Of a stretch of 64,000 bases of DNA, positions 1 through 64,000 are shown one piece after another (the first letter of the stretch is position 1; each line of letters begins with the position of its first letter). This DNA is from Prolixibacteraceae bacterium. Lineage in GTDB: Bacteria > Bacteroidota > Bacteroidia > Bacteroidales > Prolixibacteraceae. The notes beneath the pieces are model-generated. The model was not told where the DNA came from and did no database searches. It was given only the letters and a program-made list of their open reading frames with translations. Position numbers and translations under genes: made by a program. The stretch lies in contig JABGRN010000009.1 in assembly GCA_018648265.1 (NCBI GenBank), positions 1 to 64,000 of the forward strand. Direction: 5' to 3'.

Positions 1-54
1 CCATTATAAACTTCGAAATTGCCATGCGGCATTTCAAAGTACAATTGGTATAAA
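1..54 (+). repeat. Dispersed palindromic repeat, copy 1
   Basis: This 54-base segment matches positions 33154-33207 at all but about one base, and a diverged copy lies inverted at 37713-37788. It is an imperfect palindrome: the left arm (about 5-22) and right arm (about 28-46) can pair around a short loop. It ends in TTGGTATAA. It lies at the window edge, so the element may extend further left. Small size, palindromy and lack of coding capacity fit a REP or MITE-like element. The rest of 55-383 holds nothing I can recognise. Confidence 0.75.
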
Positions 55-383
55 TTGTACTCAAAACAAATGCACTAATGATAAACTACAATTCCCAAAA
101 TCAAGTGACATTGAAATTATTCGATCATACTTTTAAGCAGTCATTAGATAAATGAAATAAGTAGGTAAAATTGGCGGCTATTATCACAGGGGATGAATAA
201 AATTTAAACAGTGTCTTAATTTTGTTTGAAAATCGGTACAATTCACAACATCCGAAATCTCAAAATTCAGAATTGTTTCTAAAATTCGAACTATAAAATT
301 TGTGATTTTAGTTCAACATCGTTTGTTACGATATTAGCAGTTGATTTTTTGAGATTCATTTATCAACTACATTTTTTATTGAT

Positions 384-1190
384 TTATTTTCCAAAATGTT
401 TGTACCAGGGTAGATATACAGGCGGAGTAGATTTTTTGTTTTTTGCGGTTTTTACGTTTCTTCCAGCTCCCTCAATTTTACTAAATCGATAAGAAACACC
501 AACCATAAAATCAGAAAAAATGCCAACTAAATTTAATCGATTCCCATTGTTATCGTAATTATGAACCACATCGAAGAAATCGTAGTTTACAAAGTTCAAT
601 TTTATTATTGTGCTTAAATCAATTTTGGGTGAAAGTGATAAATTGAAACCCGTAGCAATAAAATACACGGCATTGGAAGTTTTTGCATTTATATATTCAT
701 CGTAATTTTTGCCAAAAATAATCCCATTTTCACTGTTTTGTTCATAGTTAAATTCTGATTTATATGTGAGATAACCCGCGCCGGCCCTAACAAAAGGTGC
801 TACTTTATAATTAACTTTGCTACCTGCAAAACGAAGGAAAGAGTATTGAATAAAAATTTTATTGGTACTAAGAAAATTCCTGTACAACACCGGTTCATTT
901 ATAAGGTTCATCATAGCAGAATGAAAACCAATGGCCGAAAATGAGGGCAAATCGTTTTTACCTGTTAAAGTGGAATTCGACAGTTCAACACCAATATCAA
1001 GCTTATCGCTTAAATTTTTCGACAGTTCAAAACTGTACCCAATTCCCGGATCATTGTTAAATTCATTAATTGCGCCCGACAAGTTGTAAGGCATTTCGGT
1101 GATTAATTGAGATGCCCCTATTCTTAAAGTCAATTTAGTCCCGGACAAGGAACTGACTTCCACATTTTGAGCATTACCGTTCAAAAACAA
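384..1190 (-). CDS. Outer-membrane beta-barrel protein (porin/OmpW-like), start uncertain
   Basis: A 268-residue protein with alternating hydrophobic and polar segments typical of small outer-membrane barrels: repeated strands such as GIGYSFELS, KIFIQYSFLRF, APFVRAGAGYLTY, and a late strand DFMVGVSYRFSKI. A specific substrate cannot be named. The open frame begins at a TTG. Upstream in the same frame, back to a TAA near 1241, codons spell a continuation of a signal peptide (KYIATFFTFFLLFLNGNAQN) with no ATG or GTG. The real start is therefore non-standard, mutated, or displaced by an indel. No partner gene is evident to the left. Confidence 0.6.
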   Translation of the reverse strand: MFLNGNAQNVEVSSLSGTKLTLRIGASQLITEMPYNLSGAINEFNNDPGIGYSFELSKNLSDKLDIGVELSNSTLTGKNDLPSFSAIGFHSAMMNLINEPVLYRNFLSTNKIFIQYSFLRFAGSKVNYKVAPFVRAGAGYLTYKSEFNYEQNSENGIIFGKNYDEYINAKTSNAVYFIATGFNLSLSPKIDLSTIIKLNFVNYDFFDVVHNYDNNGNRLNLVGIFSDFMVGVSYRFSKIEGAGRNVKTAKNKKSTPPVYLPWYKHFGK

Positions 1191-1390
1191 TAAAAAGAAA
1201 GTAAAAAAAGTTGCTATATATTTTGATAATGATCCCAGAACTTAATTTTAAACTATAAAAGACTGTTTTAATTTATTATTTGTTTATGATTCTTTTTAAT
1301 TTGAACTGCATGGATTCTTCGAAAATAGCCATGGTTTAGTTCAAAGTTTGTTTTCTAAAATTGAACCTACTCCGAAAAGTCAAAATATCC

Positions 1391-1467
1391 GTCATTGCGA
1401 AGCAAGTAGCAATCCTACATCGCTGTAAATGTGCCTGTTGAGATTGTTTCACTTTGTTACCAATGAC
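1391..1467. repeat. Imperfect palindromic element, GTCATTGCGAAG type
   Basis: The segment starts GTCATTGCGAAGC and ends with ACCAATGAC. The two ends are imperfect inverted copies of each other around a roughly 25-base centre. This style of non-coding palindrome is common in Bacteroidota genomes. It lies in the 508-base gap 1191-1698, which otherwise shows no coding signal. Confidence 0.55.
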
Positions 1468-1698
1468 AAAAAATAATTTTTCGAAGTGGCCTCAAAATTA
1501 TAACTCAGAGCTTTCGTTTGGTCATTTTTCGTAACCATCCCTCACCCATAACTTCAAGGTAACTCATCAAAATAAAAAACACATTTTTAATTTAAAAAAC
1601 AATATCAGTAAAAGGCTTTTATTTTTCGAAGCGCAAAAAAACGTATTTTCTTTGAATTATCAATGATAAAGTAGTTAATTATTTAATAATTATTCTAC

Positions 1699-2580
1699 TT
1701 ACCTTTTTGTATTCAATATTTTCCGTTTTTCCTTATTCGTCATTTCCATTCCCCTGATATTGCCGGGATGAACTACCAAATAATCTTTCGAAGTAATTAT
1801 CATTTCAAGCTTATTTTCTTCGGTAACAAACTGCGGAATAATAAATAATAACTCTTTAGTATTTAAACTGCTCTGAAAAATTAACATCACCAGTTCAGTT
1901 TCATAGGGTGCAATTTCACCAATTATTTCTCCGGGAAAAACTTTTTGGCCAATTTTAAGCTTTTTGTTTTTATCCACTACATTCCGATAACAAATTAATG
2001 TTCCGTCGGGTTGTAAAATTGTTATTGCATTATTCCATGTATGATACCAATTTTCGGGTTCGCCGGTTCGGTTTGCACCAACAATTTCAACAACAGTCCC
2101 CCTCCTGCTTGCACAAATAACCTGACCCTGATTGGTTTTAAAACCAGTGGCATTCCATGATTTTGGTTCATTCATGCCCCAAAATCCGACAATATTTCCC
2201 ACATCTAACACACTCACTTTTGTGCCTGTCTTAAAAGGAAATAAGTAAGGAAAATCGAGGTTTACTAATGCCATCGGGTTCGACCGAAACGATTTTATCT
2301 CATAGTTAAAGCGGGGAACGTCAGCATCTAAATCCCGTTCAAGGATAAAAAGATTATTAAAGCCAGGATCAAGTAGTTTAATGTAAGGCAAAGTTTCGTT
2401 GAAGCTTGTATTCTCCAGATCAGCAAAATCGATGTTCAGGAAAACGGGGGTTTGCGAATTGTTGTAAGCAATAAACTCAACATCGCCAATACTGTTATAG
2501 TTTGCCTGAATTTCAACCAATTGAGCATTTAATTCAACAATTAGAAACATGGATAAAAAAATGGTTGTCAGTTTGTACAT
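1699..2580 (-). CDS. Exported M23-like protein, probably catalytically inactive
   Basis: A 293-residue protein with a clear Sec signal peptide (MYKLTTIFLSMFLIVELNAQ). The middle (about 140-230) follows the LytM/M23 pattern: a segment resembling the usual entry strand (VICASRRGTVVEIVG), then an ITILQPDGTLICYRNV strand where active enzymes have a metal-binding Y-x-H, then KIGQKVFPGEIIGEI, like the usual G-x-x-V-x-x-G-x-x-I-G turn. The zinc-binding histidines are not seen; arginine sits in the expected H position. It may be a binding or scaffold domain rather than an endopeptidase. It is divergent from the DUF4268 gene with a 101-base shared upstream region. Confidence 0.6.
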   Translation of the reverse strand: MYKLTTIFLSMFLIVELNAQLVEIQANYNSIGDVEFIAYNNSQTPVFLNIDFADLENTSFNETLPYIKLLDPGFNNLFILERDLDADVPRFNYEIKSFRSNPMALVNLDFPYLFPFKTGTKVSVLDVGNIVGFWGMNEPKSWNATGFKTNQGQVICASRRGTVVEIVGANRTGEPENWYHTWNNAITILQPDGTLICYRNVVDKNKKLKIGQKVFPGEIIGEIAPYETELVMLIFQSSLNTKELLFIIPQFVTEENKLEMIITSKDYLVVHPGNIRGMEMTNKEKRKILNTKR

Positions 2581-2681
2581 GATTTATATTTAAAACAAAA
2601 AGAAATAAAATTTAGATTTATTCTCAAAAGTAAAAATAAAAATGGCTTGTTAATCACCCTTTTTTTGATTTATATTGAAGT

Positions 2682-3152
2682 ATGTATTCAAAAGTGGAAG
2701 CTAAAAAACTTAGTTTAAATTTCTGGGAGCTTTTTGGCAAACGTTGCAAAGCCCATCCAATGTTAGTGCATAAAAATAAAAAGTGGATTCTTCACCGGAC
2801 AAAAATAAAGGGTGTTGCGCTACGTTTTGAAATTGGACGAAAAAATGCCAAAGTAATGCTGGAACTTGGACATAAAAATGAAAATAAACGGTTAATGGCT
2901 TACGAAATACTGGAAAGCTACAAGAACATTGTGGAAAACGGGTTTGACAATGTTTTAACCTGGGAGTTTTACCACCAGCGGAAAGATAGCAATCAGGAAG
3001 TTTGCCGTATTTACGTTTCTTTAGAAAATGTTGATTTGCACAAACAAAATCAATGGCCTGAAGTTTATAACTTTTTTATTGAAAATATGATTCAACTTGA
3101 AGAAAACTTTCTTGAGATCAGTGATATTTTAAAAATAAAATTGCAGGATTAA
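2682..3152 (+). CDS. DUF4268 domain-containing protein
   Basis: A 156-residue cytosolic protein without signal or membrane segments. The opening (YSKVEAKKLSLNFWELFGK), the central GVALRFEIGRKNAKVMLEL block and the C-terminal NFFIENMIQLEENFLEI are the hallmarks of DUF4268. The family is small, uncharacterised, and in other proteins is attached to restriction or nuclease-like modules; here it stands alone. Function is not assigned. It converges on the GH29 gene that ends at 3210. Confidence 0.75.
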   Translation: MYSKVEAKKLSLNFWELFGKRCKAHPMLVHKNKKWILHRTKIKGVALRFEIGRKNAKVMLELGHKNENKRLMAYEILESYKNIVENGFDNVLTWEFYHQRKDSNQEVCRIYVSLENVDLHKQNQWPEVYNFFIENMIQLEENFLEISDILKIKLQD

Positions 3153-3180
3153 AATCAATTATTTTATTGTTTTTAATCCT
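3146..3180. terminator. Candidate bidirectional terminator
   Basis: AGGATTAAAA at the end of the DUF4268 gene can pair with TTTTTAATCCT about 15 bases later. It sits between two convergent genes, overlapping the last codons of the upstream one. The stem is AT-rich and the loop large, so support is moderate. Confidence 0.35.
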
Positions 3181-3209
3181 ACAAAGCCATAAAATTATAT
3201 GGGATAATA

Positions 3210-4766
3210 TTAGCTGTCTAATTCAATTTTGAAAACCACAGCCATTTCATCAACCACTTTTGCAGGAGTTGTAATCTTTAATCCTTCATCTGTTAACGAA
3301 TATTGAATTTCTTCGTCACAACCCAAAAGCGATACATTTTTGATTTCTTTTGAATCTATCCAACTTTCTTTTGAAAACGATTCAAATAAAACCTCCGTAT
3401 TATTTCCCGGCCAGCCTAAAATCGTTGCGTAAACTGTTTTTCCTTTTGTTGAGTAACGCACATCTTTTGCTGAATATTTAACTTTCAAAAACTCGCGGTG
3501 GTTACTAAAATGTCCTTCGGGTTCTTTTGTTGGACCTTCGCCAAAAGTGTACCACGGGCGTGTTTCGTAAATTGCCTCTCCATATTTTGAAAGCCACTCG
3601 CCCATTGTTAAAAGAACATTTTGCTGATCATCGGGAATAGTGCCGTCGGCCATTGGCGAGATATTTAAAAGAAGGACTCCATTTTTACTAACAATATCGA
3701 TTAACACATGCAAAACATCAGCAGCAGGTTTTATTTTCAAATTATCTGTAAAGCACCAACTTCCTGTGCTAACTGTTTCATCGGTCATCCACGATTTTAC
3801 GTCCAATTTGTTTTTACGCGATTTTTCCAAATCATCAACACTAACTTCCAATGGTAAATCATCTTGCTTGCGTACAATTACAACTTCTTTCCCCAGTTTT
3901 TCGGCTTCATTTAAATAATATGCGCAAAATTTTAGTTGGTATTCTTCGGGAATCTGATCCAACCACGAATCGAACCACATAATATCTGGTTGATATTTGT
4001 CGATTACCTCTTTCAGCTTTCCAAACCACACTTCTTCCAGAAATTTTTCTTCAGGAATATTTCCATACAAATAATTTAATTCCGGATCATCCATTGCCGG
4101 TGGCATTCCCTCAAAAAGCGGGTAGTGACTATTTCTAAAAGCCCGCCCTGTATTTTCAGTATTTTCTTCCTTTTCTGACTGTTCTTTTCCTTTGTAGCGC
4201 TGTAAATTTTTGGCATGGTGGAAAGTGGTAATCAATTTCATTCCATTGCCTTTTAGTTCTTTTCCAAGCTCGCCGGTAATATCTTTTTTGGGTCCTTTGT
4301 CCATGCTATTCCACGGAGTTACATCACTGTCCCACATCGAAAATCCATCGTGGTGCTCGGCAACCAGACCGGCAAATCGTGCACCTGCTTTCTCAAACAA
4401 GTCGGCCCACTCTTTTGCATCAAACTTTTCAGCTTTAAACATGGGAACAAAATCGTGATAACCGAATTCCGACGGGTGACCATATTTTTCTACATGGTGT
4501 TTATAAATATTATTGTCTTCAAAATGCATCCAGCGAGGATACCATTCAGTACTAAATGCGGGAACTGAATAAACTCCCCAATGGAAATAAATACCTAGTT
4601 TTGCGTCCTGAAACCAGTCGGGTTCTTCGTTGTGCTGTGCCAGCGATTCCCATGTTTCCTGATATTTAGGTTCTGCTTTTTGTTCTTCCTGGGCTTTTTT
4701 AGTTGATGTTCCGCAACCTGCCAGAATTGCAAACATTAAGATTAGGGCAAAGATTTTGGTTTTCAT
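3210..4766 (-). CDS. GH29 alpha-L-fucosidase, lipoprotein
   Basis: A 518-residue enzyme hydrolysing terminal alpha-L-fucosyl (possibly alpha-L-galactosyl) residues. It has a lipobox (LMFAILAGC, Cys18), so it is probably anchored on a membrane surface facing the periplasm or exterior. GH29 landmarks are HWG at residues 62-64, EHHDGFSMW at 137-145, and the DIMWFDSW strand with the expected nucleophile Asp266. A beta-sandwich C-terminal domain follows from about residue 430. It is the last gene of the minus-strand series with the mutarotase and FucP-type permease, with a 244-base gap before it, so it may be co-transcribed or have its own promoter. It would supply the sugar that the permease imports. 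A second GH29 lies at 20468-21769. Confidence 0.9.
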   Translation of the reverse strand: MKTKIFALILMFAILAGCGTSTKKAQEEQKAEPKYQETWESLAQHNEEPDWFQDAKLGIYFHWGVYSVPAFSTEWYPRWMHFEDNNIYKHHVEKYGHPSEFGYHDFVPMFKAEKFDAKEWADLFEKAGARFAGLVAEHHDGFSMWDSDVTPWNSMDKGPKKDITGELGKELKGNGMKLITTFHHAKNLQRYKGKEQSEKEENTENTGRAFRNSHYPLFEGMPPAMDDPELNYLYGNIPEEKFLEEVWFGKLKEVIDKYQPDIMWFDSWLDQIPEEYQLKFCAYYLNEAEKLGKEVVIVRKQDDLPLEVSVDDLEKSRKNKLDVKSWMTDETVSTGSWCFTDNLKIKPAADVLHVLIDIVSKNGVLLLNISPMADGTIPDDQQNVLLTMGEWLSKYGEAIYETRPWYTFGEGPTKEPEGHFSNHREFLKVKYSAKDVRYSTKGKTVYATILGWPGNNTEVLFESFSKESWIDSKEIKNVSLLGCDEEIQYSLTDEGLKITTPAKVVDEMAVVFKIELDS

Positions 4767-5010
4767 ATTTTTAGTTATTAATTGTTTACTTAACTATTTA
4801 CATCCGAATTTCAATCCAGGTTTATTCTTTTTGAAACATACAAAACACTATATAAATCAAAGTCGTAACGCGGGTCATTTTTTTCACTTTATAACCTGAA
4901 TGTATCACAAATCTGCTATATTTCTTCCCTTCAATACCTGTTCCGAATTCGTTAATAAAGCTTGCCAATCCCTCACTGTAAACGGATATTTGAGACTGCA
5001 AACTTTCCTC

Positions 5011-5361
5011 CTATCCCAATTTATAAATACGTTCCATTAATTGCCATTTCTCGTCGGCAGTTGCTTCGGCTGACGTTTTTTGAAACCGTGAAACAAAAGC
5101 TTCCCATTCAGATTGCCGAGGTTTTGTCGCAAGTTCCTTCATTGCAGAATCGTGATCGAAATTAGCAACTGTATCCATTATCATAAAAAGCTGATTTCCG
5201 AGGATATAAATTTCCATATCAACAATTCCAACTTCTTTCATTCCCTGGGTAATTTCAGGCCAGACCTCTTCCGGAGTATGAACTTTTTTGTATTCCTCAA
5301 TTAATTGAGGGTTGTCCTCAAGTTTCAATGTTTTGCAATATCTTTTGAATTCTTTCATCAC
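5011..5361 (-). CDS. L-rhamnose/L-fucose mutarotase family protein (COG3254)
   Basis: A 116-residue cytosolic protein that matches the RhaM family: an early aromatic strand (FKRYCKTLKL), then the Y-K-K-V-H...WPEI motif with the probable catalytic His28, and the central MEIYILGNQLFMIMDT strands. The family interconverts alpha and beta anomers of 6-deoxy sugars. Because it ends 7 bases from a FucP-type permease, fucose (or L-galactose) is a more likely substrate than rhamnose. The start at 5361 gives the normal family length; the second Met is an equal candidate. Confidence 0.85.
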   Translation of the reverse strand: MMKEFKRYCKTLKLEDNPQLIEEYKKVHTPEEVWPEITQGMKEVGIVDMEIYILGNQLFMIMDTVANFDHDSAMKELATKPRQSEWEAFVSRFQKTSAEATADEKWQLMERIYKLG

Positions 5362-5368
5362 AAAAATA

Positions 5369-6673
5369 TTAGGTTAATAATTTTGGGTGAACTTTTAATG
5401 TTCGGTAACCATAAAGTGCGATTACAACAAACGAAAACCAGGGAAGAATAAATGAAAAATTTACTGCCGGCAGAAATCCAATGATACCCTGATCGATAAT
5501 TAAACCCTGCAAAGGCGGCATCAAAGCTCCCCCAACAATAGCCATCACCAATCCGGCTGCACCGAGGGTTGTATCTTCACCAATTCCGGTAAGTGCAATT
5601 CCATAAATTGTTGGAAACATTAGCGACATAAATGCCGAAGTAGCTACCAACAAATATAATCCGGGCATTCCCCCTATTAAAATTACTCCTGTTGTTGTTA
5701 TCAAGCCACCCATAGCAAAAAGCGTTAACATTAATTTGGCGTTTAAAAATTTCATTAAAAATGTGCTTATAAAACGGCTTGCTATAAAAATTGCCATTGC
5801 CACAATATTGTATTGCTGTGCTTCTGCTTTTGGGATTCCCAGATTATCGGCATACTGAATAATAAATGTCCAACACATAATTTGTGCACCAACATAAAAT
5901 ACCTGAGCAATAACTCCTTCGCGGTATTTAATGTTTTTTACTAATCTTTTAAATGAATCTTTTGTACGAATTGAATGATCTGCATTTTCGCGTTTTGGCA
6001 TTTTTGCAACTGCAATTACTACCAACATTATTATTACAAAAAAACCAAGAATTACGTATGGATTTCGAATAATACCAAGATCGTTTGTACGTATTACCGC
6101 CTTTTCAGCAGCAGTTAAAGTATCGAAAATTAAGTTGCCGGCAGCATCTCGTTTGTCCGATTCCAAAGCTGAAAGAATTACCCGCGATGCGATAAACATT
6201 CCAAAAATCGATCCCATCGGATTAAACGATTGTGCAAAATTTAAACGACGGGTAGCTGTTTCTTCAGATCCCATCGACATAATATAAGGATTTGCAGTAG
6301 TTTCTAAAAAGGCAAGTCCAAATGTTAAAATGTAAAGTGAAACAAGAAAGAATCCAAAGATTTCAAATTGTGCAGCAGGAAAGAACAACAATGCTCCAAT
6401 TGCGTAAAGTGCCAGTCCAATTATTATTCCCAGTTTATAACTGTATCGTTTTATTATTAATGCTGCCGGAATTGCCATGGTTGCATAACCACCATAAAAT
6501 GCGAATTGTACCATGGCAGCTTTTGCATTCGATATTTCCATAACAGTTTTAAAAGCTGCAACCATCGGATTTGTAATGTCGTTGGCAAATCCCCACATGG
6601 CAAACAAACTGGTAATCAGAATAAATGGCAAAAGAATTTTCTTCTCAACCACAATTTTTTTAGGATCTTTCAT
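5369..6673 (-). CDS. fucP: L-fucose:H+ symporter permease, FucP type (MFS)
   Basis: A 434-residue inner-membrane protein with about 12 hydrophobic helices and the FucP signature opening: LPFILITSLFAMWGFANDITNP is followed by conserved ETTANPYI in the fifth helix region and RLNFAQSFNPMGSI. Known FucP proteins import L-fucose with protons and also accept L-galactose and D-arabinose, which matters here because the locus encodes a GDP-L-galactose-forming epimerase. It sits between the mutarotase (7 bases) and the guanylyltransferase (41 bases), clearly one transcription unit. Substrate specificity cannot be read from sequence alone. Confidence 0.88.
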   Translation of the reverse strand: MKDPKKIVVEKKILLPFILITSLFAMWGFANDITNPMVAAFKTVMEISNAKAAMVQFAFYGGYATMAIPAALIIKRYSYKLGIIIGLALYAIGALLFFPAAQFEIFGFFLVSLYILTFGLAFLETTANPYIMSMGSEETATRRLNFAQSFNPMGSIFGMFIASRVILSALESDKRDAAGNLIFDTLTAAEKAVIRTNDLGIIRNPYVILGFFVIIMLVVIAVAKMPKRENADHSIRTKDSFKRLVKNIKYREGVIAQVFYVGAQIMCWTFIIQYADNLGIPKAEAQQYNIVAMAIFIASRFISTFLMKFLNAKLMLTLFAMGGLITTTGVILIGGMPGLYLLVATSAFMSLMFPTIYGIALTGIGEDTTLGAAGLVMAIVGGALMPPLQGLIIDQGIIGFLPAVNFSFILPWFSFVVIALYGYRTLKVHPKLLT

Positions 6674-6714
6674 TCACTTAAGTTTAAACAGGTTTTATTG
6701 AAATTAAATTGGTC

Positions 6715-7794
6715 TTACAAATATTGATTTTTATTTTCTGATTTTAGTTGATCAACAATTTTTTTTATGTCCTCGGCATTTTCTCGTTTACACACTAAAG
6801 TAGTATCTCCATCCTGAACAACAATTACATCATCCATTCCCACAACAGCAACTAATCCTTTTTCAGAATAAACATAAGAGTTTTTTGTATCCAGAAAAAT
6901 AGATTCACCACTTCCTGCATTTCCATTTCCATCTTTTTTATCGGCCAGGTAAACCGATTCCCAGCCCCCCAAATCGTTCCAATCGAAATTTCCCTCAACC
7001 AAATAAATGTTTTTGGCATGTTCCATAATTCCGTAATCCACCGAGTTACTTTCAACGGCGCGATAAATGGTATCTAATGTTTGTTCGAACGATGCATTCC
7101 CAAAATCGGCTTGAATTTTACGCAAATCGGAGTACAAATCAGGTGCAAATTCTTTTACTGAATTCAGAAAAACAGAAACTTTAAATACAAAAAGTCCGCT
7201 GTTCCAATAAAAACCACCTTCTTTCAAATATTCATTTGCTTTTGCCTCTTTGGGTTTTTCAACAAAACGTTCAACTTTAAACTGTTTTATTTTTTCCGAA
7301 CCAGTTATATTTTCGGCCGTTTGTACATAGCCGTAACCGGTTGCCGGAAAAGTTGGGGTTATTCCAATTGTAACAATTCCGTCCTTTTCATCCGCAATTT
7401 TTGCTGCTGCCAAAACGGTTTCTTTAAAAAGTTCATCGTTTTTAATTAAATGATCGGAAGGCGAAACAACCATAACTCCATCCGGATTTTCTTTCTCGGC
7501 AAACATGGCAGCCAAACCAATGCAAGGCAAAGTATTTTTGCCAACAGGTTCGTAAATCAAATTATTTTTAGGAAGCATCGAAGTTTGTTCTTCCAAAACC
7601 TTCGCCTGGCTTTTACCAGAAACAATATAAATATTCTCGGTATCAGTAAAAGTTGAAAACCTTTTTATGGTTGATTGTAACAAAGAGTCGTCACCAAAAA
7701 TATTCAGATATTGCTTTGGTTTTGCAACTTTACTTCTTGGCCAAAAACGGGTTCCCGATCCGCCTGCCATAATAAGGGTGTATAAATTTTTCAT
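6715..7794 (-). CDS. manC: Mannose-1-phosphate guanylyltransferase
   Basis: A 359-residue cytosolic nucleotidyltransferase that makes GDP-mannose from GTP and mannose-1-phosphate. The N-terminal signature MAGGSGTRFWPRS with the KPKQYL lysine motif is intact (residues 9-30). So are VMVVSPSDHLI (metal-binding Asp), RFVEKP and FYWNSGLFVF. It is the short form without the C-terminal cupin isomerase domain. Its neighbours (FucP, fused kinase/nucleotidyltransferase, GDP-mannose epimerase) suggest it feeds or drains the GDP-mannose pool used by the epimerase. The reaction is reversible, so the direction in this pathway is open. A repeat element separates it from the kinase gene. Confidence 0.9.
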   Translation of the reverse strand: MKNLYTLIMAGGSGTRFWPRSKVAKPKQYLNIFGDDSLLQSTIKRFSTFTDTENIYIVSGKSQAKVLEEQTSMLPKNNLIYEPVGKNTLPCIGLAAMFAEKENPDGVMVVSPSDHLIKNDELFKETVLAAAKIADEKDGIVTIGITPTFPATGYGYVQTAENITGSEKIKQFKVERFVEKPKEAKANEYLKEGGFYWNSGLFVFKVSVFLNSVKEFAPDLYSDLRKIQADFGNASFEQTLDTIYRAVESNSVDYGIMEHAKNIYLVEGNFDWNDLGGWESVYLADKKDGNGNAGSGESIFLDTKNSYVYSEKGLVAVVGMDDVIVVQDGDTTLVCKRENAEDIKKIVDQLKSENKNQYL

Positions 7795-7796
7795 AT

Positions 7797-7980
7797 AAAA
7801 GCCCCCTCTAGCTCCCCCAAAGGGGGAGGAATTTTAATTATTAATTTTAAGATAGTTTAAAACTAAAATAATTTCAACAAATAGATTCTATTTCAGTCGA
7901 ATATTAAAATATTTTTGCATCGTGATTAAATGCTATTCTTATTCCTTCCCCTTGGGGGAAGGCTAAGATGGGGCTCTTTT
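7797..7980. repeat. MITE-like element with terminal inverted repeats
   Basis: Left end: AAAAGCCCCCTCTAGC followed by CCCCCAAAGGGGG. Right end is the inverted, slightly diverged version (7941-7980). Each end also folds on itself. The 105 bases between are AT-rich and non-coding. The element fills the gap between the kinase gene and the guanylyltransferase gene and overlaps the kinase stop codon, so it may terminate or attenuate the operon transcript or stabilise its segments. Confidence 0.65.
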
Positions 7981-9115
7981 AATATCTAATTTTTACTTTG
8001 ATTGCTCCTTCCACTTTTCCTTCTGTTGGAAAAACAACGTATCCGCCACCGCTTCCAGAAGTTATTGCTCCAGAGTATTTTGGGAAATAATTAGTCTGCA
8101 TTTCTTGCATCACCCAGTCGGGAACAGTGTAAGGCAACATATCACTCCAGCATAAAAAGGTTTCTTTCATCGATTCGCCTAACAACTTAACATCCTTTTT
8201 CAAGATTGCTGTGTAACAATTTTCACCCGACTCACCTAATCTTTTAATAATTTTTGGATCAAGATTTTTTGTTAGTATTGGATTATAACCTTCCGGGCGG
8301 GGTTGCAAAGGAGCAAAGTTCAACACATTCGAGAGCCATTCACAAGTTTCTTTATCAGCTGTATTTTCAATGTAATTTGGCCAGAACTTTCCATCGTAAT
8401 CTATTCGGCTAACACCCGACACTAATAAACCAATGTGGTCCTGCGATCCTGAAATATATTCCGACCCGGGAGGATTTTCAGCACCAAAAAGCAATTGAGC
8501 GTTTCGAATTGGATCGCCATCTGGATACTTATCTCCCCACAATTCCATTGCAACTTTGCGCGAACTGGTTGCCATCCCAGAACGATCATTAAAATCCATT
8601 GTCGGCCAAATTTGAGCTACTACAACCGAGCCCGGGTGTTTTTCTGAAACCCAGGGTTGATCCATCCAACCCCCTGCTAAACAAACCCGATAAGGAAATT
8701 TCAATTCTTTTTTTGACTCAGAACTTGAACGAGTAGGTAAACCATCTTCCGGGATGCGTTCCAATACAACCAACTCCACACCATTTTCTTTGCAGAGTTG
8801 TTTTTTTTCGGCAGTAAATCCATCCGAATTCACAAGAAAAATATCGGGTTTTAGATTTTTCATATCCTGCTCAAAATCCAACATTCCAGAACCGGAAGCA
8901 ACATTTGCTTTTTCAACATAACGAACGGCACCAACTATATATTTACGTTCCTCTTCAGAAAAATAGGGTACCTTTCCTTTTAAGAATTTTATATTTTGAT
9001 CTTGCCCAACATAAACATGTAATTTACCATATTTAGCTGCAGTTTTAAAAAATGCTACATGACCTGCATGCAGCAAATCGTAGCAACCACTTACCATTAC
9101 TATTTTATCGCTCAT
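7979..9115 (-). CDS. Fused nucleotidylyltransferase / GHMP-type sugar kinase
   Basis: A 378-residue two-domain protein. Residues 1-130 are a cytidylyltransferase-like nucleotidyl transferase: GCYDLLHAGH (HAGH at 16-19), then an RSSSES segment like the family's second substrate motif. Residues 140-378 are a compact GHMP kinase: LAGGWMDQP, the ATP loop NDRSGMATSS (176-185), a SGSQDH block, and ITSGSGGGYVVF near the C-terminus. The kinase half resembles heptose/fucose 1-kinases. The likely chemistry is phosphorylation at C1 followed by nucleotidylation, as in the unrelated Fkp fusion for L-fucose. Nucleotide and sugar cannot be fixed from sequence; context favours L-galactose or L-fucose. It lies between palindromic elements and upstream of the guanylyltransferase. 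Confidence 0.8.
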   Translation of the reverse strand: MSDKIVMVSGCYDLLHAGHVAFFKTAAKYGKLHVYVGQDQNIKFLKGKVPYFSEEERKYIVGAVRYVEKANVASGSGMLDFEQDMKNLKPDIFLVNSDGFTAEKKQLCKENGVELVVLERIPEDGLPTRSSSESKKELKFPYRVCLAGGWMDQPWVSEKHPGSVVVAQIWPTMDFNDRSGMATSSRKVAMELWGDKYPDGDPIRNAQLLFGAENPPGSEYISGSQDHIGLLVSGVSRIDYDGKFWPNYIENTADKETCEWLSNVLNFAPLQPRPEGYNPILTKNLDPKIIKRLGESGENCYTAILKKDVKLLGESMKETFLCWSDMLPYTVPDWVMQEMQTNYFPKYSGAITSGSGGGYVVFPTEGKVEGAIKVKIRY

Positions 9116-9151
9116 TTAATAATGTTTCAAAAATTACAAAATAACCTAGCA

Positions 9152-9228
9152 CGTCATTCTGAATTTATTTCAGAATCTCAAATTAATCTATTATATTTTT
9201 GAGAAACTGAAACAAGTTCAGTTTGACA
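9152..9228. repeat. Imperfect palindrome, CGTCATTCTGAA type
   Basis: CGTCATTCTGAATTTATTTC at the left is an imperfect inverted match of the right part, which ends AAGTTCAGTTTGACA. Both ends carry the typical C-T-G-A-A...T-T-C-A-G sub-hairpin. It occupies the gap between the epimerase stop (9256) and the kinase start (9115). No coding potential is seen. Confidence 0.55.
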
Positions 9229-9255
9229 AACAAAGGAGTTGAATCTAAATTTGAC

Positions 9256-10224
9256 CTACTTCGATGCATGCATCTGTTCTTTAATCCAATCGTAAGTTTT
9301 TTTCATCCCATCTTTTAATGGATACGAAGGTGCCCAATTAAGATATTCTTTAATTAAATCATTATCACTATTCCGTCCGCGAACGCCTTTTGGCGCATCC
9401 AAATCATAAGTACGTTTAAGCTTAATTCCTGCAATTTCTTCCACATAATCAACTAATTCATTAATTGAAACCATTTCGTCACTACCCAAATTAATAGGCT
9501 CCTCAATACCACTTTCCATAATTTTCAGGATTCCTTCAACACATTCATCGATGTACATAAACGAGCGGGTTTGTTCGCCGTCACCCCAAATAATAATTTC
9601 GTCTTTTCCGTAAAGTTCGCCTTCAATTACTTTACGACACATCGCAGCCGGTGCTTTTTCGCGGCCACCATCGTAAGTTCCAAACGGACCATAAACATTA
9701 TGAAAACGTGCAACACGGGTTGTTAATTTAAAATCTTCTGTAAAATGACGGCACATTCTTTCCGAAAAAAGTTTTTCCCAACCATAACCATCTTCTGCCA
9801 TTGCCGGGTATGCATCTGCTTCCTTTAGTCCTGGATTATCTACATCGGTCTGTTTTTCGGCATTATAAACACATGCCGACGAAGCATAAAAGAATCGGGT
9901 AACACCCACATCGCGGGCGGCCATTAATAGGTGTGTATTTATTAAAACACTCAACATACAATCGGCTTTGTTATTTTCAATAAAACCCATTCCGCCCATG
10001 TCGGCAGCCAAATTAAATACTTCGTTTAAACCATTTACCGAAGTGTAACAATTTGCCTTATCGTTTAAATCAAGCACCAAATTGTCACAATCATCGTGCA
10101 CCTGATACCATTGGGTTAAGGGTTTTTTATCTACCACACGAACAAAATGTCCCATGTCTGCTAATTTTCTTGCCAGATGTCCGCCAATAAAACCACCTCC
10201 ACCTGCTACTAAAATTCGTTTCAT
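9256..10224 (-). CDS. gme: GDP-mannose 3,5-epimerase, plant-like
   Basis: A 322-residue extended SDR. From memory of the plant enzyme (GDP-D-mannose to GDP-L-galactose and GDP-L-gulose), very long stretches coincide: NLAADMGGMGFI, FFYASSACVY, RFHNVYGPFGT, GGREKAPAA, WGDGEQTRSF, NLGSDEMVS and RGRNSDN. The NAD loop GGGGFIGGH is at 8-16, the YxxxK pair at Tyr147/Lys151, and the two epimerase acid/base residues (Cys and Lys, Cys145/Lys217 in Arabidopsis) correspond to Cys118 and Lys190. I chose the ATG at 10224 because MKRILVAGG is the normal Rossmann start; a 20-residue upstream extension is unlike the family. It is the first gene downstream of the divergent LacI regulator. Confidence 0.88.
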   Translation of the reverse strand: MKRILVAGGGGFIGGHLARKLADMGHFVRVVDKKPLTQWYQVHDDCDNLVLDLNDKANCYTSVNGLNEVFNLAADMGGMGFIENNKADCMLSVLINTHLLMAARDVGVTRFFYASSACVYNAEKQTDVDNPGLKEADAYPAMAEDGYGWEKLFSERMCRHFTEDFKLTTRVARFHNVYGPFGTYDGGREKAPAAMCRKVIEGELYGKDEIIIWGDGEQTRSFMYIDECVEGILKIMESGIEEPINLGSDEMVSINELVDYVEEIAGIKLKRTYDLDAPKGVRGRNSDNDLIKEYLNWAPSYPLKDGMKKTYDWIKEQMHASK

Positions 10225-10304
10225 TTTTCTGATTTTTAATTTTATTTTCAATACAAATATTGATAAACTTTTCATGCCCTGCAACCCGATAAGAAGAAGC
10301 TTTT

Positions 10305-10334
10305 AACGCAAAGGATTCCGCAAAGGTTTGCGTT
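10305..10334. promoter_or_regulatory. Candidate operator in the LacI/epimerase divergent region
   Basis: AACGCAAA and TTTGCGTT form a perfect 8-base inverted repeat spaced by 14 bases, in the 247-base region between the divergent regulator and epimerase genes. LacI-family proteins bind palindromes, usually less widely spaced, so this is a suggestion only. Confidence 0.3.
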
Positions 10335-10446
10335 GACAATTATATGCTGCAGAACATTTTCTGTGTCGCAAAAACAGGGTGATGCGATAACCAAATAGCA
10401 TTTTTTATAACGGTATTTTGAAAGTCGAAACACCCAATAAAAGTGC

Positions 10447-10454
10447 TAAATTTG
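10447..10454 (+). promoter_or_regulatory. Bacteroidota -7 element of the lacI-type gene
   Basis: TAAATTTG fits the Bacteroidota -7 consensus TAnnTTTG and lies 17 bases before the regulator's ATG. A TTTG at 10417-10420 is a possible -33 element but the spacer (26) is longer than usual. Confidence 0.45.
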
Positions 10455-10471
10455 CATAACATTCAAAATTA

Positions 10472-11485
10472 ATGAGCAAACGACACATATCATTAAAAGA
10501 TTTGGCAAACGAACTTAAAGTTTCCATTTCAACTGTTTCGCGGGCATTGAAAAATCATCCTGACATTAGTCCCGAACTAACTTTGAAAATACAAAAGCTT
10601 GCAGCTGATTGGAATTACACCCCAAACCCGCTGGCAATGGGTTTACTGCGACAACAAACAAAAATGATTGGTGTTATTGTTCCAGACATCGTTACTCATT
10701 TTTACGCCTCTATTATTTCGGGGATTGAAGAAGTGGCAAAACAACACGGTTATTATATTGTAATTGCCTCATCAAACGAATCGCTTCAGAAAGAGATTGA
10801 GTCGGTTGAAAACCTTTTAAAATCGAGGGTTGAAGGATTTATTGTTTGTTTGAGCCAGGAAACCAATAAATACGACCATTTTGAAAAGTTAAATTCCAAC
10901 GAAATTCCACTTGTTTTTTTCGACCGAATTTGTGAATCATTAGATGTGCCATCGGTTGTTGTTGACGGTGTTGAAGCAACAAAAAAGATAACCCGGCATT
11001 TTTATGAAAACGGATGTAAAAGAATTGCATATATTTCGGGCCCGGAACATTTGAATATTTCTAAAAACCGAAAAGTCGGATATCTCGAAGGATTAAAAGA
11101 GTGTGGATTAAAATTCGACCCTCAATTTTTAGTCACATGTAATTTGAGTACCAAAGATGCAACTCGCGCAACCCGGCAACTACTAACAAATAAGATTCTT
11201 CCCGACGCTATTTTTGGATTAAACGATACCATTGCTTTTGCTGCAATGAAAGAAATCAAAAATCAAGGTTTAAAAATTCCCGATGATATTGCATTGGTTG
11301 GATTTACAGACGAATTTCATTCAACAGTTGTCGAACCTTCTTTAACCTCGGTTACACACCCGACTTTTAAGATGGGACAGGAAGCAGCCAATTTGTTTTT
11401 TAAGTGTATTCGAAATGGGAAAGGATTCTCTGAAAAAATTGAATTAAAAGCAGATTTGATTATTCGTGAGTCAACCTTAAAATAA
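10472..11485 (+). CDS. LacI-family transcriptional regulator
   Basis: A 337-residue DNA-binding regulator. Residues 5-26 form the LacI helix-turn-helix (SLKDLANELKVSISTVSRAL), followed by the hinge helix (NPLAMGLLRQQT) and a periplasmic-binding-protein-like sensor domain from about 60 (IGVIVPDIVTHFYASIISGI). It ends with the usual TSVTHPTFKMGQEAANLF dimer segment. It is divergent from the epimerase operon, so it most likely controls the nucleotide-sugar/fucose-type genes from 10224 down to 3210 in response to a sugar or sugar phosphate. The effector is unknown. Confidence 0.88.
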   Translation: MSKRHISLKDLANELKVSISTVSRALKNHPDISPELTLKIQKLAADWNYTPNPLAMGLLRQQTKMIGVIVPDIVTHFYASIISGIEEVAKQHGYYIVIASSNESLQKEIESVENLLKSRVEGFIVCLSQETNKYDHFEKLNSNEIPLVFFDRICESLDVPSVVVDGVEATKKITRHFYENGCKRIAYISGPEHLNISKNRKVGYLEGLKECGLKFDPQFLVTCNLSTKDATRATRQLLTNKILPDAIFGLNDTIAFAAMKEIKNQGLKIPDDIALVGFTDEFHSTVVEPSLTSVTHPTFKMGQEAANLFFKCIRNGKGFSEKIELKADLIIRESTLK

Positions 11486-11510
11486 AGTTTGGATACTTTG
11501 TAGTTTCAAG

Positions 11511-11915
11511 TTAATTGCATTTTAAACAAAATCCGCGGTGTACACAAATTGTGCCCCCGCATGTATTGCATGTCCATTTTTTTTGTTCATTTTGAACAAA
11601 ATTATCTAACCCACTTTTTTTAATGTTATTAAGGTTTTCGATCATACTCATGTTGTATTTTGTCCGGTATCGTTTATCGAGATGCTTTAAACGAGCGCAC
11701 GGAAATTTTTCGCAATCGTAACAGAAATTTGAAGGAGTTGTTTTTAGAAATTCGCAATTACTGATACTACATTTTGCACAACTCAGGCGTTTAGAGGCTT
11801 CATCCCCCCTACATCCTGAACAACTATTTTTATCGCGGAGAAAGGCCAGACAAATCCCACAATTCATCCCGCAAGGGGCAATTAATGTTGTTTCTATACT
11901 ATTCACCGATTCCAA
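11511..11915 (-). CDS. DUF3795 domain protein, cysteine-rich
   Basis: A 134-residue cytosolic protein with many cysteines in paired arrangements: CGMNCGIC, CSGCRG, CAKCSISNC, CYDCEKFPC, and a C-terminal CNTCGGTIC...CLKC ribbon. This is the DUF3795 pattern and should bind several zinc ions or an iron-sulfur centre. The biological role of the family is unknown. It sits between the LacI regulator and the rhamnosidase operon without obvious link to either; its stop is 26 bases from the convergent regulator's stop. Confidence 0.8.
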   Translation of the reverse strand: MESVNSIETTLIAPCGMNCGICLAFLRDKNSCSGCRGDEASKRLSCAKCSISNCEFLKTTPSNFCYDCEKFPCARLKHLDKRYRTKYNMSMIENLNNIKKSGLDNFVQNEQKKWTCNTCGGTICVHRGFCLKCN

Positions 11916-11950
11916 AATAGCTTTTTAGTTTTATGAATGTATTATTAAAA

Positions 11951-11986
11951 AAAGGATTCCATCTCTACAAAAAGATGGAATCCTTT
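11951..11986 (-). terminator. Rho-independent terminator of the GH106 operon
   Basis: A perfect 14-base stem (11951-11964 with 11973-11986, AAAGGATTCCATCT) with an 8-base loop lies 6 bases past the GH106 stop. On the minus strand it is followed by a run of T residues. Confidence 0.85.
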
Positions 11987-11992
11987 GTGAAA

Positions 11993-14611
11993 CTAATTCA
12001 AATTCAATAGAGTCACCGGTCCCAATAATCCGGCATCCTTAATTTCCCATTCAGAAGCATCAAATGGTTCGTATTCGATATTCACTAAATTTATGTCGTG
12101 GAAATTTCGCCAAACCACTCCCCTTTTATCTAAATCGCGAATTCGGTTAGCTGCTACATTACTTACCTCAATTTCCAGTTTATTATTTCCTTCAATTAAA
12201 TTTTCAACTTTTATTTTAAAAACAGGACCAAGCAAAGTACCCAATTCTTTTTCATTCAAATAAACCCGTGCACAGTCTTTGACATCGCCAAGATTAAGAA
12301 TTCCTGAGGCAGATTTTTGAGACCAATTAAATTCTGTTGAATACTTAACTGTACCTGCAAATCTCTTTGTTTCATGGTCACCAGCATTTGTCCACGATAC
12401 TAAATCATCCATTTGCAAATTACCCGGATAAACAGGACCACCTTCCAAAAACTCTACTTTCCAAAGTGCGCCAATTTCAATCAGGTTTGACTCTGACTCT
12501 TCATAAGCAAAATCAGGAGCATCAATTGATTTTTCCACACATCTTATAAACACCGATTGTTCTGTATCTAATTGAATTCGAATCGATTTTCCCTTTTTAT
12601 CGGCTTTACTTATTTCGCCATTCATCGGATTCAAAAAAACATACGATTTTGCAGGCGATTGTAATTCCACCCATTCATCTTTCATTTCCAATCCGGTATT
12701 AAAAACCATGTACCAATCTTCATTATTCTTTTTCATTTTCAGGAAATGAAATCCTTTTCCAGATAAAGATTGCTCACCTGCAACATTATTCGCAAGTAGT
12801 AATTCGCCAACATTTCCTACCAATATTTCGGTTGAAACTGAAGATTTTATATTTTCCAGAAGTTGTTCTCGTTCTTCCAAATTTGCCATTCCGGGAACGC
12901 TTTTCGGAAGAAATTCATCGAAATAAACTTTCCCACCGTCAGCAATAAATTTTGCAAGTTGTTTCATAGTCTCCACGGGAATGTATTCTGTTTTCGGAAC
13001 AATAACAGCTTTATAATTCGATTTACCGGAAGTGACAATTTCGCCGTTTAACAATTCACAATCCAATAATTGTTTATCCGAAATGTAATCGAAAGTGTAA
13101 CCCGCTTTTCTCAATTCTTCCGACAAACCTGCAATGGGATGTTTCATAAACCAACCGGCATCTTTATTAACTCCAAGGTGATTAAATAACCGACCTTCGC
13201 TGGCTGCAACATCGTAATATGGCCAGTAAATTAAAATGTCATTCCCCATTTTAGATTCCTGTAAAACCGTTTGTGAACGTTCGATGTATTTAAATAATGT
13301 TGGCATTTCGCGGTAAAGTGGATTTCGGTTATTTATTTGTGTTGAAGCATAAAACAGCCAACCCGGCCATTCTGCATCCTCGAAAGAATAACATGTTCCA
13401 TGAAAAAACATGTGATTAATTCCTGCCAGAAAAAAGCGGTTAGTTGCCCGAACCAAATCTGAAGTTGTTACCGTCCAATGTTCTTCCAACCACGTGTAGC
13501 TTTCTGACGAAACCAGTTTTTGTCCGGTTACATGTGCAGCCGAAGACGCAAATTTATTTACAAAAACATCAACCGTGCCCGGTTCAACCGTTCTAAAAAT
13601 CTCTGTTTCTGGAATGTCGCAGGCAGCATATAAATCCAGTATATTTCCCGGCGATCCGTGCGCCTGATTTCTGTTAAGACTTTTATGATTGTTTGCCCAT
13701 TCGGTCATTGGCTGAATAAATGATTCAAGAACCAAATCAGCCAGTGTTTCACGATAATCGGATTTTACACGGGCAACAGTTTCATTATCTTCGCAATCGC
13801 CAGCCAAAACATGTAAATAATTTGCCAATTTATAACCCCTGCGTTTTTCAAATTCCTCCAAAAAATTAGTCGTAAAATCCCCTGTATATTCAAACGAATC
13901 GTGGAAAAAACATCTTAGTTTTCCTTCGTCAATTCCCAGTCTTGTCCAAAATTCATCGAGGTACCAATTGGTAATATCTTCGTTAAAAGTATCGATTGCC
14001 CAACCTTCACCACCTTCAGAAGGACGTTTTACTTTATCGCGATTTTTTAATCGCAGCGCAGTATAAACGGTTCCGTCAGACGGTGCCTCAAAAGTTTCAG
14101 CAGCATTTAAAATGGTAACTTCTTGGTTTTCATTCACAAAAGAAATGGCAGCTGCATTTTTTACATCGGCAGGAAGTTTCCATATTTCTCCCTTTATAAT
14201 TTCCATTTTTTGCATTCGCAACGACCAAAGCCCTTTTTCTTCTGGTACAAAAGGTGCACCGCATCGCCAGCCACTTCCGGGAGGTAAATCAACGCCCAAC
14301 CCCAGTTTGTTAGCTTCTTCGATTGTAAATTTTAATATCTCCGAAAACTCAGGAGACAAGTATTCAATGAACCGATCTTCCGTACCTTTCACACCATAAA
14401 TCGGCGTAATTTCCATCCCGCCGATTCCGGCATCTGCAAATTCGCGTAATTCACGTTTAATATTTTCCTCATCAACAGCATTCCCCATCCACCACCAGCG
14501 TGTCCATGGTTTCGATTCTTGTGTTGGTTCGGGCCATTCTACTTTTTCGGCTGTGCAGGATCCAAGAAATAAAAAAATTATCAAGAAAGTGATTTGATAT
14601 AAATTTTTCAT
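11993..14611 (-). CDS. GH106-like alpha-L-rhamnosidase, lipoprotein
   Basis: An 872-residue exported hydrolase with a lipobox (LIIFLFLGSC). The start of the mature part, PWTRWWWMGNAVDEENI followed by FADAGIGGMEI, and the central SSAAHVTGQKLVSSESYTW are typical of GH106 and its relatives. A C-terminal beta-sandwich (about 750-870, ASGILNLGDVKDCARVYLNE) looks like a carbohydrate-binding or galactose-binding fold. It is somewhat shorter than typical GH106 enzymes, so substrate may differ. The upstream toroid gene ends 5 bases before it, so the two are co-transcribed and probably act on the same glycan. Confidence 0.78.
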   Translation of the reverse strand: MKNLYQITFLIIFLFLGSCTAEKVEWPEPTQESKPWTRWWWMGNAVDEENIKRELREFADAGIGGMEITPIYGVKGTEDRFIEYLSPEFSEILKFTIEEANKLGLGVDLPPGSGWRCGAPFVPEEKGLWSLRMQKMEIIKGEIWKLPADVKNAAAISFVNENQEVTILNAAETFEAPSDGTVYTALRLKNRDKVKRPSEGGEGWAIDTFNEDITNWYLDEFWTRLGIDEGKLRCFFHDSFEYTGDFTTNFLEEFEKRRGYKLANYLHVLAGDCEDNETVARVKSDYRETLADLVLESFIQPMTEWANNHKSLNRNQAHGSPGNILDLYAACDIPETEIFRTVEPGTVDVFVNKFASSAAHVTGQKLVSSESYTWLEEHWTVTTSDLVRATNRFFLAGINHMFFHGTCYSFEDAEWPGWLFYASTQINNRNPLYREMPTLFKYIERSQTVLQESKMGNDILIYWPYYDVAASEGRLFNHLGVNKDAGWFMKHPIAGLSEELRKAGYTFDYISDKQLLDCELLNGEIVTSGKSNYKAVIVPKTEYIPVETMKQLAKFIADGGKVYFDEFLPKSVPGMANLEEREQLLENIKSSVSTEILVGNVGELLLANNVAGEQSLSGKGFHFLKMKKNNEDWYMVFNTGLEMKDEWVELQSPAKSYVFLNPMNGEISKADKKGKSIRIQLDTEQSVFIRCVEKSIDAPDFAYEESESNLIEIGALWKVEFLEGGPVYPGNLQMDDLVSWTNAGDHETKRFAGTVKYSTEFNWSQKSASGILNLGDVKDCARVYLNEKELGTLLGPVFKIKVENLIEGNNKLEIEVSNVAANRIRDLDKRGVVWRNFHDINLVNIEYEPFDASEWEIKDAGLLGPVTLLNLN

Positions 14612-14616
14612 ATTGG

Positions 14617-16695
14617 TTAGTTAAATTTTTCAATTTGTAATTTACTAAGCTTTTGCGGGGGTAAAGTTATTTCTATCTCCTTGATTTTATCAGTAATGAC
14701 GAGTTGTGATTGTTGTTTCGCATTTAAAAGCACCTTATAATTTCCGTTTTCAAGATTAAAAAACCTGGCACCCATTTTTCGGGAATCATTTCCAAAATGA
14801 AAAAGCTGAGCTTCAAACTTTTGTGTTGAATTCGTTTCTGTAAGAATTGCAATTTCTTTTGAACTGGTCAACCATTGAACACCAAAAACCGGTAAAAATT
14901 TAAAATTGCCGATACTTCCCGTCAAACTGGAAAATAAAAAACCCGCATTAAACACAGGAATTTTTTCAGCAAAAAAGTAGTTAAAATATTTCCCTGTAGC
15001 AAACAGACGATCGGTCCAGCGCACTTCTGTAGTAAAAAACTCTTCTGGCAACGAAAGCGACATTCGCAATTCGTTCATCGATTTCGTTAGTTTTTGAACA
15101 TCTTTTTCAAAAATAAAACTTTCGTAACCTTTTGCATCGTTTTCCAAAATCGAATCGAAAGAAAAATCATTAGTGATTAAGCGATATTTAATTAAAATCT
15201 CCGGAATGCTATCTTTTAATTTTGCCAGGCTCCATTCCAAACTTCCCTCTTTATAATCCTCCGTATTATTTTTAGCAACACCAAGTAATATTTTTTCAGC
15301 AACAAAACGAATCGGGTTCAGGTAAAATTCGTCTTTTGTAATATGATAAGCCTGCAAAAAACACTCGTACATATTTTCCTGCTGACTTGGATAATCGTAC
15401 AGCGGTGAGTGATAATTTTCGGGTTGCCACCAATTTTCTCCGGTGCCTGATGGTTTTCCGTCGGGCCAGTGAATTGCGGTTGGCACAATTCCATTTGGTT
15501 TTCCATTCTCTTCTGAAAAAGTTGCCTCTACCCAGGTTTTTAGCCAGCTTTTCATAAATCGGCCAACTCGTTCGTTGCCAGTCCTCAACCAGATTAACAT
15601 TAGTGGTTGAACCAGGCGCGTATGGTATGGTGAATCGCACGCCCGTTTATCATTTAAGTCAACTGTATCAACATTAAACCAGGTAGATTTAAATTGAAGT
15701 TGCCCGCGTTGGTTTATTCCACTCCACAAGTTTTCAATGTAATCGAGAACTTGTAAAGCACGTTTTTCCCAAACAGGGTTTTCGGCTTGCAAATTTAACA
15801 TACAAGTTAGTGGGTCGGAATATTCCTCCGAGGTGTGTTCAACGTCGCTCATGCTTTTTGTGTACCCTTTCTCCATTTTCGACAAAGCATACAAACCTTC
15901 AAACAATTTTTCCTTGCTGTTAACCGCTTTTTTATCCTCGAAAGCAAAAAGAACCGGAACCCAGTTTCTCCACATTTCTACATCGTCGCCCCAGCCACCG
16001 CCAAACTGACCATCCGAAATCTGTCTATTATCAACCCACCAATGAATCAAATAGGTTAATTTTTCCAAAACCATTCGCTGATAATTTGCCCAATCGGGAG
16101 CTTTTTGATTTGCTTCAACTATTTCGTTCCACGGTTTATAATTGCCTAAATAGCCCTTAATTAATTCATTTTCAGGATAAGACCTTTGTGAAATTTTTAA
16201 CAAGCGGAGACTTTCGTTTATGTACTTATTGCGATTTTCGGGAACTAAACTAATTTGCCCATTTTGAATTAAATGAGCGAGTAGCATCCTACTTCTGTAA
16301 AATGCTATTATCGGGGAAAAAAGATTTGACTCTTCAAGTTGAGGAAAAAAGAAACGATCGATTTTGCACTCACGAATAAAACCACATAAATATCCACTCG
16401 ACTCATTTCCTTCGGAACCAGGATTTGCGTATTTCTCAAATCCATTTGCCCAACGATCTGCAATAAAAAATAATTTTCCCAGAATCTCCTTTTCATTTGA
16501 AGAAAACAAAGGATTTTTTAAGGCATCCTCAAGAAGTTTTGCACGCCTTTTTTCATCGTTTGTATTTCCAATCTTCAGAATTAATTTTTCTAAAGGATTA
16601 TTTGTGTATTGCGCAAACAACTTTGTTGGCATAAAAGAAACTACAGTTGCAAGTGCTGTAATAGCTTGTATAAAATCTTTTCGGTCTAGGTTCAT
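14617..16695 (-). CDS. Exported protein of unknown family, likely helical toroid enzyme
   Basis: A 692-residue protein with an N-terminal signal (MNLDRKDFIQAITALATVVSFMPTKLFAQ). Long amphipathic helices from 190 to 480 with glycine/aromatic loops (GQFGGGWGDDVEMWRNW, ENWWQPENYHSPLYDYPSQQ) suggest an (alpha/alpha)n toroid of the glycoside hydrolase or polysaccharide lyase type. A beta-rich C-terminal part (about 590-690) follows. I do not recognise a named family. The acidic pair in GWGDDVEMW and the WWQPENYHSPLYDY loop are candidate active-site regions. It is translationally close to the GH106 gene (5 bases), which suggests a partner role in rhamnose-containing glycan breakdown. Confidence 0.6.
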   Translation of the reverse strand: MNLDRKDFIQAITALATVVSFMPTKLFAQYTNNPLEKLILKIGNTNDEKRRAKLLEDALKNPLFSSNEKEILGKLFFIADRWANGFEKYANPGSEGNESSGYLCGFIRECKIDRFFFPQLEESNLFSPIIAFYRSRMLLAHLIQNGQISLVPENRNKYINESLRLLKISQRSYPENELIKGYLGNYKPWNEIVEANQKAPDWANYQRMVLEKLTYLIHWWVDNRQISDGQFGGGWGDDVEMWRNWVPVLFAFEDKKAVNSKEKLFEGLYALSKMEKGYTKSMSDVEHTSEEYSDPLTCMLNLQAENPVWEKRALQVLDYIENLWSGINQRGQLQFKSTWFNVDTVDLNDKRACDSPYHTRLVQPLMLIWLRTGNERVGRFMKSWLKTWVEATFSEENGKPNGIVPTAIHWPDGKPSGTGENWWQPENYHSPLYDYPSQQENMYECFLQAYHITKDEFYLNPIRFVAEKILLGVAKNNTEDYKEGSLEWSLAKLKDSIPEILIKYRLITNDFSFDSILENDAKGYESFIFEKDVQKLTKSMNELRMSLSLPEEFFTTEVRWTDRLFATGKYFNYFFAEKIPVFNAGFLFSSLTGSIGNFKFLPVFGVQWLTSSKEIAILTETNSTQKFEAQLFHFGNDSRKMGARFFNLENGNYKVLLNAKQQSQLVITDKIKEIEITLPPQKLSKLQIEKFN

Positions 16696-16791
16696 AGCGA
16701 TTTTCTTTCCCTAAAAATAGATATTTAAACCCAATGATTTAATATTCCTTTAATGAATTATTAATTTAGCAAAAACAAATCTTACAGAATC

Positions 16792-18054
16792 ATGAAAAAA
16801 CTATTTATATCTATATTTTTTTCTCTTGTTTATTTTTCCGCAAGTGTATTAGCCCAACCATTTGAAGGAAAATACAACGAAGTGATTTATAAGGAATCTG
16901 AAGTTCCATCTCATAAATTACCAGATGTTTTGACCACATTTAACGGAGAGAAAATTGATAATATTGAAAAATGGGAAAAAGCGCGAAAACCTGAAATTCT
17001 CAATTTTTTTGAACAGAATTTATTTGGGGAAATCCCAGTTCCGCTTAGTGCAATTAAAAAATCTTTCGAGATTGTGTCAGAAGACAAAACTATTTTAGAA
17101 GGGCTTTGCACGCGCAAAGATGTTTTAATAACCCTAAAAAACGATATTGGAGAAGTAAAAATGCCACTTGTGCTTTTTATTCCAAACCATGCAAAAAAAA
17201 CCGTTCCGGTAATTTATTTGGCCAATGGAAGCGATATAAAAAATAACAGACTGGAATTGGAAAACCTGCAACGATTTGGTTATACACGTAACGGAATTCC
17301 TTTGCGGGAATTAATGTTACGTGGAATTGGACTTGCGACTATCGACTACCAGGCATTTGCAAGCGATAACCGAAATAAAGACGGAAAAGTTAGTGGAGGA
17401 ATTACTAATCTTTTTTTTGAAGCTGGACAGGAATTTACAAGAGAAAATGAATGGGGAATGATGGCAATTTGGGCTTTCGCAATGCGATCCGGGATGGATT
17501 ATCTGGAAACTGATTCTGAAGTAAATGCCGGGCAAATTGCTGTTTTGGGATGTTCAATTGGTGGAAAAGTAGCATTGTGGGCAGCGGCTACCGACGAAAG
17601 ATTTGGGATGACTTTATTGGCAACAGTTGGACATGGCGGTGATGCGATTTGGCGGCGTGAATTCGGCGAAACTCTTGAAAATATGTGTAAATATCTTCCA
17701 ACATGGGTATGCAGGAATGCAAATAAATATGCAAAAAACATTCACGAGATGCCGGTAGATCAGCACTGTTTGCTGGCAACACTTGCACCCCGCCCATTTT
17801 ATGTAAGCAACGCTCAGGACGATTTATGGGCCGACCCCAAAGGACAGTGGATCGGAACTTACAATGCCGCACCTGCATATAAATTATACAACAAAAATGT
17901 AGCTTTTTCATCACCCGAACAGCCGCAGGTTAATCAACCAATAATTGAAAGTAAAATTGGATATCACATTCGTTCAGGATTTCATGGGCTTGAAGTTTAT
18001 GATTGGTTGAGGTACATGAAATTTATTGAATACCATTTTATTAGCACCCTATAA
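16792..18054 (+). CDS. CE15-like glucuronoyl esterase family protein
   Basis: A 420-residue exported alpha/beta hydrolase (signal to about Ala21). CE15 landmarks are present: WGMMAIWAFAMRSGMDYLETD (221-241), the nucleophile elbow GCSIGGK with Ser255, HCLLATLAPRPFYVSNAQDD, and the C-terminal GYHIRSGFHGLEVYDW with His398. Known glucuronoyl esterases cut esters between lignin alcohols and 4-O-methylglucuronate. They have GCSRxGK; here the Arg that helps the oxyanion hole is Ile. The enzyme may therefore act on a different ester. It is divergent from the toroid/GH106 operon and 385 bases upstream of the propeller gene. Confidence 0.75.
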   Translation: MKKLFISIFFSLVYFSASVLAQPFEGKYNEVIYKESEVPSHKLPDVLTTFNGEKIDNIEKWEKARKPEILNFFEQNLFGEIPVPLSAIKKSFEIVSEDKTILEGLCTRKDVLITLKNDIGEVKMPLVLFIPNHAKKTVPVIYLANGSDIKNNRLELENLQRFGYTRNGIPLRELMLRGIGLATIDYQAFASDNRNKDGKVSGGITNLFFEAGQEFTRENEWGMMAIWAFAMRSGMDYLETDSEVNAGQIAVLGCSIGGKVALWAAATDERFGMTLLATVGHGGDAIWRREFGETLENMCKYLPTWVCRNANKYAKNIHEMPVDQHCLLATLAPRPFYVSNAQDDLWADPKGQWIGTYNAAPAYKLYNKNVAFSSPEQPQVNQPIIESKIGYHIRSGFHGLEVYDWLRYMKFIEYHFISTL

Positions 18055-18148
18055 CAACGATTTATCAAAATCATTTTCCAGAGAGAAGCACACAAATCGG
18101 AATTTAACTGGTCAGCAATAATATTTTCTATGAAACTAATTTCAGTCT

Positions 18149-18190
18149 CCGACTACACTCAGCCTGACAGTCCCAGTGAGCGGAGTCGAA
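18149..18190. repeat. Imperfect hairpin repeat (TGAGCGGAGTC type)
   Basis: CCGACTACACTCA pairs, with two mismatches, with TGAGCGGAGTCGA. This is the widespread Bacteroidota GACTCCGCTCA palindrome in degraded form. It lies in the 385-base gap 18055-18439, which shows no other feature. Confidence 0.5.
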
Positions 18191-18439
18191 CTGTTATTCA
18201 AATTAGTTATAAATTTATTCTGTAAACAATTCATTATCTAAATAATTATATTTTAAAAACTATCCTAAAAAATATAAAATTGTTTTGACAAAATTAAGAT
18301 GACTCCTGTTTTATGGGTAGAAAAATCTATGGTTCATTTGCAAAAAAGTAGTAGTTTTATAAAGTATTCCAACAAAAAAGTCGAAATATATTGTTGTTAT
18401 ATTTTTAAACTAAACTTTTACCAACTATAAAACTAAAAC

Positions 18440-19714
18440 ATGAAAAGAAGATCTTTTATACAAAAAACATCTGTCGGTTTAGGAAGCTTGCTTGTTTTTC
18501 CAACCTTGTCAAAAACCGTATTTCCCAATAATCCTGTGGCAGATGAATTACCAAAGTTTAAGGTTTGCAGATTAACTCATTCGCCAAAACACCACTTTTT
18601 TGGATATTATGGTATGTCGCCATGGAACCAGTCCGAAACAAAAATGGTGTGCCTCGAATCTGAATTTCAGGATAGATTACCCAACCCCGGTGAAACAGCA
18701 AACATTGGCCTGGTAAATCAGAAAAATGGTGCTTTTACTCCTTTGGAAAAAACCGCTGCCTGGAATCTTCAACAAGGATCTTTAATTCATTGGAATCCCT
18801 TAAAACCTGATTCGGAAATTATTTACAACGACCAAAAAAATGATGAATTGGTTTCGGTAAAACTTAACGTTAATAGTGGAAACAAATCACTTCTACCCCG
18901 CCCTATCAGTGCAGTGGCAACTACTGGAAAACATGCTTTAAGTCTTACTTACGGAAGATTGGGCCGCTTACGAAAAGTTGTTGGATACGCCAATTCTGTC
19001 GATCCGTATGCAAACGAAGCACATCCACAAAAAGATGGAGTTTTTCTTATCGATTTAGAAACTAATGAAACAAAATTGATAGTTAGCATTGCCGAAGTTT
19101 TTGAAAAATCGGTTACGGAATATCCTGAATTGGCAAAACGCCATATGTGGTTTAACCACACGGTTATTAATCCTTCCGGCACCCGGTTCTTATTTTTAGC
19201 CCGAACAAGAAATGAAAAAAATAACCTGGATTCTGCAATGTTTACAGCAAATATGGATGGTTCAGATCTAGCGCAAGTAATTCCGTTTGGAAGTGGCGTT
19301 TCTCATTTCGGCTGGAGAAACGACAATGAAGTTATTGCAACTTTCTACAAAAAAGGAGAAACGGATATGAAACATTATCTTTTTCCTGATAAAACATTTG
19401 ATTACAAAGCTGTTGGCGACGGGTTCATTATTGGTAACGGACACTGTACTTTTACAGCGGATGGAAGATGGATGGCAACCGACCGAAAAGATAGCAGCAG
19501 TAATTCACAATCGGTTTGGCTTTACGATATGGAACTGGATAAAGGAATGATACTGCACGCCAAACCCGTAAATGAAAAGAGATATTTTTCGGGTGATATT
19601 CGTTGCGATTTTCACCCACGTTGGAATCCATCGGGAAATAAAATTTGTTTCGATGCTGTTGATAATGAAACAGGAACAAGACAAATGCATTTGATTGAAT
19701 TTATAAACAGTTAA
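18440..19714 (+). CDS. Tat-exported beta-propeller protein, PL22/TolB-like
   Basis: A 424-residue protein starting with a twin-arginine-like leader (KRRSFIQKTS). The mature part consists of about seven repeated propeller blades with recurring N-P-S-G/W-N-P-S-G turns (VINPSGTRFLFLAR, HPRWNPSGNKICFDA) and histidine-rich loops (HHFFGYYGMSPW, NGHCTFTADGRWMATD, CDFHPRW). Its architecture is like oligogalacturonate lyases (PL22) and TolB-type propellers. Conserved histidines in several blades suggest metal binding and catalysis rather than pure scaffold, but family membership is not proven. It starts a plus-strand run of six genes to 23592. Confidence 0.6.
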   Translation: MKRRSFIQKTSVGLGSLLVFPTLSKTVFPNNPVADELPKFKVCRLTHSPKHHFFGYYGMSPWNQSETKMVCLESEFQDRLPNPGETANIGLVNQKNGAFTPLEKTAAWNLQQGSLIHWNPLKPDSEIIYNDQKNDELVSVKLNVNSGNKSLLPRPISAVATTGKHALSLTYGRLGRLRKVVGYANSVDPYANEAHPQKDGVFLIDLETNETKLIVSIAEVFEKSVTEYPELAKRHMWFNHTVINPSGTRFLFLARTRNEKNNLDSAMFTANMDGSDLAQVIPFGSGVSHFGWRNDNEVIATFYKKGETDMKHYLFPDKTFDYKAVGDGFIIGNGHCTFTADGRWMATDRKDSSSNSQSVWLYDMELDKGMILHAKPVNEKRYFSGDIRCDFHPRWNPSGNKICFDAVDNETGTRQMHLIEFINS

Positions 19715-19741
19715 AATCAAAACTAACTTAAAACCAATAAT

Positions 19742-20437
19742 ATGAACTCACGTAGAAATTTTCTAAAATCATCAGTATTAATAAGCTCTGCTTTAGCATT
19801 TCCAAAGTTTGTATTTAGCACATTCAGCAATAACCTTCCAAATGTTCTAATTCTTGGCGACTCAATTTCAATTGGTTACACACCATTTGTAAAAGATTTG
19901 CTTAAATACAAAGCCAATGTTTTTCGTCCGATGCTGGACAATGAAAAGGCGGAAAACTGCAGTGGGACTACAAAAGGTGTGGATAATATCGATAGGTGGA
20001 TTGGTACCACAAAATGGGATGTTATACATTTTAATTTTGGATTGCACGACATTAAACATGTTGACCCAGTAACCGGCGAAAACAGTAAAAATCCGGATCA
20101 TCCGCACCAAGCTGATGTAAAACAGTATCGAAAAAATTTAAAAGTAATTGTTGAAAAATTAAAAGCCACCGGAGCCAAACTTATTTTTGCAACTACAACA
20201 CCTTATCCCGATGAAGTTGGCGGTCCGCTTCGCAAACCCGGTATGCCTGAAAAATATAACAAGGCAGCCATAAAAATTATGAATTTTAATGGCATTGCAA
20301 TAAATAATCTTTACGAATTTGTAAAACCAAGAATAGCCGATCTTCAACTACCAAATAACGTACATTTTAAGCCCCAAGGTAGTTTGGCGCTGGCCGAAAA
20401 AGTTATTGACAGAATTAATGAAGCACTTGAGAATTAG
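19742..20437 (+). CDS. Tat-exported SGNH/GDSL hydrolase
   Basis: A 231-residue esterase-like protein with a strong twin-arginine motif (SRRNFLKSS). Block I is VLILGDSISIGYT with the catalytic Ser; block III is FNFGLHDIKH in place of the more usual GxND; block V is NNVHFKPQG, with His preserved but Asn where the DxxH aspartate is normally found. Such enzymes deacylate sugars in the periplasm or outside. It lies 27 bases after the propeller gene and 30 before the fucosidase, so it may remove acyl groups from the same substrate. Confidence 0.8.
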   Translation: MNSRRNFLKSSVLISSALAFPKFVFSTFSNNLPNVLILGDSISIGYTPFVKDLLKYKANVFRPMLDNEKAENCSGTTKGVDNIDRWIGTTKWDVIHFNFGLHDIKHVDPVTGENSKNPDHPHQADVKQYRKNLKVIVEKLKATGAKLIFATTTPYPDEVGGPLRKPGMPEKYNKAAIKIMNFNGIAINNLYEFVKPRIADLQLPNNVHFKPQGSLALAEKVIDRINEALEN

Positions 20438-20467
20438 GCTGACAAATTGAATCAAAAACCATTCCTG

Positions 20468-21769
20468 ATGAAAACCATTTTTTTAGTTTTTCTCACCTTT
20501 TTGACTGTATTTTCATCTGCCCAAAACTATACAACAAATGAGCAGCTTTTAAAAGAATTTCAAGATATAAAATTTGGAATGTTTGTTCATTGGGGACCTG
20601 TTAGTTTAAAAGGAACAGAAATTGGCTGGTCGCGTGGACGGGAAGTTCCGGCTGAAGAGTACGACAATTTGTACAAAGAATTTAATCCAACAAAATTTAA
20701 TGCCAACGATTGGATAAAAACGCTGAAAGATGCAGGCATGAAATATTTTATTGTTACCTCGCGCCACCACGACGGTTTTAGCATTTGGCCAACAGAATAT
20801 TCAGAATACGACATTGAAGCAACTCCCTACAAAAAAGATGTTTTAATGGAAATGAAAAATGCCTGCGATAAATACGGCATTTTGTTTGGCACATATTATT
20901 CAATTTGCGATTGGAAACACCCGGATTACCCACTTGGAAGCCCGGGTGGAAAAACAAAAAAAGAAACCGGTAATATGGAAAAGTTTATTCCTTTTCTAAA
21001 GGGACAAACCAAAGAATTAATTGAAAAGTACAACTCTAAAATTTTGTGGTTCGATGGCGAGTGGGAAGAACCGTGGACTCACGAAATGGGATTGGATTTT
21101 TACCAATATTTAAAAGGATTGGATGAAAATATTCTCATCAATAATCGGGTTGACAAAGGCCGAAAAGGAATGGAAGGAATTACCATTTCGAAAGAATTTG
21201 CCGGCGATTTTGCAACACCTGAACAGCGTGTTGGAACCTATGATATTGAAAATCCGTGGGAATCGTGTATCACCATTTGTAATCAGTGGGCGTGGAAACC
21301 CGATGATAAAATGAAAAGTTTAGAGCAGTCTTTATTCACCTTAATTAAAACTGTTGGTGGTGGTGGCAATCTGCTTTTTAATGTTGGTCCGATGCCCGAC
21401 GGGAGAATTGAACCACGCCAGGTTGAACGTTTAAAAGAAATGGGCAGCTGGCTGGAAAAATATGGCGAAGCTATTTACGGAACAAAAGGTGGCCCGTACA
21501 AACCAAACCAATGGCTAGCATCAACCAGAAAAGGCAACACGGTTTATTTGCACTTAATGAACTACAAAAAACAACAGCTTGAAGTTCCATTTCCTGAAGA
21601 TGTAAAAATTGAAAGTTGCAAAATTCTGAAAGGAAAAAAACTGGATTTTGAAAAATCAAGCGAAGTGTTAAAAATTGAACTTCCTAAAAATAATAATGAA
21701 CTTGTTACGGTTGTGGAAGTAAAAATCGAAGGAAATTCAGAAAAATTAGAAACAATAGAAATCTACTAA
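20468..21769 (+). CDS. GH29 alpha-L-fucosidase
   Basis: A 433-residue exported enzyme. I start at the ATG at 20468 because it gives a clean signal peptide (MKTIFLVFLTFLTVFSSAQ); an earlier TTG at 20447 adds seven polar residues. GH29 features: FVHWGPVS (39-46), SRHHDGFSIW (98-107) and the KILWFDGEWE strand with nucleophile Asp196. The substrate-facing TIM barrel ends near 350 with a short beta domain after. Its sequence differs widely from the GH29 at 3210-4766, including a GEWEEPW loop after the nucleophile, so the two probably cut different fucosyl or galactosyl linkages. It is 5 bases from the SDR gene. Confidence 0.9.
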   Translation: MKTIFLVFLTFLTVFSSAQNYTTNEQLLKEFQDIKFGMFVHWGPVSLKGTEIGWSRGREVPAEEYDNLYKEFNPTKFNANDWIKTLKDAGMKYFIVTSRHHDGFSIWPTEYSEYDIEATPYKKDVLMEMKNACDKYGILFGTYYSICDWKHPDYPLGSPGGKTKKETGNMEKFIPFLKGQTKELIEKYNSKILWFDGEWEEPWTHEMGLDFYQYLKGLDENILINNRVDKGRKGMEGITISKEFAGDFATPEQRVGTYDIENPWESCITICNQWAWKPDDKMKSLEQSLFTLIKTVGGGGNLLFNVGPMPDGRIEPRQVERLKEMGSWLEKYGEAIYGTKGGPYKPNQWLASTRKGNTVYLHLMNYKKQQLEVPFPEDVKIESCKILKGKKLDFEKSSEVLKIELPKNNNELVTVVEVKIEGNSEKLETIEIY

Positions 21770-21774
21770 AAATT

Positions 21775-22602
21775 ATGTTTTCAGTAAAAGATAAAATCAT
21801 AATTGTTACAGGAGCCAGCGGCGTAATTGGTTCGGCAATTTCCGTGGCTTTGGCAATAAATGGAGCAAAATTGGCAATTCTGGGAAGGCATGAAAAAAAG
21901 CTGCAAATTACTTTTGAAAAAATCGCTGAATTTGGAGATGAGCATATTCAATTTCCCTGCGATGTTCTGAATGTTGAATCGCTGCAAAAAGCGAAAGAGG
22001 CAATCCAAACAAAATTTGAAAAAATTGATGCATTAATAAATGTAGCTGGCGGTGCTACAAAAGGGGCTTCAACAAAAGTTGAATTTTTAAATGATGATAC
22101 TCCGATGGAAGATTCCTTTTTTGGAGTAAACCTCGATGATTTCGGGTACACATCCGACTTAAATTTTATGGGAAGTGTAAATCCAATTAAAGTTTTTGGC
22201 GAATCGATGGCCGAACAAAAAAGTGGAAATATCATTAATATTAGTTCGATGGGCGCCATTCAACCGCTGAGCAAATCACCTGCGTACAGTGCAGGAAAAG
22301 CTGCAATTTCAAATTTTACACAATGGTTGGCAGTGCATCTTTCGAAGGTAAATATTAGGGTAAATGCAATTGCACCTGGATTTATTTTAACCGAACAAAA
22401 TCGATTTTTACTGTTCGACGAAAAAACGGGAGAATTAACACCACGTGGAAAACGAATTGTTGATCACACACCGCAAGGAAAATTGGGTGCTCCCAACGAT
22501 GTAATTTCAACTATATTTTGGCTGCTGGCCGAAGAATCATCTTTTATAACTGGAATTACCGTTCCGGTTGATGGTGGGTTTTCGGCGTACAATGGAATAT
22601 AA
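21775..22602 (+). CDS. SDR oxidoreductase, D-mannonate oxidoreductase-like
   Basis: A 275-residue cytosolic short-chain dehydrogenase: TGASGVIGS cofactor loop (13-21), NVAGG, the ISSMGAI serine, YSAGK (Tyr/Lys pair) and a C-terminal ITGITVPVDGGFSAYNG. This subgroup is usually annotated as D-mannonate oxidoreductase, reducing fructuronate in uronate catabolism. With a CE15-like esterase and a propeller lyase-like protein upstream, uronic acid processing is a consistent reading. A role as L-fucose or L-galactose dehydrogenase is the alternative because it directly follows a GH29. It ends 3 bases before the next gene. Confidence 0.75.
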   Translation: MFSVKDKIIIVTGASGVIGSAISVALAINGAKLAILGRHEKKLQITFEKIAEFGDEHIQFPCDVLNVESLQKAKEAIQTKFEKIDALINVAGGATKGASTKVEFLNDDTPMEDSFFGVNLDDFGYTSDLNFMGSVNPIKVFGESMAEQKSGNIINISSMGAIQPLSKSPAYSAGKAAISNFTQWLAVHLSKVNIRVNAIAPGFILTEQNRFLLFDEKTGELTPRGKRIVDHTPQGKLGAPNDVISTIFWLLAEESSFITGITVPVDGGFSAYNGI

Positions 22603-22605
22603 GAA

Positions 22606-23592
22606 ATGGGTAAAGTTATAATAGGAATTCACGGATTAGGAAATAAACCAAAGGCAGATTTACTTGAAGAATGGTGGTGGAAGTCGATTGATGAAGGACT
22701 ACAAAAATACACAGACAATAAATTCAGAAAACCTAAATTCAAACTCGTTTACTGGGCCGACGTTTTACATAAAAATCCTGAGGATGAAAATATTTTGAAC
22801 TCAGACAATCCTCTTTTTCTGGAAGAAAAATATATACCAGAAATTGTTGAACACAAAAACACAGAACATCCGCTTAGAAAAAAAATAATCGATACCATTT
22901 TAAGCCAATTGAATAATGTATTTCTAAACGATGATTATTCACTAAATTTCTCCGGATTAAACGACTTAATTATTAAAAATTATTTTAGCGATTTAGAAGC
23001 GTATTATAACAGTCAAACTAACGATAAAAATCAGCTAATAAGAAACGTTCTTCATAACAGATTAAAAACAATTTTAATACAACATAAACGCGATGACGTT
23101 TTACTAATTGCACATTCAATGGGTTCAATTGTTGCATACGATGTGTTGACACTTTTTGCTAAGCAGCTTAAAATAAAAACACTTATTACAATTGGCTCTC
23201 CGCTTGGTGTGCCGTTTGTAATAAGCAAAATTGCAAAAGAACTTCATCTTAATAACAGAGAAACCCAAAGGCCTGAGATACCTTTTTCAATTCAAAAAAG
23301 CTGGTTTAACTTTTCTGATTTGGAAGACAAAGTTGCATTTAATTATCATTTAAAAGATGAATTTCTGGTAAATGAAAAAGGTGTAAAAATCACTGACTTT
23401 ATTGTATCAAACGATTATACTATTAATGGGAATCATAATCCACACAAGTCATACGGATATTTGAGAACTCCCGAACTTTCGGAAAAAGTTTATGCTTTTC
23501 TCACTGAAAAACGAAAATCGTTTTATCAGCAATTATTTGAATTCATTCAGAATATTTTTAAAGTTGCAAATAATGGGGGAAAACAAAAGTGA
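22606..23592 (+). CDS. Alpha/beta hydrolase, lipase/esterase-like
   Basis: A 328-residue cytosolic protein: N-terminal IIGIHGLGNKPK (oxyanion-side HG), the nucleophile elbow LLIAHSMGSIVAYDVL and LITIGSPLGVPF, and a late histidine in NGNHNPHKSYGY. This layout matches PGAP1/lecithin-acyltransferase-like hydrolases with unknown substrates. No signal peptide is seen. Translationally coupled to the SDR gene, but the functional link is unclear. Confidence 0.7.
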   Translation: MGKVIIGIHGLGNKPKADLLEEWWWKSIDEGLQKYTDNKFRKPKFKLVYWADVLHKNPEDENILNSDNPLFLEEKYIPEIVEHKNTEHPLRKKIIDTILSQLNNVFLNDDYSLNFSGLNDLIIKNYFSDLEAYYNSQTNDKNQLIRNVLHNRLKTILIQHKRDDVLLIAHSMGSIVAYDVLTLFAKQLKIKTLITIGSPLGVPFVISKIAKELHLNNRETQRPEIPFSIQKSWFNFSDLEDKVAFNYHLKDEFLVNEKGVKITDFIVSNDYTINGNHNPHKSYGYLRTPELSEKVYAFLTEKRKSFYQQLFEFIQNIFKVANNGGKQK

Positions 23593-23628
23593 ACTTAAAA
23601 ATATTTGGGATTTATTCTCTAAAAAAAG

Positions 23629-23668
23629 TAATACTTGTGGCTTGAGATTATTCCCAAACCTCAAGTAT
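23629..23668. terminator. Convergent-gene terminator hairpin
   Basis: AATACTTG pairs with CAAGTATT (8 bases) and an inner CTTGAG/CTCAAG also pairs. On the left it is bordered by AAAAAAG, i.e. a T-run for the minus strand. It separates the hydrolase gene from the convergent monooxygenase gene. Confidence 0.5.
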
Positions 23669-23682
23669 TAAATTAGTTTGAT

Positions 23683-24027
23683 TCAATCATGAGATTCGAT
23701 ATGCCATACCTTTTCAACTGTGTACAAATTCGCTTTTATTGCAGTTGTCCATTCTTTTACTTTTGCAGACAAACCAGATTTCATTATTTTCTCTGCATGC
23801 TCACTTTTCATAAAATTTGTAAACTTTTCGCGACTTGACCACATTGACAAACCTGTTACGGGACCATTTTTTTGTTCAGGTCTTAATGTCATACTCATTA
23901 ACGCACCATCTTGTTCTTTAATCATCGATGATGTCTCAATTACTATGTTCATTACATCATCAAAGTGTTCTTCCTTTGGGAAATAGTACTCTGTCACTAA
24001 ATAATAATTACTGCTCATTTTATTCAA
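23683..24027 (-). CDS. Antibiotic biosynthesis monooxygenase (ABM)-like protein
   Basis: A 114-residue dimeric alpha/beta-barrel type protein: VTEYYFPKEEHFDDVMNIV, GALMSMTLRPEQ and the typical WSSREKFTNFMKSEHAEKI central part. Members are small oxygenases acting on quinols or reactive compounds, or just ligand-binding proteins. Divergent from the MarR-type gene 120 bases away, which is the usual arrangement for a regulated detoxification gene. Confidence 0.7.
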   Translation of the reverse strand: MNKMSSNYYLVTEYYFPKEEHFDDVMNIVIETSSMIKEQDGALMSMTLRPEQKNGPVTGLSMWSSREKFTNFMKSEHAEKIMKSGLSAKVKEWTTAIKANLYTVEKVWHIESHD

Positions 24028-24135
24028 TTTAATAGTTAAATAATTTTATTACTATGTTATTGATGCAAATATAAATATTTTATTTCATTTACATACTATT
24101 TATTTGTTATTTTGTGTTTTTTTGAAATTAATTCC

Positions 24136-24143
24136 TATTTTTG
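24136..24143 (+). promoter_or_regulatory. Possible -7 element very close to the marR start
   Basis: TATTTTTG fits TAnnTTTG, with TTTG at 24111-24114 as -33 (21-base spacer). It ends only 4 bases before the ATG, which would make the transcript nearly leaderless, so either that is real or this is chance in AT-rich DNA. Confidence 0.3.
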
Positions 24144-24147
24144 AATT

Positions 24148-24741
24148 ATGAATAAGTCACTAAATATTGTAAAAGAATTTATTTCCTTTCTTGAAAAATA
24201 CTCACAAGAAAAAGGAAATGAACCATCAGATTTTAAAGAATTTATACTTTGGGTTAACGAATATATTTTTGATAATAATCAATCAGAAAAATTAGGACAT
24301 GGTTCGAATGATCTAAATATTGAACTTACTTTTTTGTTGATTACTCAAAGTAAATATTATAAAGCGTATGTAAAAAAAGCTTTGTTAAATTCAGAAATTA
24401 ATACTGCCGATAGTTACAGTTTTCTGTACCACCTGAGCCTGGTCGATAGTTTTAGGAAAATGGAATTAATTAATATTCATATGTTGGAAGCTCCGTCGGG
24501 TATCGAAATTATTAAGCGATTATTGAAAAAAGGTTTAATTGAAGAATTTGATGACAAAGATGACAAAAGAGCCAAGCGAGTAAAAATTACGAAAAAAGGT
24601 TTAAAAGAGATTGATAAACTAAAATTTAAAATGCAAGAAGTTTATTCAAACATGTCGGCAAATATGGACTTAAATGAAAAATTGCACATAATATCTTTTT
24701 TAAGGAGATTTAGTGACTTTCACAAGGAAAATACAGATTAA
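24148..24741 (+). CDS. MarR-family winged-helix regulator
   Basis: A 197-residue protein. The winged helix is visible in residues 100-160: SFLYHLSLVDSFRKMELINI, SGIEIIKRLLKKGLIEEFDD (recognition region) and the wing DDKRAKRVKITKKG. A long N-terminal helical extension (about 90 residues) carries a dimerisation-like acidic segment, making it larger than typical MarR proteins. Divergent from the ABM-like gene, which it probably represses. Confidence 0.75.
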   Translation: MNKSLNIVKEFISFLEKYSQEKGNEPSDFKEFILWVNEYIFDNNQSEKLGHGSNDLNIELTFLLITQSKYYKAYVKKALLNSEINTADSYSFLYHLSLVDSFRKMELINIHMLEAPSGIEIIKRLLKKGLIEEFDDKDDKRAKRVKITKKGLKEIDKLKFKMQEVYSNMSANMDLNEKLHIISFLRRFSDFHKENTD

Positions 24742-24913
24742 GTCATGTTATAATTTCTGAGTTTTTGTAAATACTAATATAATTCCTTCGACATTGTTTA
24801 TATCTTGTAACAGTACATCTTTCATCATTTTCATAAAAATTATTACATTCGAAACTTGAAATAATTGAGCTGAGAATACCACAAAAAAACCAATTTAACG
24901 ACCGAAAAAACAA

Positions 24914-25867
24914 ATGCAAATTGTAATTCTCGATTCCGGATATAAATCGTACGCTTTTGAAAAAGAGCTATTTGAAAGAAATGGATTTACCCTAAAAATT
25001 CATCCTTTGTACAAAGGCGAAAGACAAGAAAAAATAAAATTCGCCAAAGAAGCACACGGACTTTTGGTGAGACACACCGAAATAAACACTGAATTTCTTT
25101 CGCAAATGAAAAACCTGAAAGCCGTTGTTCGTTACGGTGTTGGTTACGATAATATTGATTTGGAAGCCTGTACAAAATTTGGAGTAAAAGCGGCCAATGT
25201 TCAGGGTTACGCCAGTCACTCGGTTTCCGATCATGCAATGGCATTAATGTTTTCGTGCACGCGCGGAATGTGGAATACACAAAATCAGTTAATAGAAAAA
25301 TTTGCTGCTCCACCCGTTGAAGACATTTTTGAATTGCACAACAAAACACTTGGAATTATTGGCCTCGGACGTATTGGAAGTGAACTGAGCAAAAAAGCAG
25401 CTCCACTTTTCAAAAATATTATAGCTGCCGATCCGTACAAATCGCAGGATTATTTTAATCGGTTATTGGTTAAAAAAGTAACACTTAAAACTTTGTTTGA
25501 AAATTCAGATGTAATAAGTATTAATTGCAATTTAACCAAAGAAACAATGCACATTTTAAATTCCGAAACTTTTAAATTATTACAAAAAAGACCGGTAATT
25601 ATTAATACTTCGCGGGGAGAAACGATTGATGAAAAAGCACTTTTAGAAGCACTCCAGAATAACAAAATCCACAGCGCCGGATTGGACGTTTTTGAAAATG
25701 AACCGACCAATGAAAAACAACAAAGCTTAATCGATCATCCACGAACAATCTGTACCGGACATTATGCGTGGTACTCCGACCGCGCTGCACAAGAACTCCA
25801 AAAAAGGGCAGCTCAAAATCTGGTTAATTTCCTTAACGGGAAAGTGGTAGAAGATGAACTTAAATAA
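24914..25867 (+). CDS. D-isomer 2-hydroxyacid dehydrogenase
   Basis: A 317-residue cytosolic NAD-dependent dehydrogenase. Substrate domain contains VRYGVGYDNIDLEA; the NAD motif is GIIGLGRIGSEL; catalytic Arg lies in the region of NTSRGETIDE (and conserved NC-L-T-x-E-T), Glu in FENEPT and His in CTGHYAWYSD. This is the phosphoglycerate/C-terminal-binding-protein-like branch, often glyoxylate or hydroxypyruvate reductases. It stands alone, 172 bases after the MarR gene; a precise substrate cannot be assigned. Confidence 0.85.
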   Translation: MQIVILDSGYKSYAFEKELFERNGFTLKIHPLYKGERQEKIKFAKEAHGLLVRHTEINTEFLSQMKNLKAVVRYGVGYDNIDLEACTKFGVKAANVQGYASHSVSDHAMALMFSCTRGMWNTQNQLIEKFAAPPVEDIFELHNKTLGIIGLGRIGSELSKKAAPLFKNIIAADPYKSQDYFNRLLVKKVTLKTLFENSDVISINCNLTKETMHILNSETFKLLQKRPVIINTSRGETIDEKALLEALQNNKIHSAGLDVFENEPTNEKQQSLIDHPRTICTGHYAWYSDRAAQELQKRAAQNLVNFLNGKVVEDELK

Positions 25868-25960
25868 TAAGCTCAAAAAAATAACAGACAAAACTGTATT
25901 TTTTATTGACATTAATTATCAGATTGCGTAACTTGTCGCAAATCAGATAATTTTAAATGA

Positions 25961-27529
25961 ATGAAAACTTATTATGATATTCATTGCCACATTTTTAACA
26001 AAGATGTTATTATCAGAAAACTTGTTAACGTTGTTCAATCGTTGCTGTCCATAAAAAACATGTTGGAAGGTGAAGTGTCGGCTGAAGAATTAAAATACAA
26101 AATTGAAGGAATAAACAAAACTCTGATAGGAGTTACTCAAGATTCTAGCGAGGATGTATTTAAATCGTTAAACAGTGTTTACGAAAGTAAAGTTGTAACA
26201 ACACCGTTAATGTTCGACCTTTCGTTTGCCGACGATAACGACGATGACGAGCATCGTAACAAACGTTACAGAAAAAGAATTAAACGTGTGTTTTGGCTTA
26301 TTTCCGTTATTCTACCTTTTATTAGAGGAAAAGTAAAACGTAAATATAAGAGCCAGGAGCTGGCAGATGCTATTGATAAAATTCGAGATACCGTGAAAAC
26401 TTTTAACAAAAGTATTGACAAAAAATCGGATAAAGAGGTTGAGATTTTTGATGATGCGAATTACGACCAACAAATTATTGATTTAGAATATTTGGCCGAT
26501 AAATATAAATTTATTCGTCCGTTTTTTAGTGTTGATCCTCGCCGGGAATACAAAGGTGATATTAACACTATTGAGAATTTGGAGCAAAAGCTTTTAAGCA
26601 GCGACGCTAAATTTTCCGGAATTAAATTATACGCACCTGCCGGATTCTCTCCTACTGACCCGGTTTTAATGGGAACAAACAGCCAGAAAGGTGTTTATGC
26701 TTTATGTCAGGAGAATAATATTCCCTTAACAGTTCATAATTCAAATGCCGGTTTCGCTTGTCTTTCTACCGTTTTAAAAGTTCGTGGGCATGTAAATATG
26801 CACGGCAATGTTATTAAAATAAACAAGCCAATTACTTTCGAAAACAAGTTTTTTAGTTTAAAAGCAAGCGAAGCAATTCACGAAAGAGCAAAAATTTTAA
26901 ATCATCCAAAAATTTGGGCTTTAGTTTTAAAAAAGTATCCAAACCTCACTATTAATTTTGCTCATTTTGGTGGAAGCGATCAAATAATGGAATATATTAA
27001 TTATTCAATTGATGAGAAAAAAATTGATGATGAAATTTTTGAAGATGCAATTCTTCATTTAAAACCTAAAGACAAAGAAATAATTTCATCTGCCTATTTT
27101 AAAAAACGCAACAAAATGGTTTTGCGAGATAATCTCACAATTTCGGAGCGGACAAAAGTTTGGAATGCAATGTACCGTGCAGGTTTAATCGATAATTGGG
27201 CCAAAGGAATTTTCGATTTAGTAAAAAATCCAAAGTACCCAAATGCATATACCGATCTTTCTTGTTTCTCCGAAGGAATGCTTGTTCATTCTCCAAAAAA
27301 TAATGAGTTAACATTTTCGATAAAAGAAGAATTAGGAACTTTTAAAAATAGCTTTTATAACAAATTGTCTGATTACGAAAAATCGAAATTCCTTTACGGA
27401 TCGGATTTTTTTCTTGCGCAGTTTTTTGGTCCTACAATGGAACAGTATTATGCTGATTTTAAAGAGGCTTTTGGCGATGATTTCGATATAATTGCCAGTG
27501 TTAACCCAAAACGTTTTTTAAACGATTAA
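25961..27529 (+). CDS. Metal-dependent amidohydrolase-like protein
   Basis: A 522-residue protein of the TIM-barrel metallohydrolase type: an HxH metal motif at the very start (YDIHCHIFNKD), a HSN strand, NFAHFGGSDQ and a YGSDFFLAQFFG end strand with the expected Asp. Between the first strand and the barrel there is a strongly charged insertion (residues 85-170, including DDNDDDEHRNK and a short hydrophobic stretch) that standard amidohydrolases lack. It is followed after 29 bases by a TIGR02594 protein, probably co-transcribed. Substrate unknown. Confidence 0.65.
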   Translation: MKTYYDIHCHIFNKDVIIRKLVNVVQSLLSIKNMLEGEVSAEELKYKIEGINKTLIGVTQDSSEDVFKSLNSVYESKVVTTPLMFDLSFADDNDDDEHRNKRYRKRIKRVFWLISVILPFIRGKVKRKYKSQELADAIDKIRDTVKTFNKSIDKKSDKEVEIFDDANYDQQIIDLEYLADKYKFIRPFFSVDPRREYKGDINTIENLEQKLLSSDAKFSGIKLYAPAGFSPTDPVLMGTNSQKGVYALCQENNIPLTVHNSNAGFACLSTVLKVRGHVNMHGNVIKINKPITFENKFFSLKASEAIHERAKILNHPKIWALVLKKYPNLTINFAHFGGSDQIMEYINYSIDEKKIDDEIFEDAILHLKPKDKEIISSAYFKKRNKMVLRDNLTISERTKVWNAMYRAGLIDNWAKGIFDLVKNPKYPNAYTDLSCFSEGMLVHSPKNNELTFSIKEELGTFKNSFYNKLSDYEKSKFLYGSDFFLAQFFGPTMEQYYADFKEAFGDDFDIIASVNPKRFLND

Positions 27530-27558
27530 TTGATTTAAATAACTCAAAATAAATAAAA

Positions 27559-28224
27559 ATGGAACAGCTATTAAAAATTGCTTTTAACGAATTGGGAACC
27601 GAAGAAATTATAGGTTCGGAACACAACCCGGAAGTTTTAAAATATGCAAAAGACACAGAAATTAGAGGAATAACCAGTGATGAAATTCCATGGTGCAGCA
27701 CTTTTGTAAACTGGGTAGCATGGAAAGCCGGTTTGCAATTTTCGGGAAAACCTAACGCACGTTCATGGTTAAATATAGGAACAAAAGTAACATCTCCGGA
27801 ACCTGGCGATATTGTTGTATTTTGGCGCGAAAGCCCACAGTCATGGAAAGGACATGTTGGGATTTTCCTGGGTGTTTCGCCTGATCGGAAACGTGTTTAC
27901 TGTTTGGGTGGAAACCAGGGTAACCGGGTTTCTGTCTCGGCATATCGGTTAAATACTGTTCTTTCGTATCAACGATTGGCAACTGTAAAAAAATTAGTAA
28001 TTCCTGAACCAATTTTACAATTGAAAAGCAAAGGGAAGAATGTTGTTGCTTTACAGGATGCCTTAAAACTTTTAAATATAAATGTGGGTACTTCGGATGG
28101 CGATTTTGGCAAAAAAACAGAAGCCGGAATAAAAGAACTGCAAACCCGAAAACCAAATCTGGCCATCGATGGAATTTACAATGCTGAAACAAGGGATTTG
28201 CTTGAATCATTGTTTCAGGCATAA
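27559..28224 (+). CDS. TIGR02594 amidase-like protein with peptidoglycan-binding domain
   Basis: A 221-residue protein. Residues 1-145 match the CHAP/NlpC-like TIGR02594 fold: PWCSTFVNWVAWKAGL with the catalytic Cys, then GHVGIFLGVS with the catalytic His and GGNQGNRVSVS. Residues 150-221 form a peptidoglycan-binding type 1 module (KNVVALQDALKLLN, DGDFGKKTEAGIKELQ). No signal peptide is evident, as in many phage-related or type VI-associated relatives. It probably cleaves a peptide bond of cell wall material; the upstream metallohydrolase may be a functional partner. Confidence 0.8.
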   Translation: MEQLLKIAFNELGTEEIIGSEHNPEVLKYAKDTEIRGITSDEIPWCSTFVNWVAWKAGLQFSGKPNARSWLNIGTKVTSPEPGDIVVFWRESPQSWKGHVGIFLGVSPDRKRVYCLGGNQGNRVSVSAYRLNTVLSYQRLATVKKLVIPEPILQLKSKGKNVVALQDALKLLNINVGTSDGDFGKKTEAGIKELQTRKPNLAIDGIYNAETRDLLESLFQA

Positions 28225-28262
28225 AATTAATTTGTTGCATTTGTAATTTGAATCTACGTATA

Positions 28263-28287
28263 AAACTCCCGGTTTTTAAGGGAGTTT
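28263..28287. terminator. Terminator hairpin after the TIGR02594 gene
   Basis: AAACTCCC and GGGAGTTT pair around a 9-base loop, about 40 bases past the stop codon. T-rich flanks are present mostly for the minus strand, but only the plus-strand gene needs it nearby. Confidence 0.6.
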
Positions 28288-28388
28288 ACTATTAAGAAAA
28301 TCATTTAATTTTGCTTCGTAGAAATTGCACTGAATAAATAAAATAAACCTGTTTAATTTTATCTGTTTGCAAGTCGCTAAAATTAAAT

Positions 28389-28715
28389 TTATTCACGCTT
28401 TTTCAAAGTAAAGCGAATTAAATTATCAAACTGGCTCGCCACTACAAACACGACAAGTATTTCACCCACAAATACAATGAGTTTTGAATTTTCGCCAAAA
28501 AACGGCATTTGGAAATCAACTAAAAATTGAGTGGCAAAAATCCCAAAGAATGCGCCTATAAAAAAGAAAATCCACGATAATTTCAGGTTGCTCCAAACCG
28601 AACGGCGACTGGACTCTTTTGCCTGGATTTGTTCCATCACATTATCTTCAAAATCTGAAAATTGAATTTCCAACTTTGAGTTTTGCATTATATTTTTGAA
28701 ATCTTTTTCTTTCAT
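28389..28715 (-). CDS. Small membrane protein, putative partner of the ECF sigma factor
   Basis: A 108-residue protein with a charged N-terminal half (EDNVMEQIQAKE) and two hydrophobic helices (LSWIFFFIGAFFGIFATQF and LIVFVGEILVVFVVASQF). I choose the ATG at 28715 (MKEKDFKNIMQ), 10 bases after the sigma stop; a longer frame overlapping the sigma gene is possible. The position directly after an ECF sigma gene and the cytosolic-head-plus-membrane layout suggest an anti-sigma factor. It has no recognisable zinc anti-sigma motif, so this is inferred from context. Confidence 0.55.
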   Translation of the reverse strand: MKEKDFKNIMQNSKLEIQFSDFEDNVMEQIQAKESSRRSVWSNLKLSWIFFFIGAFFGIFATQFLVDFQMPFFGENSKLIVFVGEILVVFVVASQFDNLIRFTLKKRE

Positions 28716-28725
28716 TCTATGTCTT

Positions 28726-29268
28726 TTACAATAACGACTCAACTTCATTTTTTAGCAAATTGCTCAACTTCTCTTCCATCGTTTTTCTCGCCCTGTGTAA
28801 AGTAACTTTTGCTTTCGATTCGTCCCAACCCGTCATTTCACAAATTTCTTTAATACTGTTTTCATTCAAATAAAAAAGGCGCAAAACCAAACTTTCGTTG
28901 GGCGACATATTTTTCAAAACTTCATTCACAAAAAACTTCTGGTCAGATTTTTTTAATTCATCTTTCTGAAAATCTTCCAATTCAATCACTAAATTAGTGT
29001 AATGCACTTTTTCCTTTTGAACAGATTTGAAAGATTCGTTAATTACAATGCGAATAAACCAAGTGCTAAATTTCGATTTTCCTTTAAACGATTTAAGGTT
29101 TTCGAAAGCTTTTACAAAAGCCTCCTGCACAACATCCGCAGCTGTGAATTCATCTTTAACAACAGAAACGGCAACCGAAAAAGCCAGATCTTTGTATGTT
29201 GAAACAAAGAACCGAAAAACTTCCGTATCGCCGTTTAAAACCTTTTTTATGATGAGTTCTTCTATCAA
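28726..29268 (-). CDS. ECF-type RNA polymerase sigma factor
   Basis: A 180-residue sigma-70 family protein. Region 2 contains FRFFVSTYKDLAFSVAVSVV and AADVVQEAFVKAFENLKSF...FSTWFIRIVINE; region 4 contains NESLVLRLFYLNENSIKEI with ESKAKVTLHRARKTMEEKL. The initiation codon is TTG at 29268, immediately abutting the TAA of the upstream gene, which implies translational coupling. Downstream is the likely membrane partner. It would direct polymerase to a small stress or envelope regulon. Confidence 0.88.
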   Translation of the reverse strand: MIEELIIKKVLNGDTEVFRFFVSTYKDLAFSVAVSVVKDEFTAADVVQEAFVKAFENLKSFKGKSKFSTWFIRIVINESFKSVQKEKVHYTNLVIELEDFQKDELKKSDQKFFVNEVLKNMSPNESLVLRLFYLNENSIKEICEMTGWDESKAKVTLHRARKTMEEKLSNLLKNEVESLL

Positions 29269-29634
29269 TTAGTTTTTTGGTTTATCTGCGAAATAAGCGA
29301 TTATTATAGATATCGCAGCAAAAAATAATGTGATACCAAGCACAAATGGACCTTCAGAAACACTATTTAAATTTTGAAAATTTTCAAAATTAGTTCCTAA
29401 AAAGAACATGGAAACTAATAATCCGAATGATGAGCCTGTTAAAATTATTCCAAGTTTTAACCAGGGAAATTTGAACTTAATTTCTTGTTTTGAATAAATT
29501 TCAGAAACATCTTTCCCACTTTCAATAAGGGCCATTCTCTCTTTGTTACGCGCTTTCAGATAAAAATACCAGGCAAGAAAAACTGCCGCAAAAAAACCAA
29601 GCCAAACAAGGGCTTCCATATAATCATTTCTCAT
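29269..29634 (-). CDS. DUF6249-like small membrane protein
   Basis: A 121-residue protein with three hydrophobic helices: ALVWLGFFAAVFLAWYFYLK near the start, LKLGIILTGSSFGLLVSMFF in the middle and FVLGITLFFAAISIIIAYF near the end. Between the first two lies RNKERMALIESGKD, the hallmark of DUF6249 proteins. Members often sit next to ECF sigma genes, and here the stop codon directly touches the sigma start. Likely part of the same envelope-sensing operon. Confidence 0.7.
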   Translation of the reverse strand: MRNDYMEALVWLGFFAAVFLAWYFYLKARNKERMALIESGKDVSEIYSKQEIKFKFPWLKLGIILTGSSFGLLVSMFFLGTNFENFQNLNSVSEGPFVLGITLFFAAISIIIAYFADKPKN

Positions 29635-29700
29635 TTTTAATAATTTTAAGATTCGCTGCTTTGATACATCAATTGATAAAAAGGTTACAAGAATTACAAA

Positions 29701-30945
29701 TTAATTGCAAATAAATTGTTGTGAAACGGATTCACTATAAAAATTACTAAAATTATCGGTCTTCGCTTTTATCTTCCAATAATAGGTTTTACCGGTTTCA
29801 AATTCAGTTACTGTTTTAGTGTGAGTAAGTAATTTTAGATCCTCTGGCAAATCATCTTCGTTTTTATCACAGGCAGTTCCGCAAAGTGAGAAAAATAGAA
29901 TTACACAAATAAAACTAATTACTGTTCTCCTCTTTATTTTAATAAATGGCAGTAATACAAACAGATATACAAAACCGTAATATCTCTTTTCAGATGCTGA
30001 GTTTAGATTAACAAAACTTACTTTATGGGAATTTGAAAAATCGGAGTTGAAAGAATAAATTACTTCATAATTGCTATCGGGCAATCCATCCCATGAAAAA
30101 ATGACAGAAGTTTCTCCTTCTTTTTTATTAACTGAGGTCGAAATATTTGAAATCATTGAAAACAAATCCGGAATATTATACGTGCGGTTACCGTTTTGCA
30201 ACTCCTCTGTAAGATTTATAGTTATAAACTCATTGTAATTATGAAAATGAAACAGGTAAATCAACCCATTTTTCAAGTCATAAATAGTTGAATATTGCGT
30301 TGGATATTTCCCTTCCTGGTGTGTGTGAGCCAAAACAGAACCAATGAAATTAGGATCTAGTTTAGACATCTGTCCCAGCATTTCGCATGCTTTATTATAC
30401 CTCCAGCAAGGATATCCACCAAGCTCAGGGTTAGATTGATAAAAATTAGTTAACACCTGATAATCATTTTCTTTATCCAGAATATTATCGCCTTCAACAA
30501 TTACAGATTGTCCGTTTGAATCACCAACCAGGTATTGAGCTTTGTATTGATCTTCGCAATAATAATTTGCAAAAATTTTTCTTGCTTCCTCAACATTCGC
30601 ACACTCCTCAACAACTTTTTGCATTATCGGAATCTGCAAATTTGTTTTACCGGATTCCGAAATTGGCATTTCCAGATAGGGCCCTGAAGTCCCGTCCCAG
30701 AATAAACCCTGATCGTTCATTCCACCCTGCGGAAAACCACTTCCCCAACCAAATTTTACCCAACCATGTTTTCCATTACTTGCCGGATAAAAAAACATTT
30801 TGGATGCCGGATTACTCCAATCTTCATTATTTCCTGCCAGAATTACACCCTCTTTTTCAACATAAAAGATGGTGCAAGAATCGGTTTTCTTAACAAGTAT
30901 AATTAATAATAAAGTGATTATTAAATATTTAAAAGTTGTTTTCAT
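29701..30945 (-). CDS. Ntn-hydrolase (choloylglycine/acyltransferase-like) with interrupted C-terminal Fn3 domain
   Basis: A 414-residue exported protein. After a signal (residues 1-23), Cys24 is positioned to become the N-terminal nucleophile (CTIFYVEKEGVILAGNNEDW), as in penicillin V acylase/bile salt hydrolase-like linear amide hydrolases. GGMNDQGLFWDG and IVEGDNI also fit the family. The C-terminus (about 275-414) reads as a fibronectin-like fold, but residues about 325-360 form a hydrophobic helix with basic residues and a Cys-rich lipobox-like end (CVILFFSLCGTAC) in the middle of it. The tail is therefore odd: either a membrane tether inside the fold, or a fused fragment. No neighbour clarifies the substrate. 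Confidence 0.65.
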   Translation of the reverse strand: MKTTFKYLIITLLLIILVKKTDSCTIFYVEKEGVILAGNNEDWSNPASKMFFYPASNGKHGWVKFGWGSGFPQGGMNDQGLFWDGTSGPYLEMPISESGKTNLQIPIMQKVVEECANVEEARKIFANYYCEDQYKAQYLVGDSNGQSVIVEGDNILDKENDYQVLTNFYQSNPELGGYPCWRYNKACEMLGQMSKLDPNFIGSVLAHTHQEGKYPTQYSTIYDLKNGLIYLFHFHNYNEFITINLTEELQNGNRTYNIPDLFSMISNISTSVNKKEGETSVIFSWDGLPDSNYEVIYSFNSDFSNSHKVSFVNLNSASEKRYYGFVYLFVLLPFIKIKRRTVISFICVILFFSLCGTACDKNEDDLPEDLKLLTHTKTVTEFETGKTYYWKIKAKTDNFSNFYSESVSQQFICN

Positions 30946-30978
30946 GGCTTATAAATATTAATCCAGATTTATTCAATT

Positions 30979-31401
30979 TCATATAACCTTCTCGGTCCAG
31001 CCAACTACGGCTGCAGGCAAAGTATGAGCCAGATAAAGAATACAAGCGGCTACCAAAACATTTATAGTTTCTTTATCAACCAGGGCAAATCCATAGATTA
31101 AAAGAAGTGTAATTATGGCAAATGCGCTGTAAGAATAACGTAGTGCATTTAATACAACCTGCATTTGTCGTTCGTCAAGCTCGCTTTTTGCCGAGTGAAC
31201 AATTTTCCATAATTGAGTTTTAACAAACGTTTTATAAAAAGTTGCTCCGGCAATCAAAATTGCTAATCCTCCACCGATAAAAAAAACGATTGGTTTTTCA
31301 AGAAAACGAGCGAAGTAAAAAAAGAAAACTAAGAGGGTAACTGAAATATAATTAATAATAATCCATACCCTGCGCGATTGTTTTGAAAGTTGATGATTCA
31401 T
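30979..31401 (-). CDS. Small four-helix membrane protein with XRE partner
   Basis: A 140-residue protein with helices at 14-30, 37-58, 94-110 and 113-133 and a charged loop between the second and third (SAKSELDERQMQVVLNALRYSY). This layout is common for membrane proteins co-transcribed with a small XRE regulator (DUF2178-like). The start is separated by one base from the XRE stop. Function unknown; sensing or resistance is often guessed for such pairs. Confidence 0.6.
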   Translation of the reverse strand: MNHQLSKQSRRVWIIINYISVTLLVFFFYFARFLEKPIVFFIGGGLAILIAGATFYKTFVKTQLWKIVHSAKSELDERQMQVVLNALRYSYSAFAIITLLLIYGFALVDKETINVLVAACILYLAHTLPAAVVGWTEKVI

Positions 31402-31402
31402 T

Positions 31403-31666
31403 TTATTTTCCTCCTATTTTATTTTTAAGTTCAACAATTTCTCCAATTAATGATTTTAGAGGTTTTGGCGAAAAAATAAGTTCAATTGGCAATCCAAAAT
31501 ATTCACTGATTTTAAAAGCCAAATCTAAACTTGGATTGTATTCTTCACGTTCGAGATATCCAATGGTCTGAAAATTGACACCAATTATATCGGCCAGATC
31601 CTGCCTCGAAATACCTTTCTCTTTTCGTAAAACCGAGATTCGATTATAAAGCTTACGTGATTTCAT
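31403..31666 (-). CDS. XRE-family helix-turn-helix regulator
   Basis: An 87-residue DNA-binding protein: RISVLRKEKGISRQDLADIIGVNFQTIGYLEREEYNPSLDLAFKI is a full Cro/C1-type HTH (helices at about 6-60), followed by a short tail with FGLPIELIFSPKP. Compact size and the membrane partner gene immediately downstream suggest an autoregulated two-gene unit. The upstream region carries direct and inverted repeats that may be its binding sites. Confidence 0.85.
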   Translation of the reverse strand: MKSRKLYNRISVLRKEKGISRQDLADIIGVNFQTIGYLEREEYNPSLDLAFKISEYFGLPIELIFSPKPLKSLIGEIVELKNKIGGK

Positions 31667-31677
31667 AAATATAATAA

Positions 31678-31726
31678 TTTACACTTTTTGTTGTAAATAT
31701 ACAATACTTTGATTTATATACAATAC
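31678..31726 (-). promoter_or_regulatory. Candidate operator repeats of the XRE gene
   Basis: ATATACAATAC occurs twice in direct orientation (31697-31707 and 31716-31726), 19 bases apart, and TTTACA/TGTAAA form an inverted pair at 31678-31697. They lie 12 to 60 bases upstream of the regulator start, where autoregulation sites are expected. Confidence 0.45.
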
Positions 31727-31874
31727 ATAAGCAATAATTTTTTATAATTCAATTTACATTTAGTTGAAGTTTTTTAGTTGAAATGAAAAATAGCGAACAA
31801 TTGAAAGATCATTCTATTATATTTACTCCAATTATTTTCATTCATTTCACAAATCAAAGTTCAACAATAGAATT

Positions 31875-32999
31875 ATGAAGTATTCAATTTTTACATTATT
31901 AATAGTTTTGATAATATCCATAAAAGGATTTTCACAGGTACAAAATTTCGAAAAAGTGAGCCAGGAATGGAAAACCGATACCGCAAAACATTCATTACCA
32001 TTAAATGAATTCAGGGCGCTTTTAAAACGCGACGGAATTCCACCCATCGATAATCCAAAATACATTTCTGCAAGCGATTCAAAATCTCAATATTTTGTGC
32101 ACGAACCAGTAATTGTTATCGAAAATAAAGGGGATGCAAAAGCAATCCCTTTAAATATTTTAACTTACCACGAGATTGTAAACGACAACATTGGAGATTT
32201 GTTTTTTTCGGCAAGTTACTGTCCGCTTTGTAATTCTTCAATTGCTTTTAACCGCAAGCTCAATTTTAATGATAAAGATTATTTACTTGATTTTGGCACA
32301 TCGGGAATGTTGCGAAACAGCAACCTTGTGATGTGGGACCGGCAAACAGAAACCTGGTGGCAACAATTTGTTGGGGTTGGAATGGTTGGGAAACTCACCG
32401 GGGCAGAATTAGAAATGTTACCAGCACAAATTATTTCTTTGGAAAATTTTATTGAAAACTATCCAAATGGAGAAGTACTTTCTAACGAAACTGGTTTTGA
32501 AAAACAAAAGCAAAGGTACGGAACCAACGTTTACGAAGAATACGATTCGAAACCTAATCCACGACTGTTTTTTGGCGAAATAGACGACAGGTTGCCAGCG
32601 ATGGAACGTGTAATTGACATTCAATCAAAAGGCGAATTTAAAATTTATCCGCACTCTATAGTTGCAAAAGAAAAAGTAATTAATGACGAATTTAATGGGC
32701 TGGAGTTAGTTTTATTTTTTCAATCAGGAACAAATTCTATTCTTGATGTAAAAGATATTTCTAAAGCAAAAGATATTGGTTCAATTACTGTATTCGAAAG
32801 AGTAATTAACGAAAAGAAGCTAACTTTTAAAAAGGATGGAAACAATTTTAATGACATTGAAACCGGATCGACATGGACAATTACCGGCAAATGTATAAAA
32901 GGCAAATTAAAAGGTGAAAAACTTACACCTATTCGATATGGAAATCATTTTGCGTTTTCGTGGTTTGCTTTTAATCCGGAAAGTGAGATTTACAAATAG
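31875..32999 (+). CDS. DUF3179 domain-containing protein
   Basis: A 374-residue exported protein (signal MKYSIFTLLIVLIISIKGFSQ). The DUF3179 core is recognisable: FRALLKRDGIPPIDNPKYISA, NILTYHEIVND, SASYCPLCNSSIAFNRKL, FGTSGMLRNSNLVMWDRQT and a C-terminal segment with ITGKCIKGKLKGEKLTPI and HFAFSWFAF. CPLC-type cysteines may bind metal or form a disulfide. The molecular function of the family is not known. It is followed by a strong double hairpin. Confidence 0.85.
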   Translation: MKYSIFTLLIVLIISIKGFSQVQNFEKVSQEWKTDTAKHSLPLNEFRALLKRDGIPPIDNPKYISASDSKSQYFVHEPVIVIENKGDAKAIPLNILTYHEIVNDNIGDLFFSASYCPLCNSSIAFNRKLNFNDKDYLLDFGTSGMLRNSNLVMWDRQTETWWQQFVGVGMVGKLTGAELEMLPAQIISLENFIENYPNGEVLSNETGFEKQKQRYGTNVYEEYDSKPNPRLFFGEIDDRLPAMERVIDIQSKGEFKIYPHSIVAKEKVINDEFNGLELVLFFQSGTNSILDVKDISKAKDIGSITVFERVINEKKLTFKKDGNNFNDIETGSTWTITGKCIKGKLKGEKLTPIRYGNHFAFSWFAFNPESEIYK

Positions 33000-33009
33000 T
33001 AATTGCTTT

Positions 33010-33070
33010 CATTCCCGTGAAAACGGGAATCTCCAACATTCTGGTTTTGATTCCCGTTTTCACGGGAATG
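33010..33070. repeat. Perfect 22-base inverted repeat with internal palindromes
   Basis: CATTCCCGTGAAAACGGGAATC (33010-33031) is matched by its exact reverse complement at 33049-33070. Each arm itself folds (TTCCCG/CGGGAA). It follows the DUF3179 stop by 10 bases and precedes the palindromic repeat at 33154. It could act as a terminator or as a mobile-type non-coding element. Confidence 0.7.
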
Positions 33071-33153
33071 ATGCAATAATACCGATTTAACAACCAAATG
33101 TCGCATACTTTCGTTTTACTCAGCATACTCCTTTGTTGTAGTATCGGCATTAA

Positions 33154-33207
33154 CCATTGTAAACTTCGAAATTGCCATGCGGCATTTCAAAGTACAATTG
33201 GTATAAA
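33154..33207 (+). repeat. Dispersed palindromic repeat, copy 2
   Basis: Nearly identical to 1-54. A shared left flank (GTATCGGCATTAA, from 33141) is also present in the inverted copy at 37713-37788. It stops 3 bases from the end of the CNNM-like gene, so it may also work as that gene's transcript end. Confidence 0.75.
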
Positions 33208-33210
33208 AAG

Positions 33211-34275
33211 TTATTTCTGGATTTTCGATCGTTTTTCCCAATTCTCGCGGGCATGCTTTTGCAAATCTTCTACTTTGTCCGATTCGTCAACAATTTCTAA
33301 ACCTAAAAGAGTTTCAAATAAATCTTCCATTGTAACCAAACCAACCACACTACCAAAACTGTCGGCAACCATTGCCAAATGTTGGCGTTTCAGAATTAAT
33401 GTATCCATTAATTTTGCCACGGTAAAACTATCTTCCACGAATAAAATATCGCGCTTAATTCCTTTAACTTTTTTAGAATGATTGTCTTCAGCCAGATTTT
33501 CTAAAATACTATCTTTTAAAACCAATCCCGTAATGTTATCCGGCTGCTCACTAAAAACCGGAATTCGCGAATATGCAAATGGTTTATGCTCCTTATAAAT
33601 TCCTTCCATTGTCAACTCCTCGTTAATTGTGAGAACTACCGAACGAGGTGTCATAATATCTCTTACTTTTAGTTTTTCGAGACGCAATAAATTTTGAATA
33701 ATTGATCTCTCTTCGCTATCTATTGCACCACTTTTTAACCCGGCGTCTGCCATGGCCGTAAAATCGGCGCGGCTGAAAACACTTCGTCCTTTGTCAGTTT
33801 TTATGTGACGGGTAATCCACTGGCTCATCCAAACAAAAGGGGCCAAAACAATTAATATTACCCGTAACGAGCGCACGGTAAATCCAGTTAGCTGTTTCCA
33901 GTAATTTGCGCCCAATGTTTTTGGAATAATTTCTGAAAGAATTAAAATAGATAAAGTCATTAATCCAGCAATCAATGACTCAAAACTAATTTCAAAAAAA
34001 TACAGGTTTATTTGGTGTGACCCAAATAATTTGCCTGCCTGCACGCCAACTCCAATTGCGCCAACAGTATGAGCGATGGTATTTAATGTTAAAATTGCAG
34101 AAAGTGGCCTATCGATATCTTCTTTGTAACTGTACAACCATTTGCCAATTTTTGGTTTCTCAGTTTGCATTCTACTTACATAGGCAGGGGTAATGCTTAA
34201 CAGAACTGACTCCCAAATTGAACAGAGAAAAGAAAAGAGAATTGAAATTGTAAAGAATAAGATTAATGTTACCAT
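33211..34275 (-). CDS. CNNM/CorC-type membrane protein (DUF21 plus CBS pair)
   Basis: A 354-residue inner-membrane protein: the DUF21 (CNNM) transmembrane domain runs from about 1 to 165 (WESVLLSITPAYVSRM, ESLIAGLMTLSILILSEIIPKTLGA), then a CBS pair from about 195 to 320 (RDIMTPRSVVLTI, YSRIPVFSEQPDNITGLV, HLAMVADSFGSVVGLVTMEDLFE). Such proteins handle magnesium or related ion export. The C-terminal CorC/HlyC transporter-associated domain is absent; the tail is short and charged. A palindromic repeat adjoins its 3' end. Confidence 0.85.
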   Translation of the reverse strand: MVTLILFFTISILFSFLCSIWESVLLSITPAYVSRMQTEKPKIGKWLYSYKEDIDRPLSAILTLNTIAHTVGAIGVGVQAGKLFGSHQINLYFFEISFESLIAGLMTLSILILSEIIPKTLGANYWKQLTGFTVRSLRVILIVLAPFVWMSQWITRHIKTDKGRSVFSRADFTAMADAGLKSGAIDSEERSIIQNLLRLEKLKVRDIMTPRSVVLTINEELTMEGIYKEHKPFAYSRIPVFSEQPDNITGLVLKDSILENLAEDNHSKKVKGIKRDILFVEDSFTVAKLMDTLILKRQHLAMVADSFGSVVGLVTMEDLFETLLGLEIVDESDKVEDLQKHARENWEKRSKIQK

Positions 34276-34437
34276 AATTTATTTGAACACAATATTCAAC
34301 GAAAATAGGCAATTTGAAATTAACAAAAAAAGGACATTTATTAAATCGATCATCCCAATGTAAATAAGCCATTCAATACAGCAAATAAATATCTGACCAA
34401 AATCTCGCCAATTTTAGTAAAAATCACAATGTTAAAT

Positions 34438-35325
34438 CTATAAATCAAGAATTTGCAAAGGATTCAAAATAACTTTTTCTTTTGTAACTAATTCCGTTTC
34501 AGAAGAACCTGAAACCTTTTGTAAATATTGCTTTTTTGCTTTTACAGGGAAATCCAGATGATAAGGTTTACATTTCGGAATTACCGACATTGCTTTTTTT
34601 GCTCCCTCGTAAAGTGCTTTTCGGGTTTCTTCAAACGGATAAAGTTCGGCTGCCTCCCTCGACAATCCTTTTTTTGTGGCAACCGTGACTACATTGTCGC
34701 CAAAAAAATGTGTGGCTTCGCGGCAGGTTGCCACATCTCCGGTTACCATAATAAACGGGACACCGTAATAACCTGCAATAACAGCATTCTGTACCAATTC
34801 CCCCGATTCGACTCCATTATACCAATAACGATTCTCCGATTTCGACGATTGAGTGTGATTCAAAACCCCGTCGTGAGTGCCATTCATTGCATGGAAACCA
34901 ACCATTACCATTGCTGCAAAAGAACTATCAAGTGTAGTAAGATTGCCGGCCCCAGATCTGGGTTTTCCGGTAATGTACGTTGCGCCCGGTACCATTAAAT
35001 GTGGAACAACTGCCTGGTTTCCATGACCATCGAGTACAACCACTTCGGTAGCACCACCATCTCGGAGTCCATTAATAACTGCTGCCAAATCATTCATAAA
35101 ATATTCGCAGGCCTGAATATTTTCAGGCGAACCTTTTTCACGAGTCTGGGTAAAATTGAAAACACCGCTGATTCCTTCCAAATCGGTGTTTACATAGATT
35201 TTTATTTGGGCTGAAATCTCAAGGCTATTCATAAAAATAACAACAGTTGCAAATAAAAATATACGTATTAATTTGATTGCTGAATTACTTCGAAATGGAA
35301 ATAGTGACGATTTAGTTTGTTTCAT
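34438..35325 (-). CDS. M55-family D-aminopeptidase-like protein
   Basis: A 295-residue exported protein (hydrophobic leader to about 40). The M55 opening motif appears as KIYVNTDLEGISGVFNF (the family's DxEG zinc motif), then VVVLDGHGN, MVGFHAMNGTHDGVLNHT and GVPFIMVTGDVATCREA. M55 enzymes remove D-amino acids from peptides, probably from peptidoglycan. The export signal suggests periplasmic activity, unlike the cytosolic Bacillus DppA. It lies between the CNNM-like gene and the S9 peptidase gene with larger gaps. Confidence 0.85.
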   Translation of the reverse strand: MKQTKSSLFPFRSNSAIKLIRIFLFATVVIFMNSLEISAQIKIYVNTDLEGISGVFNFTQTREKGSPENIQACEYFMNDLAAVINGLRDGGATEVVVLDGHGNQAVVPHLMVPGATYITGKPRSGAGNLTTLDSSFAAMVMVGFHAMNGTHDGVLNHTQSSKSENRYWYNGVESGELVQNAVIAGYYGVPFIMVTGDVATCREATHFFGDNVVTVATKKGLSREAAELYPFEETRKALYEGAKKAMSVIPKCKPYHLDFPVKAKKQYLQKVSGSSETELVTKEKVILNPLQILDL

Positions 35326-35420
35326 TTTAACCTTGTTTTAAAATTGTGAATAAGGTAATTCTTTATTTTGGATTTTTCTTGTTCAATTTTTATTTCACCT
35401 GTTTTTATTGTTATGGGGTG

Positions 35421-35526
35421 CTTCGAATTCCGATTCGAAGTTTAAGAAATGGCGATTTGGAAATCGCCACACCTGAGAAGTCTCAGCTTAAGAATTCACC
35501 GGGTGACTTTGAGTCACCCGGTGAAT
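35421..35526. repeat. Cluster of four consecutive hairpins
   Basis: Four perfect short palindromes follow one another: 35421-35440 (8-base stem CTTCGAAT), 35451-35468 (8-base stem GGCGATTT), 35473-35486 (6-base stem CTGAGA) and 35494-35526 (15-base stem ATTCACCGGGTGACT, 3-base loop). The last ends 2 bases before the S9 peptidase stop codon, so it likely terminates or protects that transcript. The combination looks like a specific modular element rather than an ordinary single terminator. Confidence 0.75.
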
Positions 35527-35528
35527 AA

Positions 35529-37628
35529 TTATAGATTGAGCACTAAATTAGTAATAAAAAACTCCATCATCCTGTCGGTGGAAACGGCAGTGTGTCCGCG
35601 GTCGGGGCCAACCTGAACTTCGAAACTTTTAGCGGCTTTTTGCAGAGCCTGAATAAGTTGAAGGGAATTTGACGGATGCACATTATTATCGGTGGTTCCG
35701 TAATAAATCATTAATTTCCCTTCTAAGTTTTCTGCATAATTTCTAAGGTTGGCGGCATCGTAACCTTCTTTGTTATTTTCCAACAGGTTCATAAAACGCT
35801 CGGTATAAATATTATCGTAGTTGCGCCAATCCATAACACCCGAATTTGCAACTGCGGCGTGAAAAACATCGGGGAATCGTAAAATACAGGCTGCTGCTGT
35901 TGTTCCCCCATAAGAAGTTCCGTAAACCCCTACCCTGTTTTTATCGAAATACGGCCGGTTGTACAACGATTTTATTCCTTCAGCAAAATCATCCATTTCA
36001 ACAATACAAAGTTTGCCGTACAATTTATCCAGCATTTTTTTGCCTTTACCGGCTGCGTTTCTTCCATCAATGTTGGCTATTAAAAATCCATATTCAGTTA
36101 ACGAACTTGGAGTAGTAAAATTCTCGCGAAAAGCATTTGTTTGTGGCCCTCCGTAATTGGATAAAATAAGGGGGTACTTTTTATTGGGATCAAAGTTGGA
36201 AGGGAAATGCAACATTCCGTGTAATTCGGTTTCACCATCGGCTGAGGTAAAAGTAAAAACTTCCACTTTTTTTAAGCCCAGTTCGTTAAATTTGGACATG
36301 TCGCTTTCGGTCAGTTTGGAAACTAACCGTCCCTTTGAATCAATTAATTGGGTAAATGGAGGAATAGCATGAGTCTGTGCAACATCAATAAAATATTTTC
36401 CGTTTGGCGCAATTTGCACACTGTGATTGTAATTAGGATCGGTTAATCGAACATCGTTTGTTCCATCTAATTTACAGCGATGCAATTGTAATTTCATGTG
36501 GTTGTCGCCACTGCGAGCCATGTAATAAAACATTCCGGCCTTTTCATCAACTTTAACAATTCCTGCAACTTCAAAATTATGTTGGGTAATTGCATTTATT
36601 AAACCTTCCGTTAAATCACATAAGTAATAATTTTTAAAACCATTTCTTTCCGACTCCCAGATAAACCGTTTTTTATCTTCCAGAAACTGCATTGTTGGAG
36701 TATTTTCTGTAAAACTTGCCGGCCACTCTTCCCGAACAACAACTCTGCATTCACCCGTTTTCGCGTTTGCAGCTGTCCATTCCATAATATCTTGTTTGCG
36801 GTTGGTTCGGTGAAATAACAGTTCTGTTCCATCGGGCGACCATTCAATTTTATAAACGTAATGACCAACTACGTTATCATCAAACGGATTTCCATCGCGA
36901 ACATTAACCGTTATTGTTTTTTTAGTTTCAAGGTCGTAAATCATTAAATCAACAACCGGATTAATAGCTCCAACTTTTGTGTAAGCTTCAATATTCATCG
37001 AATCATAAATTTCGGTCTGTTCGTACTGCAAATAATAGTTGCGGACTTTGCTCATATCGAAATGATAAAAAGCCAGTTTTTTATTGTCGGGCGACCACCA
37101 CATTGCATGGCGTTGAAACAACTCTTCGCCATAAACCCAGGTTGCAGTTCCAAAAGTAAAACGCTTTTCTACAGAACCTTCCGTTGTCACAATAATTTCA
37201 TTATTCCCTTCAGAATCTGTTATAAACACATTCCCATCCCGATAAACCGCCTTTAATTTCTCATCCGGAGATTTCTCTTCAGTAAATTGCCGGCCACGAG
37301 CTGGTCCTCCAGCATACATTCTTCTGTACCTCGCCATTGGCGATTCTTCCTTTTCGGCCTCACCAATAATTTCTGCATCTTTCGCTCTTACATCGAAATT
37401 ATATTGCTTCCCGTCGATACTGTATTTAAAAGATTTTCCGTCATCGGCCCATATTGCTGAAATACGGCCTTGTTTTACTGAACTTCGTATTTGAGGCGAA
37501 ATTTCGGTATATCGATCATAACCGGGCATCGATTTTATCCACTGCTGGGCATTTACTTTCTCTGTTAGAGAACTAATAAAAACGATAACAATAAACTGAA
37601 AAATAAATTTATGAATCTTCATTATCAC
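35529..37628 (-). CDS. Dipeptidyl peptidase IV-like S9 serine peptidase
   Basis: A 699-residue exported enzyme (signal to about residue 27). The N-terminal part (about 60-430) is a DPP4-type beta-propeller (WVYGEELFQRHAMWWSPDNKKLAFYHFD, WSPDGTELLFHRTNR). The C-terminal alpha/beta-hydrolase domain has the Ser elbow GVYGTSYGGTTAAA, the Asp in YGTTDNNVHPSNS and the His in PDRGHTAVS. The elbow's second residue is Thr rather than the Trp usual for DPP4. It would clip N-terminal dipeptides in the periplasm or outside. It is bounded by hairpins downstream and a repeat upstream. Confidence 0.88.
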   Translation of the reverse strand: MIMKIHKFIFQFIVIVFISSLTEKVNAQQWIKSMPGYDRYTEISPQIRSSVKQGRISAIWADDGKSFKYSIDGKQYNFDVRAKDAEIIGEAEKEESPMARYRRMYAGGPARGRQFTEEKSPDEKLKAVYRDGNVFITDSEGNNEIIVTTEGSVEKRFTFGTATWVYGEELFQRHAMWWSPDNKKLAFYHFDMSKVRNYYLQYEQTEIYDSMNIEAYTKVGAINPVVDLMIYDLETKKTITVNVRDGNPFDDNVVGHYVYKIEWSPDGTELLFHRTNRKQDIMEWTAANAKTGECRVVVREEWPASFTENTPTMQFLEDKKRFIWESERNGFKNYYLCDLTEGLINAITQHNFEVAGIVKVDEKAGMFYYMARSGDNHMKLQLHRCKLDGTNDVRLTDPNYNHSVQIAPNGKYFIDVAQTHAIPPFTQLIDSKGRLVSKLTESDMSKFNELGLKKVEVFTFTSADGETELHGMLHFPSNFDPNKKYPLILSNYGGPQTNAFRENFTTPSSLTEYGFLIANIDGRNAAGKGKKMLDKLYGKLCIVEMDDFAEGIKSLYNRPYFDKNRVGVYGTSYGGTTAAACILRFPDVFHAAVANSGVMDWRNYDNIYTERFMNLLENNKEGYDAANLRNYAENLEGKLMIYYGTTDNNVHPSNSLQLIQALQKAAKSFEVQVGPDRGHTAVSTDRMMEFFITNLVLNL

Positions 37629-37712
37629 AACTTTTTAGGATTTTATTACAAACAAAAACCAAACATAACCGGGAAAATTCGATTTACAAAATTTTCAAAT
37701 AATTTTTTGTTA

Positions 37713-37788
37713 TTATACCAATTTGTTCTTCAAAATGCCACATAGCAAATTTTGAAGTTACAATGATTAATACCGATATTACAATAAA
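37713..37788 (-). repeat. Dispersed palindromic repeat, copy 3 (diverged, inverted)
   Basis: Read on the minus strand this begins TATCGGTATTAATCATTGTAA and ends AATTGGTATAA, as in copy 2, with a more diverged hairpin centre. It lies 85 bases upstream of the S9 peptidase start. The 726-base gap 37629-38354 otherwise holds only the candidate small RNA. Confidence 0.65.
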
Positions 37789-38010
37789 GAAGCAGACTGA
37801 ACAAAGTGAAAGTTTGTGAAATCTTGTTGTCAAATTGATGTTATTCAGTAACTTATAAATATAAAAAATCTAAAGTTGACTATCCCCGTTGCAAGCGAAA
37901 AGGAATTATTTTATTAAAACAATTCTCATAAGAACTTTTGAATTATAAAATAGGCATTTGTTAACCCAATTTTCAGAATAAATGAGTACCGGCAAAATAG
38001 ATTTTATGCA

Positions 38011-38209
38011 TAGTTTTGTTATGCAATTAGAAAGAGTTAATTAGTATTTCATAGATTATAGGTTTTTGGTTAGTTAGTTTTTCATAGGTTAGTTTAGTTA
38101 GTATTTTACAATTTGATGAAGATTTTGGTGGAAAAGGGCGTGAGCAACCCTTTAAAAATTGATTTAATCTTCTAAATATCCCGGCAATTAGCCGGGATAT
38201 TTAGTTTTT
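38011..38209 (+). ncRNA. Candidate small RNA or micro-gene with strong terminator
   Basis: TAGTTTTG at 38011-38018 fits the TAnnTTTG promoter element. At 38172-38204 is a perfect 14-base stem (CTAAATATCCCGGC, loop AATTA) followed by five T residues: a textbook plus-strand terminator. No plus-strand gene precedes it, since both neighbours run on the minus strand. Between lies about 150 bases with TTAGTTAG repeats and a GGGCGTGAGCAACCC-like hairpin. A 19-codon frame (38116-38175, MKILVEKGVSNPLKIDLIF) ends inside the terminator stem; it may be a small peptide gene or chance. Confidence 0.4.
38172..38209 (+). terminator. Strong intrinsic terminator
   Basis: Perfect 14-base stem, 5-base loop and TTTTT on the plus strand. 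The reverse reading lacks a T-run, so it is directional, away from the membrane protein gene whose 3' end lies at 38355. Confidence 0.85.
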
Positions 38210-38354
38210 AAATAAAATCGTTACTAAATTATATATCCGAATTTTTAATGTTAAAAAAGTGAAACCCAAAAACTAAACTTACTTATTTTTAATTGAAATA
38301 TTTTTAACCATAACAAGTTCAATTTGAATATCGCATTCAAGGTAATTTTATTGT

Positions 38355-39629
38355 TTAATTTATTGAAAAACGATTGTGCGCCCCACCCAATTCTCCATGA
38401 ATATTTATGGAAACAAAGGTTAATACTGCTATTACAAAAATTATTGCAATCAGATAAATAATCCATTTTCCTGAGTCAACTTTATCTGTAAGCGATTCGA
38501 AAATTGCCGGTCTTTCTTTTCTACTCAAAACAAAAATCACAAGTAAATTAAGCAAATATAGGTGATGATTAAAATGTGTAACTCCTGCGAATAATCCTTT
38601 TAAAGTATAACTTAATACAATATAAACGGATAATAAAATCAGGAAAAATAACATCACATCACTTTTTTTGAAAATAGATTTATTCAATTTCCAACAGAGA
38701 ATCACTGCCATTGCCAGCATTAAAATTGCTGAAAAAGCGGCACTAAATTTTGCAATATTTTCTGGATTTTGTAAGTCTTTAAAATTTCTGAAGAGATGCT
38801 CGAATGCAAGTGTTTCCCGAAATATAATTAGTGGAATAAAAACAACCACCAAAAACAAAGCAATACTATTCTCCCATTTTTTTGGAACCGTTTCTTCCTG
38901 AACCCATTTCGAACTAAAAACACCGTACGCCATTCCTGTTCCACCAAAGAATCCGATGCTGTATTCCATTACATTCCACATATTAAAATTTATCTCCAAC
39001 ACATTGCCAAATATTTGCAGGAAATTTCCAAAGGCAAAGCCAAAACCACCTCCCAATGCAGCAAAAATTGCAACCCGAATTGCAGAGTTTCGTTTTTCAC
39101 GTGCCATGTACCAAAGCATTGCCAGTCCGGCTCCTAAACAAACTGCCCACGCTTCAGAACGAGGTGGAGTCATTTTTATGCCAATTTGCGCGATTAGGAA
39201 AAAATATGAAATTATTCCACCGGCTGTCATTTGGGCAATTAACGACCCCCATTTTACACGATTCCCTTTTGTTGAATCGAGTGTGAGTCCGACCAAACCA
39301 CCGCCAAGTAAACCAAATAATGCACCAATTACGAATAACATTCCCAGTCCGTAAAACGCATTTACAAAATTATCTGCACGTCCAAAACCAACGACTCTAC
39401 CGTAACTAATCATTCCCCCCGCGCCCCAGCCTACTGCCGAAGCAAGTGCAACGAGAATCATTTTATTGTACCAGTCTTTCCGGTTTGAAACTAACACAAC
39501 AGCCAATCCGCCAATTGCACCAGCCCAGGCTGCTCCCTGTTCATGCCCAAACTGACCGCGAATTGCCCATGCCGTAGCCAACGACATTGCAACTACCAGA
39601 ATGCTAATCCATTGCTTTTTATTTTTCAT
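38355..39629 (-). CDS. Multipass inner-membrane protein of unknown function
   Basis: A 424-residue protein with about 10 to 12 hydrophobic helices. The first half is strikingly glycine-rich (GQFGHEQGAAWAGAIGGLAV, LGMLFVIGALFGLLGGGLVG, ALGGGFGFAFGNFLQIFGN) and carries conserved-looking charged residues inside helices (RGQFGHEQG, SYGRVVGFGR), suggesting a transporter or channel. The second half consists of longer leucine/isoleucine helices. I do not recognise a named family. It lies between metallophosphatase and S9 peptidase genes. Confidence 0.6.
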   Translation of the reverse strand: MKNKKQWISILVVAMSLATAWAIRGQFGHEQGAAWAGAIGGLAVVLVSNRKDWYNKMILVALASAVGWGAGGMISYGRVVGFGRADNFVNAFYGLGMLFVIGALFGLLGGGLVGLTLDSTKGNRVKWGSLIAQMTAGGIISYFFLIAQIGIKMTPPRSEAWAVCLGAGLAMLWYMAREKRNSAIRVAIFAALGGGFGFAFGNFLQIFGNVLEINFNMWNVMEYSIGFFGGTGMAYGVFSSKWVQEETVPKKWENSIALFLVVVFIPLIIFRETLAFEHLFRNFKDLQNPENIAKFSAAFSAILMLAMAVILCWKLNKSIFKKSDVMLFFLILLSVYIVLSYTLKGLFAGVTHFNHHLYLLNLLVIFVLSRKERPAIFESLTDKVDSGKWIIYLIAIIFVIAVLTFVSINIHGELGGAHNRFSIN

Positions 39630-39772
39630 ATTTTAGTTTTTAATAAGAAACATATCGTATAATAAAATCGATGCATTGCATTTCTCAACCATTCTAACTT
39701 TTGCTCCATGCATCTTAATTATTTTTATTTAACGATCTATCGTGGAGCAATGAAATTTGTTTGTTAATTTTA

Positions 39773-39821
39773 CACAGGGCGTTGCCCTGTGCTAATATCT
39801 TTGGCTCTTTCAGAGCTTTTT
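39773..39821. repeat. Double hairpin element CACAGGGC / GCTCTTTCAGAGC
   Basis: CACAGGGC-gtt-GCCCTGTG (39773-39791) is followed by GCTCT-ttc-AGAGC and five Ts (39804-39821). This pair is a frequent Bacteroidota non-coding motif and here lies 20 bases past the 3' end of the metallophosphatase. It may end that transcript. Confidence 0.55.
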
Positions 39822-39841
39822 ATATTTCAATTTTCTTGTTG

Positions 39842-40846
39842 TTATTTGATTTTTTTCAATTTATTAAATGAACCCGGCCAACTACATTCAAGCTCTTTTT
39901 TACCATTCAAATCGCGAATCCAGGTATCGAAACTACGTTCTCCCTCTTTTAAAACAATAACTCGACCTCCAGCTTTTGGGTCTCGCTTTCCGCGCATAAC
40001 TTTTGTAACCCTGCCATAAGCCAAAGCAATATTGTAATGCACTCCAATATAATCGTTAATATGGTCGTGACCAACAAAAGTTCCCATTACATCACCACTT
40101 TCGAGCATGGCCGAAAACATTCCGGTATTTATATCCGGACTGCATTCATCTTCATTTTTAACGCCAATCGGACGGTTTACTTTATTTTTCCAGGCATTAT
40201 AATATTCGGGTAAGGGAATGTGAAAAAATGCCAAAGCCGGCAAAGGATTTCCATCGTTTGCAAATGTATAATTACTGCTCTTTTCGCGATACCAATTTAC
40301 CTGAGAAAAATCGAACCAACCATATCCATCAACTGTTGGTTTTAATGTACTGTACGAATTAGAATCCATGCAATAAAGTACAGCTTCAGTTTTGTCATTT
40401 TTGCCATAAACAGGCAAAACAAAATTTGAATTTCCATACGTATCTCCATTATCATTATTCAAACATGAAGGTAGATTTTGCAATAATTCAGCAACATTCT
40501 CTCGCGGCCAATTGTGTTCCGAATCGTGGTTTCCAAAAACCATAGCCCATGGAACATTTGCCTCCGAAAATAAAGTATCAAAAAGTAAATAAGCATTTTG
40601 GGGGTCACTCTGTGTAATAATATCACCTGTAAGAATAACAAGATCTGGCTTCTCAATTTCAATAACTCCTTTTATAATCTCATAAACATTTAAGTTCGAT
40701 TTACTGTTAAAATCGATGTGAGTATCAGTAAACTGAACAACTTTAAATTCTCCATTTAAGTTAAATTTTAACTCTTTTTTATATTGTGCATTTGCAGTGA
40801 AAGCAAAAAGCAACAATGCCACCAGACTATAAATAAATCCTTTCAT
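39842..40846 (-). CDS. Exported metallophosphoesterase
   Basis: A 334-residue calcineurin-like enzyme. I start at 40846 because MKGFIYSLVALLLFAFTANAQ is a clean signal peptide; the longer open frame adds 42 unlikely residues. All five metal motifs are present: FTDTHIDF (DxH), LTGDIITQ (GD), VFGNHDSEHNW (GNHD), FFHIPLPEY (His) and VGHDHINDY (GHxH). Members hydrolyse phosphate mono- or diesters in the periplasm. It belongs with the lipoprotein phosphatase upstream (125 bases), which may act on related substrates or supply phosphate. Confidence 0.85.
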   Translation of the reverse strand: MKGFIYSLVALLLFAFTANAQYKKELKFNLNGEFKVVQFTDTHIDFNSKSNLNVYEIIKGVIEIEKPDLVILTGDIITQSDPQNAYLLFDTLFSEANVPWAMVFGNHDSEHNWPRENVAELLQNLPSCLNNDNGDTYGNSNFVLPVYGKNDKTEAVLYCMDSNSYSTLKPTVDGYGWFDFSQVNWYREKSSNYTFANDGNPLPALAFFHIPLPEYYNAWKNKVNRPIGVKNEDECSPDINTGMFSAMLESGDVMGTFVGHDHINDYIGVHYNIALAYGRVTKVMRGKRDPKAGGRVIVLKEGERSFDTWIRDLNGKKELECSWPGSFNKLKKIK

Positions 40847-40971
40847 AAATTTAAAAATTAGATTCAAGACAAAAAGTATCAAGACACAAGACAAGAAAAA
40901 ATAATCATTCCTTGTGTGACAATCTTCTTTGCCAAGAATGTTTCGTATTATTTTAATAACAAAAAAAACCA

Positions 40972-42744
40972 CTACTTTTTTATCTCAAATGAATCAGCAA
41001 TATTTCCTTCTGAATCAATCGAATTATAGATCAACTTATCTCCAATAATTTTTAAATATTGATAATACTGGCCTGTGGTATATCTCACTTCAGCATACGG
41101 TTCTTCACTTGCATCGCGGGTTCTCGAAGGAATTCCAATGGAAATAATATAAGCCGTTCCATCGTTGTACGATTTTACCACTTCCCCACCTTTCATTGGT
41201 TTCGAGCGCATGTAATAATGAATATGACCGCTAAAAACCATGTCAACATGATATTTGTCGAATAAAGGAACCCAGGCTTTTTGGATATCAAAATAAGGTT
41301 CTTCCCAGTTGTAAGGTGGAAAATGAAAAGTTGCAATTTTCCAGGTTGCTTCTGAATTTAACAATTGTTCTTCAATCCATTCCGTTTGGGAACCCACTCC
41401 TGACGTTGCATCAATCATTAGAAACAATGTGTTTTTATAGGTGAATGAATAGGTCTGTTCCTGAGGCACTTTTTCCGGTCCGTTTTTCGGATAACTAAAA
41501 GTCTCGCGGAACATTGAAGCTCCCAAACCACTTCGATTGTCATGGTTGCCAACAGCATTCATAAATGGTTTACTGGAGATTACATTTTTAGGAAATTCCA
41601 AAAAATTATCCCACTCGTTTCGATGCAAGCCTTCGCCAACCATGTCACCAGCAATGGAATAAAATGCAGCATCAGGATGAGCCTCTTCCGCTTTATTCAT
41701 CAACTCTCCATATTTTGGTTGATGATGAACATCACCAAACCAGATAAACGAAAACTCGTTATTGTCGTCAGCGGTGCTAAAGTTTTGATTTTCTAACCAA
41801 TCGGTTTGAGGAACAATTTGATATTCATAAGTAGTTCCCGGTTTTAAATTTTTAAGTTGAGCTGTAAAACGGTTGATAAATCGATCATTCATTAAAGTAC
41901 GGTCCTCCATTACATATTTACTTGCGTTAACCGAAGCAATTTCTGTGCTTCCTTTTTCCCTGAAATTTACAATTCCCGCATTAACTGTGGTATCGGTTCG
42001 CCACTGAATATCCATGCTTGTTGATGGATCAGAACTCCAGGTCAACATTACCTGGTCGGGTGTTTTTGAAGATGGATAATCCGTTTTTCGGAATGCTCTA
42101 ACCAAATGTGACTCTGTCCCTCTCCCCCTAATTGTTGTCAGCAATTTTTGTCCTTTTAATTCTTCCGGAACATTTACAACAACAAGTTCCGTCCAATCGT
42201 GATATATAAAAGCGTCATCATCTAAAATACCAACATATTGATTTTCTGGAAAGAAGTTACTCAACTTCAATTCAGCACTTTTATTTTGTGGGGCAATGGA
42301 CACAAAATAATGAAGCGAATAATTTTCAACTCCATTTATTCCCAAACCAATAGTACCAGCATCAAACGATTTTTGCCAGACTTCGTAGGTGACATGCTCG
42401 TTATTCATCGTCATTTTTGTTTTCTTGAATCCGCCGGTAGTTAGCCAAAAGGGAATAATTTTTTGCTCAGTACTGCGCATTACCGAAACTACAACTGGAA
42501 CACTCGCATCGAATATCCAATGTTTTGTGGCAAGTACATTCAAGTCTTCTTCCGAGAATGATGTCATTGTTTCTTCATAATTCAGCCCCGATAATTGCGA
42601 TTCGCTTTTTGTAGAATAAAGTTCTGTCACCACCCTGTCCATCACACTTTTAACTGATCCTTCATCTTTTGTGCAGGAAACTAATCCTGTAAAAAAGAAA
42701 ACCATCGTTATCAGAACAATTATTAAAAATCTTATTTGCTTCAT
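40972..42744 (-). CDS. Purple-acid-phosphatase-like lipoprotein
   Basis: A 590-residue protein with a lipobox (FFFTGLVSC). Residues 225-320 form a fibronectin-like domain typical of purple acid phosphatases (VMLTWSSDPSTSMDIQWRTD). The catalytic part contains WFGDVHHQP, IAGDMVGEG, AVGNHDNRSG, ATFHFPPYN and FSGHIHYYM, the full set of two-metal ligands. An additional N-terminal region (45-215) is not recognised; it includes a segment (RGTESHLVRAF) of unknown role. Its Fn3 domain may bring the enzyme to polysaccharide or cell-surface material. Confidence 0.85.
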   Translation of the reverse strand: MKQIRFLIIVLITMVFFFTGLVSCTKDEGSVKSVMDRVVTELYSTKSESQLSGLNYEETMTSFSEEDLNVLATKHWIFDASVPVVVSVMRSTEQKIIPFWLTTGGFKKTKMTMNNEHVTYEVWQKSFDAGTIGLGINGVENYSLHYFVSIAPQNKSAELKLSNFFPENQYVGILDDDAFIYHDWTELVVVNVPEELKGQKLLTTIRGRGTESHLVRAFRKTDYPSSKTPDQVMLTWSSDPSTSMDIQWRTDTTVNAGIVNFREKGSTEIASVNASKYVMEDRTLMNDRFINRFTAQLKNLKPGTTYEYQIVPQTDWLENQNFSTADDNNEFSFIWFGDVHHQPKYGELMNKAEEAHPDAAFYSIAGDMVGEGLHRNEWDNFLEFPKNVISSKPFMNAVGNHDNRSGLGASMFRETFSYPKNGPEKVPQEQTYSFTYKNTLFLMIDATSGVGSQTEWIEEQLLNSEATWKIATFHFPPYNWEEPYFDIQKAWVPLFDKYHVDMVFSGHIHYYMRSKPMKGGEVVKSYNDGTAYIISIGIPSRTRDASEEPYAEVRYTTGQYYQYLKIIGDKLIYNSIDSEGNIADSFEIKK

Positions 42745-42844
42745 TTATATTCGTTTAAAAACATAGTTTATAAATATGTCGAAAATGTTATTGAATGAGA
42801 AAAACCAAATCTAAAACATTCAAAATCGTTTTTTCAAACAAGCC

Positions 42845-45415
42845 CTATTTTGCCAATTCCATTTGCCGATGAAATGAATCAACATGTACTTTCCCTCTTT
42901 CGGCAAAATGTGTAATTCCCTCTCGTTTTACTACCTCATTAAATCGTTCATATGTTCCATCATATTTTGCCTCGATGGGCGATCTCAGGCATTTCAAATA
43001 CATAATTGGCAATCTAGCCATTTCTACTCTGTTCAATATTTCTTCGTTTTCTGCAACACGTTCCGCCTGGTCAAATATTTTTTCTGCTTCACGAACAAAA
43101 TCACCCGAAAATAAAATATCATCGGGGCGTAAACCCAGATGAATATGCGTATCGGGAGTTAATCTGCCATGAAGAAAATCAAAATAGGCTCGCACATATT
43201 GTCCGCTGCGTCCATAATATCCCACCATAAAATCGTCAATAACCTCGTCCACATCTACATTCACATTCCATAATAATTTTCCAATAAGATATGCCCGTAA
43301 TTCGGCAAATTCGCCACCTCTGCTTTGGTACGCAGCCTGTTCCATTATTCCAATTGCCTTATTATCGATAAACGTTTTTATATTAGATTGAAGTACTTTA
43401 AAGTTGGGGTAAGGTAAAATATAATGGCTAAAATTTACCACATAATCCCAAATGTACATGTGCGGAGCAATGGCAGCCCAACCTTCCAAATCGCCTATGA
43501 ATTCAGCATTCTGTTCACAACTATTAAAATCGTGGGCAAAACAACATTCAATGCTACAAAACCGTACCACTACATTTTCGTGAGGAACGATGTTAGTCGG
43601 CGGTTTTCTTGTGTATTGATAGGCTAATGTTCCTACATATTTATCAGGAAATTCATCCTTAATTCGCTCGGCAACCTGATTAACAAACCAAATTATTGGT
43701 CCCGACTCGCTACCCTCTTTTTTAGCAATTGCCTGACATTTTTCACACTGACAAGGATTCCGCCAGTCATTTTGCGAAACGGAGTAAATAAGATACTCGG
43801 GATTTTTCCGAATTGTTTCCCTTAAACGTTCTGTAATAATATCTAAAACGTCGGGGTTTGTTAAACAAAGTTGTGCCCTTTCGTGAACCCTTTCACCATC
43901 AATTAAACTGTAATACTCCGGATGATTATCGTAGTATTCAGCTGGCGGCATAAACGGAAAAAAAGTATGTACCGACCAATATCCTTCAACACCACCTTTT
44001 TGTTCACGAAAATTCATAGCACCATTAATTTTATTTCGTGCAGCCCAAATAGGGTCAAACGCTTCGTAATAAAAATCGTTTCTAACCTGCAAAGTAGGCG
44101 ATTCAGTGTGATTGATATAATTAAATAAATATTCCTTTTTTGAAGGAATTACACTTACCAAAGGAGTGTACCAACGACACCCAAATTCATTTTCGAGAAA
44201 AGAAAAAACAGCGTACATCGAACCCCGTTCTTTTCCCCCCAATAAAAGAATTTTGGCTCCTTCATTTTTATAAAGATAAGTTTCGTCTGTATCGGAAGGT
44301 ATTTTTGTGTCTGCACCGAAAAGTGAAAGCGAATGTTTATTGTAGCCTATAATTATTTCTTTTTCAACAATTTCCACTTCATCAGTTTTAATGGGGAATT
44401 TAGCACCACTCACTTGCTCCAACCAATGCTGTAATTCTTTTGCAGCCCACTGTTCACTTTCTGAAGCATCTTCGCCAATAATAATCACATAATCTGTACT
44501 CTCATTTTCGAAAAAAGTATGATTAATAAAATTTCCCGAAGCAAACGGTATTTCTTTATGCCAGAGTTCACCATTGGTTAACGTTGCTTTTATTTTTAAT
44601 TTATTCTTTTGAAATTTATCGCTGCCAACCGGCAAAACCATATTCTGCGTAGCTGACCAGCTCCACTTCCAAATCGTATTTTCGCCAATGTCATCTATAA
44701 TTTCGAGTTGAACAGATTTGAACAACTCTTCGGCAACTGATTCCCTCAATGAAAAATGCAATTCGGGAATTCCGTTGTTGCGCACATTTACCTGAAACAA
44801 GGCCTGTGTATTTACAAATTCGCTCAAATTAAAAGGAAAAAACCGCATGGCAAATGCCCATGTATTTCCTCGCTCCTCAACTTTCAGCAATATTTTATTC
44901 TTCCCTTTTTTTACGGCTACAGGAATTAAATCATCATCCTCAATAAAACCTCGTGCATCTGTACAATCCCACACTTGCTCGCCATTAAACCAAAGTCGCC
45001 CGCCATCGTTGCTACCAAGAGCCAAAATAAAAACACCTTCAAAGTCCGACTCAATTTCGGCATAGGCATAAGCCGCAACAAATGATTTTTTTGAAATCTG
45101 TTTATCAAGATTAATAATCGATTCCGGACTATTAAAATACTTCCAATTAACAGTTTCTCCATCATATTTGATAGGCGTTCCGTCTTCTATTTTTGGATTT
45201 GTTTCCCCACCTAACGACTCCAAAAAATCATTCTCAAAGCCTTCAAGATGTTTATACTCATCAATGCCTTCCTCCAGCAAAAAAGGACCTGCTAAATACC
45301 AGTTTTGCAACCATTCACCAGTTGTAAGCTTTGAATTTTGTGCAGTTGCAATTTGTGTTAGCGGCGCAAACAAAACAAAAAATACGGTAATAATTAAAAA
45401 CTTACTTCTATCCAT
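42845..45415 (-). CDS. DUF4838 protein, putative surface glycoside hydrolase
   Basis: An 856-residue exported protein (signal to about 26). Residues 30-200 look like a beta-sandwich (LQNWYLAGPFLLEEG, ALGSNDGGRLWFNGEQVWD) typical of CBM-like N-terminal domains. Residues about 300-430 resemble the GH67/GH20-like small domain (QHWLEQVSGAKFPI, GKERGSMYAVFSFLENEFGCRWYTP). The DUF4838 barrel follows (440-720) with YSVSQNDWRNPCQCEKCQAI and PHMYIWDYVVNFSHY. CxCxxC probably binds a metal. The family is suspected to act on glycans, yet its reaction is generally uncharacterised. Ten bases separate it from the upstream TIM-barrel gene. Confidence 0.78.
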   Translation of the reverse strand: MDRSKFLIITVFFVLFAPLTQIATAQNSKLTTGEWLQNWYLAGPFLLEEGIDEYKHLEGFENDFLESLGGETNPKIEDGTPIKYDGETVNWKYFNSPESIINLDKQISKKSFVAAYAYAEIESDFEGVFILALGSNDGGRLWFNGEQVWDCTDARGFIEDDDLIPVAVKKGKNKILLKVEERGNTWAFAMRFFPFNLSEFVNTQALFQVNVRNNGIPELHFSLRESVAEELFKSVQLEIIDDIGENTIWKWSWSATQNMVLPVGSDKFQKNKLKIKATLTNGELWHKEIPFASGNFINHTFFENESTDYVIIIGEDASESEQWAAKELQHWLEQVSGAKFPIKTDEVEIVEKEIIIGYNKHSLSLFGADTKIPSDTDETYLYKNEGAKILLLGGKERGSMYAVFSFLENEFGCRWYTPLVSVIPSKKEYLFNYINHTESPTLQVRNDFYYEAFDPIWAARNKINGAMNFREQKGGVEGYWSVHTFFPFMPPAEYYDNHPEYYSLIDGERVHERAQLCLTNPDVLDIITERLRETIRKNPEYLIYSVSQNDWRNPCQCEKCQAIAKKEGSESGPIIWFVNQVAERIKDEFPDKYVGTLAYQYTRKPPTNIVPHENVVVRFCSIECCFAHDFNSCEQNAEFIGDLEGWAAIAPHMYIWDYVVNFSHYILPYPNFKVLQSNIKTFIDNKAIGIMEQAAYQSRGGEFAELRAYLIGKLLWNVNVDVDEVIDDFMVGYYGRSGQYVRAYFDFLHGRLTPDTHIHLGLRPDDILFSGDFVREAEKIFDQAERVAENEEILNRVEMARLPIMYLKCLRSPIEAKYDGTYERFNEVVKREGITHFAERGKVHVDSFHRQMELAK

Positions 45416-45425
45416 TTTATAAGAT

Positions 45426-47327
45426 TTAATTGTTTACTTTTTTCACCCACATTCTCGAGCGAGCTTGCAAACTTAGTTTCAAAGTATCTCCATTTGTCGG
45501 TAAAATATCACCTGTAAAACCATTAATCAATTGTGTTTCTGATAAACCGGTTTTCACAAAAACAAAGTCTTTTTTTGCCTGATTGTAATTGTGAAACATC
45601 CATGCTGAATTTCCAGTAGGCTGAACTACAATTCGGGTTGGTGCCAACAATTCAAAATTCAATGGTTTGACAATTTCATTACGAACGATGTTTGACCAAG
45701 TTTCAGGAATTTCAAGTAATCCGAGTGGTTTTGGACACAACAAAACTTCGCCAACCGCATCAAAATCGACCTGCGAGAAAGTGTGTGAGTTCAAAGTAAA
45801 AACTGTTCCTGTTTTGTACTCTGATTTTATGAAAAACGGAATCTGTTTTGAATCGGCAACGGCATTTAACAATGATTTCCCATTTGTTAAAACTGGTGTT
45901 CCTTCCAAATCTAAACCGTGTAATACTGTCTCATAAATACCATTATTTATTATGCCATCTGCTTTTATTGGTGCAACTTCAATGGGATATTCTACCCCTG
46001 CCAATTCAGCAATTTGTTTTCCATTTTCTGTATTTGCAAGAAATCCGGTGGTAAAAACCATTGTAGCACCATTATTTAACGACTTTTCAATTTTTGAAAA
46101 AATATTATTGTCTTTTGCTGCCTGCGTAGGAAGAAAAACAACTTTTGCATTTTCGGGATATTGAAAATGTGGAACAAGTGGAATCCCCAAAGTGCCAATA
46201 AAATCCATGATGTACAAATCTCCACCGGCATCGCTGTGCTGTGGTTTATAGGCAGCAACTCCTTCAACTGGATTCACTGCGACATATTTCGCTAGATCAG
46301 CCAACTCATTAAATTGAGATCGAATTAAATGATGTGCAGCGTGACCGTTTATAAAATCGTAATAATTGAAAAATACAATTTCTTTTGCACCGGCTAAAAC
46401 AGTTTGCCAGGCTTGTTCAATAAAATCGTTTTTATCGCAATCGCCATGATCGAACCAGGCTCCTGCCATTTTTTCACCAGCAATATCATCCATCCAACGG
46501 TAACTTACAAATCCCTCGTAGGGCTGAACAAATCCGAAACGTTGTGTGTACTGTCCGCGCGATTCGGTACCCACCCAAACTTTGTCAAAAAGCTTTGGAA
46601 AATTTTCTGCATCGTAACCAAAAACATGAAACCGATCGTACCACTGCGGATACTTAATAATCATTGTAATATCCGGGTTTACTTCTTTTGCTGGTTCTAT
46701 AAATATCTCAGTTGAAAGTTTGCTTAATAAATCCAATCGATATTGCGACCAGCTCCTTTCGCCTTTTGCCGCTTTCGAAATCATGCTGGTATCACCGGTA
46801 CAAAGAAAATCATCGACAATAAATTCATCAAAAACACTGGCTGACATTCGCATCACCCCTTTTAAATCTTCTTGTGTTTTTGGATGCTGCCAATTAAACC
46901 AACCCAACTGTCCTTCTTGTTTTACACCAAAATCAACACCCGGAACAGTTGCAATTCCTCCCACGACTTCGATGTTATTTTTTAGAAAAAATGACTTAAC
47001 TTCTATAAGTAAATTCTTATCAACTGTTAGTCCCCCACGATAGACCTCAATATAAGCTTTTGTAATTCCGTTGCACCGGAAAATCGAAAGTGCTTCTCTT
47101 CTCCCGGTTTCATCATCCAATAAATCTCTAACCGCATGAGCAGTAATATAAATACTTAATTGCAGATCATCAACACGGGTTTGCGCATGTGAGAACTGAT
47201 CATCAACTTGATCTTTTTGAGGTGTGCATGACAGATTTAATGCGATAACAAAAATGATTATTGCATTAAAAGTCTGAAGTAATTTGTGATGAAAAATTTT
47301 ATTTTTTAAAGCTGATTTCATGTGCAT
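45426..47327 (-). CDS. TIM-barrel lipoprotein, GH-like, unknown specificity
   Basis: A 633-residue protein with a lipobox (IIIFVIALNLSC). Residues 60-360 read as a TIM barrel: ITKAYIEVYRGG, VFDEFIVDDFLCTGD (acidic strand end), DITMIIKYPQWYDRF, VWVGTESRGQYTQ and IVFFNYYDF. Residues 365-520 resemble a GH42-type class I glutamine-amidotransferase-like trimerisation domain (VVFLPTQAAKDNNIF, GATMVFTTGF). The C-terminus (550-633) is a small beta domain. The acidic loops D-D-F and W-V-G-T-E-S-R are candidate catalytic residues, but I cannot name the family. It is paired with the DUF4838 gene. Confidence 0.6.
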   Translation of the reverse strand: MHMKSALKNKIFHHKLLQTFNAIIIFVIALNLSCTPQKDQVDDQFSHAQTRVDDLQLSIYITAHAVRDLLDDETGRREALSIFRCNGITKAYIEVYRGGLTVDKNLLIEVKSFFLKNNIEVVGGIATVPGVDFGVKQEGQLGWFNWQHPKTQEDLKGVMRMSASVFDEFIVDDFLCTGDTSMISKAAKGERSWSQYRLDLLSKLSTEIFIEPAKEVNPDITMIIKYPQWYDRFHVFGYDAENFPKLFDKVWVGTESRGQYTQRFGFVQPYEGFVSYRWMDDIAGEKMAGAWFDHGDCDKNDFIEQAWQTVLAGAKEIVFFNYYDFINGHAAHHLIRSQFNELADLAKYVAVNPVEGVAAYKPQHSDAGGDLYIMDFIGTLGIPLVPHFQYPENAKVVFLPTQAAKDNNIFSKIEKSLNNGATMVFTTGFLANTENGKQIAELAGVEYPIEVAPIKADGIINNGIYETVLHGLDLEGTPVLTNGKSLLNAVADSKQIPFFIKSEYKTGTVFTLNSHTFSQVDFDAVGEVLLCPKPLGLLEIPETWSNIVRNEIVKPLNFELLAPTRIVVQPTGNSAWMFHNYNQAKKDFVFVKTGLSETQLINGFTGDILPTNGDTLKLSLQARSRMWVKKVNN

Positions 47328-47370
47328 ATATTTAATTCTATAATTTATAACTCTGTCAATTACAAGTACA

Positions 47371-47502
47371 TTAATGTCCTGCCGGACGGGCTTTCATTTT
47401 TGTCTTGACACAAAAACGAAACAAAAAAGTCAAGAAAATTTAATGCTTCCCCCCACAGCCCTACGCTGGCTCGCGCCAAATTTTCCGGCCTACGCACATT
47501 AA
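47371..47502. repeat. Non-coding repeat element with TTAATGT ends
   Basis: A GC-richer insert than its surroundings: starts TTAATGTCCTGCCGGACGGG, has a TTTTTGTCTTGACACAAAAA core with a nearby CTTGAC/GTCAAG inverted pair, and ends ACATTAA, matching the left end inverted. It lies between the propeller-toroid gene and the TIM-barrel gene. I recall similar TCTTGACACAAAAA elements as dispersed repeats in Bacteroidota, but only one copy is seen here. Confidence 0.45.
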
Positions 47503-47600
47503 ACAGTGCTAAAATCTTACTCTTTACTATAATTATAAAAAACCTTTTCTATAGGCACATTTTTAAATGTTTGCTCCAATATCTGGTTTCAAAACAGCAA

Positions 47601-49937
47601 CTATTTTATTTCAGGTCGGTCGGATCCGTTGTAAGGTTCTGCTCCAAATTGCTGACCGGTTCTTGGTTTCACGCTTATTAAGTCGGGATTATCAGTGGTT
47701 GGCGAGTCAATTAATCCGTGATATCGCCCCATCCAGTAATCGCGAATGTATGCACTTGGTTCCATTGCTCTTTTGCCATTTGCTCCACCGTCGTAATTCA
47801 TTGAATATCGACTATTTCTGTTCACCACACTTTCTCTGGGCGAGATTGCACGTGTACCACTTTCATACGGAACATAACCTTTTTTTGTCATCAAATCATC
47901 GCGAAACGAATTGGTAAAATTATGCTCTACGCAATCGAGTTGCCACTCGCGTAAATGCTTTACAGACTGTTCCTGTTCACAATCATTTCCGGTAATAGCA
48001 CCATACACATAATTATACCATGGAATTTCTTCGATGCGTTTTACTTCCCACGTGCGTTCCAAACTTCTCAAATAAACAGATCTCGACGCCGGATCATCTG
48101 TGTTACGGAGTAAAGTATAATACGATCTAAACGCTAAGTTATCATCCCAGGGAGCAATATTTTCGGGTGGAAATACATTTTTTTGTCGAATGGTATTTGC
48201 TGCATAACCCCAATCTACAAGCTGCTGGTATCCTTCCTCAAACTTCTCGTCTCCGGTTAATCCATATGCAGTTCGCATAAAAGTCAATGCTTCCAGGCCG
48301 TTAATTCCTCTATCCATGTAACCGTAAGGTCGAAGCAAATATGTAGGCTCCCAGCGTCCCCACCGTGTAGGTTTTCCGTCCATACCTCGTAACACCCAAC
48401 CATTTTCAAGAATATGAGTTGCAATTCGAACCAAATGTTCTTTTGCCAATTCCTTGTCTTCACCCTTTGCCACAAGATCATGAAAAATTGAAACTGAATA
48501 AATATGAGCCATTATTTCATCGCTGGAAGTATCACCTTTCCACATCCATTTCCCATCTGGCGATGGAAACCATTTGGCAGGCAAACCACCTGAACCGTGT
48601 TTTGCCATTTCTCCTTTATCGCCTTCAAGCGAATAAATCGCCCGAGCCGGATAACCATCGATTGGCGTAATCCGTTCCATCCAAACCATTGCATAAAATG
48701 AGTTCAGTGCTTCCTGTCTTGCCTCTTCGTCGCCGGTAACAGCATATTTAAAACACATTGCAGCCAAATATGGAGATGTGTGGCCACCATCATTATCGCT
48801 AATTTCCCGAACCCATTCATCACCCACTTTTGACAAAGTATGAATAAATCCAAGTCGTTGAAGTCCCCACTCTTTTATATGTCTTTCGTAGTATGTGGCT
48901 TTTTTTAACAGTGTGTACGGTTCGTAACGAATAATTCCAATACCAGCGTCGGTGGCTACATATACGACTTTATCGCCAACTGCAATATCGTTTACATTAT
49001 CACCCGACAACCAGTGGTCGGCCCCAAAATAATGCCAGTCGTTATCTAACATTCGAATTGCACCCTTGCTTGTTCCTATCCAAACATCGCCATCAAAGCC
49101 TTTTTTTAAACATTTTGTATCCTTAAATGGAAGACCATCTTCACCTTTCAAAACAGTTAAGGCAGCTCCACGCAAAACCGACAAACCTCTGTCTGTACTT
49201 ATAAAAAGCCGGCTGCCAAAACTCAACATGTCTCTGGTATCTTTTGATGGAAGAATTCCCCAATCAATAAAATCGGTACTCACCATTTTACCATCGAACA
49301 GCACCAATTTTCCGGGGCGAAGAATGTATAAAGTTCCTGAATAAGATTCAATTTTATCAATTGGCCCTAGGCGAACCGGATCGGCGTGTAACTGAGTTCC
49401 ATCCTCCATTAACATGGTTACATTACTCGAATAGTAACCACCTTCAGGTTTAATACTTACAAACTCATCACCTTTCAACTGGAAAATTTCTTCACGGGTG
49501 GCGCCATGTAAAACTCCATGATGAACAGCAAGGTCAACAAATATTTGCCCATCTATTTTTTGCCAGTTTTTGTTGCTTAATCTGTAAATTCCATTGTTAG
49601 TCATTGCCCAAAGATTTCCATCAATATTCACCAACTCTGAAACTCCCAAGGGAGCGGAACTAACTTTATTTAATGAATTTCCTTCCAATAAATAAACCTC
49701 TGTCCCGATAAGCGCGAAACAGCTATTTTCATATTCAGCAACTGAAAGTACCGGGGTTTCAGTTGGTATTTTTTCAGAAACTTCCTGCAAAAAAACATCG
49801 TCTTTTTGCGCCTTCCACAATTGTTTTTTAACTCCAAAAAGATTCTGCCCGTAAACAATATTTGTTGATACTAAAAGGATAGAAAAAATCAATAAAAAAA
49901 CTTTGCGGATTATTGGAAATCTAAATTTCTGTTTCAT
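47601..49937 (-). CDS. Exported propeller-plus-helical-toroid protein A
   Basis: A 778-residue exported protein (signal to about 30). Residues 40-335 form a beta-propeller like the sensor domains of hybrid two-component systems (LWAMTNNGIYRLSNKNW, DVWIGTSKGAIRML), but no kinase follows. Residues 345-770 are helical with aromatic and acidic loops: SDNDGGHTSPY, YPARAIYSLEGDKG, WMWKGDTSSDEIMAHIY and GKPTRWGRWEPTY. These blocks recur in the 61517-63826 protein, so they are conserved and likely catalytic in an (alpha/alpha)6 barrel. I do not recognise the family. It sits in a long minus-strand block with secreted hydrolases. Confidence 0.65.
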   Translation of the reverse strand: MKQKFRFPIIRKVFLLIFSILLVSTNIVYGQNLFGVKKQLWKAQKDDVFLQEVSEKIPTETPVLSVAEYENSCFALIGTEVYLLEGNSLNKVSSAPLGVSELVNIDGNLWAMTNNGIYRLSNKNWQKIDGQIFVDLAVHHGVLHGATREEIFQLKGDEFVSIKPEGGYYSSNVTMLMEDGTQLHADPVRLGPIDKIESYSGTLYILRPGKLVLFDGKMVSTDFIDWGILPSKDTRDMLSFGSRLFISTDRGLSVLRGAALTVLKGEDGLPFKDTKCLKKGFDGDVWIGTSKGAIRMLDNDWHYFGADHWLSGDNVNDIAVGDKVVYVATDAGIGIIRYEPYTLLKKATYYERHIKEWGLQRLGFIHTLSKVGDEWVREISDNDGGHTSPYLAAMCFKYAVTGDEEARQEALNSFYAMVWMERITPIDGYPARAIYSLEGDKGEMAKHGSGGLPAKWFPSPDGKWMWKGDTSSDEIMAHIYSVSIFHDLVAKGEDKELAKEHLVRIATHILENGWVLRGMDGKPTRWGRWEPTYLLRPYGYMDRGINGLEALTFMRTAYGLTGDEKFEEGYQQLVDWGYAANTIRQKNVFPPENIAPWDDNLAFRSYYTLLRNTDDPASRSVYLRSLERTWEVKRIEEIPWYNYVYGAITGNDCEQEQSVKHLREWQLDCVEHNFTNSFRDDLMTKKGYVPYESGTRAISPRESVVNRNSRYSMNYDGGANGKRAMEPSAYIRDYWMGRYHGLIDSPTTDNPDLISVKPRTGQQFGAEPYNGSDRPEIK

Positions 49938-50234
49938 TTTTGTTAATTAATTAGCAGACTTCTACAAAGTACTATTTTTTAATGATAAATAGCTTCGGGA
50001 ATTTTACTCAAAAGCTATTGAATATTATCCCAAATTGCAGGCTAATTCCTTTGCAATAACAAAATCAAATTATAATCTGGGGTTTTAAAAACAATTGAAA
50101 TATCTATTTTTCTTTTTTTATGATTATCAGGAATTACAATTAAGGTGATTTTTGGCTTTAGGTGAGAACTTACCAAGAATTTTGACAACTAACAACGGTG
50201 AGCTTATTAACTTTTTAACATGCATAAATCATTT

Positions 50235-51539
50235 TTATTCTGCTACTTTAACGCACACCATTTGGTTTTGATCGCGGATGATTAATCGACCATCGCTAAG
50301 AGCTATTGGCGCCCAGTTTTGGTTTCCATACCGAGCTTCCGCCAAATCAGCTGCTATTTCAAGGACTTCTGCAGATGCAAGTGGTTTAAAGCCTGTAGGG
50401 TCGGGTTCAATCAAATACAAAGTTTTATCGCCGTCGGTAGCCAAAAGCAAACCGTCTGCCAAAATAATACTGCCTTTATTAAATCCCGGTTCCCGACCTG
50501 TTTTCCACATCACCTGCCCATCAATACTCATACAAACCAAGCCGTCACGACGATTATTGGTTCCATACTGTGCATAAAAATAACCGTCATAGAATACAGG
50601 AGGCTTCGTATGCGCACCAAAATCGACATTTTTAAAAAGCTCTGTAACAACGTAGCTTTCATCCGATTGTTTTGCCACTTTTATCATAGCCGCGCCCGCT
50701 TCGTACCCGCCGGTGATAAGCACCTTATTGTCGCCCGCATCAACTGCACTTGGAGATGGAATAATACAACTCCAATTTGTATATTCCCATAAAACCACAC
50801 CGTTAAGTGGGTTAATACCTACAACTTTACTTCCTGTGCCTGCTCTCCTGTCAGATGCGGTTATCATAACCACATGATTCTCTTCGCCTATTTTCACTAT
50901 TGCCGGACTCACATAACCAGTCCCTCCAAGTGATGGCGTTTTCCATTTTACTTCGCCTGTTATTTTATCGTATACCACCACTCCTGTTTCCGGAGTCTGC
51001 GAAGCCAAAATAAGCATATCTCTATAAATTAGTGGTATTTGAACAATGGCCCAAGTCGGGATTTTCTCTCCTCCAAAATCTGTCCAAACATTTTTGTTCC
51101 ATACAGCTTTGTGAGTATTAATATCGATACAATAAACTTCGCCATTGTGTCCACACGAATACACATAGTTGCCATCGATAAGAGGTACGCTGCGAGAGCC
51201 TGAAAACCTAACCGTCCCAGGAGAATCATACCCAAAATTCCATAGCTCTTCGCCACTTAAAAGGCTAAAACAACGCATAAAATCACCTACTTCATCGTCT
51301 CTATCTAATAAATATACTTTCCCATCTTTTACGATAGGACCTCCATTACCTATACCTACTTTAGCTGTCCATAAAATCTCAGGGCCAGACTCAGGCCAGG
51401 AACGTAAAATTCCCGTTTGTTCTGAAGTGCTGTTTCTTTCAGGTCCGAGATACTGGGGCCAGTCTTGCGCCAAAAGACTTGTTGTGCCTGTCAGTATCGT
51501 AAAAAGTACAATCAATAATATTTTTGGATTTATTTTCAT
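50235..51539 (-). CDS. PQQ-like beta-propeller protein A
   Basis: A 434-residue exported protein (signal to about 24). Mature part begins DWPQYLGPERNSTSEQTGIL and then eight-bladed PQQ/BamB-like repeats (GKVYLLDRDDEVGDFMRCFSLLSGEEL, AVWNKNVWTD, GEVKWKTPSL, GQVMWKTGRE). Such proteins may be scaffolds or PQQ-dependent dehydrogenases; PQQ-ligand residues cannot be judged by eye. It is about 30 residues shorter than its neighbour paralogue but follows it blade by blade, showing a tandem duplication. The 297-base gap 49938-50234 shows no feature. Confidence 0.8.
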   Translation of the reverse strand: MKINPKILLIVLFTILTGTTSLLAQDWPQYLGPERNSTSEQTGILRSWPESGPEILWTAKVGIGNGGPIVKDGKVYLLDRDDEVGDFMRCFSLLSGEELWNFGYDSPGTVRFSGSRSVPLIDGNYVYSCGHNGEVYCIDINTHKAVWNKNVWTDFGGEKIPTWAIVQIPLIYRDMLILASQTPETGVVVYDKITGEVKWKTPSLGGTGYVSPAIVKIGEENHVVMITASDRRAGTGSKVVGINPLNGVVLWEYTNWSCIIPSPSAVDAGDNKVLITGGYEAGAAMIKVAKQSDESYVVTELFKNVDFGAHTKPPVFYDGYFYAQYGTNNRRDGLVCMSIDGQVMWKTGREPGFNKGSIILADGLLLATDGDKTLYLIEPDPTGFKPLASAEVLEIAADLAEARYGNQNWAPIALSDGRLIIRDQNQMVCVKVAE

Positions 51540-51671
51540 GTTATTTTAATTTAAAGGATTGATTTTTTGATTTTAATAAATTTAGTACCGTCAGTTTTAA
51601 TGACAAATGTTTGCGATACATTATCATTTAGCGGAAATGTTTTAACATTCGATTCACTTAAATAAAAAAAA

Positions 51672-51691
51672 CCTGTGAGGATAAACACAGG
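51672..51691 (-). terminator. Terminator hairpin between the PQQ-like genes
   Basis: CCTGTG and CACAGG form a stem, with a run of T on the minus strand (51661-51671) immediately after. It lies 26 bases past the 51718 stop, so the paralogues have partly separate transcription. Confidence 0.7.
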
Positions 51692-51717
51692 ATTTTTCAC
51701 AAAGTTATATAAGAATT

Positions 51718-53109
51718 TTATTCAGTAACTTTTAAACACATCATCCGGTTTTGGTCGCGAATTAAAAGTTTGCCATCGGCAAGCGCCATTGGTGCCCAGT
51801 TTTGAGTAGAACCACCCACCCTTGCGGCAATGCCCTCAGCTTGCTTTTTGGGTTCGCCAAGTAGTTCAACCGAAGCTAACGGTTTGAATCCTGATGTGTC
51901 AGGCTCAATAAGATATAGTTTTTTTGCTCCATCGGTAGCCAAAATCAGTCCGTCGGCCAAAATCATGCTGCCTTTGTTGAAAGCAGGATCTCTTTTTGTC
52001 TTCCACATAACTTCGCCATCCATATTCATGCAGGTCAGTCCGTCGCGGCGGCTATTTGTGCCATACTGGGCATAGAAATACCCATCGATTAAAAGCGGTG
52101 GTTTGGTTTGGTCACCAAATTCTTCGGTAGTAAATAATTCTTGTGTAATAAATTTACCATCTGGTTGTTTTTCAACCTGAATCATAGTGGCACCCAGTTC
52201 GTATCCACCTACAACAAGCACTTTATTATTACCCGCATCTACAGCACTTGGTACCGAAATATGACAATTCCACTGATCATACTCCCACAGGATTATCCCG
52301 GTGAGGGGTTCTATTCCGACAACTTTACCAAGAGTTTGTGGCAATTCACTACGACCGATAGGATTAGTGGATGAAATAACCATTACAATATGATCGGCAC
52401 CGTCGATTTTTACAATAGATGGACTGACATAGGTTTCGTTGCCAAGATTTGGAGTTTTCCACACAATTTCGCCCGAGGTTTTATTGTAGGCAACCACACC
52501 GGCGTCAGGAGCCTGAGATGCAATAACCAGCAAATCGCCATAAACCAACGGGCATTGCGAAATTGCCCATATCGGGAAGTTTCCTCTGCCTCCAAATCCT
52601 CCCCGTCCACCATCCGAATCATCAGTTTCAGCATTGCCGGGATCACCACCAAAGTCTGTCCAAACGTTAACATTCCAAACTGCCTTATTCGAATTGATAT
52701 CAATACAGTAAAGATCTCCGTACGGTCCACAGGAATAAACATGATTTCCGTCGATTGCCGGAACACTGCGCGAGCCTGGAAACATCACCGAACCGGCTGC
52801 ATCGTATTCAAATTTCCAAAGTTCATTACCTGTATTTAGATCAAAACAGCGCATCAAATCACCTACTTCATCATTCCGGTCGAGAATATAAACTTTGCCA
52901 TCTTTTACAACAGGTCCGCCATAACCGATGCCCACGTTTACACTCCATAAAACTTCGGGGCCACTTTCAGGCCAGGAACGTAAAATATTTTTTTGGTTTG
53001 ATGTACTATTACGATCGGGACCCAGATATTGAGGCCAATCCTGTGCTACGACGTGGGTTACAAAGGTCATCAGAAAAAATACTGAGACAAGAATTAGTTT
53101 GTTTTTCAT
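51718..53109 (-). CDS. PQQ-like beta-propeller protein B
   Basis: A 463-residue exported paralogue of the previous protein: DWPQYLGPDRNSTSNQKNIL, LDRNDEVGDLMRCFDLNTG, WNVNVWTDFGGDPG, GEVMWKTKRDPAFNKGSMI. The main difference is a glycine/aspartate-rich insertion (about 155-175, AETDDSDGGRGGFGGRGN) absent from the shorter copy, probably a surface loop. Both copies lie upstream of the TIM-barrel, DUF4838 and propeller-toroid genes and could deliver or scaffold them. A secreted dehydrogenase role is the alternative. Confidence 0.8.
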   Translation of the reverse strand: MKNKLILVSVFFLMTFVTHVVAQDWPQYLGPDRNSTSNQKNILRSWPESGPEVLWSVNVGIGYGGPVVKDGKVYILDRNDEVGDLMRCFDLNTGNELWKFEYDAAGSVMFPGSRSVPAIDGNHVYSCGPYGDLYCIDINSNKAVWNVNVWTDFGGDPGNAETDDSDGGRGGFGGRGNFPIWAISQCPLVYGDLLVIASQAPDAGVVAYNKTSGEIVWKTPNLGNETYVSPSIVKIDGADHIVMVISSTNPIGRSELPQTLGKVVGIEPLTGIILWEYDQWNCHISVPSAVDAGNNKVLVVGGYELGATMIQVEKQPDGKFITQELFTTEEFGDQTKPPLLIDGYFYAQYGTNSRRDGLTCMNMDGEVMWKTKRDPAFNKGSMILADGLILATDGAKKLYLIEPDTSGFKPLASVELLGEPKKQAEGIAARVGGSTQNWAPMALADGKLLIRDQNRMMCLKVTE

Positions 53110-53274
53110 TTTGGTTGTTTTATAGTTGATCTTGATTTTATAAGTTCTAAATAAATTTTGTTTATTTGATGTTATGGATTAATTTATTATTGAATTCTTT
53201 TGACTTTATTGAATTCCAAAAGTTTAAACTGATTCTTCTTGAAAATTAAATAATCACTTCTAAATCAGAAGATT

Positions 53275-53763
53275 TTATTTTTTAAGCCCACCATACTCTT
53301 TATCCGTAACAGGTTGCAACCAAACCACACCTCCTTCATCAGTATTCAGGCTGATGGCAATATGTGCAAATTCACTATCGGGGCCGGCACCATGCCAGTG
53401 CACAACGTTTGGTGGAATTTCCACAACATCGCCTTTGCTCAATGACCGGGTTGGCTGGTCTTTTTCCTGGTAATACCCTTGCCCTTCAGTTATAAAAAGT
53501 ATTTGCCCGCCCGGATGCGAGTGCCAGTTTGTTCTTGCTTTGGGTTCGAAGGTTACATTGCCAAACCGGGCATGCAATGTACTGTCGTTGGCCCCCATCA
53601 TTTGTAACCAAATTGTTCCGGTAAAATTTTCGCTGATTATTTTTTCACCTTTTGGAAAAACGGTTTCACTTTGGCTGATGGTTTCGTCTGATTTTTTCTT
53701 TGGGTTACAACTGGCAATCAAGATTATCAAAAAAATTAGACTATAATTAAAATTGTACTTCAT
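53275..53763 (-). CDS. Cupin lipoprotein
   Basis: A 162-residue protein. I start at the ATG at 53763 (MKYNFNYSLIFLIILIASC) because it yields a lipoprotein signal; the longer frame overlaps the CMD gene by about 29 bases. The cupin core has the metal-binding motifs TNWHSHPGGQILFITEGQGYYQE and GDVVEIPPNVVHWHGAGPDSEFAH. The pattern is of small metal-dependent oxygenase/isomerase or sensor proteins such as those near carboxymuconolactone decarboxylases. Operon with the CMD gene just upstream (22 bases). Confidence 0.85.
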   Translation of the reverse strand: MKYNFNYSLIFLIILIASCNPKKKSDETISQSETVFPKGEKIISENFTGTIWLQMMGANDSTLHARFGNVTFEPKARTNWHSHPGGQILFITEGQGYYQEKDQPTRSLSKGDVVEIPPNVVHWHGAGPDSEFAHIAISLNTDEGGVVWLQPVTDKEYGGLKK

Positions 53764-53785
53764 CACTATATCTTTTTTGATTTGT

Positions 53786-54526
53786 TTATTGCTGCCTGTT
53801 TTTGAGTACTTCATTTAAAACTGACTGAGCAGCTTTGGCTTCTTTTTTCCCGGCAGTTGATTTTATAATCCCTACAAATTCATTTAATTGTTCAGGAGTG
53901 AAGCCAACATTCAGACAAATTGATAAATGACTACGAAGCATGGGTTCAGCACCACCAATTGCACTTATCACCGAAATCGTCACCAATTCTCTTTCAGCAT
54001 AAGTTAAAATATCCCGGTCAAAAATATCAGCAAACAGATGTTCTTTCAGAAAAACTTCTATTACAGGGGCAAAAGCGGCATAACCTCTTTGGGGTTCGTT
54101 TAGTGGCATTCCTATCAATTTTTCCAGATTCTCTTTACCCCGCTCATATTTGCTGCGGTCATCTTTTATTAGTGAGGCCTCTACACCCGTTTCATCGATG
54201 ATTTCTTTGGCTTTCCGTTCATCAAGAACTTCCATAAAAGTTTGCAATCCCCTGATGCTGCGGGGAAAGCCGCAATAGGTGTACAGGTGTACAATGACTT
54301 CTTTTATTTCATTGATGGTTAATCCAGCGTCTAATCCATCGTTCAGTGCAGATTTTAAGTCTTGCAATTCACCTTTGGCTGTGTAGGCTGCAATAGGAAT
54401 TATACATTGTTGCTTTACTGTCAATGAAAGATCTACATTCATATTGTTTTTTGCATTTAGAGAAAAGGAAAAACAACTCGTCAGAATCACTAATCCTATT
54501 AATGTTTTGATTGAAATTGTTTTCAT
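53786..54526 (-). CDS. Carboxymuconolactone decarboxylase-family protein
   Basis: A 246-residue exported protein (signal to about 25) with two CMD/AhpD-like helical halves: VKQQCIIPIAAYTAKGELQDL...INEIKEVIVHLYTYCGFPRSIRGLQTF and, after a linker, RDILTYAERELVTISVISAIGG...LSICLNVGFTPEQLNEFVGII. A CxxC peroxidase motif is absent in both. The secretion signal is unusual for this family. With a cupin and carboxylesterase it may process an aromatic or lactone compound in the periplasm. Ends 26 bases after the carboxylesterase. Confidence 0.8.
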   Translation of the reverse strand: MKTISIKTLIGLVILTSCFSFSLNAKNNMNVDLSLTVKQQCIIPIAAYTAKGELQDLKSALNDGLDAGLTINEIKEVIVHLYTYCGFPRSIRGLQTFMEVLDERKAKEIIDETGVEASLIKDDRSKYERGKENLEKLIGMPLNEPQRGYAAFAPVIEVFLKEHLFADIFDRDILTYAERELVTISVISAIGGAEPMLRSHLSICLNVGFTPEQLNEFVGIIKSTAGKKEAKAAQSVLNEVLKNRQQ

Positions 54527-54552
54527 AATTTTTCACTTCTTCATTTTGCCCG

Positions 54553-56184
54553 TTAAATGCCATTTGGTTGAATATTATCCCCCTTGCTCACTGCCTTTTC
54601 AATTACGTCCAGTCTTGCTTTCCTTGGATCAGACTTACCAACTGGTTTACCATCGGATTGGATATCGAGGATCTTGTTATTTTGATGAGTGTAATTGGGC
54701 CAAAGCGGCAATCCGTTTCCATTAGGATCACCTGTTTTGGCGAAGTTTACCCAATAGGCGTTCATCATTCTGGCAACTTCTTTGTCCTCGGGTGCGGGAG
54801 TTGACCTGGGGCGGGCACCGAGGTTATCGAACACAAAAGAAATATCAGTTCCGTGTCCGGGGCCATACTTCATCCGCTCCTTCATGGCAGCAGGTACGTA
54901 AGAGAAAAGAAAAATGTAGGCCGGATCACCAATTGCGGCAAAAGAACCTGCGGTGAACCGCGCAGACTCGGCCCATACCTTGTCTGTATTAAACCTTGTT
55001 TGTACCTCAGCAAATTCTTTGTTACCATCAGGATCGTATGCAGCTTTTGCCTCTTCTTTCAGTTCTCCAAACAGTGAAAACAGTTCTTCTTTTGTACTGC
55101 TTGCATTAACAAAGCCTCCACCTATTTCCGCACTGTTATTCCCTATCATGAGCGGAACGCGCGCCTGTCTGCCTGTCTTGTATGCACTCTCAGAAGTCTC
55201 TACAACAAATTTTCCGTCGAGAATCGGGCCTGAATAGATTCGAGGACCTCCCTGTCCATCATTTTCCTGTCCACCGTCCACAATCTCTTCAACTTTGAGG
55301 GCTCGTAATTTGGCCAGTGCAGCTGCATCCATGCCTTCAATCCCGTGCTTGTGTGCGAAATTTATTCCGATCGTTTCTGCTGAAACAGGGTAATATTGAC
55401 TTGCATTTTCTTTGTTGATTGGCCTACCAGTCAAAACACCATCGCGACCACCACCGGAATGACTGATTGCCTTTTGGAAAAGACCTAAGGCGGCAGGAAT
55501 CGTCAAAAGTGAATGAACAGAAACGCCACCGGCAGAGAAACCGAAAATGGTAACATTTTCAGGATCGCCTCCGAATGCGGCAACGTTTTCCTGAATCCAT
55601 TTGAGTGCTGCAATCTGGTCCATAAAGGCGTAACTACCCTTGGGTTCTTCCGGATGCTCCTTGCTCAATGCAGGGAATGCAAAATGACCGAGGCGCCCCA
55701 GACGGTAATTGATGCTAATCAGGATTACTCCCTGTTTGGCAAACTGATCTCCTGATGTGTTTCCACTGCCACCAACGAAGGCGCCTCCATGAATCCATAC
55801 CATGACCGGCAACTTAGCTTCAGGCTTGGCTCCTGCAGGCAGCCACAAATTGAGATAGAGACAATCTTCAGAAGACCCATCCGAAATTGATCCCGGAGCT
55901 CCACCCCATCCTGACTGTGCACAACTTGGTCCGAACTTACTTGCATCGAGAACTCCCTCCCAAGCTTTTACCTGTTGGGGCGGGCGCCAGCGAAATTCAC
56001 CAACCGGAGGTGCTGCAAAGGGAATTCCTTTGAAACTGGTGACATCTCCTTCAGTCACACCACGTACAATTCCTGACTTGGTATGAATAGTTGGTGCTGC
56101 TGTTGCACCTTCAATACCAACTGGTTGCTGAGCATACAAACTGCAACTAATAATTAGAGCTAAAACAAATAATATATTTTTCAT
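54553..56184 (-). CDS. Type-B carboxylesterase/lipase
   Basis: A 543-residue exported esterase (signal to about 19). PAAPPVGEFRWRPPQ-like substrate-entry segment, SEDCLYLNLWLPAG, VMVWIHGGAFVGGSG (oxyanion hole), the Ser elbow VTIFGFSAGGVSVHSLL, Glu in MIGNNSAEIGGGF, and His in GPGHGTDISFVFDN. This is a complete carboxylesterase. Typical substrates are carbohydrate or phenolic esters. It is in line with the broken SnoaL-like gene (20 bases upstream) and the CMD gene (26 bases downstream). Base composition is visibly higher in G+C than the rest of the window. Confidence 0.9.
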   Translation of the reverse strand: MKNILFVLALIISCSLYAQQPVGIEGATAAPTIHTKSGIVRGVTEGDVTSFKGIPFAAPPVGEFRWRPPQQVKAWEGVLDASKFGPSCAQSGWGGAPGSISDGSSEDCLYLNLWLPAGAKPEAKLPVMVWIHGGAFVGGSGNTSGDQFAKQGVILISINYRLGRLGHFAFPALSKEHPEEPKGSYAFMDQIAALKWIQENVAAFGGDPENVTIFGFSAGGVSVHSLLTIPAALGLFQKAISHSGGGRDGVLTGRPINKENASQYYPVSAETIGINFAHKHGIEGMDAAALAKLRALKVEEIVDGGQENDGQGGPRIYSGPILDGKFVVETSESAYKTGRQARVPLMIGNNSAEIGGGFVNASSTKEELFSLFGELKEEAKAAYDPDGNKEFAEVQTRFNTDKVWAESARFTAGSFAAIGDPAYIFLFSYVPAAMKERMKYGPGHGTDISFVFDNLGARPRSTPAPEDKEVARMMNAYWVNFAKTGDPNGNGLPLWPNYTHQNNKILDIQSDGKPVGKSDPRKARLDVIEKAVSKGDNIQPNGI

Positions 56185-56204
56185 TTTGATAGTTGTATTG
56201 ATTA

Positions 56205-56651
56205 TTAATGATCGCCTGGTGGTAGGAGTTTTGTGAATGAAAGCGAACCCAATTTCCAGCTACCTTCTTGTTTTACATACACTTCTGTAACAATAAACGG
56301 GTTAGTAACTTCATTTCCACCAACCACAGCCAGCAGAGTAATACGGTTTAAAAGAATGGCCGTATTGTCAATAATATTCACCGATACTTCATGGATATCT
56401 GCTTTCTTATACCAAATTCCTCCGCTTTTTATAACATTGACTTCCTTTTCTTTCCCCCAGGAACCTCCCATGTGGACAAAAACAGCCTTTTCGTGGAAGA
56501 GATTATCGAGGAGATCTACTTTTTTGTCGGACATCCACTACCATTTTACTTTGGAGAGATTAATGATTTCCTGTTCGGCTGCTGAATTTTGAGCAAATGA
56601 CAATTGTACACTCATAATAATCAAAAAAAGTCCACTAATTGATGTTTTCAT
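56205..56651 (-). pseudogene. SnoaL/NTF2-like exported protein, broken by one TAG
   Basis: The full reading from the ATG at 56651 encodes a signal peptide (MKTSISGLFLIIMSVQLSFA) and an NTF2/SnoaL-like domain, 148 codons, except that codon 38 is TAG (56538-56540). The sequence runs ...INLSKVKW-stop-WMSDKKVDLLDNLFHEKAVF. I recall homologues with KWQWM at this place, so the ancestral codon was likely CAG (glutamine). The open part from 56534 lacks the signal. It could be a recent null mutation, a suppressed or read-through stop, or an assembly error. It lies in a putative operon with two esterase-type genes. Confidence 0.75.
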
Positions 56652-56710
56652 ACTGATTGTTTTTTTCTATTTAAAATCTTGAGTTACTCTTTTTAAGTAT
56701 TTAATTCTGT

Positions 56711-57790
56711 TTAATCCAATCCTTTTCCCTTTAGCCATGCAGACATTAAGTCCGCTATCTCCACATTGTTTAAATCTGAAAACGGGAAATGCGTATTGCC
56801 TTTAATTCCGACTTCAGGCAGATGCACAACTGTTACATCACCTCCATGGTTATTAACGGCATCTCGCCACAATTTTGCCATTTCGAGACGTGCACGCCAG
56901 CCATCAATTCCAGGGTTCGGATCCGGTGTAGCCGGGATATTGTCTCCATAGTATATGATAATAGGAATCTTTGTAAGCTTTAAGAATTCTTCCTTCGAAA
57001 CACCAACCGCCTGCAACGGGCCAGCCGAATTTTCTATAGCAGCAGGAACTTCTTTTTCGGGAAATGGGAACCCTGAACCGGGTTCATAAGAGACTATTGC
57101 ACGGATGTTCTGATTTTTTATGGCAGTTGCCCAACCGAAACCTCCGGAATGAGAATGCGAGACGAGAATTCCTTCACCAATTTTATCAAAAAGTTCAGAC
57201 ATGGCATTTGTAATTACTTCTGTATCAAATCCCCCAATATTGGGAGTCATTTGTCGGAAATATTGATTTAATGTTTCTTTGTCTTTGGCAAACTGCACAC
57301 CAGCAAAATAGTCTGGCCATACACCAACACGAAATATATTAAACCAGAACTGCTCATCCGGAGTAGGTGTTATCGTAGCCTCTGCCAAACTGCGCCCTGC
57401 ATTACCGCGTCGCGGCTGATCCATCAAATAGACACTGTACTTTTTTCTTAAAAATATATTCTGAAAACCCTCCCTTCCGTCAGGCGTAGTCTCCCAGGTT
57501 TTTGAAAACTGACCGATGCCGTGCCAAAATACAAGTGGCAAATTCCTGGCTTTTTTAGGTATCTGATAAAATATATAAGCGTGGTCGCCATGAAATGTTT
57601 GACCTTCAGGAGTACGTTTAATTGCATCAAATGTTCCCGGATTTGTTATCACTGAACCACCTACAGCAAAGCTCCCTTGTTCCTGAATCTTAATAGATTT
57701 TTGTTTTTTTGAATTCTGAGCATTAGTAGGAAAAACAATAAATATTGCGAATAAAACTGATACCAGTAGAATTGTTTTCTCTTGTTTCAT
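56711..57790 (-). CDS. Exported alpha/beta hydrolase
   Basis: A 359-residue esterase-like enzyme (signal MKQEKTILLVSVLFAIFIVFPTNA). The fold shows LPLVFWHGIGQFSKTWE (oxyanion HG), the Ser elbow ILVSHSHSGGFGW, an acidic turn in IIIYYGDNI and the late HFPFSDL His. The HSHSGG elbow has Ser in the GxSxG position preceded by His, common in this secreted subgroup. Probably an esterase acting on small esters. It leads the operon that includes the broken SnoaL-like gene, carboxylesterase, CMD and cupin. Confidence 0.8.
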   Translation of the reverse strand: MKQEKTILLVSVLFAIFIVFPTNAQNSKKQKSIKIQEQGSFAVGGSVITNPGTFDAIKRTPEGQTFHGDHAYIFYQIPKKARNLPLVFWHGIGQFSKTWETTPDGREGFQNIFLRKKYSVYLMDQPRRGNAGRSLAEATITPTPDEQFWFNIFRVGVWPDYFAGVQFAKDKETLNQYFRQMTPNIGGFDTEVITNAMSELFDKIGEGILVSHSHSGGFGWATAIKNQNIRAIVSYEPGSGFPFPEKEVPAAIENSAGPLQAVGVSKEEFLKLTKIPIIIYYGDNIPATPDPNPGIDGWRARLEMAKLWRDAVNNHGGDVTVVHLPEVGIKGNTHFPFSDLNNVEIADLMSAWLKGKGLD

Positions 57791-57925
57791 TTCAATTTAC
57801 AAATTAATTAGTTTCCAATTGCGATTCTTTTCTGAAAAATATTAGACTGACAATCACATTAAAGGATTAATGTACAATAATTAATTCTTTCGAAAATTAA
57901 AGATTATCTATTTTAAAAACAATGA

Positions 57926-60154
57926 TTAAATATTCAACCAATAGGTCAATTTCAGGTTGATTGAGCGGAATCGTGGCCCAAAATTATCAGTAAAATAATT
58001 GTCGTTATACACCAGATATAAATCTGAAAGCGGAGCAAAACGCCACTGCAGGCGGGAATTTATACCAAGATTGGCTCGTTGGTTACTGTACTGAACCAAC
58101 GTTGACCAGAAAAGTGATTTACTAAACGTAATATCTGCTTTCGGTGTTAACAACCATAAGTCGGCATCGGAATGGGGTTCCGGTAAACGCATCCTTGTAT
58201 AATTCAATGCCACACTAAACGAAGCCCATGGTTAAACCCGATAAGCCAACAATCCACCGGTGGCAAAAACGTTTCCATTATAATACTGTCCTACCGTGGT
58301 CTCGGCATTATAAGTAAATAATTTCGACAAGCTCGACTGATATGTAGATGTGAGCTGGTTAAATGAATAAGTTTTATTGCTTAATAACGGAACACCTCCT
58401 GAACGGGTGGGATCAAAATCGCGTGTAAGAAAAATATAATGATTTGAATACTGCACTTCTAAAGAGGATCGGTCTTTATATTCAACATCCCATGTTCCTC
58501 TAAATTCATGATCAGTCTTTTTAAAATCCAGGTCAGGATTCCAGTAAAACAGTGCCAATGCCTGAATACTGTGCCGGTTAATTGAACCACTTTTGGGGTA
58601 AAAATTATAAGTCGCAGAATTTCCCGATTTATAGAACCCGGTACGCGGAATAAAACCCAGGTCGGAACGAAAGTCTTTATCCACATACACAAAATCAGTT
58701 GTATAATTAAATTTCCTTGTGTTGTAAGTAACCGTTGCCTGAGATGATAAATTTCCCTTTGTATCGTCTGGCTGAAACGATTTATGAAGGTAAAATTTTC
58801 CAATCCACACATCGTTCGATGAGGCAAGATTATAGTCAACACCCAAAACACGGTTGTATTCATTTTTGCTATCCAGAAAGTCATAATCTTTAAAAGCCTG
58901 TCGGTTGATCATAAAAAAACCAATATTGGATCGTGCAAATACCATTTTCTGCAATGCCAGCATCATGTTATTATTAGAGGCTATACTTTTATTGATGTCT
59001 TCGTCGGTTTGAACATTCAGCAGCCCCAGCCGCCAATCTTCGTTTAGCTTGCCACTAAGCCTTACCCCGCCGATGATCCTATTTTCAATTAAATTACCGG
59101 CATTATCACGGGCCAGTCCAATTCGGCGCGAAAAAAACGGGATTGCATCCCTGCTACTTCCAAAGCTTCCAAAAAGATCACTGTTGTCGATAAAGAACTG
59201 CCTCTTTTCGGGAAGAAAAACTTCAAAACGGGTAAGGTTGGTAAAAATGTCATCTACTTCCACATTCGAAAAATCAGGATTCACGGTGATATCCAGGTTC
59301 ATGCTGTTGCCGATGGCCACTTTTGCGTCTCCTCCAAACTTCAGTTTGCTATCTGTTATTCCTGATTCAAAATCTTTTGATGTGAGCGCATTTATATATG
59401 GAATAATGGCAAATGGAGTGCGGGATTTACCCAATGGCTTTTCAAAAACCATTTTGTTCATAAAAGCCAGACTCGAGAGCAATTGGTTCTGCGGAACGTG
59501 TGACCATGCGCTTTGTTCATTGATACCTATGTCCCAACGATAACATTGCACCCTCCATTCAGTTTCCCCTTCTCTGAATTTAATAGACGAAAAAGGTATT
59601 GCGGCTTCGAAAATAAAATAGCCGTCGTACATTTTGCTTTCCAACTGCCATTTCTGATCCCAATTGGGATTAAATCCTGCTATTGCGCCGCCCTGCGAAA
59701 TAAAGGCCTCTCGTTGCACACCATAAGGAGTCATACCAAAAAGAAAAGCGGTATTTCCATCTTTAAACGTATCGAACATGAGTGTTACATTATCACTTGT
59801 AGTCCCCCTAAAATCGCGACGGAGGGAAGAAACCACATATTTATCAGAAGCGGCTTCACCACGAATACCGATATACAGGAAATGATCGTTGTACAACAGT
59901 TTGAATTCGGTCGGAAGTTTGGTTAAAGTTGTATCGGTTGGAAAATACTGCCAAAAGTCTCCTCCTTTATCTGCAGTTTGCCAGGATGCTTCATCCAAAA
60001 CACCATCTAAATTAATATTTTCATCTGTAAACTTTACTGAAATACTTCGTTCTGATTCCTGTGCAAAAAGGGAAGTGGACATGAATAAAATTGCATTGAC
60101 AATTACAACTTGAATGAAGATTTCTCTTAAGAATACCGCCTTTTTTGATTTCAT
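57926..60154 (-). pseudogene. DUF5916 outer-membrane barrel protein, broken by one TAA
   Basis: Two collinear open frames, 60154-58232 and 57926-58213, are in the same frame, separated only by a TAA at 58232-58234 and six codons (PWASFS). Together they make a normal 742-residue protein: an N-terminal carbohydrate-binding (CBM9-like) domain (SVKFTDENINLDGVLDEASW, TAFLFGMTPYGVQREAFISQG) and a beta-barrel that closes only in the second piece (NINLKLTYW-like end). At the break homologues I recall read YRIQPWGS, so CAA (glutamine) is the likely ancestor. Without the tail the barrel should not insert, unless the stop is read through. Confidence 0.8.
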
Positions 60155-60289
60155 TTTTCAATTTTAATGGCGCAAAAATAGAAAAAAAATTATGATCCGG
60201 AATATAAAAACAAACCTTGACAGCTTATAAAAACTAACAGGATTAGCTTTTATGTTTACTAATCAAAATGCTTATGCTGGCGGAAGCTT

Positions 60290-61426
60290 TTAAAATGTTT
60301 GATGTGGCTCGTTTTGATACCAATAAGAAACTGCTGACAAATCATCTTCGAGATGTTTGTAACGTCCCTCGCTTTGCCAACCCAAACTTTGAACGGTAAT
60401 TTTCAAATCTTTTTTAAACCGAACGGGATCCAGAATATGCCATCGATACTGGCCAATCATAGTTCTATATTTTTCCCTGTTTTCCAAATCACGGAAATAA
60501 TGAAAACCTGTGTAAGGATTACTAAATGGAGTGAAAATTTCGTAACCGTCTTCATCGTCGCGCTGGGCATATCCATACGAACCACAAAAATAGTCCTCTT
60601 CACCGGTGCCACAAATGGTTGAAAATTCATCATCACCATCAATAAAAAATTTCACTTCTCCTTCGCCCCACCAACCTTTTGCAAATGTACCGCGAGCCAG
60701 ATAAGTTCCTACATAATGGCCGGCTCCTTTTATACCATCCACAATCGTAAAAACTTCACCATCGGGCAATGCATCAACCTTTCTAAACTGAGCATGGAAA
60801 TAGGCTGCATCATCTGGTACATCTGTTAAAGCATAATCTACCTGATAATACAACGTCAATCCTTTATCATCTACATTTTCCATTGTAATTTTACATTTCT
60901 TACGGAAAGGCATTTGCCAGTAACAGTTAAAACCACTTCGCGGATTTATACAAATGGCGAGTGAATTTATTTGCGGCTCGTACGGACGTCCCCAACCCGA
61001 AGCAAAAAAGTCGCCAAGCGGAACTTCGACTGAAGGAGTTTCTTCGTCATCCCAATAAAACCGGATAATATTTGCTCTGTAATCACTTGAACCTGACGGG
61101 GTCATCCAAATGTGCTGAATTACACCTTCGCCTTCAATTTCGGCTAAAACAAAAGTTTCGCCACCCTTAATATTAATGTAAGGATTTACTTTCCAACCCT
61201 GCCCCAATTCGCGAGCAGCTTTTGCAGCACTTCCCTCTTCCAGCGTTGCCATTCCACCTTTACCTTTTTCGCCAGTGAAATTCTCAGGACTAATAGAACG
61301 GGATTCGGCATTCGACAAACGATACAAATTCCCCATGTTCAAATCCATACCGTTAAAATTGCCTGCTTGCTGAGCGGCAACCGGTAATACCAGAATTAGT
61401 AAGAAAACCGATAATAATAGTTTCAT
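60290..61426 (-). CDS. GH172 (DUF2961) family glycosidase
   Basis: A 378-residue exported protein (signal to about 18). GH172 signs: GNLYRLSNAESRSISPENF, VIQHIWMTPSG, VPLGDFFASGWGR, CYWQMPFRKKCKITMEN, GHYVGTYLARG and the FSTICGTGEEDYFCGSYGYA motif with the expected acidic pair. GH172 enzymes act on alpha-D-fructofuranosyl and D-arabinofuranosyl linkages. It lies between the propeller-toroid protein B gene and the DUF5916 gene, in a likely glycan-degradation block, 90 bases from the former. Confidence 0.88.
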   Translation of the reverse strand: MKLLLSVFLLILVLPVAAQQAGNFNGMDLNMGNLYRLSNAESRSISPENFTGEKGKGGMATLEEGSAAKAARELGQGWKVNPYINIKGGETFVLAEIEGEGVIQHIWMTPSGSSDYRANIIRFYWDDEETPSVEVPLGDFFASGWGRPYEPQINSLAICINPRSGFNCYWQMPFRKKCKITMENVDDKGLTLYYQVDYALTDVPDDAAYFHAQFRKVDALPDGEVFTIVDGIKGAGHYVGTYLARGTFAKGWWGEGEVKFFIDGDDEFSTICGTGEEDYFCGSYGYAQRDDEDGYEIFTPFSNPYTGFHYFRDLENREKYRTMIGQYRWHILDPVRFKKDLKITVQSLGWQSEGRYKHLEDDLSAVSYWYQNEPHQTF

Positions 61427-61516
61427 TTTGGTAAATTTTAGTTAGTAATATCTAATCAGAATAATTCTTCTTCGATCATTCAATCGTCAAGTTAAAGGAA
61501 AAAAAGAAATCTGAAT

Positions 61517-63826
61517 CTACTTATTTTCAGTTTTTAATATAATCTCTTTTGTCTTTTGTTCTTCGCCCTTGTTTTTACAACTTTCTACTAAATTTTCAAC
61601 AGGTTCTCCTATTACACCCAAATATCGACCAATCCAATAAGGTAAAAGCCAAATATCTCCGGCACTGTATTCCGAACGACCATCACCATTACTATCTAAA
61701 TCAAAGCGGTTTGCATTGTGCCTCGAAATCCGAAGTTCGCTTGCAGGGAGCATTTCTGTAATTGTTTGGTTCCTAAAATTTGGTTCAACAAATTCGATGT
61801 CTTTCCGGTGGCTGTTTGAAATTGTCCAGTCGATTAAATCTAACGGATACTTTTGCAAATACCAAATTGCTTCTTCCAAATCAATTTCATCTACATCAAC
61901 CAAAGCAGTCATAATATTCCACAAACCCTCTTTTTCAGGTCGTTCAATTTCCCAATGATCGATAATTGCATCCCGGAATAAACTTTTTAGTGAATCGTTA
62001 AATGCATAACGATATAATCCCCAATATCCGCAATAGTACATTTCGTCGTCGGAGTGGTTCCAACCTTCCGAAAGCATTTTACTCCAGGGATCTGCATCTT
62101 CGGGTGCCATTCCAATTTCGCTCATTGGCCGCATTAGATTTTCTAAATAACCATGTTCATCCATCAAATAAAAAGCGGCCTCCTTGTACTTCTCTTTTTG
62201 GGTGAAATAATAAGCAGTTTGTAACATCCCGATAATATTCGATGAATTTATTTTCCGGTCGCCAACCATTTTCGGACGGGCATTTACATAATCTGGATGC
62301 CAGCGTCCCCAGGTGGTTGGCTCGCCATTCCAGTCGATCATATAAAACTCATTTTTCAAAACATGAGTCATTAATGTGTCGATTAACAAAATTGCTTTGT
62401 CGCGTAAATCCGGTTCATCAATAAGTTCGGCAATGGTACCAAATACAAAAATGTGGCCGATTGCTTCGTCGCTGCTTGTTGTCGATTTCCAATCCCACTC
62501 CGGGTCCTCTGCCCTTCTCCACTTTTCATCGTGATATTTATAACCCCGCCTTTCAAACGAACGAGACGGAAATCCTTCAATGTCATTAATTGTATAAAGA
62601 CGTTCCAATGCATCCAACGATTCTCGGACATTTTGGAGCGCTTCTTCCGATTGTGTTACCGCATAACGAAAAACTTCGGCAGCATGGTACATAGTTGTCC
62701 AAAGTCCGTCGTTATCGGATGTTGACATGCTACCTGTGGTCACATCGCCATTTTCCATTGCGGTTACCGTTGCATTAAAACCATTACGAATATGACGTTC
62801 GCGAACTTGTTTTTCGTAGAACATGGCTTTGTCGTACAATGTCATCTCTTTGGAAAAAATTTGCCCAAGCCCATTTTCGGTAAGAATAAGAACTGAATTT
62901 TCTGGGCCTTTTGTAATATCAATCACATTATCTGAAGGTAACCACCGTTTTGAAGCGAAGTAATTATATTTCCCCTCTTCGTTCAACATAAAAGCTCCAT
63001 GAGTTGAACCAAACCAAATGTTGCCATCAATTTCTGAAATGGTAGTTATTTCTGTCCAAGGTAATTTCTTTTGAATTTCGCCAATTTGCTTTTTTGTTTT
63101 TGTATCAATTGCAAAGTATCCGTCAGAAGTTCCGGCAATTAATTTATTCCCGACAATTTCGATACTGGTAAGATTTGAATTTTCAGTTACATTCTCAATT
63201 TGATTTTTATCGGGTGAAAACGTACTAATTGAATTTTCTCCCAAAATCCAGTACAGATTATTTTCTTCGTCATGTTTTATTTCAATTATCTTTTCATTCA
63301 AACTCCCCTGCCAATTTGTTTCCGAATCTTTTAGAAGATTCAATTTCATTCCATCCGAAATAAGGAACTCAAAATCGTTGCCTGCTTCAAAAATATTTGC
63401 GTTTGCCAGTTCATGCCGGGAATAGAGATTTGCGGCCCATGCGTTACTAAACACAGCTTTATCATCAACATAAACCAATTGGTTTTTAAAAGTGCCGATG
63501 TCGGTTATTTTTTTATCTGAAGTCGGAAGATAATGAACATCTTTTACCAAAGTTCCAGGAAATAGAAATTGCCCGCTCCGGGGTCGCAATAATCCTTTTG
63601 ATGATAAAACCTGAATATATCCGTTGCGATCGGCTACCACTTTTTGAAGTTCCGTTTCATTGTCATCAAATTCATATTTTATACTATATTCTTGTTTGAA
63701 AGGTTTGTCCGCATGAATTAGTTTTGTTTGTTCATCCTGAACCTGAGCAGAATTACAAGCACTAAAAACAACTAGTACTGCCATTAAAAGAGGCAATCTT
63801 TGCTTTACTGTTTTCTTAATATTCAT
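61517..63826 (-). CDS. Propeller-plus-helical-toroid lipoprotein B
   Basis: A 769-residue lipoprotein (LMAVLVVFSAC). It has the same two-part plan as the 47601-49937 protein: an N-terminal propeller (40-320, NIWFGSTHGAFMLNEEGKY) and a helical toroid (340-720). Shared motifs are TSDNDGLWTTMY, FPSRSFERRGYK, WKSTTSSDEAIGHIFVF and GEPTTWGRWHPDY. C-terminal region adds HNANRFDLDSNGDGRSEYS, a calcium-binding-like (D-x-D-x-N-x-D) loop. Paralogy, anchoring and retention of polar motifs point to an enzyme of an undescribed glycan-active family. It starts 7 bases after the partial propeller gene. Confidence 0.65.
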   Translation of the reverse strand: MNIKKTVKQRLPLLMAVLVVFSACNSAQVQDEQTKLIHADKPFKQEYSIKYEFDDNETELQKVVADRNGYIQVLSSKGLLRPRSGQFLFPGTLVKDVHYLPTSDKKITDIGTFKNQLVYVDDKAVFSNAWAANLYSRHELANANIFEAGNDFEFLISDGMKLNLLKDSETNWQGSLNEKIIEIKHDEENNLYWILGENSISTFSPDKNQIENVTENSNLTSIEIVGNKLIAGTSDGYFAIDTKTKKQIGEIQKKLPWTEITTISEIDGNIWFGSTHGAFMLNEEGKYNYFASKRWLPSDNVIDITKGPENSVLILTENGLGQIFSKEMTLYDKAMFYEKQVRERHIRNGFNATVTAMENGDVTTGSMSTSDNDGLWTTMYHAAEVFRYAVTQSEEALQNVRESLDALERLYTINDIEGFPSRSFERRGYKYHDEKWRRAEDPEWDWKSTTSSDEAIGHIFVFGTIAELIDEPDLRDKAILLIDTLMTHVLKNEFYMIDWNGEPTTWGRWHPDYVNARPKMVGDRKINSSNIIGMLQTAYYFTQKEKYKEAAFYLMDEHGYLENLMRPMSEIGMAPEDADPWSKMLSEGWNHSDDEMYYCGYWGLYRYAFNDSLKSLFRDAIIDHWEIERPEKEGLWNIMTALVDVDEIDLEEAIWYLQKYPLDLIDWTISNSHRKDIEFVEPNFRNQTITEMLPASELRISRHNANRFDLDSNGDGRSEYSAGDIWLLPYWIGRYLGVIGEPVENLVESCKNKGEEQKTKEIILKTENK

Positions 63827-63833
63827 TTTATTT

Positions 63834-64000
63834 TTATTTATTGATTCTTTCTAATCCTAAATTTATCTCATCCCAATTTAATTCTAAAACGAATATCTGT
63901 CGAAATGCTTTTGGGTTTTTATTTTCCTCTGTAACTATTGTATAAGCCAAAACATTCCCATCGGGCGAAACAACCAGATTGTCACGTAATTGGTTGTCAT
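63834..64000 (-). CDS. 3' end of a propeller-type protein (partial)
   Basis: The last 54 codons of a minus-strand gene that continues beyond the window: NLVVSPDGNVLAYTIVTEE and FRQIFVLELNWDEINLGLERIN. The SPDGxxLAY turn is typical of TolB/WD40-like beta-propellers. Its stop lies 7 bases before the propeller-toroid B start, so they are in one operon. Confidence 0.65.
   Translation of the reverse strand, partial: DNQLRDNLVVSPDGNVLAYTIVTEENKNPKAFRQIFVLELNWDEINLGLERINK

Follow-up and report, generated by a model that had tools for sequence, protein, structure and literature searches.

A probable L-galactose catabolic operon pairing a compact nucleotidyltransferase/GHMP kinase fusion with GDP-mannose 3,5-epimerase in a Prolixibacteraceae bacterium

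The window, a stretch of 64,000 nucleotides (positions 1 to 64,000, forward strand) of contig JABGRN010000009.1 from the Prolixibacteraceae bacterium GCA_018648265.1, contains a gene cluster at 3210-11485. Each of the seven genes that the initial annotation placed in the cluster is an open frame at the position given there. A GH29 glycosidase gene (3210..4766; Pfam E 9.4e-103), a RhaM/COG3254-type mutarotase gene (5011..5361; PF05336 E 1.4e-29), a FucP-type MFS permease gene (5369..6673; TIGR00885 E 1.7e-174), and a ManC-type mannose-1-phosphate guanylyltransferase (GMP) gene (6715..7794; TIGR01479 E 2.4e-99) lie on the reverse strand, together with the genes for a fused nucleotidyltransferase/GHMP kinase (NTK; the window's type, of 378 amino acids, is called NTK1) and GDP-mannose 3,5-epimerase (GME; 9256..10224). 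The GME frame is listed as 342 amino acids from a TTG at 10284; the likely start is an ATG 20 codons in, at 10224. A LacI-family regulator is encoded divergently on the forward strand (10472..11485; PF00356/PF00532, with Peripla_BP_1 at 2.3e-37 and LacI at 2.8e-11).

The conserved sequence GCAAASCTTTGCGNNANCCTTTGC upstream of GME (10308..10331, reverse strand) is probably the operator of this regulator. The pattern was written after viewing 16 GME upstream regions, all from close relatives, and occurred in 12 of them exactly, in two with one mismatch, and in one with two; it was not found upstream of GME in the remaining region (L086). A scan of the window's own genome yielded one exact copy and one site with three mismatches, and the reversed-pattern control yielded one. 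A LacI regulon extending beyond the operon was considered and rejected, as there was a single exact operator and the three-mismatch site was at the control level.

The permease scored 580.9 bits with the FucP model TIGR00885 (cut-off 280.4) and 250.6 with another FucP model, NF007524 (cut-off 427). The mutarotase probably acts on L-galactose/L-fucose-configured sugars; its best PDB sequence match, a weak one (E 3.9e-5), was the L-fucose mutarotase 7byu. GMP matched positions 2-353 of 467 of TIGR01479, below the cut-off of this model, which covers GMP plus PMI. One further copy was found in the genome, at C91, with 34% identity to it.

The epimerase matched plant GME (2c59) at E 1.9e-100 and kept five plant-enzyme residues (Cys145, Tyr174, Lys178, Lys217, and Arg306), which we take to be catalytic. 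The first four are equivalent to Cys118, Tyr147, Lys151, and Lys190, counted from the ATG at 10224, as the initial annotation had stated. In the aligned GMEs of NTK1 loci, the Tyr, both Lys, and the Arg were present in 43/43 and the Cys in 42/43, with one gap. Plant-like is a loose description of the module: identity between the window GME and the plant enzyme is 50%, and in the tree the NTK1-linked GMEs, the window's included, formed their own clade, to which neither the plant enzyme nor the five other bacterial GMEs belonged.

The NTK proteins split into two sister clades, NTK1 and NTK2 (split support 100/99). The N-terminal domain of NTK1 (approximately residues 1-138; 8702..9115, reverse strand) is a TagD/RfaE-like nucleotidyltransferase with an HAGH motif; this first third matched PF01467 (CTP_transf_like, E 2.1e-9) and TIGR00125, and Foldseek matched it to 3glv, 5x3d, 2b7l, and HldC (5xf2). 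The window's NTK matched CTP_transf_like only and not PF07959, the fucose pyrophosphorylase model that marks Fkp (L-fucokinase/GDP-fucose pyrophosphorylase, the known enzyme of fucose salvage). Nucleotidyltransferases of the TagD/RfaE fold usually take CTP or ATP as donors, and the use of GTP would be unusual. The C-terminal domain (approximately residues 139-378; 7979..8701, reverse strand) is a compact GHMP sugar kinase, the fold of which was apparent from an AlphaFold2 model (pLDDT 93.5) and Foldseek; its structural relatives are longer by approximately 100 residues. This part reached no Pfam GHMP model, and a PDB-sequence profile search with the NTK1 alignment gave significant matches to the nucleotidyltransferase half only; thus, the kinase half was recognized by structure comparison. 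The fucokinase part of FKP (9iip) gave the best Foldseek E-value, followed by the heptokinase WcbL (4usk), while the highest listed TM-score was that of WcbL (0.73, versus 0.61 for the FKP fucokinase). Across NTK1 and NTK2, G223, Q225, D226, and G356-G358 were invariant, with at most one exception each; these may correspond to the catalytic Asp and glycine-rich motifs of GHMP kinases. In the NTK2 of one locus (L118), which is fused to a rhaM domain, PF08544 matched at 7.5e-4, just under its cut-off.

Whether this gene order recurs, a question raised with the initial annotation, is answered by the 50 NTK1 loci, several of which are cut by contig ends: NTK1 adjoins GME on one strand in 43 of them. 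The loci are mostly from Bacteroidota, and others are from Ignavibacteria and Calditrichaceae. L061 and L076 lack a GME next to NTK1, and a search of the L038 and L083 genomes at E 1e-60 found no GME. Among 140 genomes of the family, NTK1 and GME of the window's type each occurred in 35 and both in 33, a pairing far beyond chance; in 32 of these 33, the two genes lay on the same contig with gaps of 13-239 bp. A partial NTK match was also seen in one genome (G135, locus L131). The NTK1 loci contained a LacI-like gene (27 of 50), GMP (23), an MFS permease (19), or a mutarotase (16), and the families of 116 neighboring proteins included LacI (16), GH29 (11), NTP_transferase (10), MFS (10), rhaM (10), and GH95 (7).

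GDP-L-fucose-synthesis or L-fucose-type partners were found in 12/21 NTK2 loci: GMD and/or FCL in eight, and a fucose operon, permease, mutarotase, or GH29 in four more. GMP was the only nearby partner in three loci, and six had none of the partners sought. The split between NTK1 with GME and NTK2 with fucose partners is imperfect; for example, in L089 a GME homolog (43% identical to the window's) directly precedes NTK2, with GMD and FCL behind. Fkp was matched by the C-termini of the two NTK2 proteins scanned (3.3e-13 and 5.5e-12). Among the 140 family genomes, NTK2 occurred in 44 and Fkp in 29, and no genome had both (9.1 expected). By contrast, NTK1 occurred together with Fkp in 11 genomes and with NTK2 in 10, suggesting that NTK1 does another job; the window's genome, in which no match to PF07959 was found, also encodes its own NTK2. 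By analogy, NTK2 would make GDP-L-fucose and NTK1 GDP-L-galactose.

The best PDB matches of the window GH29 were the BpGH29 exo-alpha-L-galactosidase structures 7snk/7ljj (355/351 bits), ahead of the fucosidase 4ni3 (307 bits), suggesting that it is an exo-alpha-L-galactosidase. In the GH29 tree, where BpGH29 is the sole characterized member, it falls with BpGH29 on a 100/100 branch apart from the other sampled GH29s. This BpGH29 group contained 21 of the 26 GH29s from NTK1 loci, with five outside, and none of the three from NTK2 loci. When four GH29/GH95 proteins of NTK1 loci were compared with the PDB, three were nearest to known alpha-L-galactosidases (BpGH29 for two GH29s, BACOVA_03438 for one GH95); the fourth, from L091 (3468-5789), had no match at 1e-30, though Pfam assigns it to GH95. 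The nearest PDB relatives of two GH29s from NTK2 loci were fucosidases. Locus labels changed four times on the GH29 tree and 500/500 shuffles were as low, a comparison that is uninformative because only three GH29s come from NTK2 loci; it is the 100/100 branch, the ranking of PDB matches, and the BLAST scores that support the split. According to passages of PMC11189522, the similarity cluster of BpGH29 also includes xyloglucan-active fucosidases, so the nearest relative is no proof of specificity. The initial annotation had suggested that GH29 releases the sugar from porphyran-type or other glycans. The alpha-L-galactosidase affinity supports the role of GH29, whereas porphyran is not required, since some loci have GH95 (one close to a corn-xylan alpha-L-galactosidase), GH43, or GH3.

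We consider it likely that the locus is a locally regulated L-galactose catabolic operon leading via NTK1 and GME to mannose-1-phosphate. GH29 would free L-galactose, which would be taken up via FucP and brought to the right anomer by the mutarotase. The GHMP domain of NTK1 would form L-galactose-1-phosphate, and the TagD/RfaE-like domain would convert this with GTP to GDP-L-galactose. GME would then generate GDP-D-mannose, the side favored by its published equilibrium, and GMP, working backwards, would release mannose-1-phosphate for glycolysis and return GTP. Because the PPi from NTK1 would be used by GMP and GTP would be catalytic, the net cost would be one ATP per L-galactose. The gene content, conservation, co-occurrence, folds, and active-site residues were observed, and all substrates, the nucleotide, the direction, and the inducer are inferred. 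The catabolic chain was also preferred by the initial annotation, and it is favored by the conserved neighborhood, the published GME equilibrium, the contrast between NTK1 and NTK2, and the affinities of the GH29 and GH95 enzymes; the NTK2-GME pairing in L089 and the fucose-type partners in just 12/21 NTK2 loci slightly lower the support.

NTK1 could instead salvage free L-galactose for surface glycans, with GME and GMP making GDP-L-galactose from mannose-1-phosphate. The GMP genes in nearly half of the NTK1 loci fit this explanation, as do parts of a review that link bacterial GME to LPS synthesis (PMC8787198), and salvage-looking NTK2 loci likewise have a permease and mutarotase. Four GMEs were taken from NTK1-lacking genomes of the order, and their neighbors were named by eye: the GME of L129 adjoins a glycosyltransferase-like gene, that of L128 has one at most 3 kb away, that of L130 lies in a seeming O-antigen-type cluster, and that of L127 shows no neighbor of this kind. 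However, the NTK1-linked GMEs are a separate clade, and no glycosyltransferase family was among the 25 commonest of the 73 families in NTK1 neighborhoods, whereas GT4, GT2, and Bac_transf were among the 25 commonest for NTK2. LacI, the alpha-L-galactosidase-like enzymes, and the permease look catabolic; for synthesis, NTK1 plus GME would be redundant, and the GME equilibrium would drain GDP-L-galactose to GDP-mannose. We consider this explanation unlikely.

Still less probable is a different substrate for NTK1 (L-gulose, a substituted L-galactose, or a heptose) or a different nucleotide, together with activity of GME on some other GDP sugar. GDP-L-gulose and GDP-altrose are also GME products according to sections of PMC8787198, but galacto-configured L-sugars are the substrates suggested by FucP, the mutarotase, and the affinities of GH29 and GH95. 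The heptose alternative, suggested by the resemblance of the nucleotidyltransferase domain to heptose-1-phosphate adenylyltransferase and by the TM-score of WcbL, is weakened, since TIGR02199 gave 48.6 bits, far below its cut-off of 181.5, and the identity of NTK as HldE/RfaE domain II was rejected. An L-fucose operon, with GDP-L-fucose as the product of NTK1 and an epimerase that forms GDP-D-rhamnose or works elsewhere, is very improbable: FucP, GH29, and mutarotase are the usual fucose genes, three of the 50 NTK1 loci have FucI (L051, L055, L056), and L089 joins NTK2 to a GME homolog, but the window's genome has FucI elsewhere (C119; 68% identity) as well as its own NTK2, NTK1 coexists with Fkp and NTK2, and the GH29s of NTK1 loci are mostly of the alpha-L-galactosidase group.

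Beyond the operon itself, the balance leans somewhat toward an undescribed GDP-sugar route of L-galactose breakdown, with GME reversed, in which NTK1 represents a new, compact bifunctional family of kinase/guanylyltransferases and its sister NTK2 a second, non-orthologous fucose-salvage enzyme in place of Fkp. Among the papers listed in searches of the open-access PMC literature, there was no account of such a route or of NTK, and the bacterial L-galactose breakdown found there is oxidative. If the route is true, a function is gained for a protein that the scanned family libraries call only cytidylyltransferase-like.

The proposed L-galactose route can be compared with several known systems. 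The oxidative catabolism of Luteolibacter (LguA-H) and Phocaeicola vulgatus has the same substrate but starts with a dehydrogenase that yields L-galactonate and continues through tagaturonate and KDG; the main text of PMC12632266 on this catabolism contains no instance of "GDP". The plant ascorbate route shares GME and GDP-L-galactose but, as described in parts of PMC8787198, runs in the opposite direction with ascorbate as its end. NTK1 shares with Fkp the logic of a kinase plus a guanylyltransferase, as well as the GHMP-domain similarity, but differs in its size (378 versus approximately 950 amino acids) and its N-terminal TagD/RfaE-fold nucleotidyltransferase; Fkp converts L-galactose to GDP-L-galactose in vitro with approximately 100-fold reduced affinity, according to portions of PMC11982464. 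The closest solved relatives of two GH29s and one GH95 from NTK1 loci are BpGH29, from the B. plebeius porphyran locus, and the GH95 BACOVA_03438. None of the seven window genes reached the cut-off of a GalT or GalE model. The pyrophosphorylase (Isselbacher) form of the Leloir pathway comprises a mutarotase, a GHMP 1-kinase, NTP-dependent sugar-1-phosphate activation, an NDP-sugar epimerase, and a reversed pyrophosphorylase. The proposed route has the same types of steps, from mutarotase through reversed pyrophosphorylase, but would use GDP instead of UDP, a 3,5- instead of a 4-epimerase, and a fused kinase and nucleotidyltransferase, and would lead from L-galactose to mannose instead of from D-galactose to glucose; it works like the Leloir pathway and is not a member of it.

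The gene order seen in the window proved to recur when it was checked in relatives: the GDP-mannose 3,5-epimerase gene (GME) adjoins the fused nucleotidyltransferase/GHMP kinase gene (NTK; the window copy belongs to clade NTK1), with both genes on one strand, in 43 of 50 NTK1 loci, comprising the window and the loci of 49 relatives. Among the other loci, L086 carries GME and an NTK truncated by the contig end, and L043 and L071 start at or near NTK, with a GME of the same type in both genomes. In the L071 genome, the family-set search found the first part of NTK directly after GME, and the gap is therefore an assembly break. In the L061 genome, GME apparently lies on the same contig, approximately 20 kb away, and in the L076 genome apparently on a different contig; no GME was found at E 1e-60 in the genomes of L038 and L083. 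Transposase-like frames, recognized by eye, occupy the expected GME place upstream of NTK1 in L038 (4869-6271), and reflect either an insertion or a misassembly. The L076 protein is a Verrucomicrobia NTK1 (55% identity) without an adjoining GME; its neighbours, judged by eye from their starts, resemble an ABC sugar transporter, a uronate isomerase and GH4. In the 140 genomes of the window's family, NTK1 was present in 35, GME (at least 78% identity) in 35, and both in 33; in 32 of these 33 the two genes lie 13-239 bp apart on a single contig and strand.

The window GME matched plant GME with an E-value of 1.9e-100 and 50% identity. The initial annotation had described its catalytic residues as kept, and the comparison bears this out: plant Cys145, Tyr174, Lys178, Lys217 and Arg306 are all present. 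The closest named relatives belong to Draconibacterium and other Prolixibacteraceae. A tree set 45 NTK1-associated rows (43 GMEs of NTK1 loci and two unlinked GMEs of NTK1 genomes) apart, with 100/100 support, from plant GME and from five further bacterial GMEs, two of which are 52.5-52.8% identical to the plant enzyme.

NTK residues 1-138 form a TagD/RfaE-like nucleotidyltransferase, and residues 139-378 of the window copy gave no Pfam match. A model of the latter region (pLDDT 93.5) had its lowest Foldseek E-value with the fucokinase portion of Fkp, the known bifunctional L-fucokinase/GDP-fucose pyrophosphorylase (9iip, 1.4e-7), followed by the heptokinase WcbL (4usk, 2.2e-7), whole Fkp (9iit, 2.7e-7) and then other GHMP kinases. 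The query-normalised TM-score was higher for WcbL (0.73) than for the Fkp fucokinase portion (0.61). Compared with its structural relatives, the domain is shorter by approximately 100 residues. The predicted structure clearly has the GHMP fold; the fold alone does not settle the substrate.

A tree of 45 NTK1 proteins (relatives retrieved with the window NTK, the window and L091) and 21 NTK2 proteins, approximately 40-45% identical to the window NTK, parted the two clades by a 100/99 branch. GDP-mannose 4,6-dehydratase and/or GDP-L-fucose synthase lie near NTK2 in 8 of 21 loci (L088, L089, L110, L119, L120, L122, L125 and L126). Four further loci have other fucose-type partners: a fucose operon of FucI, fuculokinase, FucU, FucP and aldolase in L124, a permease and mutarotase in L090 and L117, and, at L118:8212-9987, a RhaM-type mutarotase joined with NTK2 in a single 592-aa frame adjoining GH29. 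Mannose-1-phosphate guanylyltransferase (GMP) was the sole partner in three loci, and six had none of the sought partners. In L089 (7285-9537), a GME homologue 43% identical to that of the window immediately precedes NTK2, with the dehydratase and synthase behind; this mixed arrangement is unexplained by a simple NTK1/NTK2 split, and partner choice is imperfectly clean.

In two NTK2 proteins, the C-terminus matched that of Fkp (PRK13412; 3.3e-13 and 5.5e-12). Of the 140 genomes of this one bacterial family, 44 have NTK2, 29 have Fkp (a PF07959 match above cut-off) and none has both (9.1 expected; hypergeometric P 3.6e-6, computed ignoring kinship). NTK1 showed no exclusion, co-occurring with Fkp in 11 genomes (7.2 expected) and with NTK2 in 10 (11.0 expected). 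These counts are most simply explained if NTK2 takes the place of Fkp in GDP-L-fucose salvage and NTK1 has a different job. NTK2 (L087-L090, L110-L126) appears to be a second, compact type of fucokinase/GDP-fucose pyrophosphorylase. The window's own genome encodes an NTK2 among polysaccharide-type genes (G000:C21:19942-21063).

The counts given here derive partly from fragmented metagenome assemblies and a simple ORF caller. Across 25 NTK1 loci, the Pfam tallies of 116 neighbour proteins were LacI 16, GH29 11, NTP_transferase 10, MFS 10, rhaM 10, GH95 7, GH43 3 and SSF 2, with no glycosyltransferase family among the best 25 of 73 families. The 120 neighbours from 21 NTK2 loci gave GDP_Man_Dehyd 18 (its model picks up related SDR enzymes as well), MFS 7, rhaM 6, Polysacc_synt_2 6, glycosyltransferase family 4 3 and GH29 2 among the best 25 of 141 families. 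Per locus, the 50 NTK1 loci contained LacI in 27, GMP in 23, GH29 in 22, MFS permease in 19 and mutarotase in 16, and more rarely GH95 (6), SSF (3), FucI (3) and FucU (1). The NTK1 neighbourhood looks catabolic.

The best PDB match of the window GH29 was BpGH29 (355 bits; a fucosidase followed with 307), the exo-alpha-L-galactosidase from the porphyran locus of B. plebeius (PMC12316285). A second type of GH29, from L049, also matched BpGH29 best by a wider margin (302 vs 200 bits), whereas two control GH29s from NTK2 loci matched fucosidase 6gn6 first and BpGH29 far lower. The BpGH29 group took 21 of 26 GH29s of NTK1 loci (20 by tree, one fragment by BLAST) and none of three from NTK2 loci; all 21 scanned NTK1 loci that carry a GH29 have a member in it. 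The three FucI loci (L051, L055 and L056) each have an extra GH29 outside this group, which gives the impression of an added fucose branch. The GH95 of L067 is nearest to BACOVA_03438 (4ufc; 925 vs 790 bits), which frees L-galactose from corn xylan (PMC4491172); for the L091 GH95, no PDB entry matched at 1e-30. Fucosidases acting on xyloglucan fall in the same similarity cluster as BpGH29 (PMC11189522), and a proposed GH95 specificity residue was later doubted (PMC8245568). With all substrates assigned from context and homology, the operon's sugar is probably L-galactose. A second GH29 family protein lies at 20450-21769 (+) of the window, past a glucuronyl-esterase-like gene (16792-18051).

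The proposed route runs from L-galactose through L-galactose-1-phosphate, GDP-L-galactose and GDP-mannose to mannose-1-phosphate. We infer that NTK1 together with GME would be more than is needed to make GDP-L-galactose for glycans. Besides the window GMP, the genome yielded one further copy, at C91 (34% identical); the presence of this second copy is consistent with a dedicated role for the window GMP, predicted to operate in reverse. A conserved GCAAASCTTTGCGNNANCCTTTGC element upstream of GME was exact in 12 of 16 regions, with one mismatch in two, two mismatches in one and absent from one; the pattern was composed after inspecting these regions, all from close relatives. The regulator looks local from these motif searches, since the window's genome has a single exact copy and the one other site at three mismatches equals the control (also one). 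On the far side of LacI (11993-16695) are a GH106-type alpha-L-rhamnosidase and, after it, a 692-aa protein without a Pfam match. Elsewhere in the window, two approximately 770-aa proteins without a Pfam match (E 1e-4) have a similar layout by eye (47604-49937 and 61520-63826), and tandem PQQ_2 propeller proteins (50238-51539 and 51721-53109) have the appearance of a duplication.

The L-galactose breakdown described for Luteolibacter is oxidative, via L-galactonate, as is the P. vulgatus route mentioned in the same paper, in the main text of which "GDP" is absent (PMC12632266). Fkp forms GDP-L-galactose in vitro, with a Km approximately 100 times that for L-fucose (PMC11982464). Our search of the open-access literature, with subscription journals outside its scope, found no account of a GDP-sugar L-galactose route or of NTK. 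The logic of kinase, NDP-sugar, epimerase and pyrophosphorylase is known from D-galactose, and the proposed L-galactose route has this logic in common with the D-galactose pathway.
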